From a virus, in IMG/VR virus record IMGVR_UViG_3300028840_005911, positions 1 to 64,000 of that record: 64,000 bases of DNA; one strand, given 5' to 3'. Positions 1 to 64,000 of this stretch are shown in pieces. The notes under the pieces are model-generated. The model had not been told where the DNA came from and made no database searches. It worked only from the letters and a program-made list of their open reading frames with translations. Both the position numbers and the translations under genes were made by a program. Position 1 is the stretch's first letter; every line of letters starts with the position of its first letter.

Positions 1-1
1 C

Positions 2-1042
2 TTCATACTCGAGAGGATCATCACTGAGGACTCCGACAGGAACTGTAGTGACTACATACCGGTCGGGGAAAGGGAGACAGCAGTAAGGAGTGTACTGGCC
101 AATAAATTCGGAATAGGAGCGCTACGAGGAATCAACAAACTACACCAGATGGTACTGGAAGACGAGGAACTAGAAAGCATGGAAGAATCGGTAGATTTTG
201 AGTCCTTGATAAAGGAGGGTATGACTACCGAAGAGCGGAAGGATCAGCTCAGGTTCGAGACCGACGACGCCGGGGATACCAAACTCGACAAAGACGGTAA
301 CCCGAAACCAAGACTGACCTTCACCCTTCGGAAGTACGCCACAGATCCTGAAGGACCAGTCAGGGAACCGCCAGACAAGGTACTGTTCTGGACGGCAGAG
401 CAACTGATCACAGTCATCGTGAAGGCAGAGCTCGAGGAGGGACTGCTAATCAAGTCTTCGAAGTCAAAGAAGTCAAAGGCTTCGAAAACATCAACCAAAA
501 AGAAGGAGGAGTCTGACATGGCAGCGAAGAAAGTCAAGAGGCGCGTGATCGTCCGAGGCAAGGGAAAGGGTGCGGTACCGAGGAAGGCAGGCGGGGAAGG
601 TGCGGAGGAGAAGGGCGGCAAGGTGGCTAGCCCTCCGACCGGGAAGCGCAAGCGTCGTTCAAAGAAGGCCAAGGAAGCCGCAGAGGAGAAGCCGCAGGTC
701 GAAGAGACCACAGAAGCTCCCGCCTTCGACGTGGAAGCGCTCAAGGAGGAGATCGTCGGCGACCTCAAGATGCACATCGACAAGAAGCTCGAAGAGGCAG
801 TGAACGCCATCGAGGCCAATCTGGACGCCTTCCGCCAGCGCAACTCCGAGAACCTCACCTCTCTGCATGACGTTCTTCTCGGGTTCGTCAACGACAAGAT
901 GAACGAGCTCGTCATCCAGATCGCCGGTACGGACGAAGAGCTCGAGGAGTTCGAGCCCATGGACGTCGAAGAGAAGCTCCTGTGGCCCGACGAAACGACC
1001 ATCGATTCCTACCTCGACAGTGGGGAAGACGAGGGGGAATGA
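2..1042 (+). CDS. Hypothetical protein, 5'-truncated by the window edge; charged C-terminal half
   Basis: The reading frame is open from base 2, so the true start lies outside the window; the first in-window ATG (149) has no convincing ribosome site. I do not recognise the family. The N-terminal part is mixed alpha/beta-like (it includes FTLRKYATDPEGPV). It is followed by a Lys/Ser-rich linker (about bases 440-520). A very basic stretch follows (KRKRRSKKAK near 650-680), then an acidic, helical C terminus ending LDSGEDEGE. The composition suggests a nucleic-acid or scaffold protein, but that is inference. The stop overlaps the next gene's start (ATGA at 1039-1042). A strong internal ribosome site at 502-520 could yield a separate 174-residue C-terminal product. 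Confidence 0.75.
   Translation, partial: FILERIITEDSDRNCSDYIPVGERETAVRSVLANKFGIGALRGINKLHQMVLEDEELESMEESVDFESLIKEGMTTEERKDQLRFETDDAGDTKLDKDGNPKPRLTFTLRKYATDPEGPVREPPDKVLFWTAEQLITVIVKAELEEGLLIKSSKSKKSKASKTSTKKKEESDMAAKKVKRRVIVRGKGKGAVPRKAGGEGAEEKGGKVASPPTGKRKRRSKKAKEAAEEKPQVEETTEAPAFDVEALKEEIVGDLKMHIDKKLEEAVNAIEANLDAFRQRNSENLTSLHDVLLGFVNDKMNELVIQIAGTDEELEEFEPMDVEEKLLWPDETTIDSYLDSGEDEGE
502..520 (+). promoter_or_regulatory. Strong in-frame internal ribosome-binding site and start
   Basis: AGAAGGAGGAG lies about 6-8 bases before an ATG at 518 that is in frame with the surrounding gene. The product from 518 begins MAAKKVKRRVIV and would be 174 residues. It starts exactly where the protein changes from a Ser/Lys linker to the basic domain. 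Either the gene makes two products, or two ancestral genes have fused. Confidence 0.5.
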
Positions 1043-1221
1043 CGAGGACGCCCCTCGGAATGAGGAGCGTCACCCCCTACGAACTGGAGTCCATGGGCTT
1101 CAACGCCCTCAAGAAGTTCGCCAGTAGTTGCGGTATCGGGTACCATAGACTCGATAGGGACGACCTGCTGGAAAAGATCCTCTTGGAGGGTCGGGAGGAC
1201 AATCATGGACCAAAGAACTGA
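1039..1221 (+). CDS. Small Rho_N/SAP-like helical protein
   Basis: This is a 60-residue protein starting at the ATG that overlaps the previous stop (ATGA), with GAGGGGGA just upstream. Its core, TPYELESMGFNALKKFASSC then GIGYHRLDRDDLLEKIL, fits the helix-extended-helix pattern of Rho N-terminal/SAP/HeH domains. In those domains a helix, the words xLKxxAxxxGI and a second helix with DxLLExI are typical. Such domains usually bind nucleic acid or act as small protein adaptors. The assignment rests on pattern only. It is co-transcribed with its neighbours, and its 3' end overlaps the next start by 17 bases. Confidence 0.7.
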   Translation: MTRTPLGMRSVTPYELESMGFNALKKFASSCGIGYHRLDRDDLLEKILLEGREDNHGPKN

Positions 1222-1465
1222 CGACACCCGCCGGGCAGTGATAGGAGACATCCTCAAGGAGCGGAACCACCAGCTGAAGAGGTGGGGACCCGGTCACGAT
1301 GAGATGCACGGTCCGAGTGAGTGGGTTACCATTTTGAACATCTACCTTGGTAAGGCCGCAATGGAGAGTCCCCTCTACCAGGGTGATTCCTACAGGGACG
1401 AAAGGTTCAAGAAGCGTCTCGTTCAGGTCGCTGCCATCTGTATGGCGGCCCTGGAGCGGATGTAG
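1205..1465 (+). CDS. MazG-like all-alpha NTP pyrophosphatase fold, probably inactive
   Basis: An 86-residue protein preceded by GGGAGGAC about six bases before ATG. The arrangement ERNHQLKRWGPGHDE, then W-x-x-IL-x-x-x-LGKAAMES, then a basic stretch and LVQVAAICMAALERM, matches small phage MazG-like proteins (ER-x-Q-x-x-x-WG, then a helical core, then LVQVAA-A-AxxE). In active members the second helix carries EExxE metal ligands. Here that position reads ILNIYLGKAA, so the key glutamates appear to be missing. It could be a structural or regulatory relative of nucleotide-pool cleaning enzymes. It is the last gene before the terminator at 1471. Confidence 0.8.
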   Translation: MDQRTDDTRRAVIGDILKERNHQLKRWGPGHDEMHGPSEWVTILNIYLGKAAMESPLYQGDSYRDERFKKRLVQVAAICMAALERM

Positions 1466-1470
1466 GACCG

Positions 1471-1499
1471 AAAAGAGGGGCTGGGGGACCCCTCTTTTT
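1471..1499. terminator. Bidirectional intrinsic terminator
   Basis: AAAAGAGGGG (1471-1480) pairs perfectly with CCCCTCTTTT (1489-1498) around an eight-base loop, followed by a T run on the plus strand. The minus strand also ends the stem with TTTT. It lies just after the stop at 1465 and between convergent transcription units, so it may stop both. Confidence 0.9.
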
Positions 1500-1506
1500 A
1501 CCTCTC

Positions 1507-1622
1507 AAAAGCGTAAAAGTTGCCTCTGTAAACATCTGAAACCATTAAGGAAATTTTATGCCACGTGGTAAACGAATTCCCTAATGATTCATAGGGGTTA
1601 CGAGGGCAACTTTTACGCTTTT
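1507..1622. repeat. Long imperfect palindrome between convergent operons
   Basis: AAAAGCGTAAAAGTTGCCTC (1507-1526) is inverted at 1602-1622 with one extra G. Inside it, CATTAAGGAA faces TTCCCTAATG, and the centre is the palindrome CCACGTGG (1562-1569). The whole 116-base segment can therefore fold into one long interrupted hairpin. No reading frame of note lies inside. It fills most of the 1466-1628 noncoding gap. It could be a structured RNA, a second terminator, a protein or replication site, or a small MITE-like element. Confidence 0.75.
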
Positions 1623-1628
1623 GGTGGG

Positions 1629-2075
1629 TCAGTTCAACTTGATAATGAGGATGGTCCCGGTCACCGCAACAGCGGCAGAACCCACTGCAAGGCCTATGAG
1701 GAAGCTCTTCAGGTCAAATCCGGACTCCTTGATGAGCTTCTCCTCGCACTTGTACCAGGTGTTGTGGAGCCTCAGTGACCTGTCCTTGTAAATATCCCGC
1801 TCCCTCTCCACAGATTTGGTGAAGGACAGCTGGAGCTGGACCACTCTGGTCTGGTCTTCGACTATCCTCTGCAGGTTCCCGATTCTGTCATTGGCCAAGA
1901 AGAGGTCGTGGTCTACCTTCAGAAGGATCTTGTATTCCTGGAAGAGGTAGTACCTGACGTGGCCTACGTCGGGAATGGTATACGCGGTGCCCGGGGAGAT
2001 ATAGTGGGTCTGGATCTTCACCGGGTCCGCATGGGCGGTAGAGGCCAGAAGAATGATTGCCAGGAAGACCTTCAT
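1629..2075 (-). CDS. Exported protein with signal peptide and C-terminal membrane anchor
   Basis: I start this at the ATG at 2075 because MKVFLAIILLASTAHA is a clean 16-17 residue signal peptide with an AHA-D cleavage site; a longer frame to 2102 lacks it. The mature part (148 residues in all) is mostly helical, with a coiled-coil-like centre (VEDQTRVVQLQLSFTKSVER). It ends in a hydrophobic segment (about residues 125-146, SFLIGLAVGSAAVAVTGTIL). It overlaps the end of the preceding gene by four bases. That gene encodes a one-TM coiled-coil protein, and the pairing recalls overlapping spanin genes. There is no lipobox, so this is not a classical o-spanin. It is the last gene of the long minus-strand operon. 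Confidence 0.75.
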   Translation of the reverse strand: MKVFLAIILLASTAHADPVKIQTHYISPGTAYTIPDVGHVRYYLFQEYKILLKVDHDLFLANDRIGNLQRIVEDQTRVVQLQLSFTKSVERERDIYKDRSLRLHNTWYKCEEKLIKESGFDLKSFLIGLAVGSAAVAVTGTILIIKLN

Positions 2076-2470
2076 GGCCCGGTGACCTCGAGATCGTCCC
2101 ACGACTTGAGCCCGTCGACCATCCTGTCGAAGGTGGTCTTCTTGCTCTTGTTGTCGACGATCTTTGCCTTCTGGTTCTCGATGTTCTTCTTGAGCTTGTC
2201 GATCTTCTGGTTGAGCTTGTACTGGGTCTTGAGCTCGGTGGCCAGCTTCTTCTCTTCCTCGGCCCTCTTGAGGTCTTCCTCCATCTTCCTGAGCTTGCTA
2301 TCCGCTTCTGCGATCTTCCTCCTATTGAGGACGTACATGACCGCGAAGAAGGCCGTGGATATCGCGAAGATGGCGACCAGGACGATCATCACGATGGTTG
2401 ATGTCCTGACCCCTTCGTCCCCAGAGATCTTGAGGACGAGGTTACTGAGCGGGGTGTTCTGCTGACTCAT
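2072..2470 (-). CDS. One-TM coiled-coil membrane protein, spanin-like architecture
   Basis: The start at 2470 (MSQQNTPLSN) is chosen because GGGGGACAAG precedes it; a longer frame only adds sequence overlapping the upstream gene. The 132 residues contain one transmembrane segment (about 25-48, STIVMIVLVAIFAISTAFFA). A strongly charged coiled coil with Lys/Glu heptads follows to the C terminus. An N-terminal anchor plus a periplasmic coiled coil is the layout of inner-membrane spanins and some phage tail or lysis accessory proteins. The overlap with the next gene, which carries a signal peptide, supports a lysis reading. No sequence signature proves it. Confidence 0.75.
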   Translation of the reverse strand: MSQQNTPLSNLVLKISGDEGVRTSTIVMIVLVAIFAISTAFFAVMYVLNRRKIAEADSKLRKMEEDLKRAEEEKKLATELKTQYKLNQKIDKLKKNIENQKAKIVDNKSKKTTFDRMVDGLKSWDDLEVTGP

Positions 2471-2834
2471 CTTGTCCCCCACACTTACTGCACCCGTCTC
2501 CAGGACCACAGTTGCATGGCTTCTCGACATCAGTGGGTTCCTTGAACTTCATGGTGATCATGGCGTCGAGAAACCCGGCGCTTCTGCCGACCTCGATGTC
2601 CATCTCAGCGGTGAGCTGTTGAAGCCTAGACTGTAGACCGGAGATCTGCTCAGCTGTTTGGCTCCTTGACTGGCGTAAGGTCTCAAGCTTCTTCTGAGAC
2701 TCGAGATACTTGTTTGCCATCGTCAGCTCTAAGTCGGTCAGGCCCTCCTTACCGTTCTTGGCTTTGTTGATGACATTTTGGACGTACTGCTGCTGCACTT
2801 GCTCTGGTGTCCCGATCATGTTCTTTGCCTCCAT
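2442..2834 (-). CDS. Coiled-coil protein with Cys-rich zinc-knuckle-like tail
   Basis: A 130-residue protein whose start overlaps the preceding stop (TGATG at 2832-2836); an alternative ATG follows five codons in (MIGTPEQV). Residues about 20-85 are helical and Gln-rich, with coiled-coil character. The C terminus holds CNCGPGDGCSKCGG, four closely spaced cysteines that could bind one metal ion. Family unknown. It sits between the last fibre/partner pair and two membrane proteins, so it may belong with either the tail fibre or the membrane cassette. Confidence 0.7.
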   Translation of the reverse strand: MEAKNMIGTPEQVQQQYVQNVINKAKNGKEGLTDLELTMANKYLESQKKLETLRQSRSQTAEQISGLQSRLQQLTAEMDIEVGRSAGFLDAMITMKFKEPTDVEKPCNCGPGDGCSKCGGQDESAEHPAQ

Positions 2835-3136
2835 CAGGTTACTGTACCCGCGACGATCCCTTCGTCGATGAGGTACTGGTAGAGATCAGACTTGACCGCC
2901 GCATAGGTAGTGGCGTTGTCTGCAACGACCGCGTCGTAGTCGTCCCCGGTCAGGACGATATGGCTCTTCGGTTTGAGTCCCTGTTCCCACTTACCATCGA
3001 CGGTGTTTCCCCACTCGACGATGATCTCCATCTGCTTCTGGTTGAGGTACATGACGAAGGCGGTGATCTTGGCCTCTGCGTAGTCCACGCTATCCAGATC
3101 GCCGGGTTTTACGGCGGCTGTCAAAGTAACTGGCAT
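2834..3136 (-). CDS. Fibre-partner family protein, copy 1
   Basis: A 100-residue protein preceded by a perfect AGGAGG and immediately downstream of the 1368-residue fibre gene. It is one of four paralogues in this window; the others start at 26620, 38950 and 42537. Shared features are PGDLDSVDYAEAKIT near the N terminus, a central EWGNTVDGKWEQGLKP, then DYDAVV, then TYAAVKSDLYQYLIDEGIVAGTVT split over the C-terminal third. Each copy directly follows a fibre gene. A dedicated chaperone, cap or adaptor for the fibre is the likely role, inferred from position; I cannot name a described family. Confidence 0.85.
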   Translation of the reverse strand: MPVTLTAAVKPGDLDSVDYAEAKITAFVMYLNQKQMEIIVEWGNTVDGKWEQGLKPKSHIVLTGDDYDAVVADNATTYAAVKSDLYQYLIDEGIVAGTVT

Positions 3137-3137
3137 C

Positions 3138-6100
3138 TTAAACCTCCTGTGGCTCTATGCCTCTTACGAGTTTCCTGAGATCCTCGTATGTGAGTCCGAG
3201 TTTCTCGCATAAAATACTTACTATTCCGTACAGCTCCCCTATAGCACCAAGTTGGAGAGCTGTCATCTTTTTAGAGCTCATGAAACCGTTTTTCATTATC
3301 CCGAGCTCTTCGAACCTTTCCTTGTTGTAGGTAATTATCTTGTCCAGATCATTTGACATGATGCTGGCCATGTCCATACAGGCAACGGCATCCTGTTCGT
3401 CATCGAACGAGTTTATCGTGCCTAGATCAGTAACCAGATCTCCATCACCTTTGAAAAACGCTCTAGCAGTTGAGAGATTCCTTATGGCCAGTATGTTCTC
3501 GTCGTTCCCAAGGGGGTCTACCCCAGAGACGCCGTCATATTTTCCTGCCGTAATCATCACGGCACCTGTACCTGAGTTGGACTCAGTATCGTCTACTGTG
3601 TTTCCAAAACCTCGAAGGGCTAGACCAGTGTCGTCCCCAGAACCATTTGACCACCCACTCACGACTGCTCCGGCACCGGCGTTGATGGCGAACTGTGTGT
3701 CAGTCTCTCCCGTCCCCGAGCCCCAAGGAAGATCCTGCATATTGTGAGTATTGGCGGTGGATTTGAGAGAAAATGCCTTGCCGGATGAAGACCCTATGTT
3801 TAGGCACATACCACCTGTGAGGATGTCAGGTGAAGTCTCCGCATTCGTAGACAGCTTACCGTCACTGGTAATGTGAAGCCTCTGGGTACCTGTCCCGGTC
3901 CGTACATTGAAAGCGTTAGAGGTTATTGACCCGATGTAGAAATCTTGTGATCTGGAGTATATCCAATTACCAGTAGACTCGAGTCCGATATCTACGGCCC
4001 CGGTAGAGGTATTAGTCCTCATCACCCTGAATTTCGGGACGGCGCTGCTCGTGTCCTCTCTAATACACAACCCGTTTGTGTTGCTGATGTCAGCTATAGA
4101 GGCATCTCCAATCCCCATCAAGCCGGGGAGCCCAACATAACCATTATTCAATACCCAGAACGAGTAACCTGCCCCTCCTCCCGTCGTTGCAGTCCCAAAC
4201 ACATACTCATTTGCGGCGGATGAACTGTTCTCTACAAACAGTCCCTTCATATTGACTGGAGAATACCCAGAAGCTGAATGGCGAATATGGAATGTGTCAT
4301 CCCCAGGTACGATAAACCCGAAGCCAAACCCTAGTCCGGCAGTGGTGGAAGAAACATCATTGATGGTCATTCTTCTAACAAGAGACCCAGGAGCTACAGG
4401 CTCAGATAGGGACGAGGGGATTATGAAAGTAGCAAGGTCGTCTGCCGCTCCTTTTATCGTGACGTAAGCCGCGTCAGTTTCATCCCCATAGTACCACCCT
4501 CCGTTACCGAACGTCATGTTGAACCCAATGCCGGGCTCACTCCCTATTAGCGATACACCGCCGACATCAAATGCGGCCTCTTCCTTTAGAAAATCGGCAG
4601 TAGCGGTCAAGTTGCTGTACTTCCTCGCCGTGGCGATGACAGAGGGTATGGATGTAGCCCCAGGACTGTTCTCGGTGGCCAAGAGCTCGAGGGCCATACC
4701 TCCTGCAGTATCTGCAGTATAAGCCTCGGTTGCCCTTCCTACCACTCCTGCCAGGAATTTTGGATTCTCTGTAGTGAATTGCCCGTCGTAGCTCAAAAAC
4801 TTAAAGGCCGGGGTATATTTGGCGGACGTGTCCATACCCCCGCACATGACCTCTACGCCGGACATTGTTCTTGTGAGTGCGGTATCCCCGGAGGTCAAGT
4901 CTTCGAGCCGCGATATAGGGCTAGACCCTTCGATGTGAAACAGGGTATCCGGGGTTATAGTACCAACTCCGACATTCCCATTCTCATCAATTGAAAATCT
5001 GTCGGCCGGGGACGCCGTCCCGTCAGATGTCTCGAAAATAAGCTTGGTAGGTACCCATGATGCACCGGCTGCCCCAACTTGGATAGCCCTTACCAGTGCA
5101 CCGACTTGATGAGCTGGGGATGTATTGGTCCCGTAGAAGTAGATACTGCCGTACTCATCCCCGTTGCTGGTTGCGGCCAGGGTACCAACTGACCCGCCTC
5201 CACTTTTTCGCAGCTCTAAGCGTCCCCCCGTTGATGCCCCACCAGAATATCCGTACGCGCCTATGGTGCTTGTTCCGAATGTCCTGGTAGTGACATCCCC
5301 ATTGGCCTCAACGTAGAAGAGCTCGTCCCCAGCATCGTCCTTGAGGGATATCTTTTTCTGGTCAACGGCGTCTCCGGAATTTGCCCAGACAGCTACTGTC
5401 TCCCCGGCGATGCCTCCGCTGGAATCATGCCACATATCGATGGTATCTGGTGCGATGTCCCTATGCCGACCACTCTCAACATCATGCTCCTTGGTCTGCC
5501 TGAAGTGGAGACGTTCAAGACTCATGTTGGTCAGGTTGTCGGTCGGGTAAAGAACATCTTCGAAGTTCTCGACAGAAGGACCAACGATATTCAGGATAGC
5601 CTGCTGGACCCCGGCGTCTGCTTCCTGCATGTACTTCAGGCTGGTCCCAGACAAGAATGCTGCATCGCTCTGAGCAGCTCCAGAAAATGAGTCCATGCCG
5701 AGATAGAGGACGATGATGTCCTGGGAGTTGGCCGGAGCGGTGTTGGTATCGAACTTGATGAAGGGATCCTTCCAGAACGTCCCGTCTGTCTTCACCGTGA
5801 TGCTACCGAAACTGGTCCCCTCAACAGGGTTCAGGTAAACAGGCTCGTATTCATCGGTGACGAGCTCGAGCGTCTCGAGATCGACCACCTGCGACACCCG
5901 GTAAGTAGCATTGTTAGAGTACGGATCTGTCTCAGTATGTCCGGTCCACTCAACCAGATCGCCCTCGGCGACATTGTTGGTCGCGAAGTCTGCTCCGGAG
6001 ACCACGATCCTGTTGTTGAGCTCTACGCGGGTGACAGAGCCAGTCTCCTTGGTCTGCTGAAGATGGGCAGCAGATGTGACCCCGGTCGAGTCGGTGTACA

Positions 6101-7244
6101 CACCCTCAACAACCACACGCTCTGCTGCGATGGAGACTTTCTGGCAAGTAGATGGGGCCACAGGAGAGCTGAGGTCCATCCGTATCCCGGTGTCCGGGTG
6201 GATATCCTGGATCGTTGCCTGGTCTGCTGCCGTGTATCCGGTGACCTTGAGGGGTATGTTGTTGAACGTGGAGTTTCCTCCGGTCAGTCCGGTGAAAACG
6301 ACGTAGACCTCATTCTCAGGGTCGGCCACGGCAAAGGTGAAGGCCGCGTCGTTGATATCCACCAGAGCCTTGTGCTGGTCATCCTCTGAAACAGTGAGGC
6401 TGCTAGAGGTGCTCCCTACCTGGGTCTGCTCCTCGTTCACGAGCTCGTTACCGAACTCGTCCAGGATCGTGAAGATGTTCTCGAGCTGGGCTATCGTCGG
6501 CGGCGTGCTGTAGGAAGACGGACCAGTATAGACGTACCCGGTGAGGGTCACTCCCTCAGGAGATGCTGTCGCATAGGTGATGGCCGCTTCTTTCTTCACA
6601 GCCAGCCGACGCTGGGTGAGCATGTTGTTGACGACGCTTGTGTTGGATGCCAGCTGGAACGCCAGACGATTGTAGGTATTCGCATCGAAGCTCTCGCCCC
6701 ACGGCATGGAGGTCTGCTGCGGAAGAGCAATTTGTCTGTCTGGGTCGACATGCTGTGCTTGGGTGAGCTCGCCGCCAACGCTGACAGTCTCCGCATAGAG
6801 TCCCAGCTTCGCCAGAACATCAGGACCTGACGTGGCGTTGGTTTGAATACGAAGGTAACTGTTCTCTCCTGTCCTCGGGCTTTCAAGGCGCAGAAATCCA
6901 TTGTCGTCAAAAGCCGTGGGATTGGCCTCGCCGTCGTCGTTATTGATCTCCGCGATGACCTCGGCAAGGGTGTAAGGTCCACCGGAGGGGAAAGTGATCT
7001 GGCGCTGAGTTGGTGTATACGGCGATCCCGCAGTGTCGATCCAGATGTAGAATGATTCTCCGCCAACATCGAACTTGGTGGCCGGCTCCCGAACAGTACC
7101 GAGAATAATGGCCCTGTCTTTGAGAGTCGTGGGGAACAGGAAGAAGTCGGATGACAGTGACCCGTATGGCCCGATCTTGCCTGTGGCTTGGAAAGGCCAG
7201 GAGCCCATGATCTGGGAAAGGTTTCGATGCTGTATTCTGGACAT
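3138..7244 (-). CDS. Large tail fibre protein
   Basis: A 1368-residue protein with a strong ribosome site (AGGAGAACACA before ATG). The N-terminal ~560 residues are beta-rich and include one copy of the GDLVEWxG/YRVSQVVD module that also occurs in the baseplate proteins. The middle carries GNVGVGTITPDTLFHIEG, the NVGIGTxxP-type repeat common in trimeric phage and bacterial fibres. The C-terminal ~75 residues are helical (DLDKIITYNKERFEELGI, then LQLGAIGELYGIVSILCEKLG). This resembles the C-terminal helical ends of fibres that guide trimerisation. Sampled lines in the 3' half of the gene look lower in GC than the 5' half, as expected for exchange of the receptor-binding part. It is followed at once by its small partner gene. 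Confidence 0.9.
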   Translation of the reverse strand: MSRIQHRNLSQIMGSWPFQATGKIGPYGSLSSDFFLFPTTLKDRAIILGTVREPATKFDVGGESFYIWIDTAGSPYTPTQRQITFPSGGPYTLAEVIAEINNDDGEANPTAFDDNGFLRLESPRTGENSYLRIQTNATSGPDVLAKLGLYAETVSVGGELTQAQHVDPDRQIALPQQTSMPWGESFDANTYNRLAFQLASNTSVVNNMLTQRRLAVKKEAAITYATASPEGVTLTGYVYTGPSSYSTPPTIAQLENIFTILDEFGNELVNEEQTQVGSTSSSLTVSEDDQHKALVDINDAAFTFAVADPENEVYVVFTGLTGGNSTFNNIPLKVTGYTAADQATIQDIHPDTGIRMDLSSPVAPSTCQKVSIAAERVVVEGVYTDSTGVTSAAHLQQTKETGSVTRVELNNRIVVSGADFATNNVAEGDLVEWTGHTETDPYSNNATYRVSQVVDLETLELVTDEYEPVYLNPVEGTSFGSITVKTDGTFWKDPFIKFDTNTAPANSQDIIVLYLGMDSFSGAAQSDAAFLSGTSLKYMQEADAGVQQAILNIVGPSVENFEDVLYPTDNLTNMSLERLHFRQTKEHDVESGRHRDIAPDTIDMWHDSSGGIAGETVAVWANSGDAVDQKKISLKDDAGDELFYVEANGDVTTRTFGTSTIGAYGYSGGASTGGRLELRKSGGGSVGTLAATSNGDEYGSIYFYGTNTSPAHQVGALVRAIQVGAAGASWVPTKLIFETSDGTASPADRFSIDENGNVGVGTITPDTLFHIEGSSPISRLEDLTSGDTALTRTMSGVEVMCGGMDTSAKYTPAFKFLSYDGQFTTENPKFLAGVVGRATEAYTADTAGGMALELLATENSPGATSIPSVIATARKYSNLTATADFLKEEAAFDVGGVSLIGSEPGIGFNMTFGNGGWYYGDETDAAYVTIKGAADDLATFIIPSSLSEPVAPGSLVRRMTINDVSSTTAGLGFGFGFIVPGDDTFHIRHSASGYSPVNMKGLFVENSSSAANEYVFGTATTGGGAGYSFWVLNNGYVGLPGLMGIGDASIADISNTNGLCIREDTSSAVPKFRVMRTNTSTGAVDIGLESTGNWIYSRSQDFYIGSITSNAFNVRTGTGTQRLHITSDGKLSTNAETSPDILTGGMCLNIGSSSGKAFSLKSTANTHNMQDLPWGSGTGETDTQFAINAGAGAVVSGWSNGSGDDTGLALRGFGNTVDDTESNSGTGAVMITAGKYDGVSGVDPLGNDENILAIRNLSTARAFFKGDGDLVTDLGTINSFDDEQDAVACMDMASIMSNDLDKIITYNKERFEELGIMKNGFMSSKKMTALQLGAIGELYGIVSILCEKLGLTYEDLRKLVRGIEPQEV

Positions 7245-7253
7245 TGTGTTCTC

Positions 7254-7853
7254 CTAGAACCGGAATTCCCAGTTGATCTCAAGGATGAAGTCCGGTGTTT
7301 TCGGAAGAGCTTCGAAGACCTTGTAGGCCACCGGAGGGTTGGATCCTACGTTGGGGTCCAGAGTTGTGGTCTCCCCAGAAGCTTCCGCATCTTCCGTGCC
7401 GGTATATGCCGCACAAGGGGCGGCTATCTCTGCCGGGTTGACATCAACGTACAGACCTGCCTCGGTCACTTCCACCGTTGATCCCGAAAAGGATATCTCA
7501 GAGCCTGCGAACTCCTTGGTGAACTTGACCGAGGAAAGGGTCGGGAAGGTGACCGAGTCGATTGTAGCCAGATAGTCGGTGGCGTTCACCAGGGCAGGAG
7601 CGTTGAGCGCCGCAACGGTAGTCACTTCGAACTGTGATCCCGTGCCGACTCCCATCCATCGTGCCCTACGGCGCGTGTAGGGTGCGTCTGTGGAGCCTAT
7701 CGTTTGCCAAGCGATCAGCTTCGAAAGCCAGTTCCTTCCGTTGGAGGTGAACACGTTGTGGCCTTCCCTCCGAGTACCGGGGACGATCTTTCCCCTCTCG
7801 CGGCACAGGGCAGAGAAGTTGCCCACGATTTCTATGTCCACTACGTTCAACAT
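7254..7853 (-). CDS. Virion structural protein, unknown
   Basis: A 199-residue protein starting at ATG 7853 with AGGAGATAGAC upstream. No transmembrane segment or signal peptide is visible; the composition is beta-rich. The stretch RRRARWMGVGTGSQFEVTTV recalls a motif found in uncharacterised phage tail proteins (a turn G-x-G-T-G followed by a strand). It lies between a 116-residue protein and the big fibre gene, ten bases from the latter. It probably attaches the fibre to the baseplate or caps it; this is inferred from position only. Confidence 0.75.
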   Translation of the reverse strand: MLNVVDIEIVGNFSALCRERGKIVPGTRREGHNVFTSNGRNWLSKLIAWQTIGSTDAPYTRRRARWMGVGTGSQFEVTTVAALNAPALVNATDYLATIDSVTFPTLSSVKFTKEFAGSEISFSGSTVEVTEAGLYVDVNPAEIAAPCAAYTGTEDAEASGETTTLDPNVGSNPPVAYKVFEALPKTPDFILEINWEFRF

Positions 7854-7862
7854 GTCTATCTC

Positions 7863-8213
7863 CTACGGCTCTGTGAAGGCTACCTTGGTCTTCGAAGGCA
7901 TCCTCGTAATGGTGAACTCATACGAGGTGGTGTCGGTGGCATAGCTATTGAGCGCCTCGAACACTTCGATGACTCTATCTGATACATCGATCACCGCGTT
8001 GGTGATTGTCAGGACACGGTTGTGATTGGGGCCCGATGCAAGGGGGTCGACCAGCTTCAGCTTATCCCCGTACATCATCCCGAAGAGAATCGGGTCCGGT
8101 GTGGTGTCGGTATAGTTTGAGGGGATCCAATCCTTACCCCCAGACTCTGGAACGAAAGAGGGATCCAGAATCAGCTGGTACTCATCATGGACCGTCAGGT
8201 AGTTGTCGGCCAT
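7863..8213 (-). CDS. Small tail-associated protein, unknown
   Basis: I start at ATG 8213, which overlaps the previous stop (TGATG) and follows GAAGGGGGTG; a frame reaching 8291 lies antisense to no feature but sits wholly within the upstream gene's 3' end. The 116 residues (MADNYLTVHDEYQLILDP...) show no recognisable domain and are predicted mostly beta by eye. The end, YEFTITRMPSKTKVAFTEP, is strand-like. Tight coupling to the PKD-containing baseplate/tail protein suggests a partner of it or of the following 199-residue protein. Confidence 0.75.
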   Translation of the reverse strand: MADNYLTVHDEYQLILDPSFVPESGGKDWIPSNYTDTTPDPILFGMMYGDKLKLVDPLASGPNHNRVLTITNAVIDVSDRVIEVFEALNSYATDTTSYEFTITRMPSKTKVAFTEP

Positions 8214-11200
8214 CAGGGCACCCCCTTCAAAGATACTTGAACGACCTCGTTTGGAGATAGCTCGTCTATCTTTTCGAAACCAGGATGCCACAAGGAGTTC
8301 AATCTTACAACCGCCTGGGCTGTCGTATCGCTGGATGTAGACGAGCTCGAGACAGCTATCTTACCCGGATGGATGTACTCAGTAACTATGAATGCCCCGT
8401 CGTTACTGGGGTCATCTGAGTTGGAGACGTTGACCACGGTACCTACAAGGCCCGGGGTGAATGCGTCGAATGGTTTGTTGGGGGATACGCCGGTATCCAT
8501 AACCTCTATCTCGATCCTGCTCCCAGTGTAGACCGATTTGGCTCTCTCGATGACGTTGCTCATCATGATCGGCCGGATGACACGGAAGTCTATCCCTGTA
8601 AGGTTTGTGAACGTCGGTGTGGTACCGTCCAGGTTCTTCAACCTGACCTGAGTCTCGCTGATGTACGGCACCGTGGAATTCACCCCATCTATCCGGTACT
8701 CTCCTTCGTGGGTGCCGGATTCGATGATGAGATGGTCCTCTATACCCACTTCATTGGTCATGAAGCTCGCAGACGAAGAAGTGACGATGTTGTTCGACGA
8801 TGAGGTGGCCAGGTCGTCACCCTTCAAGACCGGGTTGAGCGCTCGGCGAGCTATGCAGCAAACTAGGTCGGTGCCGTAGTTGAAGAGCGTGGTGCTAAGT
8901 GCGGAGACCAGGAAGGTTCCTGGGTCAGTACGAGAGACCTCCCGCAGTAGGATCACTTCGTTGTCATCCACCACCGTTCCTATCTCATACATCCCCGGGG
9001 TGAGGGTACTGGCTCCAGGCTGGCCGGCAAAGATCACCAGTATATCCCCCTCACGTACCGGGGCATTGGTCCACGGGGAGTCTGCAGCAACCCTAGCACG
9101 AACATCCCCTGTGTCCCAACCTGTAGCTGAGCTCGCCCTTACCGACCCACCGGACTCGAAGGTGGTGACATCTCGCAGCAGGAAATCATTTCTTGTTGAG
9201 AAAGGCCGCGAGCCTTGGTTCCACAGCACCAGACCCTGTTGGTTCCTGTCGTCTGCCCGGGCAGTTGCTTCTATTCCCCACCCCACATTGTCGTAGAAAT
9301 GGAGCCTCATGGACGGGTATGCGTCCTCATCGACGTCGATGTCGTCCACCAGGGCCCTAACCGCCACAGCGAGCACGTTCGTATAGGTGGGCTTGATCCT
9401 GTTCATGAAGTCGAGTGCGAATGTGACATCATTGACGTCGAAGACGTCAGAGTCTATCTCGACCTTGAAGTTGTGGTACTTCAGTATCTCGATCCCGGAT
9501 AGAGCAGACTTCCACCAGAGCGGGTCCTTAATGTAGTCCAGGACCTCAACACCTTTCGAGAGTGGGGCGAATCTATTTACCTTGTCCCCTACAGCATACT
9601 CGACTCCGGTGACCGGATTGATCTCTATTCCGACCTCGGTCGGATAGAAGTAGATCCTCCTCGTACCTGTCCGCTTACCCTTCTCGTCCAGGTCCTCTAT
9701 CAGGAACCTCCCAAGGTTGGTTCCTTCCGGGGTGGTCGAGTAGTTGGTCTCGAGCTCGAGTATGATCCCGTCTTCTTCTGCGAAAGGCAGACCAAGAAGA
9801 ATCTGCAGACCCAGCCTAAGATTGTCCATGGATGGGCCATTGACCAGGGCATAGGCGAGACCAGTGACCGCGCTCAGGTATGGGGCTCTTGTCTGTGACG
9901 CAGTCAGGTCATCCTGACCAAGACCAACCAAGGTTCCGAAGTTGGCCTCCACCGCATCGTTGTTGTCGTAGAAGTTGCACTCTCCCCACAGGGCGTCAGG
10001 GGCTGGGTTGTCCAGAGTAAATAGCCCGCTCGTGAATTGAATGAGGCTGTTCTCCAAGATGTAGTCGAGGTTCTCTCGTAGAACTACCGGCGGCTCGTAG
10101 AGCTTCTCCTGAAGAGCAGGTACGCTGATCAGATCCTCATCCACGACACACACCGAGTTGTGGATAATCCTCTTGGCACGGATGGTCATACTGAAGATCG
10201 AGAACGGTCTATTGACCAGGTTCACTCCAGGGGGGATGAACTGGATGAGTGCCTCGGCTGCTGCAGCTACCTCGGCGTCAGTGGGTTGGGTTCCCAGTAT
10301 CCTGAGGTCACGGACCAGCTGCCTCCACTGTGTTCTGGAGATGAGGTTGCTGGCCGTATCGAGGTCTTCGAGGGTAAGCTCGAATCCAAGGCGGTTCCGG
10401 TCTACACCCACCACCTGTGCTTGGATCTCGGCTGTGATACCGGTGTCCTTTCTACGTACCTCGAGCACGAGTATGTCACCGGTACGGGCTCCTATCTCTT
10501 CGAGATCGAGGCCGGTAGTGTGCAACAGGTGTGGGACTCTCCACTTTACCCCGACGAGACCATCAGCTATGGCCTCTTCATTCACAATGGCCACGCTGAC
10601 TTCGTTCGATGTTGATGGATCTGTGGTGTTGTACACGCGCTCGATTGTGAACCCCTCATCGTTTATGACAATGATGCGGCCCTTGGACCCGTAGTTGGTA
10701 TCGAGCTTCGTGAAGTCTGTTTTGTCTGCGTCCGAGATGTCTCCGTAGGGAACGTAGAAGATGGACGTGTTACCAACCCCCGGAGTTTCACCTATCCGGC
10801 CTGATGTCCCGTTCGTTCCAGAGTCATTACCGAACGTGGGGTTCCCCACAATGATTCTCTGGTCTTCTGTGTAGATATCGGTGTACGTCTGGTATCTCTG
10901 CCACTTCCTTTGCACGGTGCTTTGGATAGTGGCCAAGGACTTGTTGTCATCGTTAGACCAGAGAGTTACGAGATCGGCGCCGATGATCTGGATAACTGCT
11001 GACCATACAGAAGTGATGATCTCTCGGTCCTCGACGAGATTCCAGAAGTCAGAGATGTAGCTCCACAGGAAGTGTGGGTCTGGGACGATGCCTTCCCCAC
11101 AAGGGACCCTAGTCAGTTGGATGTTGACCTGCGCGCTGACCGGGTCACTTTCCAGCTCCCCGTCGCTGACCACCAATTGAACAACGTAGAGACCAACCTT

Positions 11201-11458
11201 GTCCGGTACGAATGAGACGGCTGCCCTATCCTCACGAATGTCTCTGAAGGAGCTGTTCGTGAGGCCACTACCGACTGGGATCTGGTTGAACGTCCAGATG
11301 TATTGGAGCGCCTGACCCTCTGGATCGAAGCTGGCCCTACCGTCGAGCTGGATGATGGAACCCAAGAAGGCATTGAGGTTCGTGTAGGCCAGACTCGCTA
11401 CCGGCTTCTCGTTAAGCTCGGTAGTCGTATACCCGTAGAACTTCTTCGTGGTCGTCAT
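8213..11458 (-). CDS. Baseplate/tail protein with N-terminal PKD domain (gpI-like region)
   Basis: A 1081-residue protein. Residues about 15-115 form a PKD domain (IIQLDGRASFDPEGQALQY, closing with the YVVQLVVSDG strand). A Trp-rich helical segment follows (ISDFWNLVEDREIITSVWSA, then WQRYQTYTDIY). Such segments occur near the start of baseplate proteins encoded next to J/gp6 homologues, so a gpI-like wedge role is likely. Several beta modules of the type GDxLxIxxGxxxGxYxI (for example IEDHLIIESGTHEGEYRID near residue 910) match those in the J-like protein upstream. It starts two bases after the LamG-type protein stops. Confidence 0.85.
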   Translation of the reverse strand: MTTTKKFYGYTTTELNEKPVASLAYTNLNAFLGSIIQLDGRASFDPEGQALQYIWTFNQIPVGSGLTNSSFRDIREDRAAVSFVPDKVGLYVVQLVVSDGELESDPVSAQVNIQLTRVPCGEGIVPDPHFLWSYISDFWNLVEDREIITSVWSAVIQIIGADLVTLWSNDDNKSLATIQSTVQRKWQRYQTYTDIYTEDQRIIVGNPTFGNDSGTNGTSGRIGETPGVGNTSIFYVPYGDISDADKTDFTKLDTNYGSKGRIIVINDEGFTIERVYNTTDPSTSNEVSVAIVNEEAIADGLVGVKWRVPHLLHTTGLDLEEIGARTGDILVLEVRRKDTGITAEIQAQVVGVDRNRLGFELTLEDLDTASNLISRTQWRQLVRDLRILGTQPTDAEVAAAAEALIQFIPPGVNLVNRPFSIFSMTIRAKRIIHNSVCVVDEDLISVPALQEKLYEPPVVLRENLDYILENSLIQFTSGLFTLDNPAPDALWGECNFYDNNDAVEANFGTLVGLGQDDLTASQTRAPYLSAVTGLAYALVNGPSMDNLRLGLQILLGLPFAEEDGIILELETNYSTTPEGTNLGRFLIEDLDEKGKRTGTRRIYFYPTEVGIEINPVTGVEYAVGDKVNRFAPLSKGVEVLDYIKDPLWWKSALSGIEILKYHNFKVEIDSDVFDVNDVTFALDFMNRIKPTYTNVLAVAVRALVDDIDVDEDAYPSMRLHFYDNVGWGIEATARADDRNQQGLVLWNQGSRPFSTRNDFLLRDVTTFESGGSVRASSATGWDTGDVRARVAADSPWTNAPVREGDILVIFAGQPGASTLTPGMYEIGTVVDDNEVILLREVSRTDPGTFLVSALSTTLFNYGTDLVCCIARRALNPVLKGDDLATSSSNNIVTSSSASFMTNEVGIEDHLIIESGTHEGEYRIDGVNSTVPYISETQVRLKNLDGTTPTFTNLTGIDFRVIRPIMMSNVIERAKSVYTGSRIEIEVMDTGVSPNKPFDAFTPGLVGTVVNVSNSDDPSNDGAFIVTEYIHPGKIAVSSSSTSSDTTAQAVVRLNSLWHPGFEKIDELSPNEVVQVSLKGVP

Positions 11459-11459
11459 G

Positions 11460-13715
11460 TCATGGCCCTATGTTTTCGAACGAGGCTATGATGTTGGCCT
11501 CGTGATCGAATCTCTGCAGTAGCTCGTCCTCATCCAGAACCTGGGAGGCCTTGATGTCGAACCCCTCTGAGACATTGAAGTTGAAGAACCTCCACCGACT
11601 CGTGCATTCATTTCCATCAAGAAGGCTACCAAACGCTACCTTAGACCCTCCACCCTCGGTATTGGGGTAGTCGAACAGGTTGGTGAGGAAGCTGATGGCC
11701 GGCGATTCTCCATTGTCTATGTACAGACGTAGGTAACCCCCAATGGTCTTCTCGAGTCGGTAGATGTGGTACCTGGTCCAGTCGACTGAGTAGTAGATCC
11801 CATCTGTGTCTTCCGTCCCAGCTCTGATATTGAACAGGGTATCATCGATATCATCTTCCGTAGAGATGAACACGATCTTCCCTAGCTCCGGTCCGCCATC
11901 CGCGAAGGAGAGAACCGTTTTGTAGGTCCCGTCATCGAGCACCACCCCGACACCGGTGTTCTCTCTGACCGGAGACTCCGTGGTTCCTAGAGAGTAAGCA
12001 TCGACCTTCACTGAGAACTCGGTGGTGATACCTCTCCCAGAGTTGAAGTCTGACTCTGCCTTTTCATACCTCGTGAAAGCAGAGTCAGAATCATCCCCTA
12101 TGACCAGGGCGTCATCGTCAGTGTCAATTGATGTTGGTCCGGACCCGACCTTTGACCATGGGGCTTGCGGAGTAAGGCCGTCGCGAGCGTCATACAGCCG
12201 CAAGTTGGTGTAGTACCTGAACTCTCCGATGTAGAACTCTGACTTGGCCTTGCCTACCACACCGTTATGACCAAAGCCGACCGAAGGTCCTGGAAGGCTT
12301 GTGGATGGGAGGTTGGCCAGCAAGACGTCAGAGATAGGAGAGTAGTATAGATGCCCATCCGTATCGTCCTCGAGCATCCTAAACAGCTTCGCACCGTAAC
12401 CTGGGTCGAAGATGAACCGGTACCTGAACTCGGAAGTCCAGTCGATATCCAGACCAGAATAAGAACCCTGCAGCTTCTGATCTCCTGTGCCGAGGACCCC
12501 TACAGTCTTCTTGACCAGGTTGTCGGTGAACCCTACCCGGGCCGCGTTGGTACCATCGTCGACGTATACCTCGAACCCGCTGGTTTGCATCCCCGACTCC
12601 TGGTCAGAGACATCACCGTAGAGGGAGAAGTCCACCAAGGTGGGTAGAGCCGCAACCCTTGGCTCTACCCTGTAGAATCCGAAGCTGGCTTCGAGATCTT
12701 CTCTGGTCAGTATCAGGTAGTCGTTCTTGAGCTCCTCGGTGCCATCGATGTCATCGTAGGTGCCGGGGAAGATAAGCCAAGGTCTGTCCTCATCTCTCGG
12801 GAGCTTCTCTTGGGAATAGGCGGTTTCGTTATCGGTCAGGATGAATCCCTCATGCTCTCCTTGGAACAGCCCTTCACCGATCATGGCGCCGGTGTAGTTG
12901 TAGAAGTACACCGCCTTCCAGTACGAGATGGAGTTGGTACCCTCGAACCCGTGACCAAAGAATGCCAGCGGCTGGCCTGTCCTTTGTTGATCATCTGGGA
13001 TGGTAGGAAAGTCACTGACCTGTCCGTCTATGAGCAGCGTATCGGTGGTAAAGGACTCCTCCCCTACCGATACCAAGAGCTGGACCTTATCGCGCCTGGT
13101 GTCCCACAAAAGCTTGTAGTTGTATTCGACAGCATCCCAGTCGAAGTTGGCCAGGTAAGTCGTAGCAGGGTGAAGTGGACGTTGGGTGGAGTTCTGGTCT
13201 CCGTCGAATATCTCTATCCACCTGCTGACTCCATCCGTGTAGAATCTGACGAATAGCCCTGTGTCGTTGATGAAGAACCCGAAGACCACCCCAGTGAAGT
13301 CATTGACCGGCGATGGGGCCGGGCTGATGTCGGCCTCGCTGAGCTTCAGCTTGACCTCCATCATGAGCGGGTCATCCTGATCCATTGGGGAGTCCACACC
13401 TCCGAAGAAGTACAGCCCATTGAGGTTGTCGTTCGGGTCACCAGACTTAGTGATCTTCAAGTAATCCCCATCTATCGCCCTGGTGACTTCTCCATCGGAG
13501 ACGCCGAACAACCTGTCGAGTACGAACCTCGGGGTGATTATGTTCTCGGGGAGCTCCCCAGATTCGTAATGGGCCGTGCTGTATCCAAGGTGTGCGAGGA
13601 TAGTTGGCCTGTCGATGGCATAGGTATCGTCCCTAAGACTGAAGCGGACACTGGAAGTGACCTTCCCGATGGTCGCCGGGTACGGGGACTGGTTACACAG
13701 TATCGGGCTTGACAC
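11460..13715 (-). CDS. Structural protein with three LamG/jelly-roll-like domains
   Basis: A 751-residue protein. It starts with GTG at 13715, six bases after AGGAGA. Three similar jelly-roll-like segments are visible. Each has a D-W-(D/T) strand followed by a Y-x-(Y/F)-x-(L/F) strand and a strand ending in LL/LF/LY. The three are FDWDAVEYNYKLLWDTRRD (about 190-215), IDWTSEFRYRFIFDPG (about 425-445) and VDWTRYHIYRLEK then YLRLYIDNG (about 650-680). Concanavalin-A-like domains of this kind usually bind carbohydrate. The gene lies between the J-like and PKD baseplate genes, so it is probably a baseplate-attached sugar-binding arm. Confidence 0.85.
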   Translation of the reverse strand: MSSPILCNQSPYPATIGKVTSSVRFSLRDDTYAIDRPTILAHLGYSTAHYESGELPENIITPRFVLDRLFGVSDGEVTRAIDGDYLKITKSGDPNDNLNGLYFFGGVDSPMDQDDPLMMEVKLKLSEADISPAPSPVNDFTGVVFGFFINDTGLFVRFYTDGVSRWIEIFDGDQNSTQRPLHPATTYLANFDWDAVEYNYKLLWDTRRDKVQLLVSVGEESFTTDTLLIDGQVSDFPTIPDDQQRTGQPLAFFGHGFEGTNSISYWKAVYFYNYTGAMIGEGLFQGEHEGFILTDNETAYSQEKLPRDEDRPWLIFPGTYDDIDGTEELKNDYLILTREDLEASFGFYRVEPRVAALPTLVDFSLYGDVSDQESGMQTSGFEVYVDDGTNAARVGFTDNLVKKTVGVLGTGDQKLQGSYSGLDIDWTSEFRYRFIFDPGYGAKLFRMLEDDTDGHLYYSPISDVLLANLPSTSLPGPSVGFGHNGVVGKAKSEFYIGEFRYYTNLRLYDARDGLTPQAPWSKVGSGPTSIDTDDDALVIGDDSDSAFTRYEKAESDFNSGRGITTEFSVKVDAYSLGTTESPVRENTGVGVVLDDGTYKTVLSFADGGPELGKIVFISTEDDIDDTLFNIRAGTEDTDGIYYSVDWTRYHIYRLEKTIGGYLRLYIDNGESPAISFLTNLFDYPNTEGGGSKVAFGSLLDGNECTSRWRFFNFNVSEGFDIKASQVLDEDELLQRFDHEANIIASFENIGP

Positions 13716-13736
13716 AGGTCTCTCCTATGCTACCAT
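13709..13736 (+). promoter_or_regulatory. Candidate promoter for the orphan plus-strand gene
   Basis: TTGACA (13709-13714), a 16-base spacer and TACCAT (13731-13736), which fits TANNNT. Transcription would begin about six to seven bases further on, right at the ATG at 13743. The transcript would therefore be leaderless or nearly so, which fits the absence of a ribosome site. The -35 box overlaps the GTG start of the divergent gene, so it may be partly coincidence. Confidence 0.4.
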
Positions 13737-13742
13737 CAACTC

Positions 13743-14063
13743 ATGCGGTACCGGACCATGGATCCAGATAAAGTGAGGGAACTTATCGAAGGACAGCAGG
13801 ATATCCTCACTGACATGGCCGACAAAGACAGCAAGATCTATACCGAGGCAACTTGCCCCAACTGCCACGACCAGCAGTGTTACAAGAAAATAAACCCGCC
13901 AGAGATTCAGACGGATCACACCGGAGAGACCGTCTTCTCCTACAAGTTTGAGAAGAACGGGATGTTGCGGGGTGTCGCCTGCTGTCTCCAGTGCGGAACA
14001 GAGTTCGACCCTCGGTCCGGTGTTATTCAAAAGTCCCCTCCGATCCTCACGACTCCCGAGTGA
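13743..14063 (+). CDS. Orphan plus-strand zinc-ribbon protein inside the minus-strand operon
   Basis: This is the only plus-strand gene between 1466 and 61985. The 106 residues include EATCPNCHDQQCYKK (C-x2-C-x4-C) and, about 40 residues later, GVACCLQCGTEFD (C-x2-C), a zinc-ribbon layout. The first ~30 residues are helical (VRELIEGQQDILTDMADKD). No Shine-Dalgarno precedes either ATG (13743 or 13758), but a promoter-like sequence ends just upstream. Its last 17 bases overlap the 3' end of the J-like gene, tail to tail. An antisense frame through the same DNA lacks any motif. Function unknown; a small transcription or regulatory factor is possible. Confidence 0.7.
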   Translation: MRYRTMDPDKVRELIEGQQDILTDMADKDSKIYTEATCPNCHDQQCYKKINPPEIQTDHTGETVFSYKFEKNGMLRGVACCLQCGTEFDPRSGVIQKSPPILTTPE

Positions 14064-17000
14064 TGTTCAGTCCATCATCCAGGTCGGCAAAGAACGCAGA
14101 GATCCTAGCCGTCCCGTTGTAGTTCACCTCGGTCCCTCCGATCACATTGTCAGATCTATCCACCACCAGGTCCCTATCGATATCGTGTGTGATAGAGACC
14201 AGAGTGATGGGATGTTCCACAGAGTTCGCTCCGCGCCTGGTTGCGATGGCCTCGATGTCTGATACCTCGAGCTCTTCTGTGGATCCAAGGTTGTTGATGT
14301 AGTCTTCTATCTCCTGACCTACCGTATCCTGAGACTGACCGCCACTATAGATGAGCGTGGTACGGACATAAGAAGGCAGGAAGTGTCGAGCGATTGGGTT
14401 GGCCACTACTGTGCGGTCTGAGTCAGACCTTAGCAGGTCGTTGATGGTGGCGGTGATGGATGACACCTGGTAGGTAATCTTCAGGTTTCTACCGCTGATT
14501 TCGACCAGGTTCTCAGCAAGATCGCTGTTCCCGACCGGGAGGAATCGTCTATCGAACACCAGATCCACCTCTTCAAAGGTGGAGAAGGTCAAAACGTTGT
14601 TGTCCACCACGTACAGGTACCCATCTACGGTTACTCCTGCCGTGTGGGCTAACCTGTCGTCTCTTGAGAGGTTGAACTCATCCCCTGCCCCAAGAGATTC
14701 AATGTTGATATCCGCATAGTACAGAGAGCCGTCGTAGTTGCTCTCCATCTCTGTAGAACTGAGACGGTATACGTCAGGCCTCCTAATTCTGAAGGGCATC
14801 GAATACCCGACAGGTACAAGAGCCTGAACGCCTTCGTAGTCCTTCACGGTGAACATCGTCTTGGACCCATGGATTCCGCCTCTGATCCTATACCATGCTC
14901 CAGTCTCTGCAACCGTGAATGGTTTGTTGACGTACACCCTGATCTCTGTTTCGCTATCCACATACTCAATAGGGTAGACGCCCTGATTGTCACCGAACAG
15001 AATCTCCAGTCTTTCCCCCTGCACGATTCCGTCAGTGACGAAGGTTGCCGTAGAATCGGTCAGCTTCACCAGGTTCCCTCCGAAGAGGGAGATGTTCCCG
15101 GTGGAGGTGCCGAAGATGGTGTCACTCTCTTTGCTGGAGACCTGGTTCACTTCAAGGGCTGTCGGAACCGACTCGTAGACCCTGAATGCCTGGCCGGTGT
15201 TCGTGTCGTCTGCGGTCCGATACCAACTGAAGTCGCCAGGTCCAATAGTAGTGGCGACCACAAGATCAATCTCCACCCGGTCATTGCTAAGATCCAGGTC
15301 GGTGATCTCGAAAGTGCCGAGGATATCCTCCCTGGTCGCCTCGAAGATTGTTATGTAATGGCCGATCTGTGTACCGAGAGATCCTGAATCGGTAGTGTCG
15401 GTCAACCAGGTCTTCGACGCCGATGGAGAGAGAGTGGCATCCCTTGAGCTCGGGGCAGAGAACTCCCTACCAACGACTGCCTCTGTCGTTGAGGTCATCA
15501 CCCTGTCTAACCTTAGAGTTGTCGCATCGACTACTTCTTCGATGATGTACTGGCCCTCGTCAGGGCCGCTGTCGATGTAAAGGAGCTGACCGAGGAGAGG
15601 ATTGACGGCGTCCATCTGAGTGAAGTCCAGAAGGGAGCTGTCAGTGACTCGGACCCTGTTGGATCCTACCGTTGTCAGCAGTCCTGCTGTGTTATCGAAT
15701 ATGCCGAGAGACTCGAATGTGTTTCCTGATCCATCTCGGAAAGGAATCTGCTGGTAATACTCGAATATGTCCCCAACCTGGAGCTCGAGATCGAACACAT
15801 TGGGCCCGCCGGGCTCAGTCAGCTCCAGAACAGTCTCTTCGTAAAGTGCGCCAAAAGATGATCTCACCACTCTGACGTCCCTTGGGTTTTCTATGTCCTC
15901 CTCACCGGGAGCTGGGAGTATAAACTTCCCGTCGAAGTCAGAGAATCTGAACTCCTGCCCGTTGTTGTCTTCGAGGCGTCCGCCGGCGATACCGGTGGTC
16001 ACTTCAACCGACGCAGGCTCAACGAAGTACAGCCGGGCTATACCGGTAGATGGTAATCCCACCCTATATTGCGTGCTGTCTTGGGGATAGACGGAGAAGT
16101 CCTTACCGCCCTCAGACGTCGGGATGATCTTCACCCATGACGGGCTTGCAGCCAGGGCTGCGACCTCCTTTACCTCGTAATCTCCGATGTTGCCAGTATT
16201 CAGGATGGTCAGCCTATCCCCTACGACTACGCCCCGCGCAGCGAAGTCCACCTCGGTATCCTCAAGACGGAAGTCACCAGTGACTTCCTTAGCCTCTCCT
16301 GTGAAGCTCGTGACCTTATCACCTTCATTCCTATTGGAGAAGGTTCCGAGAGCCCTGATATCTACGGTATCACCAAACGGTACCTTCAATCCGGTGGGCT
16401 GATTTGACGAGTCCAGGAGCTCAATCTCTTTGACCCTCACCATGGGCCTATCAATGCCAGAGAATGAGGTGTAGACAGTGAAGTCCAAACCAGTAGCTGT
16501 GTTGTTGGCGACTGCATCAATCTGCAGGGTGGTTCCAGTTACCGCTAGTATTCCGAAAGTCCTGAGGTCTGTGCCAGAAAGTATCTCGAGGGTATCCCCT
16601 ACCGCGACCCCGGCCAACAGGAAGTTGGATGTTCCCGTAGACGTGACGGTGTCTGATCCTGCTATCGTAGACAGATCTCCCCCGGTAAATATCGACCCGA
16701 GTGGTATCTTCACCACCCTCGGATCTACCAGGTCGATATCGAGCTCGTCATCGATACGATATCGAAGACCGCTACCATCTCCAAATCCGGTAGGAGTGAC
16801 TGTCTTGGTAAGCTCTCTGTCCAGAAGTAGGGTGTCTGCGGTGTCTATGGAATCCAACAGAGCTCTTACAGTGTAGATGCCGGCATCGTCACCGGTCTCT
16901 ATGACCAGAGAATCCCCGATATCTACCCCAAGGTTATCGAAATCGATCCCTGGTCCCCGGCCACTAATCGCCCTTGAGTTGTCGCGGTCCCTGACCTGGT

Positions 17001-18789
17001 CCTTGAACGACACGTACTCACTCAGACGATAGTCGAGGTCGTACAGGGTAGTGACCTCAAGATCTGATATCGTGGAACCGTCCCATTCGTTGCTGAACGA
17101 GACCTGGATTCTGATCACTCGGTCTGTGCCGTCCAGCTCCTCGCAGATGACATCCGTTATTTCGAACATGCCAAAGAGGTTGGATGTACCGTAGTCGAGG
17201 ATTTGGAGATACCTTCCGATGTCCTCAGAGGCTGGTCTCCATGGGATAGTATCCTGTGGGCCGGTTGTATCCTCCACCAGGATAAGAATCTGGTCGTGGC
17301 TTCCTGCCCCAAGAGTGTTGCCGTCTCTGTCCGTGGAGGCCACCTTTGCCGACCCGGTGACCTTGTCGGTGATGTTGATATACTCGTCATCACGCTCACC
17401 GTAGGACTCAAGATCCACACCAAAGTGGAGAGGTTGCTGATCCCTCATCCCCTCCAGGGTGATGCTTCTCTCAGGCGGCTCACCAGCACGAACGAAGACG
17501 TCAGTGTGTCCACCGATGTGGACTTCGTCATCGTTGATCTCGATTGTGCCCTGGGCGGTATTTGGCTCGAGGATGCCACCAGGGATATCTGAGATGGTGA
17601 TCTTCCCCGCCGGCTTCTTGAGAAGGTACGTATAGGTGCCGACAAAAGGAGAGTTCTGGCTTATCCTTATTTGGGACTGCGAGGTTATCTCTACCACCTC
17701 AGCGGTGAAGATTTCACGGAATGTGGGTGAGCTGTCGTCCACATCGAAGTACTCTACGATGTCGCCAACCTCCAAACCTACATCTATGAAGTCGTTGTGG
17801 GCTGGGTTTCCGTCAGCGATCAGCCAACTAGTGGGAGCGTAGGAGGCAATATCGATATAATCGAATGGGCCCAAAACAGAGACAACACCTCTGAAAGCGG
17901 CGTAGGTTGTAGACTCGCTGGTACCCTTGATAATGTCTCGGGCCATCTCGATGTCGCCGTATCCGATAACCTGGATCGTCTTCAGACTCTCGAAGGTATC
18001 AGTGAGCCTGGCAAAGATACCCCTGGTGGTGACTAAGGACTTCTCGGTGAGACCATTCTCCACCCTCTCGAGGAACTCCTCGGTAGTCTCTCGGTCGTCG
18101 GCCTCTTCGAAAGCGCTCTTGTTGGTGACCTTCACGGCTGCAGAGATGCCTTCGATTCCTACGAGCTCCCCGGCATTGATGCTGTATGCCGACCCCGGAT
18201 CTTCTGATCTGACGATGATATCGAAGTAGTACAGGTTACCTTCAACGTTGAGGAGCATGTTGTCGGCGCTGATGGACTGGTTCTCTACAGGAAAGAATCT
18301 GACATCGGTGCCTGTAAAAACGGGATTGCTTGGAGTGACCAGCGCTGCCTGCGGAGCCGAGAAGTATATCCTGGCCAAACCGGAGACGTACTGACCCTCT
18401 CTGCGCCTCTCAAACCAGTTGGCCATATAGTTGTCCGCCTCTTCATCGCTGATGAGGTCGGTGTTGGCAATGGACTGCTGATTCGATATCTGCTGGATCT
18501 GCCTACGGTGAGGCTCGAGCAGCACCCGCATCGGGTCGATAACGGTGTCCGAAATCGGCTCACCCTCTTGTACCGATAGATCTGGGAACTCCGAGACCAG
18601 CCTCTCCCTGATGAAGTCCACCACCGGGGTGGCATAAGGATCCGGACCGAGCCTGGTAAGCAGGGGAGTGATGAGCTCTCTGTCGATAGGCGACCCGGCA
18701 GAGGTATCGAGTGTAGGGTCGGCCCTGTAGATGGCATCTTCTATGAAGATCCTTAGAGCATCAAGTTCGTTGATCTCGGAATCGGACAT
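14047..18789 (-). CDS. Baseplate wedge protein, gp6/J-like, greatly enlarged
   Basis: A 1580-residue protein with AGGGAGAAGTC before ATG. The N-terminal ~290 residues match the baseplate J/T4 gp6 pattern: TSAGSPIDRELITPLL at about 29-44, GELVGIEGISAAVKVTN at about 205-222, and EEADDRETTEEFLERVE next. The last ~160 residues resume a J-like C terminus. Between them lie about 1100 residues of repeated beta modules, at least six, with the signature VGDxLxIxxGxxxGxYxI followed by LxLDR. J proteins are commonly 300-650 residues, so the insert is the oddity. It forms the baseplate ring with the gp25-like protein encoded just upstream. Confidence 0.9.
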   Translation of the reverse strand: MSDSEINELDALRIFIEDAIYRADPTLDTSAGSPIDRELITPLLTRLGPDPYATPVVDFIRERLVSEFPDLSVQEGEPISDTVIDPMRVLLEPHRRQIQQISNQQSIANTDLISDEEADNYMANWFERRREGQYVSGLARIYFSAPQAALVTPSNPVFTGTDVRFFPVENQSISADNMLLNVEGNLYYFDIIVRSEDPGSAYSINAGELVGIEGISAAVKVTNKSAFEEADDRETTEEFLERVENGLTEKSLVTTRGIFARLTDTFESLKTIQVIGYGDIEMARDIIKGTSESTTYAAFRGVVSVLGPFDYIDIASYAPTSWLIADGNPAHNDFIDVGLEVGDIVEYFDVDDSSPTFREIFTAEVVEITSQSQIRISQNSPFVGTYTYLLKKPAGKITISDIPGGILEPNTAQGTIEINDDEVHIGGHTDVFVRAGEPPERSITLEGMRDQQPLHFGVDLESYGERDDEYINITDKVTGSAKVASTDRDGNTLGAGSHDQILILVEDTTGPQDTIPWRPASEDIGRYLQILDYGTSNLFGMFEITDVICEELDGTDRVIRIQVSFSNEWDGSTISDLEVTTLYDLDYRLSEYVSFKDQVRDRDNSRAISGRGPGIDFDNLGVDIGDSLVIETGDDAGIYTVRALLDSIDTADTLLLDRELTKTVTPTGFGDGSGLRYRIDDELDIDLVDPRVVKIPLGSIFTGGDLSTIAGSDTVTSTGTSNFLLAGVAVGDTLEILSGTDLRTFGILAVTGTTLQIDAVANNTATGLDFTVYTSFSGIDRPMVRVKEIELLDSSNQPTGLKVPFGDTVDIRALGTFSNRNEGDKVTSFTGEAKEVTGDFRLEDTEVDFAARGVVVGDRLTILNTGNIGDYEVKEVAALAASPSWVKIIPTSEGGKDFSVYPQDSTQYRVGLPSTGIARLYFVEPASVEVTTGIAGGRLEDNNGQEFRFSDFDGKFILPAPGEEDIENPRDVRVVRSSFGALYEETVLELTEPGGPNVFDLELQVGDIFEYYQQIPFRDGSGNTFESLGIFDNTAGLLTTVGSNRVRVTDSSLLDFTQMDAVNPLLGQLLYIDSGPDEGQYIIEEVVDATTLRLDRVMTSTTEAVVGREFSAPSSRDATLSPSASKTWLTDTTDSGSLGTQIGHYITIFEATREDILGTFEITDLDLSNDRVEIDLVVATTIGPGDFSWYRTADDTNTGQAFRVYESVPTALEVNQVSSKESDTIFGTSTGNISLFGGNLVKLTDSTATFVTDGIVQGERLEILFGDNQGVYPIEYVDSETEIRVYVNKPFTVAETGAWYRIRGGIHGSKTMFTVKDYEGVQALVPVGYSMPFRIRRPDVYRLSSTEMESNYDGSLYYADINIESLGAGDEFNLSRDDRLAHTAGVTVDGYLYVVDNNVLTFSTFEEVDLVFDRRFLPVGNSDLAENLVEISGRNLKITYQVSSITATINDLLRSDSDRTVVANPIARHFLPSYVRTTLIYSGGQSQDTVGQEIEDYINNLGSTEELEVSDIEAIATRRGANSVEHPITLVSITHDIDRDLVVDRSDNVIGGTEVNYNGTARISAFFADLDDGLNITRES

Positions 18790-18798
18790 GACTTCTCC

Positions 18799-19461
18799 CT
18801 AAAGGACAAGGCCGGCGGTCGCTTCGTCCTGAGCCACAGAAATGACCCGCACTCTGGCAACTGCCATCATCCTGTCTCCATACACATTCAGGTCTATCAG
18901 ATTGGCCGAGAGCAGCCTCTCGTCCCTAGGAAGACCCGGGTAGTTTACCTGAGCAGCCCTGATTTGGGAGGAGGTATTGTCCACCGACCGGGTGAGGGTC
19001 GACAGCATGTTGTCCGCCCTCTTGGTGGACATCAGGTTGCTACCTACCACTTTCTGAAGGCCTCCCCCTCTACGCGGGCTGAAGATCGAGCTCCCAGGGC
19101 TCTGCAAGATCCACTTGGTGAACAGCTGGGTAAGCTTCAAGATTCCGGATATCTTCTTGGTATTATCCCCTATCCTGAATTCAATCTTAGATCCGGCCGC
19201 TGTCCTGGTGAAGTTGCTGCTGATGACCTCTACGGTATCGACCCTATTGAGAGTAGATTCGGGCATCTGCGCCCACAGGGTAGTCTTGTTCAAGACGATG
19301 AACTCTGAGACCACAATCTCATTTATCAGGACCTGCTCGACGCTGGAGAAATCTTCCCCGGTGAGCTCTATGGTGGGGACTCCAAGATTGGGCACGAAGT
19401 TCGGAAGGCCCGTAACCGGGATCGTGTCCCGGAACTTGATTACCTCGAGCTGACTAGTCAC
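18799..19461 (-). CDS. Baseplate wedge protein, gp25/W-like with N-terminal IPT/TIG-like domain
   Basis: A 220-residue protein starting at GTG 19461, five bases after AGGAG and overlapping the previous stop (GTGA). Residues about 25-97 look like an IPT/TIG beta domain (VPTIELTGEDFSSVEQVLIN, ending in a strand SKIEFRI). Residues about 105-220 fit the GPW/gp25 family: a helix, then ILQSPGSSIFSPRRGGGLQK, a helical core, then PRDERLLSANLIDL and a final strand pair (MMAVARVRVISV). Its place directly before the J/gp6-like gene is the usual order of wedge genes. The extra N-terminal domain is unusual for the family. Confidence in gp25-likeness is moderate. Confidence 0.8.
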   Translation of the reverse strand: MTSQLEVIKFRDTIPVTGLPNFVPNLGVPTIELTGEDFSSVEQVLINEIVVSEFIVLNKTTLWAQMPESTLNRVDTVEVISSNFTRTAAGSKIEFRIGDNTKKISGILKLTQLFTKWILQSPGSSIFSPRRGGGLQKVVGSNLMSTKRADNMLSTLTRSVDNTSSQIRAAQVNYPGLPRDERLLSANLIDLNVYGDRMMAVARVRVISVAQDEATAGLVL

Positions 19462-19895
19462 GCGAGCTCCTGATCTGTGGCCTCCAGAGTTGCGTCATTA
19501 TACTCTTGTTTATCAGCAACATCTAGAGGTTCTAGTTTGAGCAGCTCATCCACGGCCGCGTCGAGTTCATTCTTCAAGGTGGTGAGCTTGTCCAGCTTGG
19601 TAGGTCCACCTGTGTCGGAGCCTCCCAAGAAGTTTACCCTGGTCACTGTATCCTCACTGGCCGGCCTTTCCTGACCAGGGGTGTACGAGTACGGGTTGTA
19701 CTGGGCGGCATTGTTCCTGTTCGACTCACCATTCCGCTTGATTTGGTCAGTGATGAGTTCCTCAAGGGTGGTGGCGGAGAGACCCCTGTTAGACTCCACC
19801 CCGCGAATGAACGCGAAGGCGTCCGCTATTATGGCCCGGAACCTCCTACTAGGTTTCTGGGCTACGCTGGCATCTATTTCGGTCTCGATGGTCAA
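19458..19895 (-). CDS. Small tail protein, unknown, TTG start
   Basis: A 145-residue protein. The only workable start is TTG at 19895 (TTGA overlapping the preceding stop), with GGATTACGACAT upstream; no ATG or GTG lies nearby in frame. The N terminus is basic (QKPSRRFRAIIADAFAFIRG) and the C-terminal third is an acidic helix (LKNELDAAVDELLKLEPLDVAD). A central PYSYTPGQERP stretch is likely disordered. No family recognised. Its position between the 999-residue protein and the gp25-like wedge suggests a linker or assembly factor of the baseplate. Confidence 0.8.
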   Translation of the reverse strand: MTIETEIDASVAQKPSRRFRAIIADAFAFIRGVESNRGLSATTLEELITDQIKRNGESNRNNAAQYNPYSYTPGQERPASEDTVTRVNFLGGSDTGGPTKLDKLTTLKNELDAAVDELLKLEPLDVADKQEYNDATLEATDQELA

Positions 19896-22891
19896 ATGTC
19901 GTAATCCGGTTCGTCTATGGTATCATCGAACTCTTCATCCGCATCTGGTATTTCAGTATAACTCACAGGGAGTTGAGTATCCAGGTCTACTGAGAATTCA
20001 TAGACCGGGGGCGACGGAAGATCCCCAACAGCATCCTTGGCAGCCTTGATCACGGCCCCACCAAAAGAAGCCGTCTCGCTGGTGGTCTCGAAGAACCCTA
20101 CTATGTCTCCCGTCTTCAACAGATTCGCCGCCCTGTCGTACTTCCTGTCCACCAAATCATCGAGGAGACTCTCCAAGGCCTGCACTAGCGGAGCCGAGTA
20201 GGCGCTGAGGATGTCCTCCAAGTTGAGCGATGCGGTCGGCACCGAGGTACTGTACTCATCAGACCTTCTTGGGGAGTCTGTCATGATGGAGAGGAGTTCA
20301 GCCGTCAGCGTCCTGGCCTGGTTCAGATTGGACGTGAATGGTTGAGCTGGAAGTATGGCCGTGGCGATGGCCGCATCCAACTTGTCCAAGGACTCATCGA
20401 AGCCGTTCTTTGGAAGCAGGTTCCTCGAGCTGGTGTAGGTACCCAAGTCGGTGCTCAACTCGTTGTACTTCCTCGAGGAGTTCCCCGATATCTCGAACTG
20501 GGCTCGCGTCACGTTTGAAGGGAGCTCGGGGCTCACTGCTAGCTCGGCTCCAGACACCGCAGTGATGGTGACCTCATCTTGGCCGGTGACCTTCAACAGA
20601 TCCCCAACCAAGACATCCTCAAACGTGACGCTGTTGCCCAACCTATCTACCGCCTGGAAGGTGGGGAGTGTACCCCTGACTACTCCGGTTGAGATGCCCA
20701 GTTCTGCCGGAGCAGTGACCACCTCGAGGTACGATCCCGGACCCTTGTAGTCGAGCTCGATCTTCACCTTCTCCGTGAAGATGGTGTAAGTGAGGCCGGC
20801 CTCTGAGGACCCGAAGGTGATATTCCGGAGGCTGAGTACAGTAGGGGAGACCCTGGACTCTACCCGGTAGACGGTGGCGGCATCTCCGTCCACGATCTCT
20901 ATCTGGTGGCCTTCATCAACCCCCAAGGCCTCAAAGTCAGCAGAGGTATCGGTCACCTCATCAGTATCCACAGTTGTCGCGAGGATGCCCGTGGAGACAT
21001 TTTCTCGGACCACTATGGCCGTCACCCCAGACACTTGCCCGTTGACGGCGTTGACGAGCTCTGAGGGCGTCAGGAGGACATCTGAGTCGGACTCACCCTC
21101 ATTGAACCCTAGGAGGCTGTGGGCGGATTCATCCACCAGAACCAGGTCCCCAGGAGTTGTCAGATTGACCTTGGGGAAGTTCCTCGAGATCTGCATGAAA
21201 GGTGTCAGCTTGTTCCTCAAGCTGATCGATACCCGTCCAGGGTCGGCTGCGAGCTCGGCGGACTCCACGTGGTAATACAAGGACGAGTATGTGTGGTTCG
21301 GATCCGCCGAGGTCTTGGTCGGGTCCATCAGGTCCGCCACAGCGTCCGCAGCGCTTACTGTACCGGCATCTAACCTGCCGGTCTTCACTGTTGGTCCCAC
21401 AATGATGTCGCTTCCCACTGTGGGAGGGGTGGATAGCGCGGGGGTGACCGAAAGAATCTCATTTCCGCCAAGGCCACTAAGGCCGTTCACCGCGATCTGG
21501 TTGGTAGCCCCAGTCTCTGGGGTTTCATTCCTCGGGTCCAGAACCACATTGTTAGCGTCTATCACCCTAACTATCTCAAAATATTGCGTCGTCACGACCG
21601 TTGATGTATATGTCAGTCCAACATGGCTCTGTGCGAAGATGGCGTCCCCAATCGTCATGGTATTGGTTGATGAGTCCCAGGACATGGAAGTATTTAGGGC
21701 GGCAGAGGCCTGGTTGTACATCAGAAGAACAACCCGTGGGTATCTGTCTGCGGCAGGCAGGTTAGGGTCGGTAAACATTGCCAAAGCCCCAAGATGCTTG
21801 AACCCAAGCTTGTAGTTCGCCGATACCCGGTTAGAAACCGTGTGCGCTACCTGTATGGGGAAGGTATACGACTGGCGATCCACTACTACATGGAGCTCCC
21901 TCCTGTCAGTCGTCACCACGAAATTCTCTTTATTTCGACCGTTTAGGGTGGCTCCGATGATGGCCTTCAGATCGACCGTCTGGGTGGATCCGGTCTCTGA
22001 TGTCTTGAGCTCGAGGTTGTCAGAAATGGGGAGCTCCCACGGGCCTGGGGAGGTGATGACGGAGGGCGGGGTTCCTTCCCCGGTAACCTCACCACGATAT
22101 AGCGTCCCCGATGGGATAGGGTTGAGTGGTCCTCTGTATTTCAAGGTGCTGGGATCTGTGAATCTGGATATTAGCGAGACTATGGCCTTGGATGCAAGGC
22201 TCTTTAGCAAGAACGTATTGCTCCTAGCCCTGTTATTTTCAGGGGAGTCGCCATTGATATCTACCTCCATCTGGGATAACTCTCTGCGTATGTTGGTCAT
22301 CGCTGTGCGAGATACGCCCGTTGGTATATCCAGGGAGTTGTAGTTGCTAATCAAGTCCCGAAGATTTGGAATGTAGGAGATGATCTTGTCATGGACCGTC
22401 TTGAGGCTTTCAAGGTTCCTAACGATCAGGTTCCTGGCCTCCTCCCTCGGATTTGCTTGGTCCCCGGTAAGGGCCGTGACGTTCCTCCTCAGACCCTCAG
22501 CGAAAGAGTCGATGTTCTTGAAGAACCGCTCGAGCTCCGGCCTATCCTGGACAGAGGAGGCCGCATCTAGATCGAGAAGGGCGGTAGAGGCGTTCGAGAG
22601 ATAAGTCGTGCCCCCAACGTCCTCACCGACTCTTTCAAGGTAGTCCAGGTTGATGAGCATATCCTCGATGATGCCGATCTCTTGTTTAGTTAGAGACAGG
22701 AGATGGTTGGTCACCAGCTGCACCAGGTAGAAGATCGCATTGGGATTGGTCAGAAAGGTGATGTAGGCGATATCGATGAGCTGGGCATGAACATCCTGGG
22801 AGTCAGTAACTCCACCGTCCTTGGTCGGTACCAGGCTGCTCCTGAGGAGCTTCGACACCTCATTGAGGATATCTTCGTTAGTGAATGCCAT
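19892..22891 (-). CDS. Large baseplate/tail structural protein, unknown family
   Basis: A 999-residue protein beginning MAFTNEDILNEVSKLLRSSL. The first ~240 residues are helical, with Leu-rich segments (ITFLTNPNAIFYLVQLVTNH) but no clear membrane anchor. The middle is beta-rich. Near residue 650-740 it carries one copy of the module seen repeatedly in the J-like protein (FEALGVDEGHQIEIVDGDAA and a YRVESR strand). The C terminus returns to helix (LVQALESLLDDLVDRKYDRA) and ends very acidic (DDTIDEPDYDI). The gene precedes the gp25- and gp6-like genes, so a wedge or wedge-to-tube role is likely. No homologue is recognised. Confidence 0.85.
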   Translation of the reverse strand: MAFTNEDILNEVSKLLRSSLVPTKDGGVTDSQDVHAQLIDIAYITFLTNPNAIFYLVQLVTNHLLSLTKQEIGIIEDMLINLDYLERVGEDVGGTTYLSNASTALLDLDAASSVQDRPELERFFKNIDSFAEGLRRNVTALTGDQANPREEARNLIVRNLESLKTVHDKIISYIPNLRDLISNYNSLDIPTGVSRTAMTNIRRELSQMEVDINGDSPENNRARSNTFLLKSLASKAIVSLISRFTDPSTLKYRGPLNPIPSGTLYRGEVTGEGTPPSVITSPGPWELPISDNLELKTSETGSTQTVDLKAIIGATLNGRNKENFVVTTDRRELHVVVDRQSYTFPIQVAHTVSNRVSANYKLGFKHLGALAMFTDPNLPAADRYPRVVLLMYNQASAALNTSMSWDSSTNTMTIGDAIFAQSHVGLTYTSTVVTTQYFEIVRVIDANNVVLDPRNETPETGATNQIAVNGLSGLGGNEILSVTPALSTPPTVGSDIIVGPTVKTGRLDAGTVSAADAVADLMDPTKTSADPNHTYSSLYYHVESAELAADPGRVSISLRNKLTPFMQISRNFPKVNLTTPGDLVLVDESAHSLLGFNEGESDSDVLLTPSELVNAVNGQVSGVTAIVVRENVSTGILATTVDTDEVTDTSADFEALGVDEGHQIEIVDGDAATVYRVESRVSPTVLSLRNITFGSSEAGLTYTIFTEKVKIELDYKGPGSYLEVVTAPAELGISTGVVRGTLPTFQAVDRLGNSVTFEDVLVGDLLKVTGQDEVTITAVSGAELAVSPELPSNVTRAQFEISGNSSRKYNELSTDLGTYTSSRNLLPKNGFDESLDKLDAAIATAILPAQPFTSNLNQARTLTAELLSIMTDSPRRSDEYSTSVPTASLNLEDILSAYSAPLVQALESLLDDLVDRKYDRAANLLKTGDIVGFFETTSETASFGGAVIKAAKDAVGDLPSPPVYEFSVDLDTQLPVSYTEIPDADEEFDDTIDEPDYDI

Positions 22892-22894
22892 CCC

Positions 22895-23374
22895 TTATCC
22901 GTAGGACATCTCCCATTCGATCATGGGAACGAACCAGTTGAACCTGTTGAACTGCACCTTCTTTGGAGTCAGAGCCTTCCTGTAGGGGGCGGTGTAGTTG
23001 TATGGCGGGAAGAACGGGACAGCGTATCCAGACGACCACCTGATGTTGTAGTTGGCGATCTCGGACAACGTGTCCATGAGGAACTCGGCTTTGAACTTGG
23101 CCGCCTCGAGCTTCTTCACATCAGCCCTAGTAAGCTTCGGGATTATCCTCCTCAGGTACTCCGGATGCCACCCAAACAGGCCACATACCTCGTCGAAGGT
23201 CAGCCCTTCCTCACACTTGATATCCTGGAAGATGTACTGAAAGGACAGCTTCCAATCCCGCTCCCTCTTCCTGATTCCCTTGTAGAGGACGTAATCGAAG
23301 ATGGCCCTACGAAGGACCATCAGCCACAGCATCTTCTCTTCGAAGTGGGTTCTCTTTACATCGTGCCACCCCAT
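22895..23374 (-). CDS. Conserved phage protein with helix-turn-helix-like segment
   Basis: A 159-residue protein starting at ATG 23374. The N-terminal 90 residues are helical: EEKMLWLMVLRRAIFDYVL, then a basic stretch and SFQYIFQD, then LTFDEVCGLFGWHPEYLRRI. This order resembles small phage/prophage proteins with the words (L)WLxVLxxAIxD, WI-x-S, FxxICxxLGxDPxxLR, thought to fold like a winged helix. The C terminus is different, rich in Tyr/Phe/Pro (YAVPFFPPYNYTAPYRKA). Its place inside the baseplate block suggests a structural or assembly job rather than regulation; the true role is unknown. Confidence 0.75.
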   Translation of the reverse strand: MGWHDVKRTHFEEKMLWLMVLRRAIFDYVLYKGIRKRERDWKLSFQYIFQDIKCEEGLTFDEVCGLFGWHPEYLRRIIPKLTRADVKKLEAAKFKAEFLMDTLSEIANYNIRWSSGYAVPFFPPYNYTAPYRKALTPKKVQFNRFNWFVPMIEWEMSYG

Positions 23375-23376
23375 GG

Positions 23377-24339
23377 TCAGCTCACATTCACTGTCAATGG
23401 GGTTGAGATGAGGGCGGCTATCTCCGGCCTCCTTGGAGCCCAGGTACAGTCCTTCCTGGTTATGGTGATAGTCGTGGACCCTGCGGATACCCCTGATACG
23501 GATATCCCGCCGTCGATTGTGCCCTCTGCCTGAGCAATGCTTTCATCAGCAGAGGTGAACTCCAGGAGGTTGGTGAGCCTCTCCTGGTCGGTGATTTGGA
23601 TATCATTGGTGCCGTAGATGGTGATCAGAACGTCCTCGGACTCAGCCACATTCACTGCCAATGGGTTGGTGTCGAATTCGGCCGTCTTGATGTAGGGGAA
23701 GAAGACATCGGCAAACAGGGCGCCGGCTTTATCTGGGATCTGGACCGTCTCGTAGATACCATCCGGGTCCTCTATCCCATAGACATGGACATCGTAATAC
23801 CCGCCACGTATGAGAGAGACCTCAGCGTAACCGCTCGGGTCCGTCTGGACATCATGATCTGCGGAGACGATGTCATTCCTAAGGAGTGTCGGTTCCCCGG
23901 TGTAGTGGTACCCCCCTACCGAATCCGTCGGATAGGAAGCGATTGGTCTGAATGAGATGGTGACATCCTCTAGGGGCTGGTTTCCACCGTCGATAAAGAT
24001 GCCGGAGATCTTGCAAAGGTCTGGATCGGAGCTCTCAGGAACGGATGGTATATGCCCGGTGAAGTCGAACACATTGGTGGCCGGAGGTACGAGAGGCTCA
24101 TGGACAAGGACGTTCTGAGTGGGGTAGTCGAACACCACGTCCGGCTTTATCATCCTGAAGATGTACTGCCTCCCAGGATCAGGGTCCCCATCAAGCACGA
24201 AGATGACCTCCCCATCCACGTCCGTGAGACCGGAGGTGACAAACGTGTCGGTGGCGTCGTAGACGTATATCCTGACGTCCTCAATGGGATTCTGAGGTAT
24301 CTCATCATCCTTGACTACAGCGGTGACTGTGAGTGCCAT
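23377..24339 (-). CDS. Adhesin-like protein with carboxypeptidase-regulatory-like and Big-type domains
   Basis: A 320-residue protein, start at ATG 24339 directly after the previous stop. Three Ig-like segments can be seen. Residues about 1-75 (VRIYVYDATDTFVTSGLTDV then GEVIFVL) and about 110-215 (DVTISFRP..., PSGYAEVSLIRGGYYDVHVYG) look like carboxypeptidase-regulatory/transthyretin-type folds. The last ~100 residues look like a bacterial Ig-like (Big2) domain (TSADESIAQAEGTIDGG, then VSAGSTTITITRKDC). No signal peptide. Such modules decorate phage tails and bind cell surfaces. The adjacent 313-residue protein carries a related SGHAEISLVRG segment. Confidence 0.85.
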   Translation of the reverse strand: MALTVTAVVKDDEIPQNPIEDVRIYVYDATDTFVTSGLTDVDGEVIFVLDGDPDPGRQYIFRMIKPDVVFDYPTQNVLVHEPLVPPATNVFDFTGHIPSVPESSDPDLCKISGIFIDGGNQPLEDVTISFRPIASYPTDSVGGYHYTGEPTLLRNDIVSADHDVQTDPSGYAEVSLIRGGYYDVHVYGIEDPDGIYETVQIPDKAGALFADVFFPYIKTAEFDTNPLAVNVAESEDVLITIYGTNDIQITDQERLTNLLEFTSADESIAQAEGTIDGGISVSGVSAGSTTITITRKDCTWAPRRPEIAALISTPLTVNVS

Positions 24340-25281
24340 TTAGAGGGTCCTCCGTATTGCGTCAGGATACAGCGGCTCAACCACGTCGTGCGGGTCAGTG
24401 GCGTTAGCCAAGAGATCCAGCAGATCGAACGTGGCCGCGTCTGGTATGGTGATGTCCCTAATGAGGGAGGTTCCTTCGAACACGACTTTCACCTTGAGAC
24501 CCCTGACCAGAGATATCTCAGCGTGTCCGGAGGTATTGGTTGTGATGGTGATTGGAGATCGTAGAAGCGCGACCTGGTACCCCTGCACCTGTATCGGCTC
24601 GTGTTGGGAGTAGAAGGTGATCTCCTGACCTTCTACAGATACTCCAGAGGCGTCAACCAGATCCACGGTACCGATACTTAGGTTGGCGGCATCGATGACT
24701 GAGCCTGTGTCCCCAAGAAAGGGGTCCGACCAGGCGCTGATGAGCCCTGTCGTTGTATGGTAGAACGCGGCCTGATAGTAGTAATCCGGCTCCCCATCAT
24801 TGTCGGTGAAGTAGTAGACCGTTGTGCCGGCCACCAGGAGCTCGTAGACTTCCTCTCCTATGTCCCTGTCTCCGTCGGACCAGCCGAAGTCCGCCACGGC
24901 TCCGCCGCCTACGATCTCAACCTTGGACTGGGTACCCAGCAAAGTGGATGTCAGTCTGAGGGCGTTGCCATCGTCAGACGCTATACCGGCGATAACAGCA
25001 TTGACCTGGTTGACGACTTGCGCGGTTGTCAGCTGGCCGACCCCGGTGAATACGACGTCGGTATCCACGCCCGAATCGATCTTCAAGGTGAGTGTCTTGC
25101 CGACAACGTCATAGTTCCCTGTCGTAGGAGCAAGAAGGGTAGCTGCTGTAGGTGCCGCCGCTGTGAGCTCCGACCACGGTCCCGAGTCTCCTGTGATGGA
25201 CCTACGGACCCTAATAACGTTGTACGACCCGAGAACTCCGGCGATATCGGATACGAAGATGCGAAGGTTGACTGTGCCCAT
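24340..25281 (-). CDS. Adhesin-like tail protein with Ig/FnIII-type domains
   Basis: A 313-residue protein. Residues about 1-40 and 130-185 look like split fibronectin-III strands (SYNVIRVRRSITGDSGPWSE and YYYQAAFYHTTTGLISAWSD). An inserted segment of about 85 residues (TLTLKIDSGVDTDVVFTGVG, then LTTAQVVNQVNAVIAGI) has the look of the DUF-type domains found in phage tail proteins. The C terminus holds a carboxypeptidase-regulatory-like repeat (TNTSGHAEISLVRGLKVKVV). That repeat is shared with the next gene. It ends where the next gene starts. Role: surface-exposed tail decoration, inferred. Confidence 0.8.
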   Translation of the reverse strand: MGTVNLRIFVSDIAGVLGSYNVIRVRRSITGDSGPWSELTAAAPTAATLLAPTTGNYDVVGKTLTLKIDSGVDTDVVFTGVGQLTTAQVVNQVNAVIAGIASDDGNALRLTSTLLGTQSKVEIVGGGAVADFGWSDGDRDIGEEVYELLVAGTTVYYFTDNDGEPDYYYQAAFYHTTTGLISAWSDPFLGDTGSVIDAANLSIGTVDLVDASGVSVEGQEITFYSQHEPIQVQGYQVALLRSPITITTNTSGHAEISLVRGLKVKVVFEGTSLIRDITIPDAATFDLLDLLANATDPHDVVEPLYPDAIRRTL

Positions 25282-25289
25282 GGCTTCTC

Positions 25290-25550
25290 CTACTTCTTGA
25301 TCTCGGGCTTGACCTCGTTACTGCCAGTGATCTGCGGAGCAGGATCCCCAGGAGTAGTTGGGTCGGACTCACCGCTTACCTGCGGAACATACTCAACAGA
25401 GCCGGTAATGACCGGAGACGGGTCTTCGACGACCGTCGATCCATCAATGTCAGGTGTGACTGTCGTAGTTTCGACGATAGCCGGGGTTGGTCCACCAGCT
25501 ACAGGAAGCCCGGGGCCGCACAGGTAACCTCTGTAGACAACACCTATCAC
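25290..25550 (-). CDS. Pro/Thr/Val-rich low-complexity protein
   Basis: An 86-residue protein. After MIGVVYRGYLCGPGLPVAGG it consists of imperfect repeats of the type TPxIVxxTTVTPDIDGS and PxPVITGSVEYVPQVSGE, ending in EVKPEIKK. The repeat unit is about 20 residues with P(A/S)P(Q/V)ITGS as the clearest word (two copies). No membrane helix is evident and there is no lipobox. A flexible, possibly glycosylatable linker between adhesin modules is the best guess. Starts overlap the preceding stop by one base. Confidence 0.65.
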   Translation of the reverse strand: MIGVVYRGYLCGPGLPVAGGPTPAIVETTTVTPDIDGSTVVEDPSPVITGSVEYVPQVSGESDPTTPGDPAPQITGSNEVKPEIKK

Positions 25551-26269
25551 TAGAGTACCTTCTTGATGTTGAAGTTACTTACCAACCCGAACCCCGCGTA
25601 CTCCGCAGTGATGTTGTACTCGTACAGAAGGCCAGTGGTCTCACTACCTCCTGGGGTAGCGGGCACATTGGCCTCGTCATCAAACACCCTTAGTCTAGCA
25701 TAAGTTAGCTGGTTGTTGGGATCGTACACCTGATTATCTACCATAGCGTTTTGGTGGAGCAGCCCTAGTACTCGTCCTATCCCAACATTCAGGAAGTGGA
25801 GCGAGTCCACCATTCCATCGAATAGCGCGGTTCCGCCATCCTTCATGAGCTCGAGCTGACCCATGATCGAGTCCGGGCCGACCACGATGGGATCCGGCTG
25901 GGTATGCGGGATGTAGATCTCGTTGGTGACCAGGTGTGTTTCTGAGTTGAACCCTATGGGGGTCACGAGGTGTCTGTAGTACGCCAGGTACTGGATCTCC
26001 AGACCAACGAGAGACTGTTCGAAGAGGTAAGTGTAGAGGCCAGGGTGGTCGGTGACGTCGACCTCGGACAGGTCATGCCAGTACGGAGTATCGATGAAGG
26101 CCGCACCGTCCCAGTAGTAATTGTCCAGTAAGCCACCCTCGATATTCTTGTACCTACGGATCGACACCTGCGGGGTCTTACCGGTGACCCCCTCACCAAC
26201 AGAATCTACCAGCTCCAAGAAGAGCGGTATGTCGACGTTAGTCGGCCATCTGAAATGTCCTGGTATCAC
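25550..26269 (-). CDS. Tail adhesin-like protein, unknown
   Basis: A 239-residue protein. It starts with GTG at 26269, with GGGGAAAT upstream. The N-terminal ~115 residues look like an Ig-like or attachment domain (DIPLFLELVDSVGEG, then VSIRRYKN, TYLFEQSLVGLEIQYLAYYR). The same outline (a two-strand entry, a TGK(T)-like turn, then YTYLF/YRM strands) appears in the 156-residue protein at 32747, so they may be distant relatives. A helical middle follows (MGQLELMKDGGTALFDGMVD, GIGRVLGLLHQN), then a strand-rich end. The 48 bases before the start (26270-26317) hold no recognisable signal. Confidence 0.75.
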   Translation of the reverse strand: MIPGHFRWPTNVDIPLFLELVDSVGEGVTGKTPQVSIRRYKNIEGGLLDNYYWDGAAFIDTPYWHDLSEVDVTDHPGLYTYLFEQSLVGLEIQYLAYYRHLVTPIGFNSETHLVTNEIYIPHTQPDPIVVGPDSIMGQLELMKDGGTALFDGMVDSLHFLNVGIGRVLGLLHQNAMVDNQVYDPNNQLTYARLRVFDDEANVPATPGGSETTGLLYEYNITAEYAGFGLVSNFNIKKVL

Positions 26270-26317
26270 ACCATTTCCCCAAAATAATCCCCATTGGGTT
26301 CGTCATTAGAGATCCCT

Positions 26318-26620
26318 CTACACGATCGTGCCAGCTATGTAGCCGAAGTAGATCAGCTCCTCGTACAGGTCGGTCTTGACGGCATTGTAGGTGGCTTGCC
26401 GCCTGGCGACCACCTCATTGTACCGATCGTCGGTCCAGTTGATCCGCTCGATCTTCAAACCAGGCTTCCACACCCCGCCATCGCTCACGCCCCACTCAAG
26501 CCTGATTTTCATCCTGCTGTCATTTGGGTCGATCAGATAGGTTGTCACCTCGGCGTGGGTGTAGAGTTTGCCCGGGTCCATATCCTTCGGGTCGAACGGA
26601 TTGTCGAGCAGTACCGGCAT
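26318..26620 (-). CDS. Fibre-partner family protein, copy 2
   Basis: A 100-residue paralogue of the proteins at 2834, 38633 and 42127. It follows AGGAGGCTGCC and lies ten bases after the YadA-like fibre gene. Family features: PFDPKDMDPG near the start, EWGVSDGGVWKPGLK in the middle, TYNAVKTDLYEELIYFGYIA and GTIV at the end. The EWG(N/V)..GxW and TYxAVKxDLY words are shared with copy 1, so these two are the closest pair. Role as for copy 1: a fibre-specific assembly or attachment partner, by position. Confidence 0.85.
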   Translation of the reverse strand: MPVLLDNPFDPKDMDPGKLYTHAEVTTYLIDPNDSRMKIRLEWGVSDGGVWKPGLKIERINWTDDRYNEVVARRQATYNAVKTDLYEELIYFGYIAGTIV

Positions 26621-26629
26621 GGCAGCCTC

Positions 26630-28321
26630 CTACATATATTTGACCTCGTAGGCGACCTGCTTGGCCGCGCCGAGGCGGTTCTTGATGTACACGGTTCCCC
26701 CGCTCTGATAAACGCAGAGGTTGCCGTCGCTATCGCTGTTGGCGATGTTGGTCGAGGAAGGCGCCAGCAGCGTGACAGTTCCTGATGCTGTGAACATGAA
26801 GGCTGTGTGCTCCTCGGCGTCACCAGCCATAACGAAACCCCATGCGGCCCCAGATGTTAGCAATGCTGTTTCTGAGTCGTCGTTGAGCGAGAGCGATTTC
26901 CGTTCGAGCTTCAAGCCCTCTTGTTCCCAGGTCTTGTCAGACTGGTTCGCCTTGATGGTGTCACCAATGTTGATCTCACCGTTGGCGGTGGATGAGCTTG
27001 GGTCGGTGCCGGTCCCGATGATAATATTGTTGCTGCCGCTGGTAAGCAGATCACCGGCGCCAGAGCCGATACAAATGTTTTCCGTGCCACCAGCCAGAAG
27101 GCGACCAGCGTAGTTACCGATCAGGACGCTGTCGGAATACGAATTTCCTGACGAGCCGAGCCCGGCATAGTACCCAGCCACTACGTTTCTGGAACCAGTC
27201 TCGTTATAGTACATAGCTCTAACGCCTGAAACTACGTTTCTGCCTCCGGTCGTCAGGGACCGACCGCTCCACCCACCGATGAAGACATTGTCGGAATGCG
27301 AACTGCCAGAGGTCCCCTCACCAGCTCCATAGCCGATACATGTGTTCCACGATCCCGACTCGTTATACAGGGCTGACGTCGCGCCGATGGCAACACAATA
27401 TGGTCCAGAGATATTGCGCTCCTGTGCCCGGTAACCGATCCCGACACATGAGGTTGTGGTCAGGTTTAGAAGAGCGCTTCTGCCAATCGCCACGTTGCGG
27501 TCAGCATCCCCGATGTCCTGAAGCGTGTAGCCTCCAATCCCTACATTGTCTTCACAGTCACCGGCGAACTCTCCTGCCCGATACCCGATGAACACACAGT
27601 TCTGCTGACTTTTGCCCGAGACACCCTGGCCAGCCTCAGCGCCAATCATCACGTTATAGTTGCCACTCTGGCTAAACTGCATGGCGGACATGCCAATCGC
27701 CACATTCGTGATGCCGGTCTGTAGCTCGTTCATCGTCAGGTAGCCGATTGCGACGTTACGGTTGCCACTAGTGACGGCCTGCCCGCTTCCCGATCCTAGC
27801 AGTGTGTTACGATACCCAACATTGCACGCGATACCGGCACCAGCTCCTACGAAGGTGTTGTCGTAGCCCTCGGTGTTGGCCTTACCTGCTTCGTTGCCGA
27901 TGAAAACATTCTCGACACCATTCGTTGCAGACGGTGAACCAGCCGTATTCGCGAGCCCAGCATCAACCCCGATGAACAGATTACTCGGGTCATCGGACAT
28001 GAAGTTGAGCAGCGGCGCGTCCACCGCTGACTGGAGGGAGACGAGCGGGTTGGCGTTGGTCTGCGTCGCTGCTGCTTTTACGACCAGCTGTTCTTTATCC
28101 GCCGCTCCTTCAATGAGCACATTGGCGAACTGTACGTCGTCATATGTGTTCAGGTCTTGGTCGAATGGATTACCACCAGCAAGCTCAGCGAGTGTCTTCG
28201 CCCCGGTGACGCTATCTTCCAGCACCAAATTGCTGGAGCCATCCCGCAGCAATTTGGTATCGGACGCACCGATCTGAACTTCGTCCAGAAATAGACGATT
28301 GCCTTTCTTGACGATTGGCAT
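26630..28321 (-). CDS. Tail fibre with YadA-head-like repeats
   Basis: A 563-residue protein coupled to the previous gene by TAATG. The N-terminal ~110 residues hold DQDLNTYDDVQFANVLIEG, a phrase typical of trimeric fibre shafts. Residues about 115-425 comprise roughly 18 degenerate repeats of the form (N)VxIGxxAGxxxxxG. Examples are NVFIGNEAGKANT, NVAIGMSAMQFSQ and SVLIGNYAGRLLA. This is the left-handed beta-roll pattern of trimeric autotransporter heads (YadA/Hep_Hag). The C-terminal ~100 residues form a separate domain (SGTVTLLAPSSTNIANS... VYQSGGTVYIKNR). Followed by a fibre-partner gene. A receptor-binding fibre is very likely. Confidence 0.9.
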   Translation of the reverse strand: MPIVKKGNRLFLDEVQIGASDTKLLRDGSSNLVLEDSVTGAKTLAELAGGNPFDQDLNTYDDVQFANVLIEGAADKEQLVVKAAATQTNANPLVSLQSAVDAPLLNFMSDDPSNLFIGVDAGLANTAGSPSATNGVENVFIGNEAGKANTEGYDNTFVGAGAGIACNVGYRNTLLGSGSGQAVTSGNRNVAIGYLTMNELQTGITNVAIGMSAMQFSQSGNYNVMIGAEAGQGVSGKSQQNCVFIGYRAGEFAGDCEDNVGIGGYTLQDIGDADRNVAIGRSALLNLTTTSCVGIGYRAQERNISGPYCVAIGATSALYNESGSWNTCIGYGAGEGTSGSSHSDNVFIGGWSGRSLTTGGRNVVSGVRAMYYNETGSRNVVAGYYAGLGSSGNSYSDSVLIGNYAGRLLAGGTENICIGSGAGDLLTSGSNNIIIGTGTDPSSSTANGEINIGDTIKANQSDKTWEQEGLKLERKSLSLNDDSETALLTSGAAWGFVMAGDAEEHTAFMFTASGTVTLLAPSSTNIANSDSDGNLCVYQSGGTVYIKNRLGAAKQVAYEVKYM

Positions 28322-28569
28322 TACTCAACCTCTATCTCTCTGCGCCAGCTCAACATACCGGCCTGGACTTTCTGGTACATATCCGAGGCGGGGAACTTCC
28401 CCTCAAACACTGCGATGGGGGCAGTCCACACAGGATAGTGTTGGCCCGCACGAGTAGTATCGCACAGATCAATCTCCTCACCTGGATCAAGCGTATAATC
28501 TCCGATGTCCTCGACGCTCACCGGTGAGTCGCTCTCATTCTTGATGTACACTTTCCAGTTTCGTCTCAT
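28321..28569 (-). CDS. Small fibre-associated protein
   Basis: An 82-residue protein overlapping the stops and starts of both neighbouring fibre genes. The N terminus (WKVYIKNESDSPVSVEDIGD then YTLDPGEEIDLCDT) parallels the first ~50 residues of the 932-residue fibre at 42550 ([16 protein letters not shown]..., [12 protein letters not shown]). This suggests a shared small beta domain that is encoded separately here and fused to the fibre there. The C terminus is helical (DMYQKVQAGMLSWRREIEVE). Likely a fibre attachment or adaptor domain; inferred. Confidence 0.8.
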   Translation of the reverse strand: MRRNWKVYIKNESDSPVSVEDIGDYTLDPGEEIDLCDTTRAGQHYPVWTAPIAVFEGKFPASDMYQKVQAGMLSWRREIEVE

Positions 28570-30587
28570 CAGATCCTCAACACCACAGAGCCATTGACGC
28601 CCTCCACCCCGTCACCCACTGCTCCGAAATATGTGGCGTAGTCGAAAACATCGCCGTCGATATCGACATCGTTGGTCGTAGCCACAAGGTTGGCTGGATT
28701 CTGCACGACCAGGCGAGCCCCGTCCTGTACCTGCCACGCCGTGACAACGTTTGAGCCAGTGACGTTCAGGATCTTGATATCACTTTTGACGTCGACACCG
28801 ACGCCAACGTCGTATACCTCGATCCGGGCCTCTGGCGCCGTGTGCCAGTGGATAGACGTTCCGGGGGTCTTGTCGATTCTCAAACCTATGCCGCTGGTCC
28901 CATTAGCGCCCTTCAGCATAAAGATAAACGTGTCGCCGTGCGGTAGGTACACGCCATCAACACCGACCAAATTCAGAATGGGTGCGGTCTGGCTGGCGCT
29001 CTCGTGGATAAGCAGATTACCGAGTCCAGTAAGGTAATGATCTCTGACCTCCAGCACCTCACGCGCAGAATTCGTACCGACGAACACACTACGAAACAGC
29101 TCCATTCCACCTGCGCCGTACCCTGCACTCCGATTGGAACCTCGCACCGTACATTGATCCATGTAGATCGTCCCGCGCTCACCAAGCTGATCGAAATGGA
29201 TGACAGGCGGATTGTTGGTCCTTACGTTCCAAATTTTGCACCCAACGACGTAGAGCATGCCGACGTTGTACGACATGCCCCAGAACGGATATGTGGCATT
29301 GCCGAACTGCAATCCACGATACTCCACATCAACGCCAAGCCTGTGCGGGGCCGCGTCAAATTGAAAGCTGCCAGCCCCGTCGCTGTCAACGCAGACCGCG
29401 CCCGGAGTTTGAATCTGAAACGTGACTGCACCTACCGCACCAAACCCTCCACCGACATATAGTCTGGTCGTCGTGTTCCAACCTATCGGGACCATCAGCC
29501 CTGCATTGGGGCCCGAGGTAATCACCGCGAAGCTTCCCTTGTGCTGATCGACAGTCCACGTGCCCGCGTCAGTTCGATCTATATAGGGCACGTATCCCAC
29601 ATTGTTTGATGTCGTGCCAGTGATGCCGCTTTCAAGGATGGTCGGTGTCTCGTCCTCGAAGATGATCTCACCCCAGCTCGACCACGGGTAATTGGTGAAG
29701 TCAGCGAAGAAGGCAGTAGGCGCGCCAGCCCTCACCCCTCCGAATATCCCGATGTGTCCAGTGTAGTTTGCTCCGAACGCGGCCAGTAGTCCTAAGTTAT
29801 TTGGTTTGGCGTACTGAACACCAGGAGCCACCAAGACCCTGATGGGGTACTTAAGCGCCACACCGGCACCCATCGTGATGTCCCAGGCATCGTCGCGGTA
29901 CTTCAAGTCGTACCCCAAGGCGTCATACTCAGCCTGGTTTTTTATCTTCGTCCCAGAGGGCGGTGAGGTTCCGGTAGCGTGGTCAACACGCATGGTAATC
30001 GGCGTCACGGTTTCAAGTAACGCATCCGGGTCCCCTGAGCCCCCGGCCCCAACGAAGCTACCATCGTACCTGTAGGCGGTGAGCTTCAGAGGCGTAGACC
30101 AGCTCTCATCTGCAGCAGTGTGTCCGTCATCAAGGTGAAGAAGCCCCTCCCCGAAATGCAGCTCCCAGTTGCCATCCGGTATAGGTGTGCCATCGTTCTG
30201 TTTCAGGACATAGGTGTACCCGGTTGACGACGAAGGTCCCCAGTATATAGGGCTGATCCAGTTCTTGACCCGCTCCGTCTCGAGCTGATCAAAGTCTGTT
30301 AAGGGGCCGTCAAAAGGCCATACTCCTGCATTGGTCTTCGCCACCCACAACTGACCGGCAGAGAAGGGGTCCAATGTGAGTTCGAAGTCGGTCTCTTGGA
30401 CCGCCGTTCCATCTATTACGGCCTGGGCGGCATCATTGTACGCCGGGTTCTCCGCCCAGACATCGCTCCCCGCCACGACGTGCCGAGTGCGGTAGGTCTC
30501 TTCGAACCACTGCTTGTCGGTCCTGGTATGGTGGACGTCTAGGGTATGTTTGAACCCGATGTCCCTCTTTTCGGTATTCGAAGCCAT
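28569..30587 (-). CDS. Tail fibre/spike with beta-helix-like region
   Basis: A 672-residue protein. The N-terminal ~200 residues include a hydrophilic head (KRDIGFKHTLDVHHTRTDKQ) and beta segments. Residues about 370-640 show the irregular short-strand pattern of a right-handed parallel beta-helix: VEYRGLQFGNATYPFWGMSY, then YVVGCKIWNVRTNNP, YMDQCTVRGSNRS and LEVRDHYLTGLGNLLIHES. Pectin-lyase-like spikes of this kind often bind or degrade polysaccharide; no catalytic triad can be assigned by eye. The protein ends VGDGVEGVNGSVVLRI. It lies within a tight fibre group. Confidence 0.85.
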   Translation of the reverse strand: MASNTEKRDIGFKHTLDVHHTRTDKQWFEETYRTRHVVAGSDVWAENPAYNDAAQAVIDGTAVQETDFELTLDPFSAGQLWVAKTNAGVWPFDGPLTDFDQLETERVKNWISPIYWGPSSSTGYTYVLKQNDGTPIPDGNWELHFGEGLLHLDDGHTAADESWSTPLKLTAYRYDGSFVGAGGSGDPDALLETVTPITMRVDHATGTSPPSGTKIKNQAEYDALGYDLKYRDDAWDITMGAGVALKYPIRVLVAPGVQYAKPNNLGLLAAFGANYTGHIGIFGGVRAGAPTAFFADFTNYPWSSWGEIIFEDETPTILESGITGTTSNNVGYVPYIDRTDAGTWTVDQHKGSFAVITSGPNAGLMVPIGWNTTTRLYVGGGFGAVGAVTFQIQTPGAVCVDSDGAGSFQFDAAPHRLGVDVEYRGLQFGNATYPFWGMSYNVGMLYVVGCKIWNVRTNNPPVIHFDQLGERGTIYMDQCTVRGSNRSAGYGAGGMELFRSVFVGTNSAREVLEVRDHYLTGLGNLLIHESASQTAPILNLVGVDGVYLPHGDTFIFMLKGANGTSGIGLRIDKTPGTSIHWHTAPEARIEVYDVGVGVDVKSDIKILNVTGSNVVTAWQVQDGARLVVQNPANLVATTNDVDIDGDVFDYATYFGAVGDGVEGVNGSVVLRI

Positions 30588-30588
30588 C

Positions 30589-30747
30589 CTACTCCATCTG
30601 CTCCGCCTTCTCTATAAGGCTGGACGCCAAGTTCAGGGCTTCCTGTTTGGTAAGCCTGACCGCCGATCCAACCTCCATCTCTATGTCCTGGGGATAGAAC
30701 CTCACCTCGAGTTTCCCGTCCTCAGTAATGTGCAGGTAGTGTCTCAT
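30589..30747 (-). CDS. Short hypothetical protein between fibre genes
   Basis: A 52-residue frame from ATG 30747 to TAG 30589 that fills the otherwise empty 170 bases between two fibre genes. GGGGGTAG precedes the start. Sequence features: MRHYLHITEDGKLEVRFYP at the N terminus, then a helix LTKQEALNLASSLIEKAEQ. The strand-strand-helix layout and the exact fit between neighbours (stop two bases before the next start) argue that it is real. Function unknown; perhaps a fibre assembly factor. Confidence 0.7.
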   Translation of the reverse strand: MRHYLHITEDGKLEVRFYPQDIEMEVGSAVRLTKQEALNLASSLIEKAEQME

Positions 30748-30757
30748 GAGCTACCCC

Positions 30758-32743
30758 CTACGTCCAGTTATAGGCCCGGGCCCTGGTGACGTCCTGGGCG
30801 CTGCTGGTCAACATATCTATCCGGAAAATCACTATCCGGTCGGCCGGAATCGTGCTGAATGGCCCAAACGAGCAGTAGAAGTACTCATTGGTTGGGAAGC
30901 CTCCGGCCACCCCAGATAGAGACTTCACGATGCAACCCGGCTCAGGTGTTGGGAACTGAGCACTAAAGAACTCCCGTCCCATATCGAACCACACGGAGCT
31001 GACACCCGGGAGCATGAGATACATGTTGATGTCGCCGGAGCCACCGGGATCTATGTCCGGAGTCCCGGTGGCTATGGTAGTTACATCGAACCCCGGGAGG
31101 TAGATAACGATGTTGGCTCTCGTGTTCGGTGACGTATCGTGCTGGAATGGCCTTTGGTAGTCCCTGGTACTGGTCATCAGGCTGTAGTCAGTACCGGCTT
31201 GCTGAACTGGTCTCCTCGAGGCAGGAGTCAGGAAGTCGGTCACCGGATAGATGAGCTCTCCACCATAGACCTGAGCTCCATCATTCGTGGCATTATCCAA
31301 GGCCAGGGTGCTGTCGAACTTGTCTGCTCCAGTCGGGGGAGCGGCTGGCGCTGAGCTCCATAAAGTTTTTGACACTGCACGGTAGTCCTCATCGTTGAAC
31401 TGCTCGTCGGTGTCTGTACTGTTCGGTGTGGTCCTCTCTGTCATGATTGGCCCACTGGCTGAGTTGGCTGGTGAGGAGGTGTTGAACGGGTCCCGACCCC
31501 TCTGATTGATGATGGCATCATAGTCCCTGCCGGTCAGGTCGATTGCCAAGGTCTTCAACCAGGCAAACCCATCATCCCATACCGGATATGGAGGGTGAGA
31601 CGGGGTCACATCTGCATCGGTATAGGAGATGCTGGACGGCCCAGAGATCCCAAGCTCGTCCAGGTCCAACAGAGCCGGGGAGCTGTGAAACATGGCCTCG
31701 AAAACGTCCGAGATTGACCCAGCGATGTCGAACGTGGACCCTATACCATAGAACCTTATCCCCGACAGATAGACCAGATTGGGGGTATTCTCGACGACTG
31801 TGGGGACACCTGGTGTAGGAGGAGACCCGTAAGGACCGTCCACGAAGATTTCCCACTCATCTGAGTAGGGGAATCCCGCCCCGCCGCCAAGATGCTCCAC
31901 CAGCACTCTCAGGTATCCCCCGTTGGCCAGGAGAGTGGTTAGGGGAACGTTGACTCTGACCTGACCCTCATACCTATCGACATTCAGGGCCACCCCGAGG
32001 GTCTCGAGGTAACCATTCGGTGTTGATACCTGGTCCGTCCCGTCACAATCAATGGTCTCCTCATCGATGATGTCCTCGCTACCACCAGAAGACTGGTATC
32101 TGAGGAACCTGACCCGTAGGACGGTACCGACATCGAGCTCGGTGACATCCCCAGGGGTGGTGACCGTGTTCGAAGCCGATCTGGTGCCGGGATGGTTACT
32201 TCCGTCGGCCCAGTCCCCGCTCTGCGAGAATGAGTAGAACGGCGTCCCGGGGCTGGTAGGTTCCGACACCAGCCCATCGGTCCCCGAGGGGAATGGCAGG
32301 CGGGCGTCGGTGGCACCGTCCGTGGTCCCAAGATGAGAGGCGTATACCGGGACCGGCGTCTCGAAGAAGTGAGGTCTCACAATAATCTCATCGACATCGA
32401 TAGCTACAGCCACTGGCTGCTCGTAGGCAGTCCCCGGGGGGCTCTGGATAGTGGTCCCATCTGTATCGACATAGCAAACTAATCTTGGGGTCAGACCAGA
32501 GACACCCTTGAATGTGCCGGCATATTGAACGATGGCTTCTGTAGAGGAAGGCTTCGAGATTACGATACCGGCCGCAGGGACCTTGGCAGGGCTATCAGGG
32601 TCAACAGTATCGACCTGGTATTTTCCTGACTTGGGGCCAGTGATGTAAACCCAATCAAGGACATCGGTCGCCGCAGGGCAATCTGCCTCGAACGTCTCCG
32701 GAGCTGCAGGAACTCCGGCACCTGGTTCCTCGATCCGTGCCAT
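30758..32743 (-). CDS. Tail fibre/adhesin with N-terminal attachment module
   Basis: A 661-residue protein. Residues about 18-130 form a module shared with the 223-residue protein at 49969: a Cys-containing start (FEADCPAATDVLDWVYITG), VPAAGIVISKPSSTEAIVQ, then SPPGTAYEQPVAVAIDVDEI. In the relative these read MPAIGVIIEKPTATTCVVQ and TPPGTYPQVMGVASDDEEI. The remaining ~500 residues are beta-rich with many Pro/Ser/Thr turns and no helix or repeat I can name. Probable fibre or spike whose N terminus docks on the same tail site as the 223-residue protein. Confidence 0.85.
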   Translation of the reverse strand: MARIEEPGAGVPAAPETFEADCPAATDVLDWVYITGPKSGKYQVDTVDPDSPAKVPAAGIVISKPSSTEAIVQYAGTFKGVSGLTPRLVCYVDTDGTTIQSPPGTAYEQPVAVAIDVDEIIVRPHFFETPVPVYASHLGTTDGATDARLPFPSGTDGLVSEPTSPGTPFYSFSQSGDWADGSNHPGTRSASNTVTTPGDVTELDVGTVLRVRFLRYQSSGGSEDIIDEETIDCDGTDQVSTPNGYLETLGVALNVDRYEGQVRVNVPLTTLLANGGYLRVLVEHLGGGAGFPYSDEWEIFVDGPYGSPPTPGVPTVVENTPNLVYLSGIRFYGIGSTFDIAGSISDVFEAMFHSSPALLDLDELGISGPSSISYTDADVTPSHPPYPVWDDGFAWLKTLAIDLTGRDYDAIINQRGRDPFNTSSPANSASGPIMTERTTPNSTDTDEQFNDEDYRAVSKTLWSSAPAAPPTGADKFDSTLALDNATNDGAQVYGGELIYPVTDFLTPASRRPVQQAGTDYSLMTSTRDYQRPFQHDTSPNTRANIVIYLPGFDVTTIATGTPDIDPGGSGDINMYLMLPGVSSVWFDMGREFFSAQFPTPEPGCIVKSLSGVAGGFPTNEYFYCSFGPFSTIPADRIVIFRIDMLTSSAQDVTRARAYNWT

Positions 32744-32746
32744 CCA

Positions 32747-33214
32747 CTAACCCGACCTATCTCTTATAGCCTCTAGGCTGTCTGTGCCCTGGTTGTAAGT
32801 CTTGGCGGAGTCCTTGTTCATCGTTCTATCCATTAGACTCCCATTTGTCACTGCCGCAGGGGCCAGGGTGGGCTTCAGGTCTATCTTGTCTACCTGGTTG
32901 GCAATGTAATCGAGCTTGGATTCTATGGATCCGCCCAACGCTTGGGCTATCGCTTCCGACACCCAGATGTCCTTATTGAAATCCGCTAATACCTGGACGT
33001 TCCAGTACCCCTCTGTAGGGGGGGAGTACGACATCCTGTAGTTTCCGGTTGAGCCTATCTCGGTTATGGTAACGGTAAGGGAGGTTGACGCACCATCGAC
33101 ATACACAGATACGGTGAAATCTCCGGCTAGGAGTCCCGTTTTTGTGGTATATCCATCGTCATTGAACACCGGGAACTGGTCGATGATGGTCTCCCCTGGT
33201 GCGATAGAAAACAT
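32747..33214 (-). CDS. Tail-associated protein, N-terminal beta domain plus helical tail
   Basis: I place the start at ATG 33214 (MFSIAPGETI); a GTG one codon upstream (33217) is equally possible, with GGGAGAATGATGA before it. The 155 residues begin with an Ig-like/beta sandwich (FTVSVYVDGASTSLTVTITE, then GNYRMSYSPPTEGYWNVQVL). Residues about 90-115 form a helix (SIESKLDYIANQVDKID). The protein ends with an unstructured stretch. It resembles in outline the 239-residue protein at 25550. A fibre-base or spacer protein is likely; no family recognised. Confidence 0.75.
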   Translation of the reverse strand: MFSIAPGETIIDQFPVFNDDGYTTKTGLLAGDFTVSVYVDGASTSLTVTITEIGSTGNYRMSYSPPTEGYWNVQVLADFNKDIWVSEAIAQALGGSIESKLDYIANQVDKIDLKPTLAPAAVTNGSLMDRTMNKDSAKTYNQGTDSLEAIRDRSG

Positions 33215-33220
33215 CACTCA

Positions 33221-33589
33221 TCATTCTCCCTCGGCGGGCTTCTCCTCTGGTTTCTCTTCCGGCTCCTCTGGGGCCTTGAGTATCTTGTCTCCGAGTACAG
33301 TCTGCTTCAAGATCTTGTGGAGATGCCCGGTGCCCCACCCAAGAAGAATGCCGAGAATAAGCATCCATCCCCATTCTACGCCTGCTGGTCGCAGCCCAGG
33401 AAGCCAGAGAAGGGCCATGCAGAGAAGGATAGGAAGAACAGGCAGGAGCCTGATCATGATCGGCTTCTTGAAGAGACTTGGAAACATCCTCCTAGACACG
33501 GCGATGATAGTCCAGGAAGCCACCATTATCCCCAGGTTCTGAGGAGTGAGTAGTATCTTAGAGAGAGCATTGAGCGCTTGCTGTTCCAT
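33221..33589 (-). CDS. Three-TM membrane protein, holin candidate
   Basis: A 122-residue protein with hydrophobic segments at about 17-33 (NLGIMVASWTIIAV), 45-63 (MIRLLPVLPILLCMALLWLP) and 72-90 (EWGWMLILGILLGWGTGHL). A charged C-terminal tail follows (KAPEEPEEKPEEKPAEGE). Size, three membrane helices and a highly charged tail are the class I holin profile. It is embedded with other small membrane proteins (33742-35766), consistent with a lysis or membrane cassette. No endolysin is recognised nearby, so the assignment is inference. Confidence 0.75.
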   Translation of the reverse strand: MEQQALNALSKILLTPQNLGIMVASWTIIAVSRRMFPSLFKKPIMIRLLPVLPILLCMALLWLPGLRPAGVEWGWMLILGILLGWGTGHLHKILKQTVLGDKILKAPEEPEEKPEEKPAEGE

Positions 33590-33731
33590 GGGTATCTCCT
33601 ATGGTGGGCTTGGTGGACTGCTCGTCGAGATCGTCACCGTTCTTCTCAAGGCGTTCGGCCAGGTCTTTGAGTCGATCAAGGTTAGATTGTGAGCACTCAA
33701 CCAGCTCCTGAACCACATCCTTGCTACGCAT
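33558..33731 (-). CDS. Short helical protein overlapping the holin candidate
   Basis: A 57-residue frame from ATG 33731 to TAA 33558. AGGAGG sits seven bases before the start, one of the best ribosome sites in the block. The product starts MRSKDVVQELVECSQSNLDR and continues as a charged helix (LKDLAERLEKNGDDLDEQ). Its last 32 bases overlap the start of the three-TM protein in another frame, suggesting translational coupling. Without this gene, 33590-33741 would be empty. Function unknown; possibly a regulator of the adjacent membrane protein. Confidence 0.75.
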   Translation of the reverse strand: MRSKDVVQELVECSQSNLDRLKDLAERLEKNGDDLDEQSTKPTIGDTHGTASAQCSL

Positions 33732-33741
33732 GGCGATCCTC

Positions 33742-34176
33742 CTATTCCAGCATGGACTGGATTGAGGTTTCTATCCTGGTGAGCAGGTTGGCCTGCTCCC
33801 TGGTGATCTTATCCACCTCCACGATTGAGTCCTTGAGCTCGTGGATATTCCCCTTCAGCTCCTTGACTGCTTCCTTGAACTCCTTCTTGGTAACACTATC
33901 TTGGGCCACCTTGATACGGAGCTCTTTGAGCTCGTCATCGGTCTTGTCGAGCTTCTCCTCAAATTCCTTGGTCAGCTCAGCCTGTTTGGTAGAGATGCTG
34001 TCCTTGAAGGCGACGAAGTCCTTCACCAAGGACTCGACCTTGGACTTGATGTCTTCGGTCTTGTCAGTGAATTGCTTCAGAGCTACCTTGATGAATATCC
34101 ACAGAAGTGCCGATATCAGACTGATGATCAGCATAAGGATCGATACGAATTCGAGTGATGTCGGCTCCGCTTTCAT
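33742..34176 (-). CDS. One-TM protein with long coiled coil
   Basis: A 144-residue protein. One transmembrane segment lies at about residues 9-32 (EFVSILMLIISLISALLWIF). Then an almost continuous charged coiled coil runs to the end (KQAELTKEFEEKLDKTDDEL, KEFKEAVKELKGNIHELKDS). The architecture repeats in the genes at 34477, 35130 and 2072 of this window, though the sequences are not obviously related. Anchored coiled-coil proteins in phage late regions can be spanins or holin partners. The gene is separated by three bases or fewer from the upstream gene. Confidence 0.8.
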   Translation of the reverse strand: MKAEPTSLEFVSILMLIISLISALLWIFIKVALKQFTDKTEDIKSKVESLVKDFVAFKDSISTKQAELTKEFEEKLDKTDDELKELRIKVAQDSVTKKEFKEAVKELKGNIHELKDSIVEVDKITREQANLLTRIETSIQSMLE

Positions 34177-34178
34177 AA

Positions 34179-34496
34179 CTACTCCCGAGAGAACTCACCC
34201 CCAGGCTCGGGCACAAATGCGATTTGCAAGTTTCCCCAAACCCATTTCACCTTTGGATTTTTACAATGAGGACACACCAACTCCCCAACACGGGAGACAA
34301 CAAAGAATTCCTGATTACACCTTTCACAAGTGCCCATGATCTGGGACTTGGTTACGGCCTTCGGCACTCCCCCAAAGTGCATCGTAAGCTTCATGATATC
34401 TGATGTGATGTCACGTAGCTTCTCGAGGTTCTCGTTCTTGCTCCTGAGAACCATCGCTAGGCTGTCTTCTATGTCTTCAGTCTTCGTCCGTACCAT
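34179..34496 (-). CDS. Zinc-ribbon protein
   Basis: A 105-residue protein. I start at ATG 34496 (MVRTKTEDIE); a frame extending to 34526 would overlap the previous gene further. The N-terminal half is helical and charged (LAMVLRSKNENLEKLRDITS). The C-terminal half holds GTCERCNQEFF, then VCPHCKNPKVKW, a C-x2-C/C-x2-C zinc ribbon spaced by about 17 residues. No membrane segment. It lies among membrane proteins and overlaps the preceding gene by 20 bases. Role unknown. Confidence 0.75.
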   Translation of the reverse strand: MVRTKTEDIEDSLAMVLRSKNENLEKLRDITSDIMKLTMHFGGVPKAVTKSQIMGTCERCNQEFFVVSRVGELVCPHCKNPKVKWVWGNLQIAFVPEPGGEFSRE

Positions 34497-34920
34497 TTTC
34501 CAGCTCGATTCTCTTCGCCTGCTCAAGGATCATCTTCGGGGCAAGCTCCGCAGCCGCCCGGACTATCGAAGACGGGGTGGGGGCTGCCATCCTTTGTATG
34601 TCCTTCAGCTCCTTCTCGATCTCCGGGGTGCTGGCGTTGTCCTCTGCCAGATCCACTAACCTGTTGAGGCGGGCAGTTTGGACCATGTAGTTGTACTGCA
34701 TCTCTTCGAGATCGTCAGCTATCTGCATATTCCTGTTGACTGAGTAGACGGACACAGCCGTGAACACGACTATCATGGCGACCATGGCGATCAGGACCAG
34801 CTTCCTGGACTTGTTGGAGAGCTCGATCTCTTCCAGAACCTGGGCCATAGGCGGGGCGAGCTTGTTCCCGAGGATATCAGCGATCTTGTCCAGCTTCTCG
34901 TTCGTGTTTTCAGGTGGCAT
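34477..34920 (-). CDS. One-TM membrane protein with helical flanks
   Basis: Start at ATG 34920 is favoured because GAGG lies about six bases upstream (AGAGGTTGAAG); MKRLK at 34935 is an alternative. The 147 residues comprise an amphipathic N-terminal helix (LDKIADILGNKLAPPMAQVL) and a transmembrane segment at about 40-60 (KLVLIAMVAMIVVFTAVSVY). A coiled coil (LEEMQYNYMVQTARLNRLVD) and a second helical region follow. The topology suggests a short cytoplasmic and a long extracytoplasmic part or the reverse. Family unknown; part of the membrane cassette. Confidence 0.75.
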   Translation of the reverse strand: MPPENTNEKLDKIADILGNKLAPPMAQVLEEIELSNKSRKLVLIAMVAMIVVFTAVSVYSVNRNMQIADDLEEMQYNYMVQTARLNRLVDLAEDNASTPEIEKELKDIQRMAAPTPSSIVRAAAELAPKMILEQAKRIELENGTDED

Positions 34921-35128
34921 CTTCAACCTCTTCATTTCCGTCCAGTATACTCTGCGCTTCCTTCTGTATCAAAAGAATTTGATTTCTAGTCTCTTCCAGC
35001 AGCTGCTTCCTGGTCCGGATGGTCTTCATTGCCTCCTCATGCATGCTACGCGCTTCCTCGAGGTCCTCCGTGTTCGGTCTCTCGGCCTTTTCTTCCTTCT
35101 TCCCTCTGAGCCACGACAGCAGTCCCAT
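34910..35128 (-). CDS. Small charged coiled-coil protein
   Basis: A 72-residue protein: MGLLSWLRGKKEEKAERPNT, then a continuous helix with heptad-like Leu/Ile (LEEARSMHEEAMKTIRTRKQ, LLEETRNQILLIQKEAQ) and an acidic end. An amphipathic N-terminal MGLLxWLRGKK motif followed by a coiled coil is seen in small proteins encoded beside holins in several phages, from memory of such clusters; this is not proven here. It sits between two one-TM proteins and overlaps the next gene by 11 bases. Confidence 0.75.
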   Translation of the reverse strand: MGLLSWLRGKKEEKAERPNTEDLEEARSMHEEAMKTIRTRKQLLEETRNQILLIQKEAQSILDGNEEVEDAT

Positions 35129-35129
35129 G

Positions 35130-35402
35130 TTAGCTCCTGTTCAGGCTCGCCAGCACAGCCTCTTTGAGTGCGGTCATGGCCGCGCTGAGCTCGCCCAATG
35201 CCTGGTTACTGCTCTGCGAAAACTCCATGAGCTCTTTGCTTAGCTCCTTAGCCTCAGCCACTCTGAGATTCTGGAGATCAATTAGCTGCGACTGCTGCTC
35301 TTTGGTGTGCTTCCACAGGAACCATACTGCAGCGGCCAGTCCGAAGATTACGAGACCCGGGATCCCGTAATCAGAAAGTATCTTCAGTGCCGTCTCTCCC
35401 AT
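35130..35402 (-). CDS. Small one-TM protein with coiled coil, holin/antiholin-like
   Basis: I start at ATG 35402 (MGETALKILS), preceded by GGTGAGGTGG; the longer frame to 35444 overlaps the upstream gene without a ribosome site. The 90 residues have one membrane helix at about 13-30 (GIPGLVIFGLAAAVWFLW). A charged helix (KEQQSQLIDLQNLRVAEAKE) and an amphipathic C terminus (LGELSAAMTALKEAVLASL) follow. This resembles phage proteins often labelled holin or tail accessory. It immediately follows a four-TM protein and precedes a coiled-coil protein. Confidence 0.75.
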   Translation of the reverse strand: MGETALKILSDYGIPGLVIFGLAAAVWFLWKHTKEQQSQLIDLQNLRVAEAKELSKELMEFSQSSNQALGELSAAMTALKEAVLASLNRS

Positions 35403-35409
35403 GTCCACC

Positions 35410-35766
35410 TCACCAGATATTCTGTGGCCACAACAAGTGCCCACATATGACGCCCACCAGGACTATCAGCATTGGGATGGTCCTTGGGATATAACCCCCC
35501 AGATCGAGTATGAGTACCCCTATGCAGAGTACTGCGAGAATAGGGATCGAGATCTTCAAATGATTGGGCTCGTGGTCAAGGGGCCACGACATGTGGCCTA
35601 TGAGGATTCCCAGAAAAAATGGAATGACGGGCCTCTTCCAGAAGTACTCCAGGCTGACGGTGCTAATTGTATCTCTTGGGGTTGGTTCTATGGCGGCAAT
35701 GATGTCCCATACGATGGCCGTCGCTATCACTGACCATATGAGTCCGATTGTGATGTACCTAGTCAT
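35410..35766 (-). CDS. Four-TM integral membrane protein
   Basis: A 118-residue protein with hydrophobic segments at about 5-25 (ITIGLIWSVIATAIVWDIIA), 46-62 (PVIPFFLGILIGHMSW), 71-89 (ISIPILAVLCIGVLILDLG) and 95-112 (RTIPMLIVLVGVICGHLL). Twin GH(M/L)SW / GHLLWP words at the ends of helices 2 and 4 suggest an internal duplication of a two-helix unit. No known family is recognised. As part of the small-membrane-protein group it could take part in lysis or superinfection exclusion; both are guesses. Confidence 0.75.
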   Translation of the reverse strand: MTRYITIGLIWSVIATAIVWDIIAAIEPTPRDTISTVSLEYFWKRPVIPFFLGILIGHMSWPLDHEPNHLKISIPILAVLCIGVLILDLGGYIPRTIPMLIVLVGVICGHLLWPQNIW

Positions 35767-36304
35767 TCTCTTTCCTACTCAGTAAACATACTAGTGATTT
35801 TCTGTTGGGGACCGCAGTCAGACGTCCGTAAGGCTTCAGGTCCTCTTGCGTCCACGCTGACCTGTGCTCCTCGTGGGGGTTTCCGAAGGCTGACTTCTGG
35901 GCAGACGGTCTGATGGGAGTAACCACTAAGATGTTTTTCGAACGGGCTGAGCAAAGCCTGAGGAACCGGGCACCATCCTCCTTCTCGAAATGTTCTATGA
36001 CATCGACCATCAGTATCAGATCGTAATTGTCGAGCTTCTCAATCACCTCCAGGGCGTTACCAAAGAAGACAGCGTCGTAGGCCCAGTCGTAGATAGGATT
36101 GTGGTACTCTTCGAATACCTCTATCCCGTCTATTCTGCGCCTCCAGTCATCATACCTATCCCGGCCGTCCCAGAGTTCCAAGTACTCCCTAGCAAGGACA
36201 CCATACTTACCGAAGCCGACACCGACGTCCAACATAGACATCGGGTTAACTCTCTTGATCAACGAGATGACGTCGTCGATCTGTGTCCACGCACTAGAAG
36301 GCAT
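35759..36304 (-). CDS. Class I SAM-dependent methyltransferase
   Basis: Start at ATG 36304 (MPSSAWTQID), coupled to the preceding stop by TAATG, with AAGGAGAA about ten bases upstream. The 181 residues show the Rossmann-type motifs: DVGVGFGKYG at about 26-35 (SAM-binding loop), an acidic strand end IDGIEVFEE (about 58-66), and DLILMVDVIEHFEKEDG (about 95-111), the post-II region with the IEHF signature. The target cannot be read from the sequence. Because it follows a glycosyltransferase and a small zinc protein in one run, methylation of the added sugar is a reasonable idea. Confidence 0.9.
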   Translation of the reverse strand: MPSSAWTQIDDVISLIKRVNPMSMLDVGVGFGKYGVLAREYLELWDGRDRYDDWRRRIDGIEVFEEYHNPIYDWAYDAVFFGNALEVIEKLDNYDLILMVDVIEHFEKEDGARFLRLCSARSKNILVVTPIRPSAQKSAFGNPHEEHRSAWTQEDLKPYGRLTAVPNRKSLVCLLSRKEND

Positions 36305-36585
36305 TACAGGACATTCTCCTTCAGCCACTTCTTCAGGGCGGGCTTCGGCTTCTCGGCACCCCGCGCAGAGGCGGAGTACTTCCTTCCGTGGCTAGAGCAT
36401 AGGAAGGCCATCCTGGTTGGTACCTTCTCCATGCAACCCTTGGCCTGGCACTTTCCACCCTTCTCGAGACGGTCGATGATCTCCTCCAAAGACTCGCTGG
36501 GCTCCCTAGTGATCTTCTCAGTGGTGTCCGCCTTCTCAGTCTTGGTGGTCTTCTTCACCTTCTTTTTCTTCTTTGTCCCGAACAT
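36304..36585 (-). CDS. Small basic protein with Cys/His zinc-binding site
   Basis: A 93-residue protein with AGGAGACGTCG before ATG. The N terminus is strongly basic (FGTKKKKKVKKTTKTEK), followed by an acidic helix (SLEEIIDRLEKGGK). Then CQAKGCMEKVPTRMAFLCSS followed by H gives C-x4-C-x11-C-x2-H, a probable single zinc site, and the C terminus is basic. The layout is common in small phage nucleic-acid or ribosome-associated proteins. It links the glycosyltransferase gene to the methyltransferase gene with overlaps of one base. Function unknown. Confidence 0.8.
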   Translation of the reverse strand: MFGTKKKKKVKKTTKTEKADTTEKITREPSESLEEIIDRLEKGGKCQAKGCMEKVPTRMAFLCSSHGRKYSASARGAEKPKPALKKWLKENVL

Positions 36586-36594
36586 CGACGTCTC

Positions 36595-38625
36595 CTAGAG
36601 TTTGGATTCCCAAAATTTGATGTTGTTCAGCACCCTATCCTCGTCTGGTCTCTTCTCCAGCACTCTCCTCGCGCAGTTGATAGCGGCCCTGTAGTTACCC
36701 ACATGCGAGTATGCCATAGACAGTTTATCATACCTCTCCCAGTCGTACACAGAGCGGCGTACAAACAAACGAGCCCTCTTTGGGTAGGGCAGGGCACAGC
36801 CAAGCTCGTACCAGAGTACAGCGTCCTCATAACCCTTGCACTTGTAGAAGATGTCCCCCATCAGTACGAACGACTCGGCTCTGTCCCAGCGTTCTTTCAA
36901 TGATCGGTGGACGGCCTTCCTGGCATCGGAATATCTCCGGAGGCTAAGATGGCAAAGAGCCAGATCGAAGCATGCCTGCCACCTCTCTTCGTCCCACCCG
37001 CCTGTGACCAGGTAGTGGTTGTACCAGTGGACGGCCTCCCAGTGCTTGCCCATCTCTCTGTAGGCAATGGCGAGGTAGAACATGGAACGGGTGTCGTTCG
37101 GGTTCTTATCGATCTTCTCCCGGAAGATCTCGATGTTCGTGAACCTCTGCTCTGATCTGGCGGTCCTGATCTCTGTCTTCTTTATGCTCTTGTCGTCGAC
37201 TGACATGATGTTGCCGGACCAGGCTAATCTGCCTCTCTTCAGGGTAGAGGAATCCACGATATTGTGTCTCGGGTTCACCCACCTGACGTGGGACCTCATC
37301 AACCTGTCCGACTTCCAAGCCGATGCCACGTTGCCGTACTTGTCAGGGGTCATCCCGCTCGCAATCTCTACCACATCGTGATTCTTGGCGAGCTCGAGTA
37401 TCCTTGGCAGCTCCTCTGGGTGGTCCAGGTACTCATCGTCGTCCAGTACGAGAGCCCAGTCACAGGTGTTGGCGGAGTGTACCAGATTTCTCACATAGCT
37501 GAAGTCCCATGGGTCGGGGGCATCGAACTGCTGAACCTCCCCGTCGAGATTGAGCTCCTCGAGCAGACCCTTCGCGAAGTCTTCTGTGTCTCCAGTATCT
37601 CTGCTATCTACCCAAATGAACGCCGCGTCGATGTGTTTGCTACAAGATCTGATGGCCCGCTCTACCCCCTTCGGGCAATCCTTCGTAACCATGCAAACGG
37701 CTATGGATTCAAGCTCGGGCTTCTCTTCTACAGGGTGCGGCTTCGCGTTCCCAATGATGGTCTCCGCCAAGACTGGATACCTGTCCTTTGCATCATACCT
37801 ACTAGATACCCAGTTCCTGGCCTCTTCTGGGGACATCGGGCTATCGACCAGAGCCCTCAGGTCATCTATTGTTCTCCACGTGTGGGGCCACAACTCCTTT
37901 GCCCCCATCCAATTGTGTACCAATGGTGACAAGCCGCAGGCCATGCCCTCTGCCACAGCCAGGTGGAAACTCTCCAGCATACTGGTGCTGATGATGAACC
38001 CGAACTTCTGGTCCCTCATCACTTCTTCTGGGTTGTTGGTGCGGCCGTGTATGTGAAGGTTTGGGATGTCGATGTTGTCGAAGTAGATCTTCAACCGTGG
38101 GCGGGTTATTCCCCCGTAAGCATGGATCTCTCTGTTTGGGAAAGCCCCGGCCACTACACCAAGTAGCTGTGCCCCCTTCCTGAAGTTCATATCCCCCATG
38201 TACAGGATATCCGATCCAGCCGGAGACAGGGCGAAGCGGTCGAGGTCTATACCGTGAGGTGCGATCTTCACCTTGTCGGGGTCAATGTTCAGCATCTCAC
38301 GGCACAGCTCACGATAATGTGCGCTCGGAACAATGAGGGTATCCACAAATCTCCAGTCCACCTTGCCGGCGAAATGCTCGTGGAGCTCGTAAGCGTGCAG
38401 CCTTACTGTCACCCTCGGTCGGTCTTTAAAGCTCCCAAGGCGATCTACCCCCTCTGCGGTGTTGAGGTCTGCCCAATCGAAATGTACAACATCGAAGTCT
38501 GTCCGAGACATCGGCCAACTGGTGAACTTCACTACCTCGTGCCCGAGATCGGTCAAGGCCTTCTCTACCTGGTAGGAGAAGCCTTGACTACTCATACAGA
38601 ATCTATCTACCAGCGCTACACGCAT
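36595..38625 (-). CDS. Fused glycosyltransferase: GT4-like, GT2-like and TPR domains
   Basis: The start is ATG 38625 (MRVALVDRF); a GTG one codon earlier is possible. Residues about 1-290 are a GT-B, GT4-type domain: KIAPHGIDLDRF (121-132), LYMGDMNFRKG (142-152) and the E-x7-E motif within MLESFHLAVAEGMACGLSPL (E219 and E227, counting from the GTG). Residues about 305-480 are a GT-A, GT2-like domain: AVCMVTKD, FIWVDSRDTGDTE, NLVHSANTCDWALVLDDDEY with the metal-binding DDDE at 396-399. Residues about 500-677 are TPR-type helical repeats. Expected activity: transfer of one or two sugars from nucleotide-sugars. TPRs suggest a protein acceptor. The gene sits between two fibre groups. Confidence 0.93.
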   Translation of the reverse strand: MRVALVDRFCMSSQGFSYQVEKALTDLGHEVVKFTSWPMSRTDFDVVHFDWADLNTAEGVDRLGSFKDRPRVTVRLHAYELHEHFAGKVDWRFVDTLIVPSAHYRELCREMLNIDPDKVKIAPHGIDLDRFALSPAGSDILYMGDMNFRKGAQLLGVVAGAFPNREIHAYGGITRPRLKIYFDNIDIPNLHIHGRTNNPEEVMRDQKFGFIISTSMLESFHLAVAEGMACGLSPLVHNWMGAKELWPHTWRTIDDLRALVDSPMSPEEARNWVSSRYDAKDRYPVLAETIIGNAKPHPVEEKPELESIAVCMVTKDCPKGVERAIRSCSKHIDAAFIWVDSRDTGDTEDFAKGLLEELNLDGEVQQFDAPDPWDFSYVRNLVHSANTCDWALVLDDDEYLDHPEELPRILELAKNHDVVEIASGMTPDKYGNVASAWKSDRLMRSHVRWVNPRHNIVDSSTLKRGRLAWSGNIMSVDDKSIKKTEIRTARSEQRFTNIEIFREKIDKNPNDTRSMFYLAIAYREMGKHWEAVHWYNHYLVTGGWDEERWQACFDLALCHLSLRRYSDARKAVHRSLKERWDRAESFVLMGDIFYKCKGYEDAVLWYELGCALPYPKRARLFVRRSVYDWERYDKLSMAYSHVGNYRAAINCARRVLEKRPDEDRVLNNIKFWESKL

Positions 38626-38632
38626 CACTCAC

Positions 38633-38950
38633 CTATGAGACAGAGCCGTCAACTATGCCCTTGTTGACCAGGTAGTTGAGGGCCGCCCGCTTGACAGCGA
38701 CACCTACCTTCTCATCTGTCTGGGTGACAATGTCAGCCACGTTATCCCAATTGGAAACAGGGATCGTGGTCACACCTTTCTTCCTTCCACTTACCCATTC
38801 ACCGTCTGTATTTCCGTACTCATACCTAAGTTCGATAGTCTGGTTCTTTACACTGATGTTGATGTCTGTGACATCAACCTCCCCGTAGTTGGTTACACCA
38901 GAGTCATAGTCCCCTGGGTCGAATGGTGTCGTCAAAACTATGGTAGCCAT
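38633..38950 (-). CDS. Fibre-partner family protein, copy 3
   Basis: A 105-residue paralogue of the proteins at 2834, 26318 and 42127, starting at ATG 38950 after AGGAGTGAGCG. Family features: PFDPGDYDSGVTNYGEVDVT near the N terminus, YEYGNTDGEWVSGRKKG in the middle, and AVKRAALNYLVNKGIVDG followed by SVS at the end. The TYxAVK word is changed to VGVAVK, so it is more divergent than copies 1 and 2. It follows the 408-residue fibre gene by nine bases. Confidence 0.85.
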   Translation of the reverse strand: MATIVLTTPFDPGDYDSGVTNYGEVDVTDINISVKNQTIELRYEYGNTDGEWVSGRKKGVTTIPVSNWDNVADIVTQTDEKVGVAVKRAALNYLVNKGIVDGSVS

Positions 38951-38959
38951 CGCTCACTC

Positions 38960-40186
38960 CTAAAAATTATCACCAAGCCACAATAGGCCCAGAACTTCTT
39001 CAACGGTGGTTTGTGGGTTTACCGTATACGTATCTATCTCCTCCCCAGCCACCGTGACTCGAAATCGGTAGCTCACATTTCTAGCCGCATCCTTAGCCTC
39101 AATAGACCAAGCCATCTCAGTATAATTATCAGTTGTGATATTGACAGCGTCAGCAGGATTCTCATCATCCTGAATACGCCCCGCATCGAAATCGCCTGTC
39201 GTCTTCCCAGAAGGCGGTGTGAGCCGCGCTGTAGTATTAGCTCCGCTCGCAGGAATGTCTGCTGATGCGGACATGACCCAACCTTGGGCACGATGCACTG
39301 TTATTTGGTGGGCAGGTCCTCGTGTACCCGTGCTGTCAGTAACCCACATCCACTTGGTACCTGGGCTCTGCGTCCCAAGATCAATGGCAGATATTGTAAT
39401 AGACGTAGCTGACCACGAACTGCGAGACTGACTAATTTTATTGGCGCTCGCGTAAACAGCGTTATCGCCTATTTCAACATCGGCGCTACCGGTATCAGTA
39501 GCCCCAAATAAAGTACCAGCAACTATAACCGAAGTCTGCTCGTCATCAACATCATCATCAGTATCAACACTACTGATCGTAGGACCTTTATCAGTCCCTA
39601 TAAACACGATCTCATCAAGACCGTAATCATTATGCCAGGAGGTACCGCTACTAGGAAAAGTGATTTTGATACGGATGCGCGTACTAGAGTGGCTAATCAG
39701 CCCGGTAAGATCGACAGAGCGTGATGCCCATATCTGAGTACCACCGGTATCTACCTTATTAGGATCCCCGCTACCACCAAACGTACTGCCACGTTCCACC
39801 CAACCAGCACCATTCTCATTCGTTTCCACGACGCACGTCGCATCGTTATTGTCGCCGCGCTGGTTGGTCTTAAACTGTACTTCGATATCATTCGTGGCAG
39901 CGTTCAGGGTAGTGTCAAACTCCAGATAAAACTCGTCATCGAATGCCGCAGGGCTTGACGCCTCTGTGTACAGGTACCCATCAGGGTCACCACCAGCCCC
40001 GGATGTTGGACCCACATCGGTCGATGTAGTATCGTCTGAGTCCCAGCACCAGCGCCTGGCAGTATTGGCTGCCTGCGGCAGCGTGGCATCCGTAGCAACA
40101 GGATCGGTGTAAAGAAACTGGTCAGCGTCCGATCCGGTTTGGGTATCGAACGTATACGTGCCAGCAGCTGGATATCTGAATGCCAT
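38960..40186 (-). CDS. Tail fibre-like protein with MAM/IPT-type beta domains
   Basis: A 408-residue protein coupled by TAATG. Residues about 80-195 resemble a jelly-roll seen in MAM/CUB-like adhesion domains (FDDEFYLEFDTTLNAATNDI, then TRIRIKITFPSSGTSWHNDY, GLDEIVFIG). Residues about 200-300 look like an IPT/TIG domain (TSVIVAGTLFGATDTGSADV, ending KWMWVTDSTG). The last ~100 residues are another beta domain (YRFRVTVAGEEIDTYTVNP). The region is lower in GC than its neighbours. It is followed by a fibre-partner gene, so it is likely the receptor-binding fibre of this cassette. Confidence 0.85.
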   Translation of the reverse strand: MAFRYPAAGTYTFDTQTGSDADQFLYTDPVATDATLPQAANTARRWCWDSDDTTSTDVGPTSGAGGDPDGYLYTEASSPAAFDDEFYLEFDTTLNAATNDIEVQFKTNQRGDNNDATCVVETNENGAGWVERGSTFGGSGDPNKVDTGGTQIWASRSVDLTGLISHSSTRIRIKITFPSSGTSWHNDYGLDEIVFIGTDKGPTISSVDTDDDVDDEQTSVIVAGTLFGATDTGSADVEIGDNAVYASANKISQSRSSWSATSITISAIDLGTQSPGTKWMWVTDSTGTRGPAHQITVHRAQGWVMSASADIPASGANTTARLTPPSGKTTGDFDAGRIQDDENPADAVNITTDNYTEMAWSIEAKDAARNVSYRFRVTVAGEEIDTYTVNPQTTVEEVLGLLWLGDNF

Positions 40187-41055
40187 TAGCTCAATGGTAC
40201 CTTTCTATACTCAGCATCTGGATCTGAAGTCTCTTTATACTCCAATTGAAATTGTGATGAATCTGGATCACCAGTCGCATCAATCAGTACTCTTAGATGA
40301 ACCGTAACTCCACGTTCAACCGTATCCACTGTGTCCTGCGATTGTCGTGCTGAAGAACCACTCTCGGTGCCATCGTCATACCAACGATAGCCTTCTTGTT
40401 CCAGAGAGAAAACAGGGGCCGCCGCAAATTCAGCGCTCCCAGCAGAAGCACGATTCTGACTTGCCACCGTCGCTTCAATAGTGACATTGGCATTGGTGGT
40501 AGACAGCCGGTCAGCGAAGCTCATTGCGGACGATGCGTCCGCGAGATCCTCCTGTTCGGTCATGTCGGCCGCCCACGTGAACGTCGTAGCGTTACCGCAA
40601 GTAATCGCAGCCACGACCAAATTACCAGAGGCCTCTGTCAGGTCGATTGTCGTAAACGGGTTTGGCGTTGATTCGTTTGATTCTGCTGTGGCAGTCTCCA
40701 ACACAGTTGACGCACCGCCAGTCTGGTTAACGCCTGTATAAGATGCAGCCGTGATCATCTCATCAGCTGGAGTAGTTGAATAAGTAGGAGTAATAGTGTT
40801 ACCAGAAGCAGCTGTAATACCAGCATCGAGTAAATACCAACACGAGGTATTAGCAGCGTACCCAGAGTCTGCCGTTTGAATTGAGAACGCTTGCACCATT
40901 GCCTGGCCACCGTAGTCTACTGACGTAACAGATGTTGATCCGTTATACTCTGAGCCGAAGCATACAATGAGACATCGGTCAGACCCGGCGCTGACTGTAT
41001 AGTTCAGCGTGGATGCTGCCGCACTTGCACTGGCATCTAATCGTGCAACTGCCAT
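40186..41055 (-). CDS. Fibre-group structural protein, unknown
   Basis: A 289-residue protein with an Ala/Ser/Thr-rich, beta-type composition. The pattern LIVCFGSEYNGSTSVTSVDY then MVQAFSIQTADS, WYLLDAGITAASGNTITPTY, ITAASYTGVNQTGG and LVVAAITCGNATTFTW resembles a family of phage and bacterial surface proteins whose strands alternate with GVNQ/TP turns. I recall the outline, not a name. The C-terminal ~70 residues (YRWYDDGTESGSSARQSQDT, HLRVLIDATGD, FQLEYKETSDPDAEYRKVPL) form a separate beta domain. Low local GC. Likely a fibre subunit. Confidence 0.8.
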   Translation of the reverse strand: MAVARLDASASAAASTLNYTVSAGSDRCLIVCFGSEYNGSTSVTSVDYGGQAMVQAFSIQTADSGYAANTSCWYLLDAGITAASGNTITPTYSTTPADEMITAASYTGVNQTGGASTVLETATAESNESTPNPFTTIDLTEASGNLVVAAITCGNATTFTWAADMTEQEDLADASSAMSFADRLSTTNANVTIEATVASQNRASAGSAEFAAAPVFSLEQEGYRWYDDGTESGSSARQSQDTVDTVERGVTVHLRVLIDATGDPDSSQFQLEYKETSDPDAEYRKVPLS

Positions 41056-41057
41056 CG

Positions 41058-41741
41058 TTATCCCTCTGTAACTTCAAAGTCTCGAACGGTCAATCCAGGA
41101 ATCAACTCCCCTGTGCGTCTGTAGAAATTTCCCTCCCCAGTCGGACTAAGCTTGAAATCTGCTTTGCGTACCCGCTCACCACCAATCGGCCAAAGATTAA
41201 TGTGGTACCTATTTCCAAGAACAGGTTCAATCCGCTGAGGCGATGCTGCACTCTTATTGATTGATGGAACCTCAACCTCTACCCTACTGATTGTGATATC
41301 AGGTACCTGCTGGGTACCAAGTACCTTGGTGATCTCAACACGCACCCATAGGTTTGTGAAATCCTCTCCCGATACATTTATCCAGTTTTCTTCTTCCTCA
41401 TAGTCATCGAAGGTAGAAGATAGCTTCTCCTCTTTAGTAGCCAGAATTTCAACTGGATCTATTGACGGATCTCCGATGTAAGCCGTAGCCTTGATCGTGA
41501 TATCGCGAGTGCTCGCCTCCTTCGCGCGCACTCGTATGAGTATCTCAAGGCCATCGGATATCTGACCAAAGGGGTTATCCATTTTGACATCGAAGTAGTC
41601 GCCCTCGGTCGCGACATCTAGTTCCAGACATTCAGAGTCACTATCAGTATCTACCGCATCAGCAATAGTAAGTGCGCCACCAACAGGATCCCAATCACCT
41701 TGACTGGTGCCCGTCTCCCATGGTCTCAGAATATCCGGCAT
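41058..41741 (-). CDS. Fibre-group structural protein, unknown
   Basis: Start at ATG 41741 (MPDILRPWETG), with AGAGG about five bases upstream; the longer frame to 41807 overlaps the DUF1353 gene. The 227 residues are beta-rich: LEILIRVRAKEASTRDITIK, INVSGEDFTNLWVRVEITKV, ITISRVEVEVPS, then YHINLWPIGGERVRKADFKL. The D-W-D-P and GLEILIRV strands suggest a jelly roll. No enzymatic motif. It begins the lower-GC fibre cassette 38633-41741. Confidence 0.8.
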   Translation of the reverse strand: MPDILRPWETGTSQGDWDPVGGALTIADAVDTDSDSECLELDVATEGDYFDVKMDNPFGQISDGLEILIRVRAKEASTRDITIKATAYIGDPSIDPVEILATKEEKLSSTFDDYEEEENWINVSGEDFTNLWVRVEITKVLGTQQVPDITISRVEVEVPSINKSAASPQRIEPVLGNRYHINLWPIGGERVRKADFKLSPTGEGNFYRRTGELIPGLTVRDFEVTEG

Positions 41742-41749
41742 TGCAACCT

Positions 41750-42127
41750 CTACACAAACAGCCAGCCAAATAAACGGACGGCCAAGTGCGCGTACCAAGC
41801 ACGCCATAGAGGCATCTTGTCCTCAATCAAGATGTCGTAGAACAAGTCATCAGCACGCTTACGATGATCTTTGCTCAAGCCATAATCACGGATGAGCTGA
41901 TATAGTGCGTCATGCACAAGCGAGGCCCGCATGAAATCTGGAGTATCAATTGTAGGACCGCTTGGTCCGTCCCACTGATACCCCGTGGACAACATCAGCA
42001 GCCCGTCACGTTCGAGCGACACAAATTCATTACCACATCTACACCCTCGGATAATACCGGTGTCAATGGAATAATCAATGATTAGCTCATATCGCCACTG
42101 CGACTTGAGTACACGAAAAGCGAACAT
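41750..42127 (-). CDS. DUF1353 family protein
   Basis: A 125-residue protein overlapping the previous stop (ATGA). The core STGYQWDGPSGPTIDTPDFM (about 47-66), then SLVHDALYQLIRDYGLSKD (about 69-87) and RKRADDLFYDIL (about 89-100), matches DUF1353. This family is found widely in phages and prophages, often near tail or lysis genes. Its biochemical role is unknown; conserved His/Asp (VHDAL, RADDLF) could form a site. The C terminus is hydrophobic/aromatic (WRAWYAHLAVRLFGWLFV), perhaps a membrane-associated helix. Confidence 0.9.
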   Translation of the reverse strand: MFAFRVLKSQWRYELIIDYSIDTGIIRGCRCGNEFVSLERDGLLMLSTGYQWDGPSGPTIDTPDFMRASLVHDALYQLIRDYGLSKDHRKRADDLFYDILIEDKMPLWRAWYAHLAVRLFGWLFV

Positions 42128-42537
42128 CAGACCACCGTGCCTGCATCAATGTATCCGTTGTCGTTTAGCCACTCATAGAGGCCACGCTTCACCGCGCTGT
42201 ACGTCTTCTCCACGTACACCGTCAGATCCCCGTGTGTCGAGTGGTTGATTACAACTGCGGAGTAATTAGGATCTGCTGACTTATCATCGAAAGTCACAGA
42301 GGGCTTCTCGGTCGTTGCAATAGCATCGTAATCGGCACCCTCAATCAAGACACCCGTATCCTTACCTACCGGCGTGTACCCAGCTTCCCAATTACCAGCA
42401 TTCGTGTTGCCGTAACTGAGGCGAAGTCGAAACTGAGCTTGTTCACTGTCATGCGTCATACGCACGAGCTTAACCTCACCATAATCCGATGAGGCCAGGT
42501 CACCAGTCGGTACTGGAGTAGTAAGATCCCAAGGCAT
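42127..42537 (-). CDS. Fibre-partner family protein, copy 4 (with insert)
   Basis: A 136-residue member of the four-copy family, start at ATG 42537 after AGGAGG. Shared words: PTGDLASSDYGEVKL at the N terminus, LSYGNTNAGNWEAGYTPVGK in the middle, GADYDAIAT, and TYSAVKRGLYEWLNDNGYID then AGTVV at the end. Compared with the ~100-residue copies it has about 30 extra residues between DYDAI and TYSAVK (SADPNYSAVVINHSTHGDL...). It follows the 932-residue collagen/beta-helix fibre by 12 bases. Confidence 0.87.
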   Translation of the reverse strand: MPWDLTTPVPTGDLASSDYGEVKLVRMTHDSEQAQFRLRLSYGNTNAGNWEAGYTPVGKDTGVLIEGADYDAIATTEKPSVTFDDKSADPNYSAVVINHSTHGDLTVYVEKTYSAVKRGLYEWLNDNGYIDAGTVV

Positions 42538-42549
42538 TCTATCCTCCTA

Positions 42550-50639
<8,090 letters not shown>

Positions 50640-50640
<1 letters not shown>

Positions 50641-50867
50641 TACTCAAATCCTATGTAGGCATCTATCTCAACCTGTACCAGGGCGGAGGCCTCCTGAAGA
50701 TTGACCGATCCGGTCTCCGATACCCCACGTCCTTGAAGGACAGCCCGGAGGAACTTGGTCTCGTTGTCCAGCCTGTTCGACTCCTCTTCGTAGTACTGGG
50801 CCATCGCCTGCTTGAGGTTCTGCAGGTTGGTATCCCGCTCGTCTTTGGTCGGTGGTACCTTGGCCAT
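50640..50867 (-). CDS. Small helical protein, unknown
   Basis: A 75-residue protein starting at ATG 50867, the base before the end of the sigma-factor gene. It is predicted helical: DERDTNLQNLKQAMAQYYEE, ESNRLDNETKFLRAVLQGRG, then a C-terminal helix LQEASALVQVEIDAYIGFE. It has no tag of the DELEKIA type. Its length and dense spacing suggest an assembly or structural helper between the internal-protein group and the fibre group. Family not recognised. Confidence 0.75.
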
Positions 50868-51626
50868 CTACATATACTTCTTCGCCTTGTTGGCGATTGA
50901 TTTCCTAAGTTTCGACACGGTAGAGGGGCTCACCCCCATCCGCTGTGCTATCTGACTGGGCTTCAGCTGGGGCTTTCCTCCGTACCCAATCGTGTACTCA
51001 TATACCAGGAGCTCTTTCGGTGTGAGCTCGTACCGAAGGATATTCAGCTTCTCCGCCTCTGGAGAAGGGGCTATAGAGGATGGGTCCGACTCCCACGCAG
51101 AAGACGTCAAAGTCCTCCTTCTCTCGTTCTCTAGACGCGCCACCTCAGCCTCGGACCACTTCAGATACTCTGCGAGCTCCTGAGTGTTAGGCTCCCTACC
51201 GAGCTGCTCATCGAGGATGGACTTCGCGTTGTCGAACTCGCCTACCTTGTAGAACCTGGTCTCCGACATCCTGACCGGGTTGCGGTAGGTAGCCATCCAC
51301 CTGTTGGCCTGCTTGAGGTTGGTGTCCACCCATGTTCCTAGTGCGGCTCCCCTGTTGGGATCGTAGGTCTCTACGGCCTTCAGGAACTGCTTGTTGAACT
51401 CGGCATGGATGGCGGCCGGCGGGATGTCGACGTCAACGGAGGATACCCATCGGTTGGCTCGAGAGCGCAGAAGGCCACGGAAGTTCTGGAGTAGTGGTCT
51501 CAGGTCGTCTGGTTGTCTGCCGCCCTGGTCCCACTGCTTCCAGAGATCGTAGTCCGCCTGCTGGCGGGGCTTCGAGAAGTCCGCAGCGGTCTTCTCGACA
51601 TCCTCTGTGACGAAGAGATCGAACAT
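50868..51626 (-). CDS. Sigma-70 family RNA polymerase sigma factor in the virion gene block
   Basis: A 252-residue protein with the domains of a group 3-type sigma factor. Region 2 covers about 70-120 (FNKQFLKAVETYDPNRGAAL, then GTWVDTNLKQANRWMATYRN), with the region 2.3/2.4-like Trp/Tyr-rich helix. A region 3-like segment spans about 125-170 (LDEQLGREPNTQELAEYLKW). Region 4 spans about 195-252 (LTPKELLVYEYTIGYGGKPQ), with the HTH LKPSQIAQRMGVSPSTVSKL. Region 1.1 is absent. The N terminus MFDLFVTEDVEKTAADF resembles the DELEKIA tag of the four neighbouring proteins. It would direct host polymerase to phage promoters. Its position suggests late synthesis and possibly virion delivery. Confidence 0.93.
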   Translation of the reverse strand: MFDLFVTEDVEKTAADFSKPRQQADYDLWKQWDQGGRQPDDLRPLLQNFRGLLRSRANRWVSSVDVDIPPAAIHAEFNKQFLKAVETYDPNRGAALGTWVDTNLKQANRWMATYRNPVRMSETRFYKVGEFDNAKSILDEQLGREPNTQELAEYLKWSEAEVARLENERRRTLTSSAWESDPSSIAPSPEAEKLNILRYELTPKELLVYEYTIGYGGKPQLKPSQIAQRMGVSPSTVSKLRKSIANKAKKYM

Positions 51627-51628
51627 GT

Positions 51629-52129
51629 CTACTTGAACTTCTGCTCAAACTTGTCACGGAACGCCTTGTTGTCGAACAACCGACCCAAATAGTCGGTATG
51701 CTTCTTCACGAATCCTCGAGTCACCTCCTCGGTGGGCTCTGGATCTTCATCAACCTGCGGCTCTTCCTTGCCGTCGCCCTGAGGCATTTCGTTGATGTTC
51801 GTCATCTCCTCAGCCTGCTTCTTGAGGTACTGTACCAACGGGTCTTCACTGTAGTTCATGACTCCTCCGATCTTTGGCAGCGAGCCTTTGTTTGATGGGA
51901 AACTGGGTGTCAGATCCTGAACGGTCGGCCCCTTCGGGTTGAGCTTCCCTACGGTCGGTGCCGGGCCAACCTCGGCGGCCTTCCTGGACTGGTTCAGCAG
52001 CCCCTTGGCCAAGGACTTGCTGTCCTGGGTAGGGAAGTTGGTGTGCATCCCCATGAATCCCTTCCTGAGGTCCTGCCCTCCCATGGAAGCTATCTTCTCG
52101 AGCTCGTCCAGTATAGCATTGGTGTCCAT
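51629..52129 (-). CDS. Tagged small protein, unknown (DELEKIA family)
   Basis: A 166-residue protein beginning MDTNAILDELEKIASMGGQD. The DELEKIAS segment matches the tags of the three preceding small proteins. The rest is Pro/Lys-rich and probably flexible (AEVGPAPTVGKLNPKGPTVQ), then QYLKKQAEEMTNINE and an acidic linker (EEPQVDEDPEPTEEV). It ends with a helix (HTDYLGRLFDNKAFRDKFEQ). No enzymatic motif is seen. A virion-internal or scaffold-associated protein is inferred from the shared tag and neighbours. Confidence 0.85.
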   Translation of the reverse strand: MDTNAILDELEKIASMGGQDLRKGFMGMHTNFPTQDSKSLAKGLLNQSRKAAEVGPAPTVGKLNPKGPTVQDLTPSFPSNKGSLPKIGGVMNYSEDPLVQYLKKQAEEMTNINEMPQGDGKEEPQVDEDPEPTEEVTRGFVKKHTDYLGRLFDNKAFRDKFEQKFK

Positions 52130-52130
52130 C

Positions 52131-52331
52131 TTAATGTCCTATGATGACTTCGGGCTCATCTTCCGGAAGGAACGGAGGATAGTAAGTGCTCGGCTCCTCG
52201 TCCTGGGTCAGCCTGGACGAGTACGGCTTACCGTCCCTCTTGTAGTCCTTCCCCTCCTTCTCCCGCTTCTCCTTCTCAGAGATTTGGGAGAGCTCATCGA
52301 AGAATGCCCCGGTCTGGTCTTTGAAGTTCAT
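52131..52331 (-). CDS. Tagged small charged protein (DELEKIA family)
   Basis: A 66-residue protein: MNFKDQTGAFFDELSQISEK contains the family tag in variant form (AFFDELSQIS). It is followed by a highly charged segment (EKREKEGKDYKRDGKPYSSR) and an acidic Pro/Tyr-rich tail (STYYPPFLPEDEPEVIIGH). Too short and low in complexity for an enzyme; likely disordered beyond the tag helix. Its start overlaps the preceding gene's stop by four bases. Confidence 0.8.
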   Translation of the reverse strand: MNFKDQTGAFFDELSQISEKEKREKEGKDYKRDGKPYSSRLTQDEEPSTYYPPFLPEDEPEVIIGH

Positions 52332-52780
52332 ACCTGCGTCTTCCCCTCTTTGAAGGCCTTGATATGCTTACAGTCGTACCCCGGAGTCACGCTACCCTTG
52401 AACTTCCAGTCGTTGCAGGTACATCCCAGTCGGCCCGGAAGTTGAACGATCTCGTACCGCTTCCCCTTACCAACTGAGCTCGTGACCTTACCCAGGGTCT
52501 TACCCTTGGCCAGATTATGCAAAGACTCCGCATGGAGAATCAGCTTCTTGTCCGCCTCCGGGTGCTTCTTGAGCATGTCTAAGAACGGTTTGGATGTGAC
52601 GTGCTTGGCGAACTTGTCCCACTTCTCTTTGCCTGCCTTCGGGGAGAAGTGATACTCAACCCTTCTGGTAGACTTTGCCTTCTCACCCCGAAAGATATCC
52701 GCGATGCCTCTGAAGACATCCTTGAGGCCCGATATCTTCTCCAGCTCGTCGCTGAAGGCATGTAGGGTTATCTCGTTCAC
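52328..52780 (-). CDS. Tagged protein with SWIM-type zinc finger (DELEKIA family)
   Basis: A 150-residue protein, start at GTG 52780 overlapping the previous stop (GTGA). The tag is HAFSDELEKISG at residues 8-19. The C terminus has GRLGCTCNDWKFKGSVTPGY then DCKHIKAF: C120-x-C122 and C137-x-H139, the CxC...CxH signature of SWIM domains, which bind DNA or proteins. The middle is basic and helical (VEYHFSPKAGKEKWDKFAKH, LDMLKKHPEADKKLILHAES). A DNA-associated internal protein is plausible. Confidence 0.88.
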   Translation of the reverse strand: MNEITLHAFSDELEKISGLKDVFRGIADIFRGEKAKSTRRVEYHFSPKAGKEKWDKFAKHVTSKPFLDMLKKHPEADKKLILHAESLHNLAKGKTLGKVTSSVGKGKRYEIVQLPGRLGCTCNDWKFKGSVTPGYDCKHIKAFKEGKTQV

Positions 52781-53022
52781 ATCCCGCTCTGTTTCCTGAT
52801 TCGCCTTCCCAGAAGCCAGTCCTGAAATGCCTGCTCACCTGTGATCGCGGTGGCCCCGCCGGCACCGAGGAGAGCGGGAACCTTCCAGTGCTTTGCGATG
52901 GCTCCTCCAGGAATCTTCCCGGCAATCTCCTTGGTGGCCCTCAGGGCTGCTCCCACTGGTGCTTGGGCAATCTTCTCGAGCTCGTCAAAGAAGGCAAGCT
53001 TCTCATGTACCGAGTAATCCAC
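52777..53022 (-). CDS. Tagged small protein with hydrophobic centre (DELEKIA family)
   Basis: An 81-residue protein starting at GTG 53022 after GGAGGTCAGCC. The start overlaps the hub gene's 3' end by 20 bases. The N-terminal tag is KLAFFDELEKIAQA at residues 8-21. A basic Gly/Ala-rich part follows (VGAALRATKEIAGKIPGGAI), then a moderately hydrophobic segment (VPALLGAGGATAITG), and the end is basic (WLLGRRIRKQSG). It could interact with membrane or nucleic acid. It is the first of the tag-bearing genes after the tail hub gene. Confidence 0.82.
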   Translation of the reverse strand: MDYSVHEKLAFFDELEKIAQAPVGAALRATKEIAGKIPGGAIAKHWKVPALLGAGGATAITGEQAFQDWLLGRRIRKQSGM

Positions 53023-56000
53023 GGCTGACCTCCAACTCTCTTACGTAGTTGAGGACCCTTGCCCGTGATCTTCCACGGGGGTCCAAATGCTGAGGTATCT
53101 CAACGTTTTCCTGCCTTCTCCCTCGTGGGATGATCGGCTTCAAGGTGCCTTCTGGTAGGTCGCCGAGGGCATTGTCCCCAGCCACCATCCTACCATCATC
53201 GGCTAACCTCACATTAGTATTGTAGTCTCCGAAGGCCCTAGAATGGAACCCTTCTACCATAGTCTCAGTGTCAGCCACCTCTCCCCCCGAGAACTCAAGG
53301 TTCTGACTCCCAAGGACCTCTACCAAGTTGGCTATCGGGCGGGTGGTGAACTGTTGGATGAACTCGTGGACGTCGAGGTCCCTCTCCTTGTAGATGCTGT
53401 ACACAGCCGCCAGGCCATCTATGGCCTTCTCGAGGGTATCAACATCTACGTCCAGGACGGTGACCGTGGTCCCGTCATCAGTCTGTACCTCCTGCTCGTT
53501 GACTCCTGCATAGATGTTCTTGGTCTTGTCGTAGTTGCTCCGGATGCTGGAATCGTACCCTTCGGTGTTGACCTGGTCCGCTAGATTGTCCTCGTACAGC
53601 GACTCGTCATCGGTAATGGCGCGGGTGCCTAAGAGAGGGAGGTAGACCTTCTCACTGATGTTCTCTTTCCACCAGACATCCGAATACCAGCCGGGCATCA
53701 GCGCGTCTTCGATGGCAATGTTGGACCTGACAAACTCTCCGGTACCGATGAAGTACTCGACAGTTACGGTGAGACTGTCCGGGACACTGATATAGTTCTT
53801 GTCGGGGTCTGTGCTGATGCCATCGAATTCCTCAGAGCTTACACCGATGTTTTTTGCGCTGATACGGGATACCCTGGTTGTGCTCTGAGAGGCTTCCACT
53901 GAAGATACCTTGCCACTGATCTTCCCGACCCTGATCTTGATGCCCGTATTCAGGCTGTCCGTGAGGTACATGAGGAGCAGATTCTCGAGCTGCTTTCTGC
54001 GATTTCCTCCTGCCCTAAGATTCCTGGACATCTCGACCGGGTACATGACGATCTTCCTTCGTCGCTTCCCCACCTTCTCTCTGGTCAGTACACCGAGGAA
54101 CTCGTCGTCTACTCCTCTGTGAGTTCTGCAGTGAGTGTAGTTGACCGATGTCAAACCACCTGACTGGCTGAGATTGTGGACCAAGGAGTGTACCTTACCG
54201 ATGAACTGAGTAGGTCTCAGCTCTCTGCCGAGTTCTATCTCCATCGGCTTCCTGACTTCAGTCGGGAGCACAGGCTTGTCAATGATGAGCCCTGGGAATC
54301 CGATCACCATGTTCGGATTGAAGTAGGTCTGGGCGCTCATCGTTCTCGAGGCCCACCTGTGGAGATAGAACTGGAAGTGGGCCAGACGCTGAATATATCC
54401 GACCTTCCCTGCCTGGAAAAATTGGTCTTCCCGTCCACGCTCCTTGGCCGCCTTGGTGGCCCATCTGTGACCGCTGGTAACCCACTCGAACTTCGGCACG
54501 ATACCGGAATGCGTCTCGTGGGGAAGGATCACCCTGTGGCCATAGTTCATCGTAGCGTACAGTGTCTTTCCCTGCGTATCCCTGATGCTGGGAGCGAAGT
54601 ACTTCCTTGCCAGGAGCTTGGACCCCCTACCTCCGGCTATGAACCCGAGCCCGCTGTGGCAACTCAGCCTAGTGACCTCCCGCATGAAGTTCCGGCTGTA
54701 GCTGAAATTGTATATCTGGTCCGGGAACAACACATTGCACCGTGGTGGGGCAACGAAGAATGTCTCAGGCAACACAAGCTGGTTGTACATGTGCGTGCCA
54801 ACCTCCACACTGGTTGACACTCTTCTCCTATTTCTACCGGATGACACCTCGTTGGAGATGTCGTTGATAGCCTTTATAGCCCCACCTTCGTACCCATTAC
54901 TTGTCTTCGCTCCACCGATCTTCTCATTTATGGCCGCTGCGGACGTTAGGATTTCTGAAACAGGACTAGCCGGTATAGCCCCTATGGCCGCATCAATATA
55001 CCCCTTGGCCTCCTCAATCTTGCTCTTGACTCTGGATACGTCCGATGTTCTTACAGATCGCAAGTTCTCATTGGCCACATCCACAGCTATGCTTGCAAAA
55101 TTGAGTTGTCTCTCCACACCTTTGAACGTCTCTCCGGGGTCGTCGAGATTCACCTTCTCGTTCATAGTGTAGGCCGCCTCAAGATTGTCGTAGGCATCCC
55201 CAAGGTTCTTAATGACTATCTTCCCTGCTGCAGTGTCGCTGAAAATGGCTGTGGTTGTGCTGACTCTCTTAGACCTCGGAGGGGCCAAGTAAGGAGCCGG
55301 GTTCGGGTAGATATCGTGGAAGATGTAACGGCCGACGTGCCTGAGAATGTCCCTGAAAGAGATGAGGTTGCCCATAGAGGACATTCCAGACCTGATCCAA
55401 TCCCTGAAGGCCTTGGCTGCATAGATCCTCGTTGAGGTCTTATCCTCCTCAACCGCACCCAACATCCCCAGGATGTTGTACCGGAGCTCGGCCAGGGTGA
55501 AGAGCTCGTTCACTCCAGAGTATCCCCGTCCAGATACCGGCCTGACTCCGCCCACCGCCTCGAGCAGGTGGATGAGGCCTCCGAGGAGACCCTTGGTCTG
55601 GCTATATTCCTGACTCTTCGGCCGGGAATTGAGCAGCTGAGAGATGACCCACTTATGCCCGCCGGCGATGTTGTCGAACAGGCCAGATCCTGCCCCCACA
55701 AAGTTCTGAGACCTGTCAGTGAGAGCATCGCCGCCGACCGAATAGTCCGCATACCACTGGTAGCAGGTGTCCCAGTAGATAGACCAGTCCATACACTGCA
55801 GGACGAGCTGGCGTTCATTTGCACCCCTGACGTATTGGTAGCCTATCACCTCACCGCCGAAGATGAGCTTGTAGCTTTCGTCTGCCGCTTCTATCCTATT
55901 CAACACGTTGCGGTCCTGAATCTGATTATTCTCGAGCTGCTTAAAGAAGGTCAGATCCTGCTCGGAGAGCGTGTTGTCCAGGGCAAACAGGTGAACCAGG

Positions 56001-56152
56001 GTCCTGGGTAGCATCTCAGTGGCTGTGTCGGTCGGGATGATCTGGATGGCAGATGTCACCGGCTGGCTAGGGGCAATATTGATCTGTGCCGATATTGCCG
56101 GCACCTCTATACCTTCCATGAACAGCCTGAGGCCGAGTGGTGCTGCTTTCAT
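53003..56152 (-). CDS. Baseplate hub protein (gp27/gpD-like)
   Basis: A 1049-residue protein. Early beta modules carry FGGEVIGYQYVRGANERQLV (about 98-117) followed by LQCMDW, the look of the first hub domain, in which a G-x-V-x-x-(Y) strand precedes a LxCxD strand. A large helical insert follows (about 180-430). FPDQIYNFSYSRNFMREVTR (about 476-495) and later YIQRLAHFQFYLHRWASRTM, AQTYFNPNMVIGFPGLIIDK (about 586-628) match the ring domain of hub proteins (R-x-x, then FNPxxVxGxPGxV). It would form the tail-tip hub that carries the spike. The gene follows the 638-residue tail protein, overlapping it by four bases. Confidence 0.85.
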   Translation of the reverse strand: MKAAPLGLRLFMEGIEVPAISAQINIAPSQPVTSAIQIIPTDTATEMLPRTLVHLFALDNTLSEQDLTFFKQLENNQIQDRNVLNRIEAADESYKLIFGGEVIGYQYVRGANERQLVLQCMDWSIYWDTCYQWYADYSVGGDALTDRSQNFVGAGSGLFDNIAGGHKWVISQLLNSRPKSQEYSQTKGLLGGLIHLLEAVGGVRPVSGRGYSGVNELFTLAELRYNILGMLGAVEEDKTSTRIYAAKAFRDWIRSGMSSMGNLISFRDILRHVGRYIFHDIYPNPAPYLAPPRSKRVSTTTAIFSDTAAGKIVIKNLGDAYDNLEAAYTMNEKVNLDDPGETFKGVERQLNFASIAVDVANENLRSVRTSDVSRVKSKIEEAKGYIDAAIGAIPASPVSEILTSAAAINEKIGGAKTSNGYEGGAIKAINDISNEVSSGRNRRRVSTSVEVGTHMYNQLVLPETFFVAPPRCNVLFPDQIYNFSYSRNFMREVTRLSCHSGLGFIAGGRGSKLLARKYFAPSIRDTQGKTLYATMNYGHRVILPHETHSGIVPKFEWVTSGHRWATKAAKERGREDQFFQAGKVGYIQRLAHFQFYLHRWASRTMSAQTYFNPNMVIGFPGLIIDKPVLPTEVRKPMEIELGRELRPTQFIGKVHSLVHNLSQSGGLTSVNYTHCRTHRGVDDEFLGVLTREKVGKRRRKIVMYPVEMSRNLRAGGNRRKQLENLLLMYLTDSLNTGIKIRVGKISGKVSSVEASQSTTRVSRISAKNIGVSSEEFDGISTDPDKNYISVPDSLTVTVEYFIGTGEFVRSNIAIEDALMPGWYSDVWWKENISEKVYLPLLGTRAITDDESLYEDNLADQVNTEGYDSSIRSNYDKTKNIYAGVNEQEVQTDDGTTVTVLDVDVDTLEKAIDGLAAVYSIYKERDLDVHEFIQQFTTRPIANLVEVLGSQNLEFSGGEVADTETMVEGFHSRAFGDYNTNVRLADDGRMVAGDNALGDLPEGTLKPIIPRGRRQENVEIPQHLDPRGRSRARVLNYVRELEVSRGLLGT

Positions 56153-58065
56153 ACGACAGGCTCGATTTCTACATCTACGTCGTCACGGCCACGGATACCC
56201 TGGGTATCTTCACTGGTCTGGTACCCATCCCCGAGAACCGCCTTGAGGATAGCAAGAATCTCTTCCGGACTTCTAGCCTGCGAGCTCGCGACTCCGGTGC
56301 CGTATGTCTGCGCCAGCTCCGTGCCTTGGACATCTGAACCCTCTGGGGCGGCGTCACTCGATCCGAAGACCTCATCCAGAGTATCAAACTGTGAGACATC
56401 CGTCACGGCGCTGTAGTCGTCATCCTCGTACACCGGCTCGAAGTTCAGGGAGTTGGGCCTGTCCGCATTGGGGACGTACGTGTTCGAGTTGTACACGTCT
56501 CCGAGCCCGGCCGGGGATGGGTCCGGAGACAGAGCGGTGATCTCCTGAAGCTTGCTGCTCAGAGAGCTCTGGAATGTCAACCCCGCCGACCCGGCATTCG
56601 CCCCTAGGTAGTTTTTTGTCTCAGGTCCCTTGTTGCCCGGAGCCAGATATTTGTAGAGGTTCTTGTAGCTGTTGACCGTCTGCGTGGCAGCGTCATAGTA
56701 TACGCCAAGCTGGAAAGTTTGTAGGATGGTTCCGGCCGGATCCCCAAGAAGCTGGTTGGTGAAGGCTGCCCCCGAAGTTATCATGGCAAACCCTGTCTTG
56801 ATCCCGTCGACCACATCTCCCACTGTATCCAGAACACCTAACTTCTCGGCGAGAGTGTTCCACAGAGCGAGCGCCTCTTGTTCCTTGGTAACGGCAGCCA
56901 CCCTCTTTGCAGCCCGAGCCTCGAGCTCGGCAAGTTGTGACGTTGTCAGAAGATCTGCTAGTTTACTCGGTTGCTGCGCCAGGGGGTACTCATCGGTGTT
57001 ATCACTCTTGAACCCTCTGATGATATTCGGCACCAAGAACTCCGGGTCCCTCGGCATCCTGAGTTTAACCGACCCGGTCAGTGTCTCCAGATTCCCTGTC
57101 GCGGAGTCGTAGGCATCATACTCGAACGTGCTTCCAAGACTCCCACCGGCTACTTGAGCCGCACCAACAGATGTGAAATACCCAGCGATTCCTATCGGCA
57201 TCCTCACCGCCCGACCGCTGATGACATCATGGGCGGAATCCACCAGACCGCCCAGCTTGGACTTGGCATCGTTGATACCTCTCGCAACGTTCTTGATAAG
57301 ACCCCCGGTCTGGCCGAACGACTTCTTTAGGTTCTCGAACCTGACGTCTGCCGTAGTCGACGAGTACTTGTCCCTGGCCTGTGCAAGCTGCTGGTTCAGG
57401 ACCGCCACATTTGGAGAATCATTTAGATACCCTGGGAACCTGACGTCCCCGATGTTCGTGTAATCGAAGTAGTTCGTCACGAACATGGTCAGAGAAAATG
57501 AGATCAGGTTTGGGGCTTCGGCATTATCAGACGCCTGGGCCTGGACCGGGTACCCTTCGATCACGATGGAGTCGTAGGAGATATATGCCCTGGCGTTCCT
57601 CTGGACAAGCTTCGTGCCCCGAAAGTACTTCTCGTAGTTGTCCCAGAACTGAGCCCTCCAGTTGAAGTCCTCTGAGCTCACCAGGACGCCCTGGAAGGTA
57701 GTGAACCTGGGCTTCTCCCCGTAAAAGTAGATGTACGGAAGGCCAAAGGTGTCGATGATCTGGGTCTTCTCTTGCCTGACGTCCTCGACCGCCTGAAGGA
57801 TGAAGTCGGAGTACTCATTTACCAGGCCGGTCTCAGATTCGTAAGATCGCTGATCCACAACCTCACTCTCCGACACCAGAGGGATATAGTCCCCGCTCGC
57901 GTCAATCACGCTCAGAGAAGAGTAGGTGTCTTCCTTGATCTGGATCCCACGATAAGGTCTTCGAACTGCTATATCGCTCCCTTTTTCGGCCGCACTCTTC
58001 TGGATATTAGCTCCACGCTCCTTGGACTTCTCGTCTATGGAATCTGTTCGGAGGAATAGGAACAT
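56149..58065 (-). CDS. Tail/baseplate structural protein, unknown family
   Basis: A 638-residue protein with GGGGAGGTAACAG before ATG. The N-terminal ~190 residues are well ordered (YIYFYGEKPRFTTFQGVLVS, FNWRAQFWDNYEKYFRGTKL, then ISYDSIVIEGYPVQAQA). The strand order and the Y-F-Y-G/W-x-x-F pattern recall tail proteins that terminate the tube near the hub, but I cannot name it. The middle is helical (AELEARAAKRVAAVTKEQEA). The last ~100 residues are acidic and likely flexible. Its position between the tape measure and hub genes supports a tube-end or hub-collar role. Confidence 0.85.
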   Translation of the reverse strand: MFLFLRTDSIDEKSKERGANIQKSAAEKGSDIAVRRPYRGIQIKEDTYSSLSVIDASGDYIPLVSESEVVDQRSYESETGLVNEYSDFILQAVEDVRQEKTQIIDTFGLPYIYFYGEKPRFTTFQGVLVSSEDFNWRAQFWDNYEKYFRGTKLVQRNARAYISYDSIVIEGYPVQAQASDNAEAPNLISFSLTMFVTNYFDYTNIGDVRFPGYLNDSPNVAVLNQQLAQARDKYSSTTADVRFENLKKSFGQTGGLIKNVARGINDAKSKLGGLVDSAHDVISGRAVRMPIGIAGYFTSVGAAQVAGGSLGSTFEYDAYDSATGNLETLTGSVKLRMPRDPEFLVPNIIRGFKSDNTDEYPLAQQPSKLADLLTTSQLAELEARAAKRVAAVTKEQEALALWNTLAEKLGVLDTVGDVVDGIKTGFAMITSGAAFTNQLLGDPAGTILQTFQLGVYYDAATQTVNSYKNLYKYLAPGNKGPETKNYLGANAGSAGLTFQSSLSSKLQEITALSPDPSPAGLGDVYNSNTYVPNADRPNSLNFEPVYEDDDYSAVTDVSQFDTLDEVFGSSDAAPEGSDVQGTELAQTYGTGVASSQARSPEEILAILKAVLGDGYQTSEDTQGIRGRDDVDVEIEPVV

Positions 58066-58068
58066 CTG

Positions 58069-58278
58069 TTACCTCCCCTGGTATAGTGGTCGAGTAACGA
58101 AGTCCCGGAACTTCCTGTTCACGTCCGCGCCCCTGTCCTCTCCGGTGATGATGCTGCTGAGCTCCCCATGGATGAGATGTAGAAAGACGTCATCGACTGA
58201 GATCCTGTCTATGGCACGCAGCCTGACCCGGACCCCGTCGATGGTATTGATCGTGACCTCTTCTTCTTGTCTAGCCAT
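58069..58278 (-). CDS. Small protein between tape measure and tail-tip genes
   Basis: A 69-residue protein overlapping the tape measure stop (TGATG). EEEVTINTIDGVRVRLRAID is strand-rich; SVDDVFLHLIHGELSSIITG is helical; the end is basic (NRKFRDFVTRPLYQGR). No homologue is recognised. In many tailed phages a tiny gene at this place encodes a tail tip or chaperone-like component; here it is inferred only from position. Confidence 0.78.
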   Translation of the reverse strand: MARQEEEVTINTIDGVRVRLRAIDRISVDDVFLHLIHGELSSIITGEDRGADVNRKFRDFVTRPLYQGR

Positions 58279-61200
58279 CAGTTTTGTCCATATCCCTTAG
58301 ACTTCATGGAAGTCACTTCGGTTTGCAGCTCTTTCAGCTTGTCTGTGATGTCTTCTCCCTTACCCTGCATCGCTGCCACACTGGCGCCGACTGCCCATAC
58401 AAACTTCTGGTGAGACTCTGCGTAGGATCCGAGAAGACCAAGTAGCTTTTCGTTTTGTGCCTCTCTTCCGCCTGGTGTAGCAACTGGGCCACGAGCTCCC
58501 ACTTCCCTACCCAAAGCGCCACGTATCCTGCGGAGCTCGGTGAAAGTGAGACCACCCTCCATCGCCTCTTTTATCATCTTCTGGGTTTCCGAGCTCGAGC
58601 TCCGAAGAACGTCGTACCCCAGTGTTCTGGAGATCTCCCGCATCCTCTTCTTGAGTTGCTGGGCGCTCATCCCTGAGGTAGATGAGAGACCTTCGAGCAT
58701 GGCCATGCCCACAGTGTGTCCGGCCACGGCACCGCCGGTTCTTCGCAGGGCGTCCATGGCCTCTGTGTCGCCAGATATCTCAGCGGCCAGGGCCTGGGCT
58801 CTATCTTGGGTCCTTTCTCCTGTTGGGTCCTCTGTGTAGGCCTCAAGAAGCTGCCGGTATTTGGTGGTCAACCGTGTGCTTAGAGGCCCTGCTCCCCTCT
58901 TGGTCAACGCAGCAAGCTCTTTTCCGGCCAGGGTCTTCCTTTCCTCCTGAGCCTCCATCGTGGTCTGGTATCTCTTTATGTCATCTACCAGATTGGTCTT
59001 CGAAGCCAGCTTAGATAACGCAGCAGGATTCCTAGCTTTGAGCGCGGCGATCTGGTTGTATATCTTTCGAGCTTTCGGGTCATTCTTCTTGAAGACGGCC
59101 TCGATGAACTTCTTACCGCCCTCTGAGTTCTCATCCGCCCTATCCCGGATCCACTGACTGAGCGAGTGACCCCAATCAGAGTTCTCGAGGGCATTGAGCA
59201 GATCCTTGGAGCTGACCATGTCCTCGTCGAACATCTCTCTGTCTATGGCACCAGTAACCCCGTATGCCCCGGTAAATGCTTTTGTAAGGGCCTCCCCCAC
59301 CCCAGCCTTTCCGGTCACTATCTCGTAGATTCCCTGACCTGCGGTCCAGGCAACATGGGGGGCAAATGCCGCCATAGACAGGCTAGCAATGGTCCTGGCT
59401 GCTGTCCCTACTACAGTGGGAGGTTCTTTAAGCATCTCTGCTGCTTCGTCCGCCAGCGTATTTTTGTACTCCAGAACCTTTGCGGTGTCCTGAAGATCCA
59501 GTGCGCCTAGACCAGCATCCTGTGCCCATCCCTGCAAGTTGGCGGACAGGAAGCTGTTATCCCACCCGGACTCTTTCTGGGCGAGAGCCAGCATGTCCAT
59601 CTGATTCTCAGCACTAAAAACAGACTTTCCTCCGGCCTTCATCAGACTCCTGGCAGCTTCGGCATACTCGGGGTCTTTCATCAGCTCTTCGTTGAGCATG
59701 GCGGCGTAGGCCCCTCTATTCCCTCTGGACTCCTCTCTCAGCTTGGCTAGCCTTCTGGCATTTGTGGTATTGCTCATGAACTTCTTCATAGCGAGAGATA
59801 GCTTGTTGAGTTTCGGCTGGGCTTCTTCTCTGGATATGTTGTATCCCAGCCGCTCTAGTGTAGGTTCTTGAGCTCTCCTGGACACCCCTCCAGCCTCAAA
59901 ACCTCCAAGGGCCCCAAGCCGTGAATAGGGGTCGGCGTTCTCCATACCCAGGGCCGATGCAGCTAATCCCCCAGTAAACCTTGCTGTTCCCCAAAAGAGG
60001 CCAGCACCTTCACTACTGTATGACCGGACAAACCTCTCACCTATTGGGGTTCCTCTAGTCCCGCCCCCTATCCGCTGAGCCATACTGGCCATCTCAGCAG
60101 CGCCCATCATCCCGCCACGGCCACCACGCATGATCTCCATGCGCTCACCCTGGGTAACCACTGTGCCGCCGGTCCTCCCGAAGAATTGGTTCACCAGGTC
60201 GTCCATATCCTCCCCGATCCTGGTGACCGCTGTGGATGCAACGTCTTCTATTGGTGCGAGAGTCTGTTCCCAGGCATGTTCCAGGGCCCGCTTCATACCC
60301 TCGAAGCTGCGGTACTTCTTCCTATCCAGATCTCTTGCGGCATCCTCAATAGCTTGTCTCTGCCTCCGCAGACGCTGGTCCCTGATCCTGGGCATCTCGT
60401 CTCCGAGTCTGCGCCAGATATCAGCTTCTCGAGCCTCAACCCCCATGAGCTTTTGAATGAAGAGATTCTGGATATCTTCTCCGGCTTCACCGTATCCGGC
60501 CCGCTCCATGACCGACCGGACAGCCTGGCCCACTGACTCCATCCCACCCTCGGCCATCATCCTCTGGCCTATCTGACCTTGCTGCACGGCAAAAGAGGCG
60601 GCCCCTCCTCTGGTACCTATTCTGGATCTGCCCCGGGCTTGTAGCTGACCAATATCAAGTTGACCAGCTGTGAATCTCTGCATGGCTCTTGGGTCTATCT
60701 TGCCGGTGAACCTTCCTTCTTCGAATTCACCAAGGCCGGCAACCATCAGGCGCCCCATACCACTTTGAGCAAACTGGGCGGCAGTTCCGGTAAGCTGTTG
60801 AGCCACCATCTGCTGCCCTGCCGCTCCCCCAACACCTCCGGTCATCTCTCTGATATCCCGAGACGTCAGAACACCGGCCTGTCCTGCGGCCTGAATGTTC
60901 ATGAAGGCTTCTTGGCCCATCATAGCCCCGGCCCCCAGTGGGCCTCCCATCCGATGCGCCATCGTTGCCCCAGCCTGCATCGCCCCCATAAGCTGTGGGG
61001 CCGCTGGGCCGGCTGCCCTCATAGCCCCGGCCATACCCATGATATCGTTGGCCCGCCACAAGCCCATCCTCTGAGCCTGACCGAACAGGGGCATAGCCTC
61101 TTCTATGGTAGAGCCCATGACATCGGAGATGTTCCGGACCTGGTTGATGATCTCCCTGAACCGGGTCTTGAATTGCTGAGCATTCATAACCCCGGAGAGC

Positions 61201-61901
61201 ATCCCGGAGCGTTGGGCAACGTCTGTGAGGTTAATTGCCTCTTTCATGGAGAGCATCACGTCCTCACTGGCAAACTCCCTGAGGATCCCAGTGATCTCCC
61301 TAATCTGTCCCCGGGACATCTGCCCGCCCGGCCTAACCCCGGCCTGCCCATAGAACGGCCCCTGCCGACCCATGATGTCACCGACCTGAGAGACATTTTG
61401 CGCACCTTGGTAGATAGATTCTCCGATTGTCTGGATACCCATCCCAACAGCGGCGTAAGGGAGAGCAGTCATGGCTGCCGCCCCGATGCCCCCACCAAGG
61501 GCCCCGAGCCCTCCCATGAGTCCTCGCTGAGCAAAAGCCCCACCAATGTGTCCAATCGTGCCAAGAACCCCCGCCCCTCGGGCAGCTCCGCTACCGTAGC
61601 CAAAGGCTCGAGCTCCCATGGTCCACGGATCTAAGATACCGGCTGGGCCTCCCATGAGACCCCCGGCAATGGACGCCGCACCCGCCAGCCCGGGCAGGGC
61701 CATTCCAACACCACCCACCATAGCCCCGGCCATCCCTGCGGAGGGCTCGGACTGGGGGAATGGGTTCTGCATCTGGGAGACCTGCATCTGTGGGCCGGTA
61801 CCGTACATGTTGCTGATCTGCTGAGCATGACCAGCATAGTTGGAAAACATTACATGTTGTCCGCCAACGGCCCCAGAGATCTGATAGGAGGTCATTACCA
61901 T
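58278..61901 (-). CDS. Tail tape measure-like protein
   Basis: A 1207-residue protein rich in Gly, Ala, Met and Gln. Residues about 55-165 are a long glycine/alanine hydrophobic segment (AGAMVGGVGMALPGLAGAAS, GLGALGGGIGAAAMTALPYA). Further on come amphipathic helices with Met/Gln repeats (MGMAGAMRAAGPAAPQLMGA) and coiled-coil stretches (RIRDQRLRRQRQAIEDAARD). Another hydrophobic part lies near residue 840-860 (TAARTIASLSMAAFAPHV). Length, hydrophobicity and its place before tail-tip and hub genes fit a tape measure. The residue count would imply a tail near 180 nm at ~0.15 nm per residue, if true. An internal virion protein is an alternative. Start at ATG 61901, with AGAGGAG upstream; a second ATG is two codons in. 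Confidence 0.85.
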   Translation of the reverse strand: MVMTSYQISGAVGGQHVMFSNYAGHAQQISNMYGTGPQMQVSQMQNPFPQSEPSAGMAGAMVGGVGMALPGLAGAASIAGGLMGGPAGILDPWTMGARAFGYGSGAARGAGVLGTIGHIGGAFAQRGLMGGLGALGGGIGAAAMTALPYAAVGMGIQTIGESIYQGAQNVSQVGDIMGRQGPFYGQAGVRPGGQMSRGQIREITGILREFASEDVMLSMKEAINLTDVAQRSGMLSGVMNAQQFKTRFREIINQVRNISDVMGSTIEEAMPLFGQAQRMGLWRANDIMGMAGAMRAAGPAAPQLMGAMQAGATMAHRMGGPLGAGAMMGQEAFMNIQAAGQAGVLTSRDIREMTGGVGGAAGQQMVAQQLTGTAAQFAQSGMGRLMVAGLGEFEEGRFTGKIDPRAMQRFTAGQLDIGQLQARGRSRIGTRGGAASFAVQQGQIGQRMMAEGGMESVGQAVRSVMERAGYGEAGEDIQNLFIQKLMGVEAREADIWRRLGDEMPRIRDQRLRRQRQAIEDAARDLDRKKYRSFEGMKRALEHAWEQTLAPIEDVASTAVTRIGEDMDDLVNQFFGRTGGTVVTQGERMEIMRGGRGGMMGAAEMASMAQRIGGGTRGTPIGERFVRSYSSEGAGLFWGTARFTGGLAASALGMENADPYSRLGALGGFEAGGVSRRAQEPTLERLGYNISREEAQPKLNKLSLAMKKFMSNTTNARRLAKLREESRGNRGAYAAMLNEELMKDPEYAEAARSLMKAGGKSVFSAENQMDMLALAQKESGWDNSFLSANLQGWAQDAGLGALDLQDTAKVLEYKNTLADEAAEMLKEPPTVVGTAARTIASLSMAAFAPHVAWTAGQGIYEIVTGKAGVGEALTKAFTGAYGVTGAIDREMFDEDMVSSKDLLNALENSDWGHSLSQWIRDRADENSEGGKKFIEAVFKKNDPKARKIYNQIAALKARNPAALSKLASKTNLVDDIKRYQTTMEAQEERKTLAGKELAALTKRGAGPLSTRLTTKYRQLLEAYTEDPTGERTQDRAQALAAEISGDTEAMDALRRTGGAVAGHTVGMAMLEGLSSTSGMSAQQLKKRMREISRTLGYDVLRSSSSETQKMIKEAMEGGLTFTELRRIRGALGREVGARGPVATPGGREAQNEKLLGLLGSYAESHQKFVWAVGASVAAMQGKGEDITDKLKELQTEVTSMKSKGYGQN

Positions 61902-61934
61902 TGTGAGGCGGGCTCCTCTGGTAGTTCTTTATGA

Positions 61935-61963
61935 AGTCTACCTGAAAAATCGAGCCAAAACAA
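61935..61963 (-). promoter_or_regulatory. Weak candidate promoter before the tape measure gene
   Basis: On the minus strand TTGTTT (61963-61958), 17 bases, TAGACT (61940-61935). Each box matches the consensus only partly (3/6 and 4/6). It lies in the 61902-62110 gap, where the operon might be re-initiated. Confidence 0.25.
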
Positions 61964-61985
61964 TGGTGTAGAGAGGAAGGTAAAA

Positions 61986-62120
61986 ATGAAGGGTCTTTTC
62001 GTTACAAGAATAGTGAGTCAAAGGAGTCCTGTGATGCCGAGGAGCGCCAGAAATGGAAGCAAGACCCATCGCAGGAGAGCTCGAGGTCCGGACCACTCCG
62101 GAGATTCATTTTACTCCTGA
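61986..62120 (+). CDS. Possible 44-residue basic protein (plus strand)
   Basis: ATG 61986 is preceded by AGAGGAAGG at about five bases, and the frame runs to TGA 62120, overlapping the 3' end of the minus-strand zinc protein by ten bases. The product (MKGLFVTRIVSQRSPVMPRS..., then KTHRRARGPDHSGDS) is basic and has no known motif. It occupies most of a 209-base gap (61902-62110) that otherwise holds no gene. The excellent ribosome site is the only support; no promoter is obvious. Confidence 0.3.
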   Translation: MKGLFVTRIVSQRSPVMPRSARNGSKTHRRRARGPDHSGDSFYS

Positions 62121-62371
62121 GCCTTCTGCTTGTCCGGTGGCGGGGTGACCTTCTTGGACTTCTTCCCGGGCGTGTCCTTCTTCACGATGCGGTCACGGTA
62201 GTTCTTGATGGTCTTCTCGCAGGTAGAACAGAGATCCTCGTACCGGATTGTCTCCCCGAGGAACTTCATTTCCAGAGCGTAGCTGGCCTTCGTATCCTCC
62301 TTCGGGACCGGCATGACGGTAACCTTCTTGCACCTGTCGCACTGTACCTCGAGTACTTTCCTTGTAGCCAT
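62111..62371 (-). CDS. Small zinc-ribbon-like protein
   Basis: An 86-residue protein coupled to the previous stop (TAATG). VQCDRCKKVTVMPVPKEDTK (about 9-28) and EDLCSTCEKTIKNYRDRIVK (about 45-64) give two C-x2-C pairs about 33 residues apart, a typical small zinc ribbon. Between them is a strand pair (SYALEMKFLGETIRY). The C terminus is Lys/Pro-rich and flexible (PGKKSKKVTPPPDKQKAQ). It may bind nucleic acid or act as an assembly helper. Second gene after the promoter at 62620. Confidence 0.85.
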   Translation of the reverse strand: MATRKVLEVQCDRCKKVTVMPVPKEDTKASYALEMKFLGETIRYEDLCSTCEKTIKNYRDRIVKKDTPGKKSKKVTPPPDKQKAQE

Positions 62372-62592
62372 TAGAATCTCTCTCTCAGCTTCTGGTAGAG
62401 GTAGCTCCCCACAGCGTCCAGCTCCCAGTCGGTCAGACCGTCTGCCGTGGGGTCATTTTCGTGGGCCGTACTTACGAGGAAGCTGCTGAAAGTTTCGGCC
62501 TCTTTTCGACATAAGGAGAATAGAGGCTTACCCCCCTCCTGTAGTTCTTCGTCGCCGCCTTCCAAGGTGACTTTGATCTTCGGTTCGGACAT
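62371..62592 (-). CDS. First gene of the long minus-strand operon, unknown
   Basis: I place the start at ATG 62592 (MSEPKIKVTLEGG), with ACGGAGG six bases upstream and a strong promoter beyond it; a frame open to 63039 runs antisense through the divergent genes and is rejected. The 73 residues contain LFSLCRKEAETFSSFLVSTA (helix) and ADGLTDWELDAVGSYLYQKL (helix). No known domain. Being first in the operon it might be a regulator or an anti-host factor, but nothing in the sequence shows that. Confidence 0.8.
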   Translation of the reverse strand: MSEPKIKVTLEGGDEELQEGGKPLFSLCRKEAETFSSFLVSTAHENDPTADGLTDWELDAVGSYLYQKLRERF

Positions 62593-62619
62593 ATAGGCCT
62601 CCGTATCGTTGTTGTGGTA

Positions 62620-62648
62620 ACTATACATATGCTGTATGTATGCGTCAA
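62620..62648 (-). promoter_or_regulatory. Near-consensus sigma70-type promoter of the minus-strand operon
   Basis: Reading the minus strand: TTGACG (62648-62643), a 17-base spacer, TATAGT (62625-62620). Both boxes match 5/6. The start would fall near 62613, giving a ~20-base leader that includes the ACGGAGG ribosome site. It lies in the 66-base divergent gap between the 62592 and 62659 starts and is the best promoter I see in the window. Confidence 0.8.
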
Positions 62649-62658
62649 GGAGAAGCAG

Positions 62659-62880
62659 ATGCCAAGACCCAGAGCGAAAAGATTCAAAGTTGTAAGGGGC
62701 GATGCCGAGTGCTGGTTTCCCTATGACCGTGAGCTCACGGAGAAGAAGCTCACGGATCTGTGTAATGCCCGTGAACAGAGCTTCGACAAGGTATTCCCCG
62801 GCCTCCTCCTGAAGGATGACGACGGTAACATCCTCGAGCCCGAGCTGAAGATCACCTTCAAAGAGTCTGACGATGAATGA
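62659..62880 (+). CDS. Small hypothetical protein, divergent early-side gene
   Basis: Start at ATG 62659, with AAGGAGAAGCAG directly before it; a frame from 62614 would run through the divergent promoter. The 73 residues start MPRPRAKRFKVVRGDAECWF and continue YDRELTEKKLTDLCNAREQS, then strands ending LEPELKITFKESDDE. No known family. A weak plus-strand promoter (TTGTGG-17-TATGTA, 62612-62640) may overlap the leader. It is followed with an eight-base overlap by the next gene. Confidence 0.75.
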   Translation: MPRPRAKRFKVVRGDAECWFPYDRELTEKKLTDLCNAREQSFDKVFPGLLLKDDDGNILEPELKITFKESDDE

Positions 62881-63064
62881 CAAGCCGAAATTCAAGCTCA
62901 AGTACTGGTACCGTGGGGCTCCAGAATCAAGACCCGGAGGTCCGTACTGGTATAGATATTTCAAGGATGAAGACACTATGAACTCGTTCATAAACAGCCA
63001 CATAGAATTTTGGAATGACCACCAAATCACGGAGATCAATGATGAGAGAGTTCAGGCAGACTAA
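62873..63064 (+). CDS. Small Tyr/Trp-rich hypothetical protein
   Basis: A 63-residue protein starting at ATG 62873, overlapping the previous stop. The sequence is rich in aromatic residues: KFKLKYWYRGAPESRPGGPY, WYRYFKDEDTMNSFINSHIE, FWNDHQITEI. It may be a compact beta-alpha fold; no signature recognised. The ribosome site is weak, so expression is probably coupled to the upstream gene. It ends 26 bases inside the following ligase gene. Confidence 0.7.
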   Translation: MNDKPKFKLKYWYRGAPESRPGGPYWYRYFKDEDTMNSFINSHIEFWNDHQITEINDERVQAD

Positions 63065-64000
63065 AGGACGGACATCGAAGCCAGTCGTCTGGATGGTTGA
63101 TGTAGAGGACAATGCCGTTCACACCACCTGGGGCCAGCTCGATGGTAAGATGCAAGGTACCACACAGACCTTCAAGGCGGTCAACGTCGGCAAGTCCAAC
63201 GAGAAGTCACCTCAGCAGGTCGCCCAGGAGTTCGCCGACCGGCAGGTCCTGAAGAAGACCAGGGAAGGGTTCAAGGAGTTCGACCACGAGACCGGAGAGC
63301 TCATCGGTGAATCTGCGGACTCCATCGAGTCGTTTATCGAGCTGCCGCCCAACATGCGGCTGTACAAGCCACAGAACTCGCTGCCAAAGTACCTCATCAA
63401 CCTGGCCGAGAAGGGCAAGGCCTGGTTCGTCAGGAAGCGGAACGGCGAGATGATGGTGGCTTCGAAAGGCGAGGACGGACACTTCAGGTTCTACTCGTCC
63501 AAGCTCCTCCCAAGCCACAAGGATGAGGCTGACGAAGGTATCCCATGGTCTGACCGCTTCCCGCACCTCCTGGGTGTTCTCAAGCGGTATGACATACCGG
63601 ACAGATCTGTACTTGCCGGCGAGCTCGTGTCAGGAAGATACGAAGATGACCTGTACCGGGTCGGCAGCGTCATGAAGAGCCTGACCCCTCGGGCTCTCGA
63701 GCTCCAACAGAAGGAAGGGCCCCTGTGGTACTGCATCTGGGACGTCATCTTCTGGAGCGGTAAGAACCTGCTGGAGACTATGACCTACCGGGAACGTCTC
63801 CAGGTACTGAAGCGTGCGATAGCTACCCCCTTCCCGGACTACCTCACCCTCCCAGAAAGGGAGGCACCTGCCGCAGATGAATCTGTCATCGACGCGATGA
63901 AGGAGCAGGCAAAAGACAAGGGCTGGGAAGGCTACGTGGTTGTAGACCCAGAGGTCCCCTACGGAGAGAAGGGTGTCAGCTTCCACGGCAAAGCGGAGCG
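63039..64000 (+). CDS. ATP-dependent DNA ligase with N-terminal WGR-like domain (3'-truncated)
   Basis: The frame begins at ATG 63039 (GGAG six bases upstream) and runs off the window after 320 codons. Residues about 15-80 resemble a WGR domain: VVWMVDVEDNAVHTTWGQLD, then KAVNVGKSNEKSPQQVAQEF and a final QVLKKTREGF. Next is a nucleotidyltransferase core: WFVRKRNGEMMVASKG holds motif I in the form KRNG (Lys nucleophile, K-x-N-G rather than K-x-D-G), VLAGELVSG fits motif III, and WEGYVVVDPE fits motif IV. Such enzymes seal nicks using ATP. Motif V and the OB domain lie beyond the edge. WGR-ligase fusions occur in phages; the assignment as DNA rather than RNA ligase is likely but not certain. 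Confidence 0.9.
   Translation, partial: MMREFRQTKGRTSKPVVWMVDVEDNAVHTTWGQLDGKMQGTTQTFKAVNVGKSNEKSPQQVAQEFADRQVLKKTREGFKEFDHETGELIGESADSIESFIELPPNMRLYKPQNSLPKYLINLAEKGKAWFVRKRNGEMMVASKGEDGHFRFYSSKLLPSHKDEADEGIPWSDRFPHLLGVLKRYDIPDRSVLAGELVSGRYEDDLYRVGSVMKSLTPRALELQQKEGPLWYCIWDVIFWSGKNLLETMTYRERLQVLKRAIATPFPDYLTLPEREAPAADESVIDAMKEQAKDKGWEGYVVVDPEVPYGEKGVSFHGKAE

Follow-up and report, generated by a model that had tools for sequence, protein, structure and literature searches.

Why should four neighbouring phage proteins with unrelated bodies begin with the same short segment? The question arises on the minus strand of the 64,000-nucleotide stretch analysed here (the window), which belongs to an IMG/VR virus record of 192,446 bp (G000). 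Four consecutive ORFs carry, 3–8 residues past the start, a short N-terminal segment with the consensus A-F-F-D-E-L-E-K-I-A (the tag). Protein 1 (52777–53022; 81 aa, hydrophobic/basic; LAFFDELEKIAQ) has a GTG start with GGAGGT ahead of it and bears AFFDELEKIA at 52966–52995; protein 2 (52328–52780; 150 aa; HAFSDELEKISG) bears AFSDELEKIS at 52730–52759; protein 3 (52131–52331; 66 aa, charged and probably disordered; GAFFDELSQISE) bears AFFDELSQIS, which lacks a K-x-A site, at 52278–52307; and protein 4 (51629–52129; 166 aa, Pro/acidic; NAILDELEKIAS) bears AILDELEKIA at 52088–52117. A profile search located all four tags at 24–37 bits (37.0 for protein 1 and 25.3 for protein 4), and the genes overlap or nearly abut in an operon-like arrangement. 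The first-pass annotation had described four consecutive proteins with a common start and unrelated bodies, and both points agree with the ORFs, the profile scores and a sequence comparison of the four. Its SWIM zinc finger in protein 2 stands as a visible SWIM-like CxC...CxH pattern, but the Pfam score of 13.4 bits lies below the cut-off of 19.6, and none of the four proteins has a match above cut-off in the family libraries.

The arrangement is not confined to this window. Protein 2 has a homologue in contig G019 (153113–153703, E 1e-13), and tagged ORFs with starts matching those of proteins 2 and 3 occur in L164 (RAFSDELCKIAG and KSFFDELSNIAD, respectively). These counterparts adjoin a sigma gene, and the arrangement is thus conserved. 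The same profile, run over the rest of the 192-kb genome as the first-pass annotation had proposed, found five more tagged ORFs, all on the minus strand: 131167–131373, 139073–139396, 147774–148037 (in the head block), 156936–157421 and a weaker match at 174330–175130. Upstream of the four window genes lies an untagged, conserved late protein (cluster 33; 53003–56152, minus strand) with weak similarity to gp8, a ‘cell wall hydrolase, structural’ protein of Salmonella phage Arash, which together with Vibrio phages D69, D148 and D181 makes up the nearest isolates. The window also encodes a late protein of 1540 aa (45350–49972), probably a tail fibre, in which long collagen-like GPTG/GATG repeats flank a middle domain.

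The tag recurs in viral contigs and is nearly absent from bacterial and archaeal genomes. Searching IMG/VR for codons that spell FDELEKIA yielded 34 matches, spread over 30 stretches of viral contigs; 27 of them (including a few duplicates between near-identical contigs) lie within 12 residues of a start codon, on diverse proteins. In 21 records (G000 and 20 with FDELEKIA), the DELxKI codon pattern matched 83 times and its reverse once, so the tag is not a chance occurrence. In prokaryotic (bacterial and archaeal) genomes totalling 257 Gb there are three matches to FFDELEKIA, one of them internal and two in a single Nostoc frame of 22 codons, none convincing as a tag. The reversed-pattern control and this near-absence from prokaryotes rule out chance or a common domain start as the origin of the similarity. 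No published mention of DELEKIA was found in the literature searched, nor any tag-bearing phage isolate in these searches.

An iterated 12-residue profile, run on G000 and 16 further contigs, identified 119 tagged proteins whose bodies fall into 96 unrelated clusters, with up to 18 carriers per genome. Core genes are common to all 17 contigs, and the tag-bearing phages are one lineage of large, mostly uncultured phages. The tag starts 2–10 residues past the initiator Met, some gene starts being uncertain since genes were called by a simple ORF procedure. E6 is kept in all 119 tags, at a profile threshold that favours this residue; L7 and K9 are each present in 114, F3 in 101 and D5 in 100. Synonymous codons differ among the DELxKI matches within single genomes, and conservation of residues despite codon change over 96 bodies requires selection on the peptide. 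One protein of G018 (61890–62318) has a segment resembling the tag (GAFSDELKKIYAAAQ) at its extreme C-terminus.

Tagged genes belong to the late part of the genome. The majority (late) strand holds 116 of the 119, compared with 63% of all ORFs of at least 120 aa, and the nearest conserved gene is late for 116 as well. An early gene is nearest in only three cases, which gives little room for the concern, voiced in the first-pass annotation, that the tag might simply begin many proteins that are not packaged. PHROGs recognised the terminase, portal (weakly), sheath, protease and a 2063-aa fused RNA polymerase. The head block of G000 runs terminase, cluster 25, cluster 17, protease, the small tagged protein at 147774–148037, the scaffold-like cluster 20 and capsid protein. 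In G000 and several relatives, a small tagged gene separates the protease gene from the scaffold-like gene, near the capsid gene; in most contigs with a readable head block, a small tagged protein has these three genes as its neighbours. Tagged cargo in relatives includes an SNF2 helicase, inorganic pyrophosphatase (InPase), GNAT plus glyoxalase, DnaJ, NUDIX and membrane-like bodies, one of them with a glycine zipper. Neighbouring tagged genes form arrays in G008 (33231–37562 and 47523–53265), G012 (18388–27588) and G010 (31693–34443) that carry the genome-specific starts MNSFE/MNHFE, MFT and MNFQ, respectively, and resemble cassettes of exchangeable cargo.

The second half of the tag, LEKIA, fits a broader motif, phi-x-K-[T/I/L/V]-A-[S/A/E/G/Q]. 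When gapped triplets were ranked without supervision, K-x-A-S, [LMF]-x-K-x-A and E-K-x-A came out on top in head-block proteins (z ~27), and control proteins showed no excess of K-x-A-type triplets. When counted as [LMFIVWY]-x-K-[TILVMQ]-A-[SAGEDQNT], the motif occurs 219 times in untagged head-block proteins versus 12.9 expected (~17-fold), where the clusters counted had been selected in part with an earlier form of the motif, clusters 2 and 29 most of all. Tail (24 versus 16 expected) and early (17 versus 9.4 expected) proteins contain it at close to chance frequency. Because homologues inflate summed counts, we recounted genome by genome: G000 alone has 16 versus 0.9 expected (P 4e-15), and the excess is significant in each other genome except G009, which contributes one protein. 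The head blocks of Arash and D69, chosen by gene order alone and free of motif-selection bias, contain 18 versus 0.97 expected and 10 versus 1.06 expected, with tails at 1 versus 2.5 in Arash and at chance in D69.

At the head-block sites, P3 is strictly K (22-fold, other residues at most ~2-fold), P1 is mainly A and P1′ is S, E, Q, A, G or N, and the sites fall in Pro/Gly-rich linkers, often many per protein. Given these strict preferences, the motif looks like a protease recognition site, and we read it as the candidate cleavage site of the prohead protease. The glutamyl (x-x-E) specificity of T4 and phiKZ would not account for it, the enriched motif having K at P3 and A at P1; E at P1 after phi-x-K-x is not enriched (24 versus 19.0 expected). 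Among the tags, 75 of 119 have the phi-x-K-x-A core and only 48 the full head-block motif including the P1′ preference, so that many tags may dock uncut. The bodies behind the tags show no enrichment (7 versus 6.0 expected), and the tag site is therefore usually the only K-x-A site of its protein. Arash gp100 (L142:8195–8971), which is listed in the Arash virion, starts MEKQAS, with a K-x-A site at its very N-terminus that is perhaps a minimal leader.

The head block also encodes a protease of suitable type. In an AlphaFold2 model of residues 1–300 of the G000 protein (cluster 0; mean pLDDT 71.7), the best PDB match is T4 gp21 (three 5jbl chains, E 1.9e-4 to 2.7e-4, prob 1.00), the matches after 5jbl not being significant, and the head-block protease is accordingly predicted to have a gp21-type fold. 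With this fold and the K-x-A motif, both the head-maturation protease and the site motif for which the first-pass annotation had suggested a search are now represented by candidates, and we found no description of a K-x-A specificity for a gp21-fold protease. H119 and S175, which we assume to be catalytic, are invariant in 14 sequences. The N-terminal stretch is otherwise variable and contains an invariant K30-x-A32, as self-processing would predict. In G000, head protease and InPase form one polypeptide (148907–151714), with the InPase at residues 448–566 (8e-35); putative K-x-A sites flank the InPase (426 on one side, 571 and 577 on the other) and none lies inside it. G005 and G009 encode the InPase on its own, with the tag, and thus one cargo domain appears in two ways, either as part of the head protease chain or as a tagged protein. 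Intein/LAGLIDADG insertions occur in several core virion genes, namely the portal genes of G000 (171004–174333) and G005 (L063:13691–18565), the RNA polymerase gene of G018 (L046:9765–17507) and the protease gene of G013 (L107:11321–14275), where the insertion comes after SMG-C at the conserved serine.

The gene that follows the four tagged genes in the window (50868–51626, minus strand) encodes a sigma-70-family factor of 252 aa (MFDLFVTEDVEKTAAD), with a Sigma70_r3 match above the Pfam cut-off (8.5e-7), indicating sigma-70 domains, and a match to phrog_351 (7.6e-14). The first-pass annotation had fitted its start to the tag. This part of its proposal fails: the tag profile scores −10.9 bits, which rules the protein out as a tag carrier, and only the K-x-A end is shared. 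The leader is of another class, short and ending in the K-x-A site VEKTAA (51582–51599, minus strand), and leader and site are kept in most orthologues. A single-sequence search returned no relatives of the sigma factor and an eight-member alignment was too diverse, but a four-member alignment found 20, and in most further orthologues a short variable leader ends in K-x-A and is followed by a conserved body. The leader M-N-P-[VL]-[ED]-[ED]-F-L is shared by the sigma factor and head-block cluster 17 alone; in a slightly looser form it occurs at 8 of 49,074 protein starts, all sigma or cluster 17. This restriction suggests that the sigma factor probably enters the head with a leader of its own.

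Evidence on virion content comes from published work on Arash. The list of proteins detected by LC-MS in its virions includes the RNA polymerase parts gp206 (128 unique peptides) and gp216, sigma gp10 (24 unique peptides), helicase gp217 (38), gp220, gp221, gp222 and capsid protein gp226 (PMC10585845, Table 2). Peptide counts matter here, because the list of 116 proteins also contains ribonucleotide reductase and primase, which are likely contaminants. The tagged SNF2 helicase of G018 is homologous to gp217 (E 4e-96), the sigma cluster to gp10 (best E 4e-29), the RNA polymerase to gp206/gp216, the protease to gp222 and clusters 25 and 17 to gp220 and gp221. Homologues of polymerase, sigma factor and helicase have thus been found by others in virion preparations of a related isolate, one in which the full tag is absent, the sigma factor has no leader and the SNF2 homologue, like that of G019, is untagged. 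D69 has a short form of the tag (MDNVDTLLEKIAA) in the gene directly upstream of the sheath region. In G000 the polymerase is a fused beta-beta′ protein of 2063 aa encoded among the head genes (163845–170036), with long homologues in 14 other contigs; in Arash it is split in two, and both parts are virion-listed. It carries neither the tag nor an excess of K-x-A sites, which rules it out as a tag carrier or cleavage substrate, and other routes into the head must therefore exist.

By analogy with known leaders, the tag most likely puts its carriers into the phage head for delivery to the next bacterium. The capsid-targeting role suggested in the first-pass annotation is supported by late-module linkage, the tagged gene in the head block, the gp21-like protease, the match to the head-protein motif and the Arash virion homologues of the helicase and sigma factor. 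We consider it probable that AFFDELEKIA is a portable capsid-targeting leader ending in or near a candidate processing site, with which unrelated late cargo would be packaged, in many cases trimmed, and ejected. In such a scheme, an amphipathic N-terminal helix presenting F3, F4, the invariant E6 and L7 would anchor unrelated late proteins to a component of the prohead interior. The gp21-like protease would then cut at the end of the tag (L-E-K-I-A), in many cases freeing the mature cargo before DNA packaging, and the cargo (pyrophosphatase, helicase, GNAT, NUDIX, DnaJ, SWIM-like and membrane-like proteins) could be ejected with the DNA. The sigma factor, brought in by its own K-x-A-ended leader, may work with the virion-packaged fused beta-beta′ RNA polymerase.

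It is conceivable, though on balance unlikely, that the tag only binds a head component and is never cut, its K-x-A likeness reflecting a common docking surface and K-x-A sites elsewhere acting as docking motifs too. The presence of E6 in 119/119 tags is more conservation than a cleavage site alone needs, and 34 of the 119 tags have G or S at P1, with F/V/I/L frequent at P1′, a pattern that differs from that of the head-block sites. The strict P3, P1 and P1′ of those sites, repeated many times per protein in Pro/Gly-rich linkers, are nevertheless protease-like, and sites of this kind flank the InPase and include the invariant K-x-A of the protease pro-region. A destination in the tail tube or baseplate appears improbable. 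The head block itself contains a conserved tagged gene, the matching motif is enriched in proteins of that block and not in those of the tail, and the helicase and InPase are typical of cargo that resides within heads or is injected; against this, the four window genes adjoin the tail-side gene of cluster 33 and another tagged gene is directly upstream of sheath.

Readings that assign the tag no part in packaging fare less well. Recruitment of a chaperonin or of the cell membrane would suit a short amphipathic helix, as which the tag of protein 1 was modelled (residues 5–19; single-sequence AlphaFold2, low confidence, pLDDT 63.6), as well as the several membrane-like bodies and the glycine zipper. 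We think this very improbable, however, because the tag is restricted to late genes, occurs in the head block, matches the head-protein motif and is also found on soluble enzymes. Finally, a functionless gene fusion or recent duplication of the start region would explain why leaders are alike within a genome (MNFQ in G010, MNSFE/MNHFE in G008 and MFT in G012), but is hardly credible when codons differ while residues are kept, E6, L7 and K9 each being retained in at least 95% of tags in front of 96 unrelated kinds of body.

Returning to the capsid-targeting leader, we see about even odds for a broader, lineage-wide system in which AFFDELEKIA and a second address, MNPVEEFL...K-x-A, load exchangeable effectors together with the phage's own transcription machinery and a gp21-fold protease trims them before ejection. 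If the tag is indeed such a leader, it would make a readable list of early-delivered proteins, probably rich in anti-defence functions, out of genes now called ‘hypothetical’ in a large lineage of uncultured phages. It would also predict the specificity of the protease and a packaged, sigma-containing transcription system, and would place beside that of T4 a well-defined capsid-targeting code useful for loading proteins into phage heads.

By analogy, the tag would work like the capsid-targeting sequence (CTS) of T4, a likeness of functional class for which we claim no homology. The CTS of IPI–III, which we take to differ in sequence from the tag consensus, is likewise a short N-terminal leader on unrelated proteins; its targeting part is followed by a protease-site part, as we propose for the tag, and the tag-bearing phages, like T4, have a protease of gp21 type, as judged by predicted fold. 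The T4 site is glutamyl, whereas a K-x-A site is predicted here, and the tag is found on many more proteins, as many as 18 in one genome. In the 10-residue T4 leader, targeting depends on residues 4 and 7 and processing on residues 8 and 10, and a change at the cut residue stops cutting but not targeting (PMC9026906). This separation of targeting from cutting fits the tags with G or S at P1, which may dock uncut.

In phiKZ and SPN3US, many head proteins have multiple protease sites, and virion RNA polymerase and injected proteins are known (PMC10052503, PMC9026906), features that the tag-bearing phages would share. Their cleavage motif ends in Glu (A/S-x-E), in contrast to the predicted K-x-A of the tag-bearing phages, and their propeptides are not described as one common short tag. 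Similar cargo, enzymes predicted to be packaged and injected, is described for polyvalent proteins, which have many domains per chain (Iyer et al. 2017, PMC5512222); the tagged proteins that we examined are, by contrast, mostly short or have at most one known domain behind the single tag, the exception being the GNAT plus glyoxalase protein of G006, and they do not fall into that class. In phage P1, an N-terminal stretch of at most 30 residues sends the antirestriction protein DarB, and a reporter, into the head (PMC9024508). The P1 Dar proteins have no N-terminal consensus (PMC9024508), whereas in the phages described here one consensus is found on about 100 proteins.
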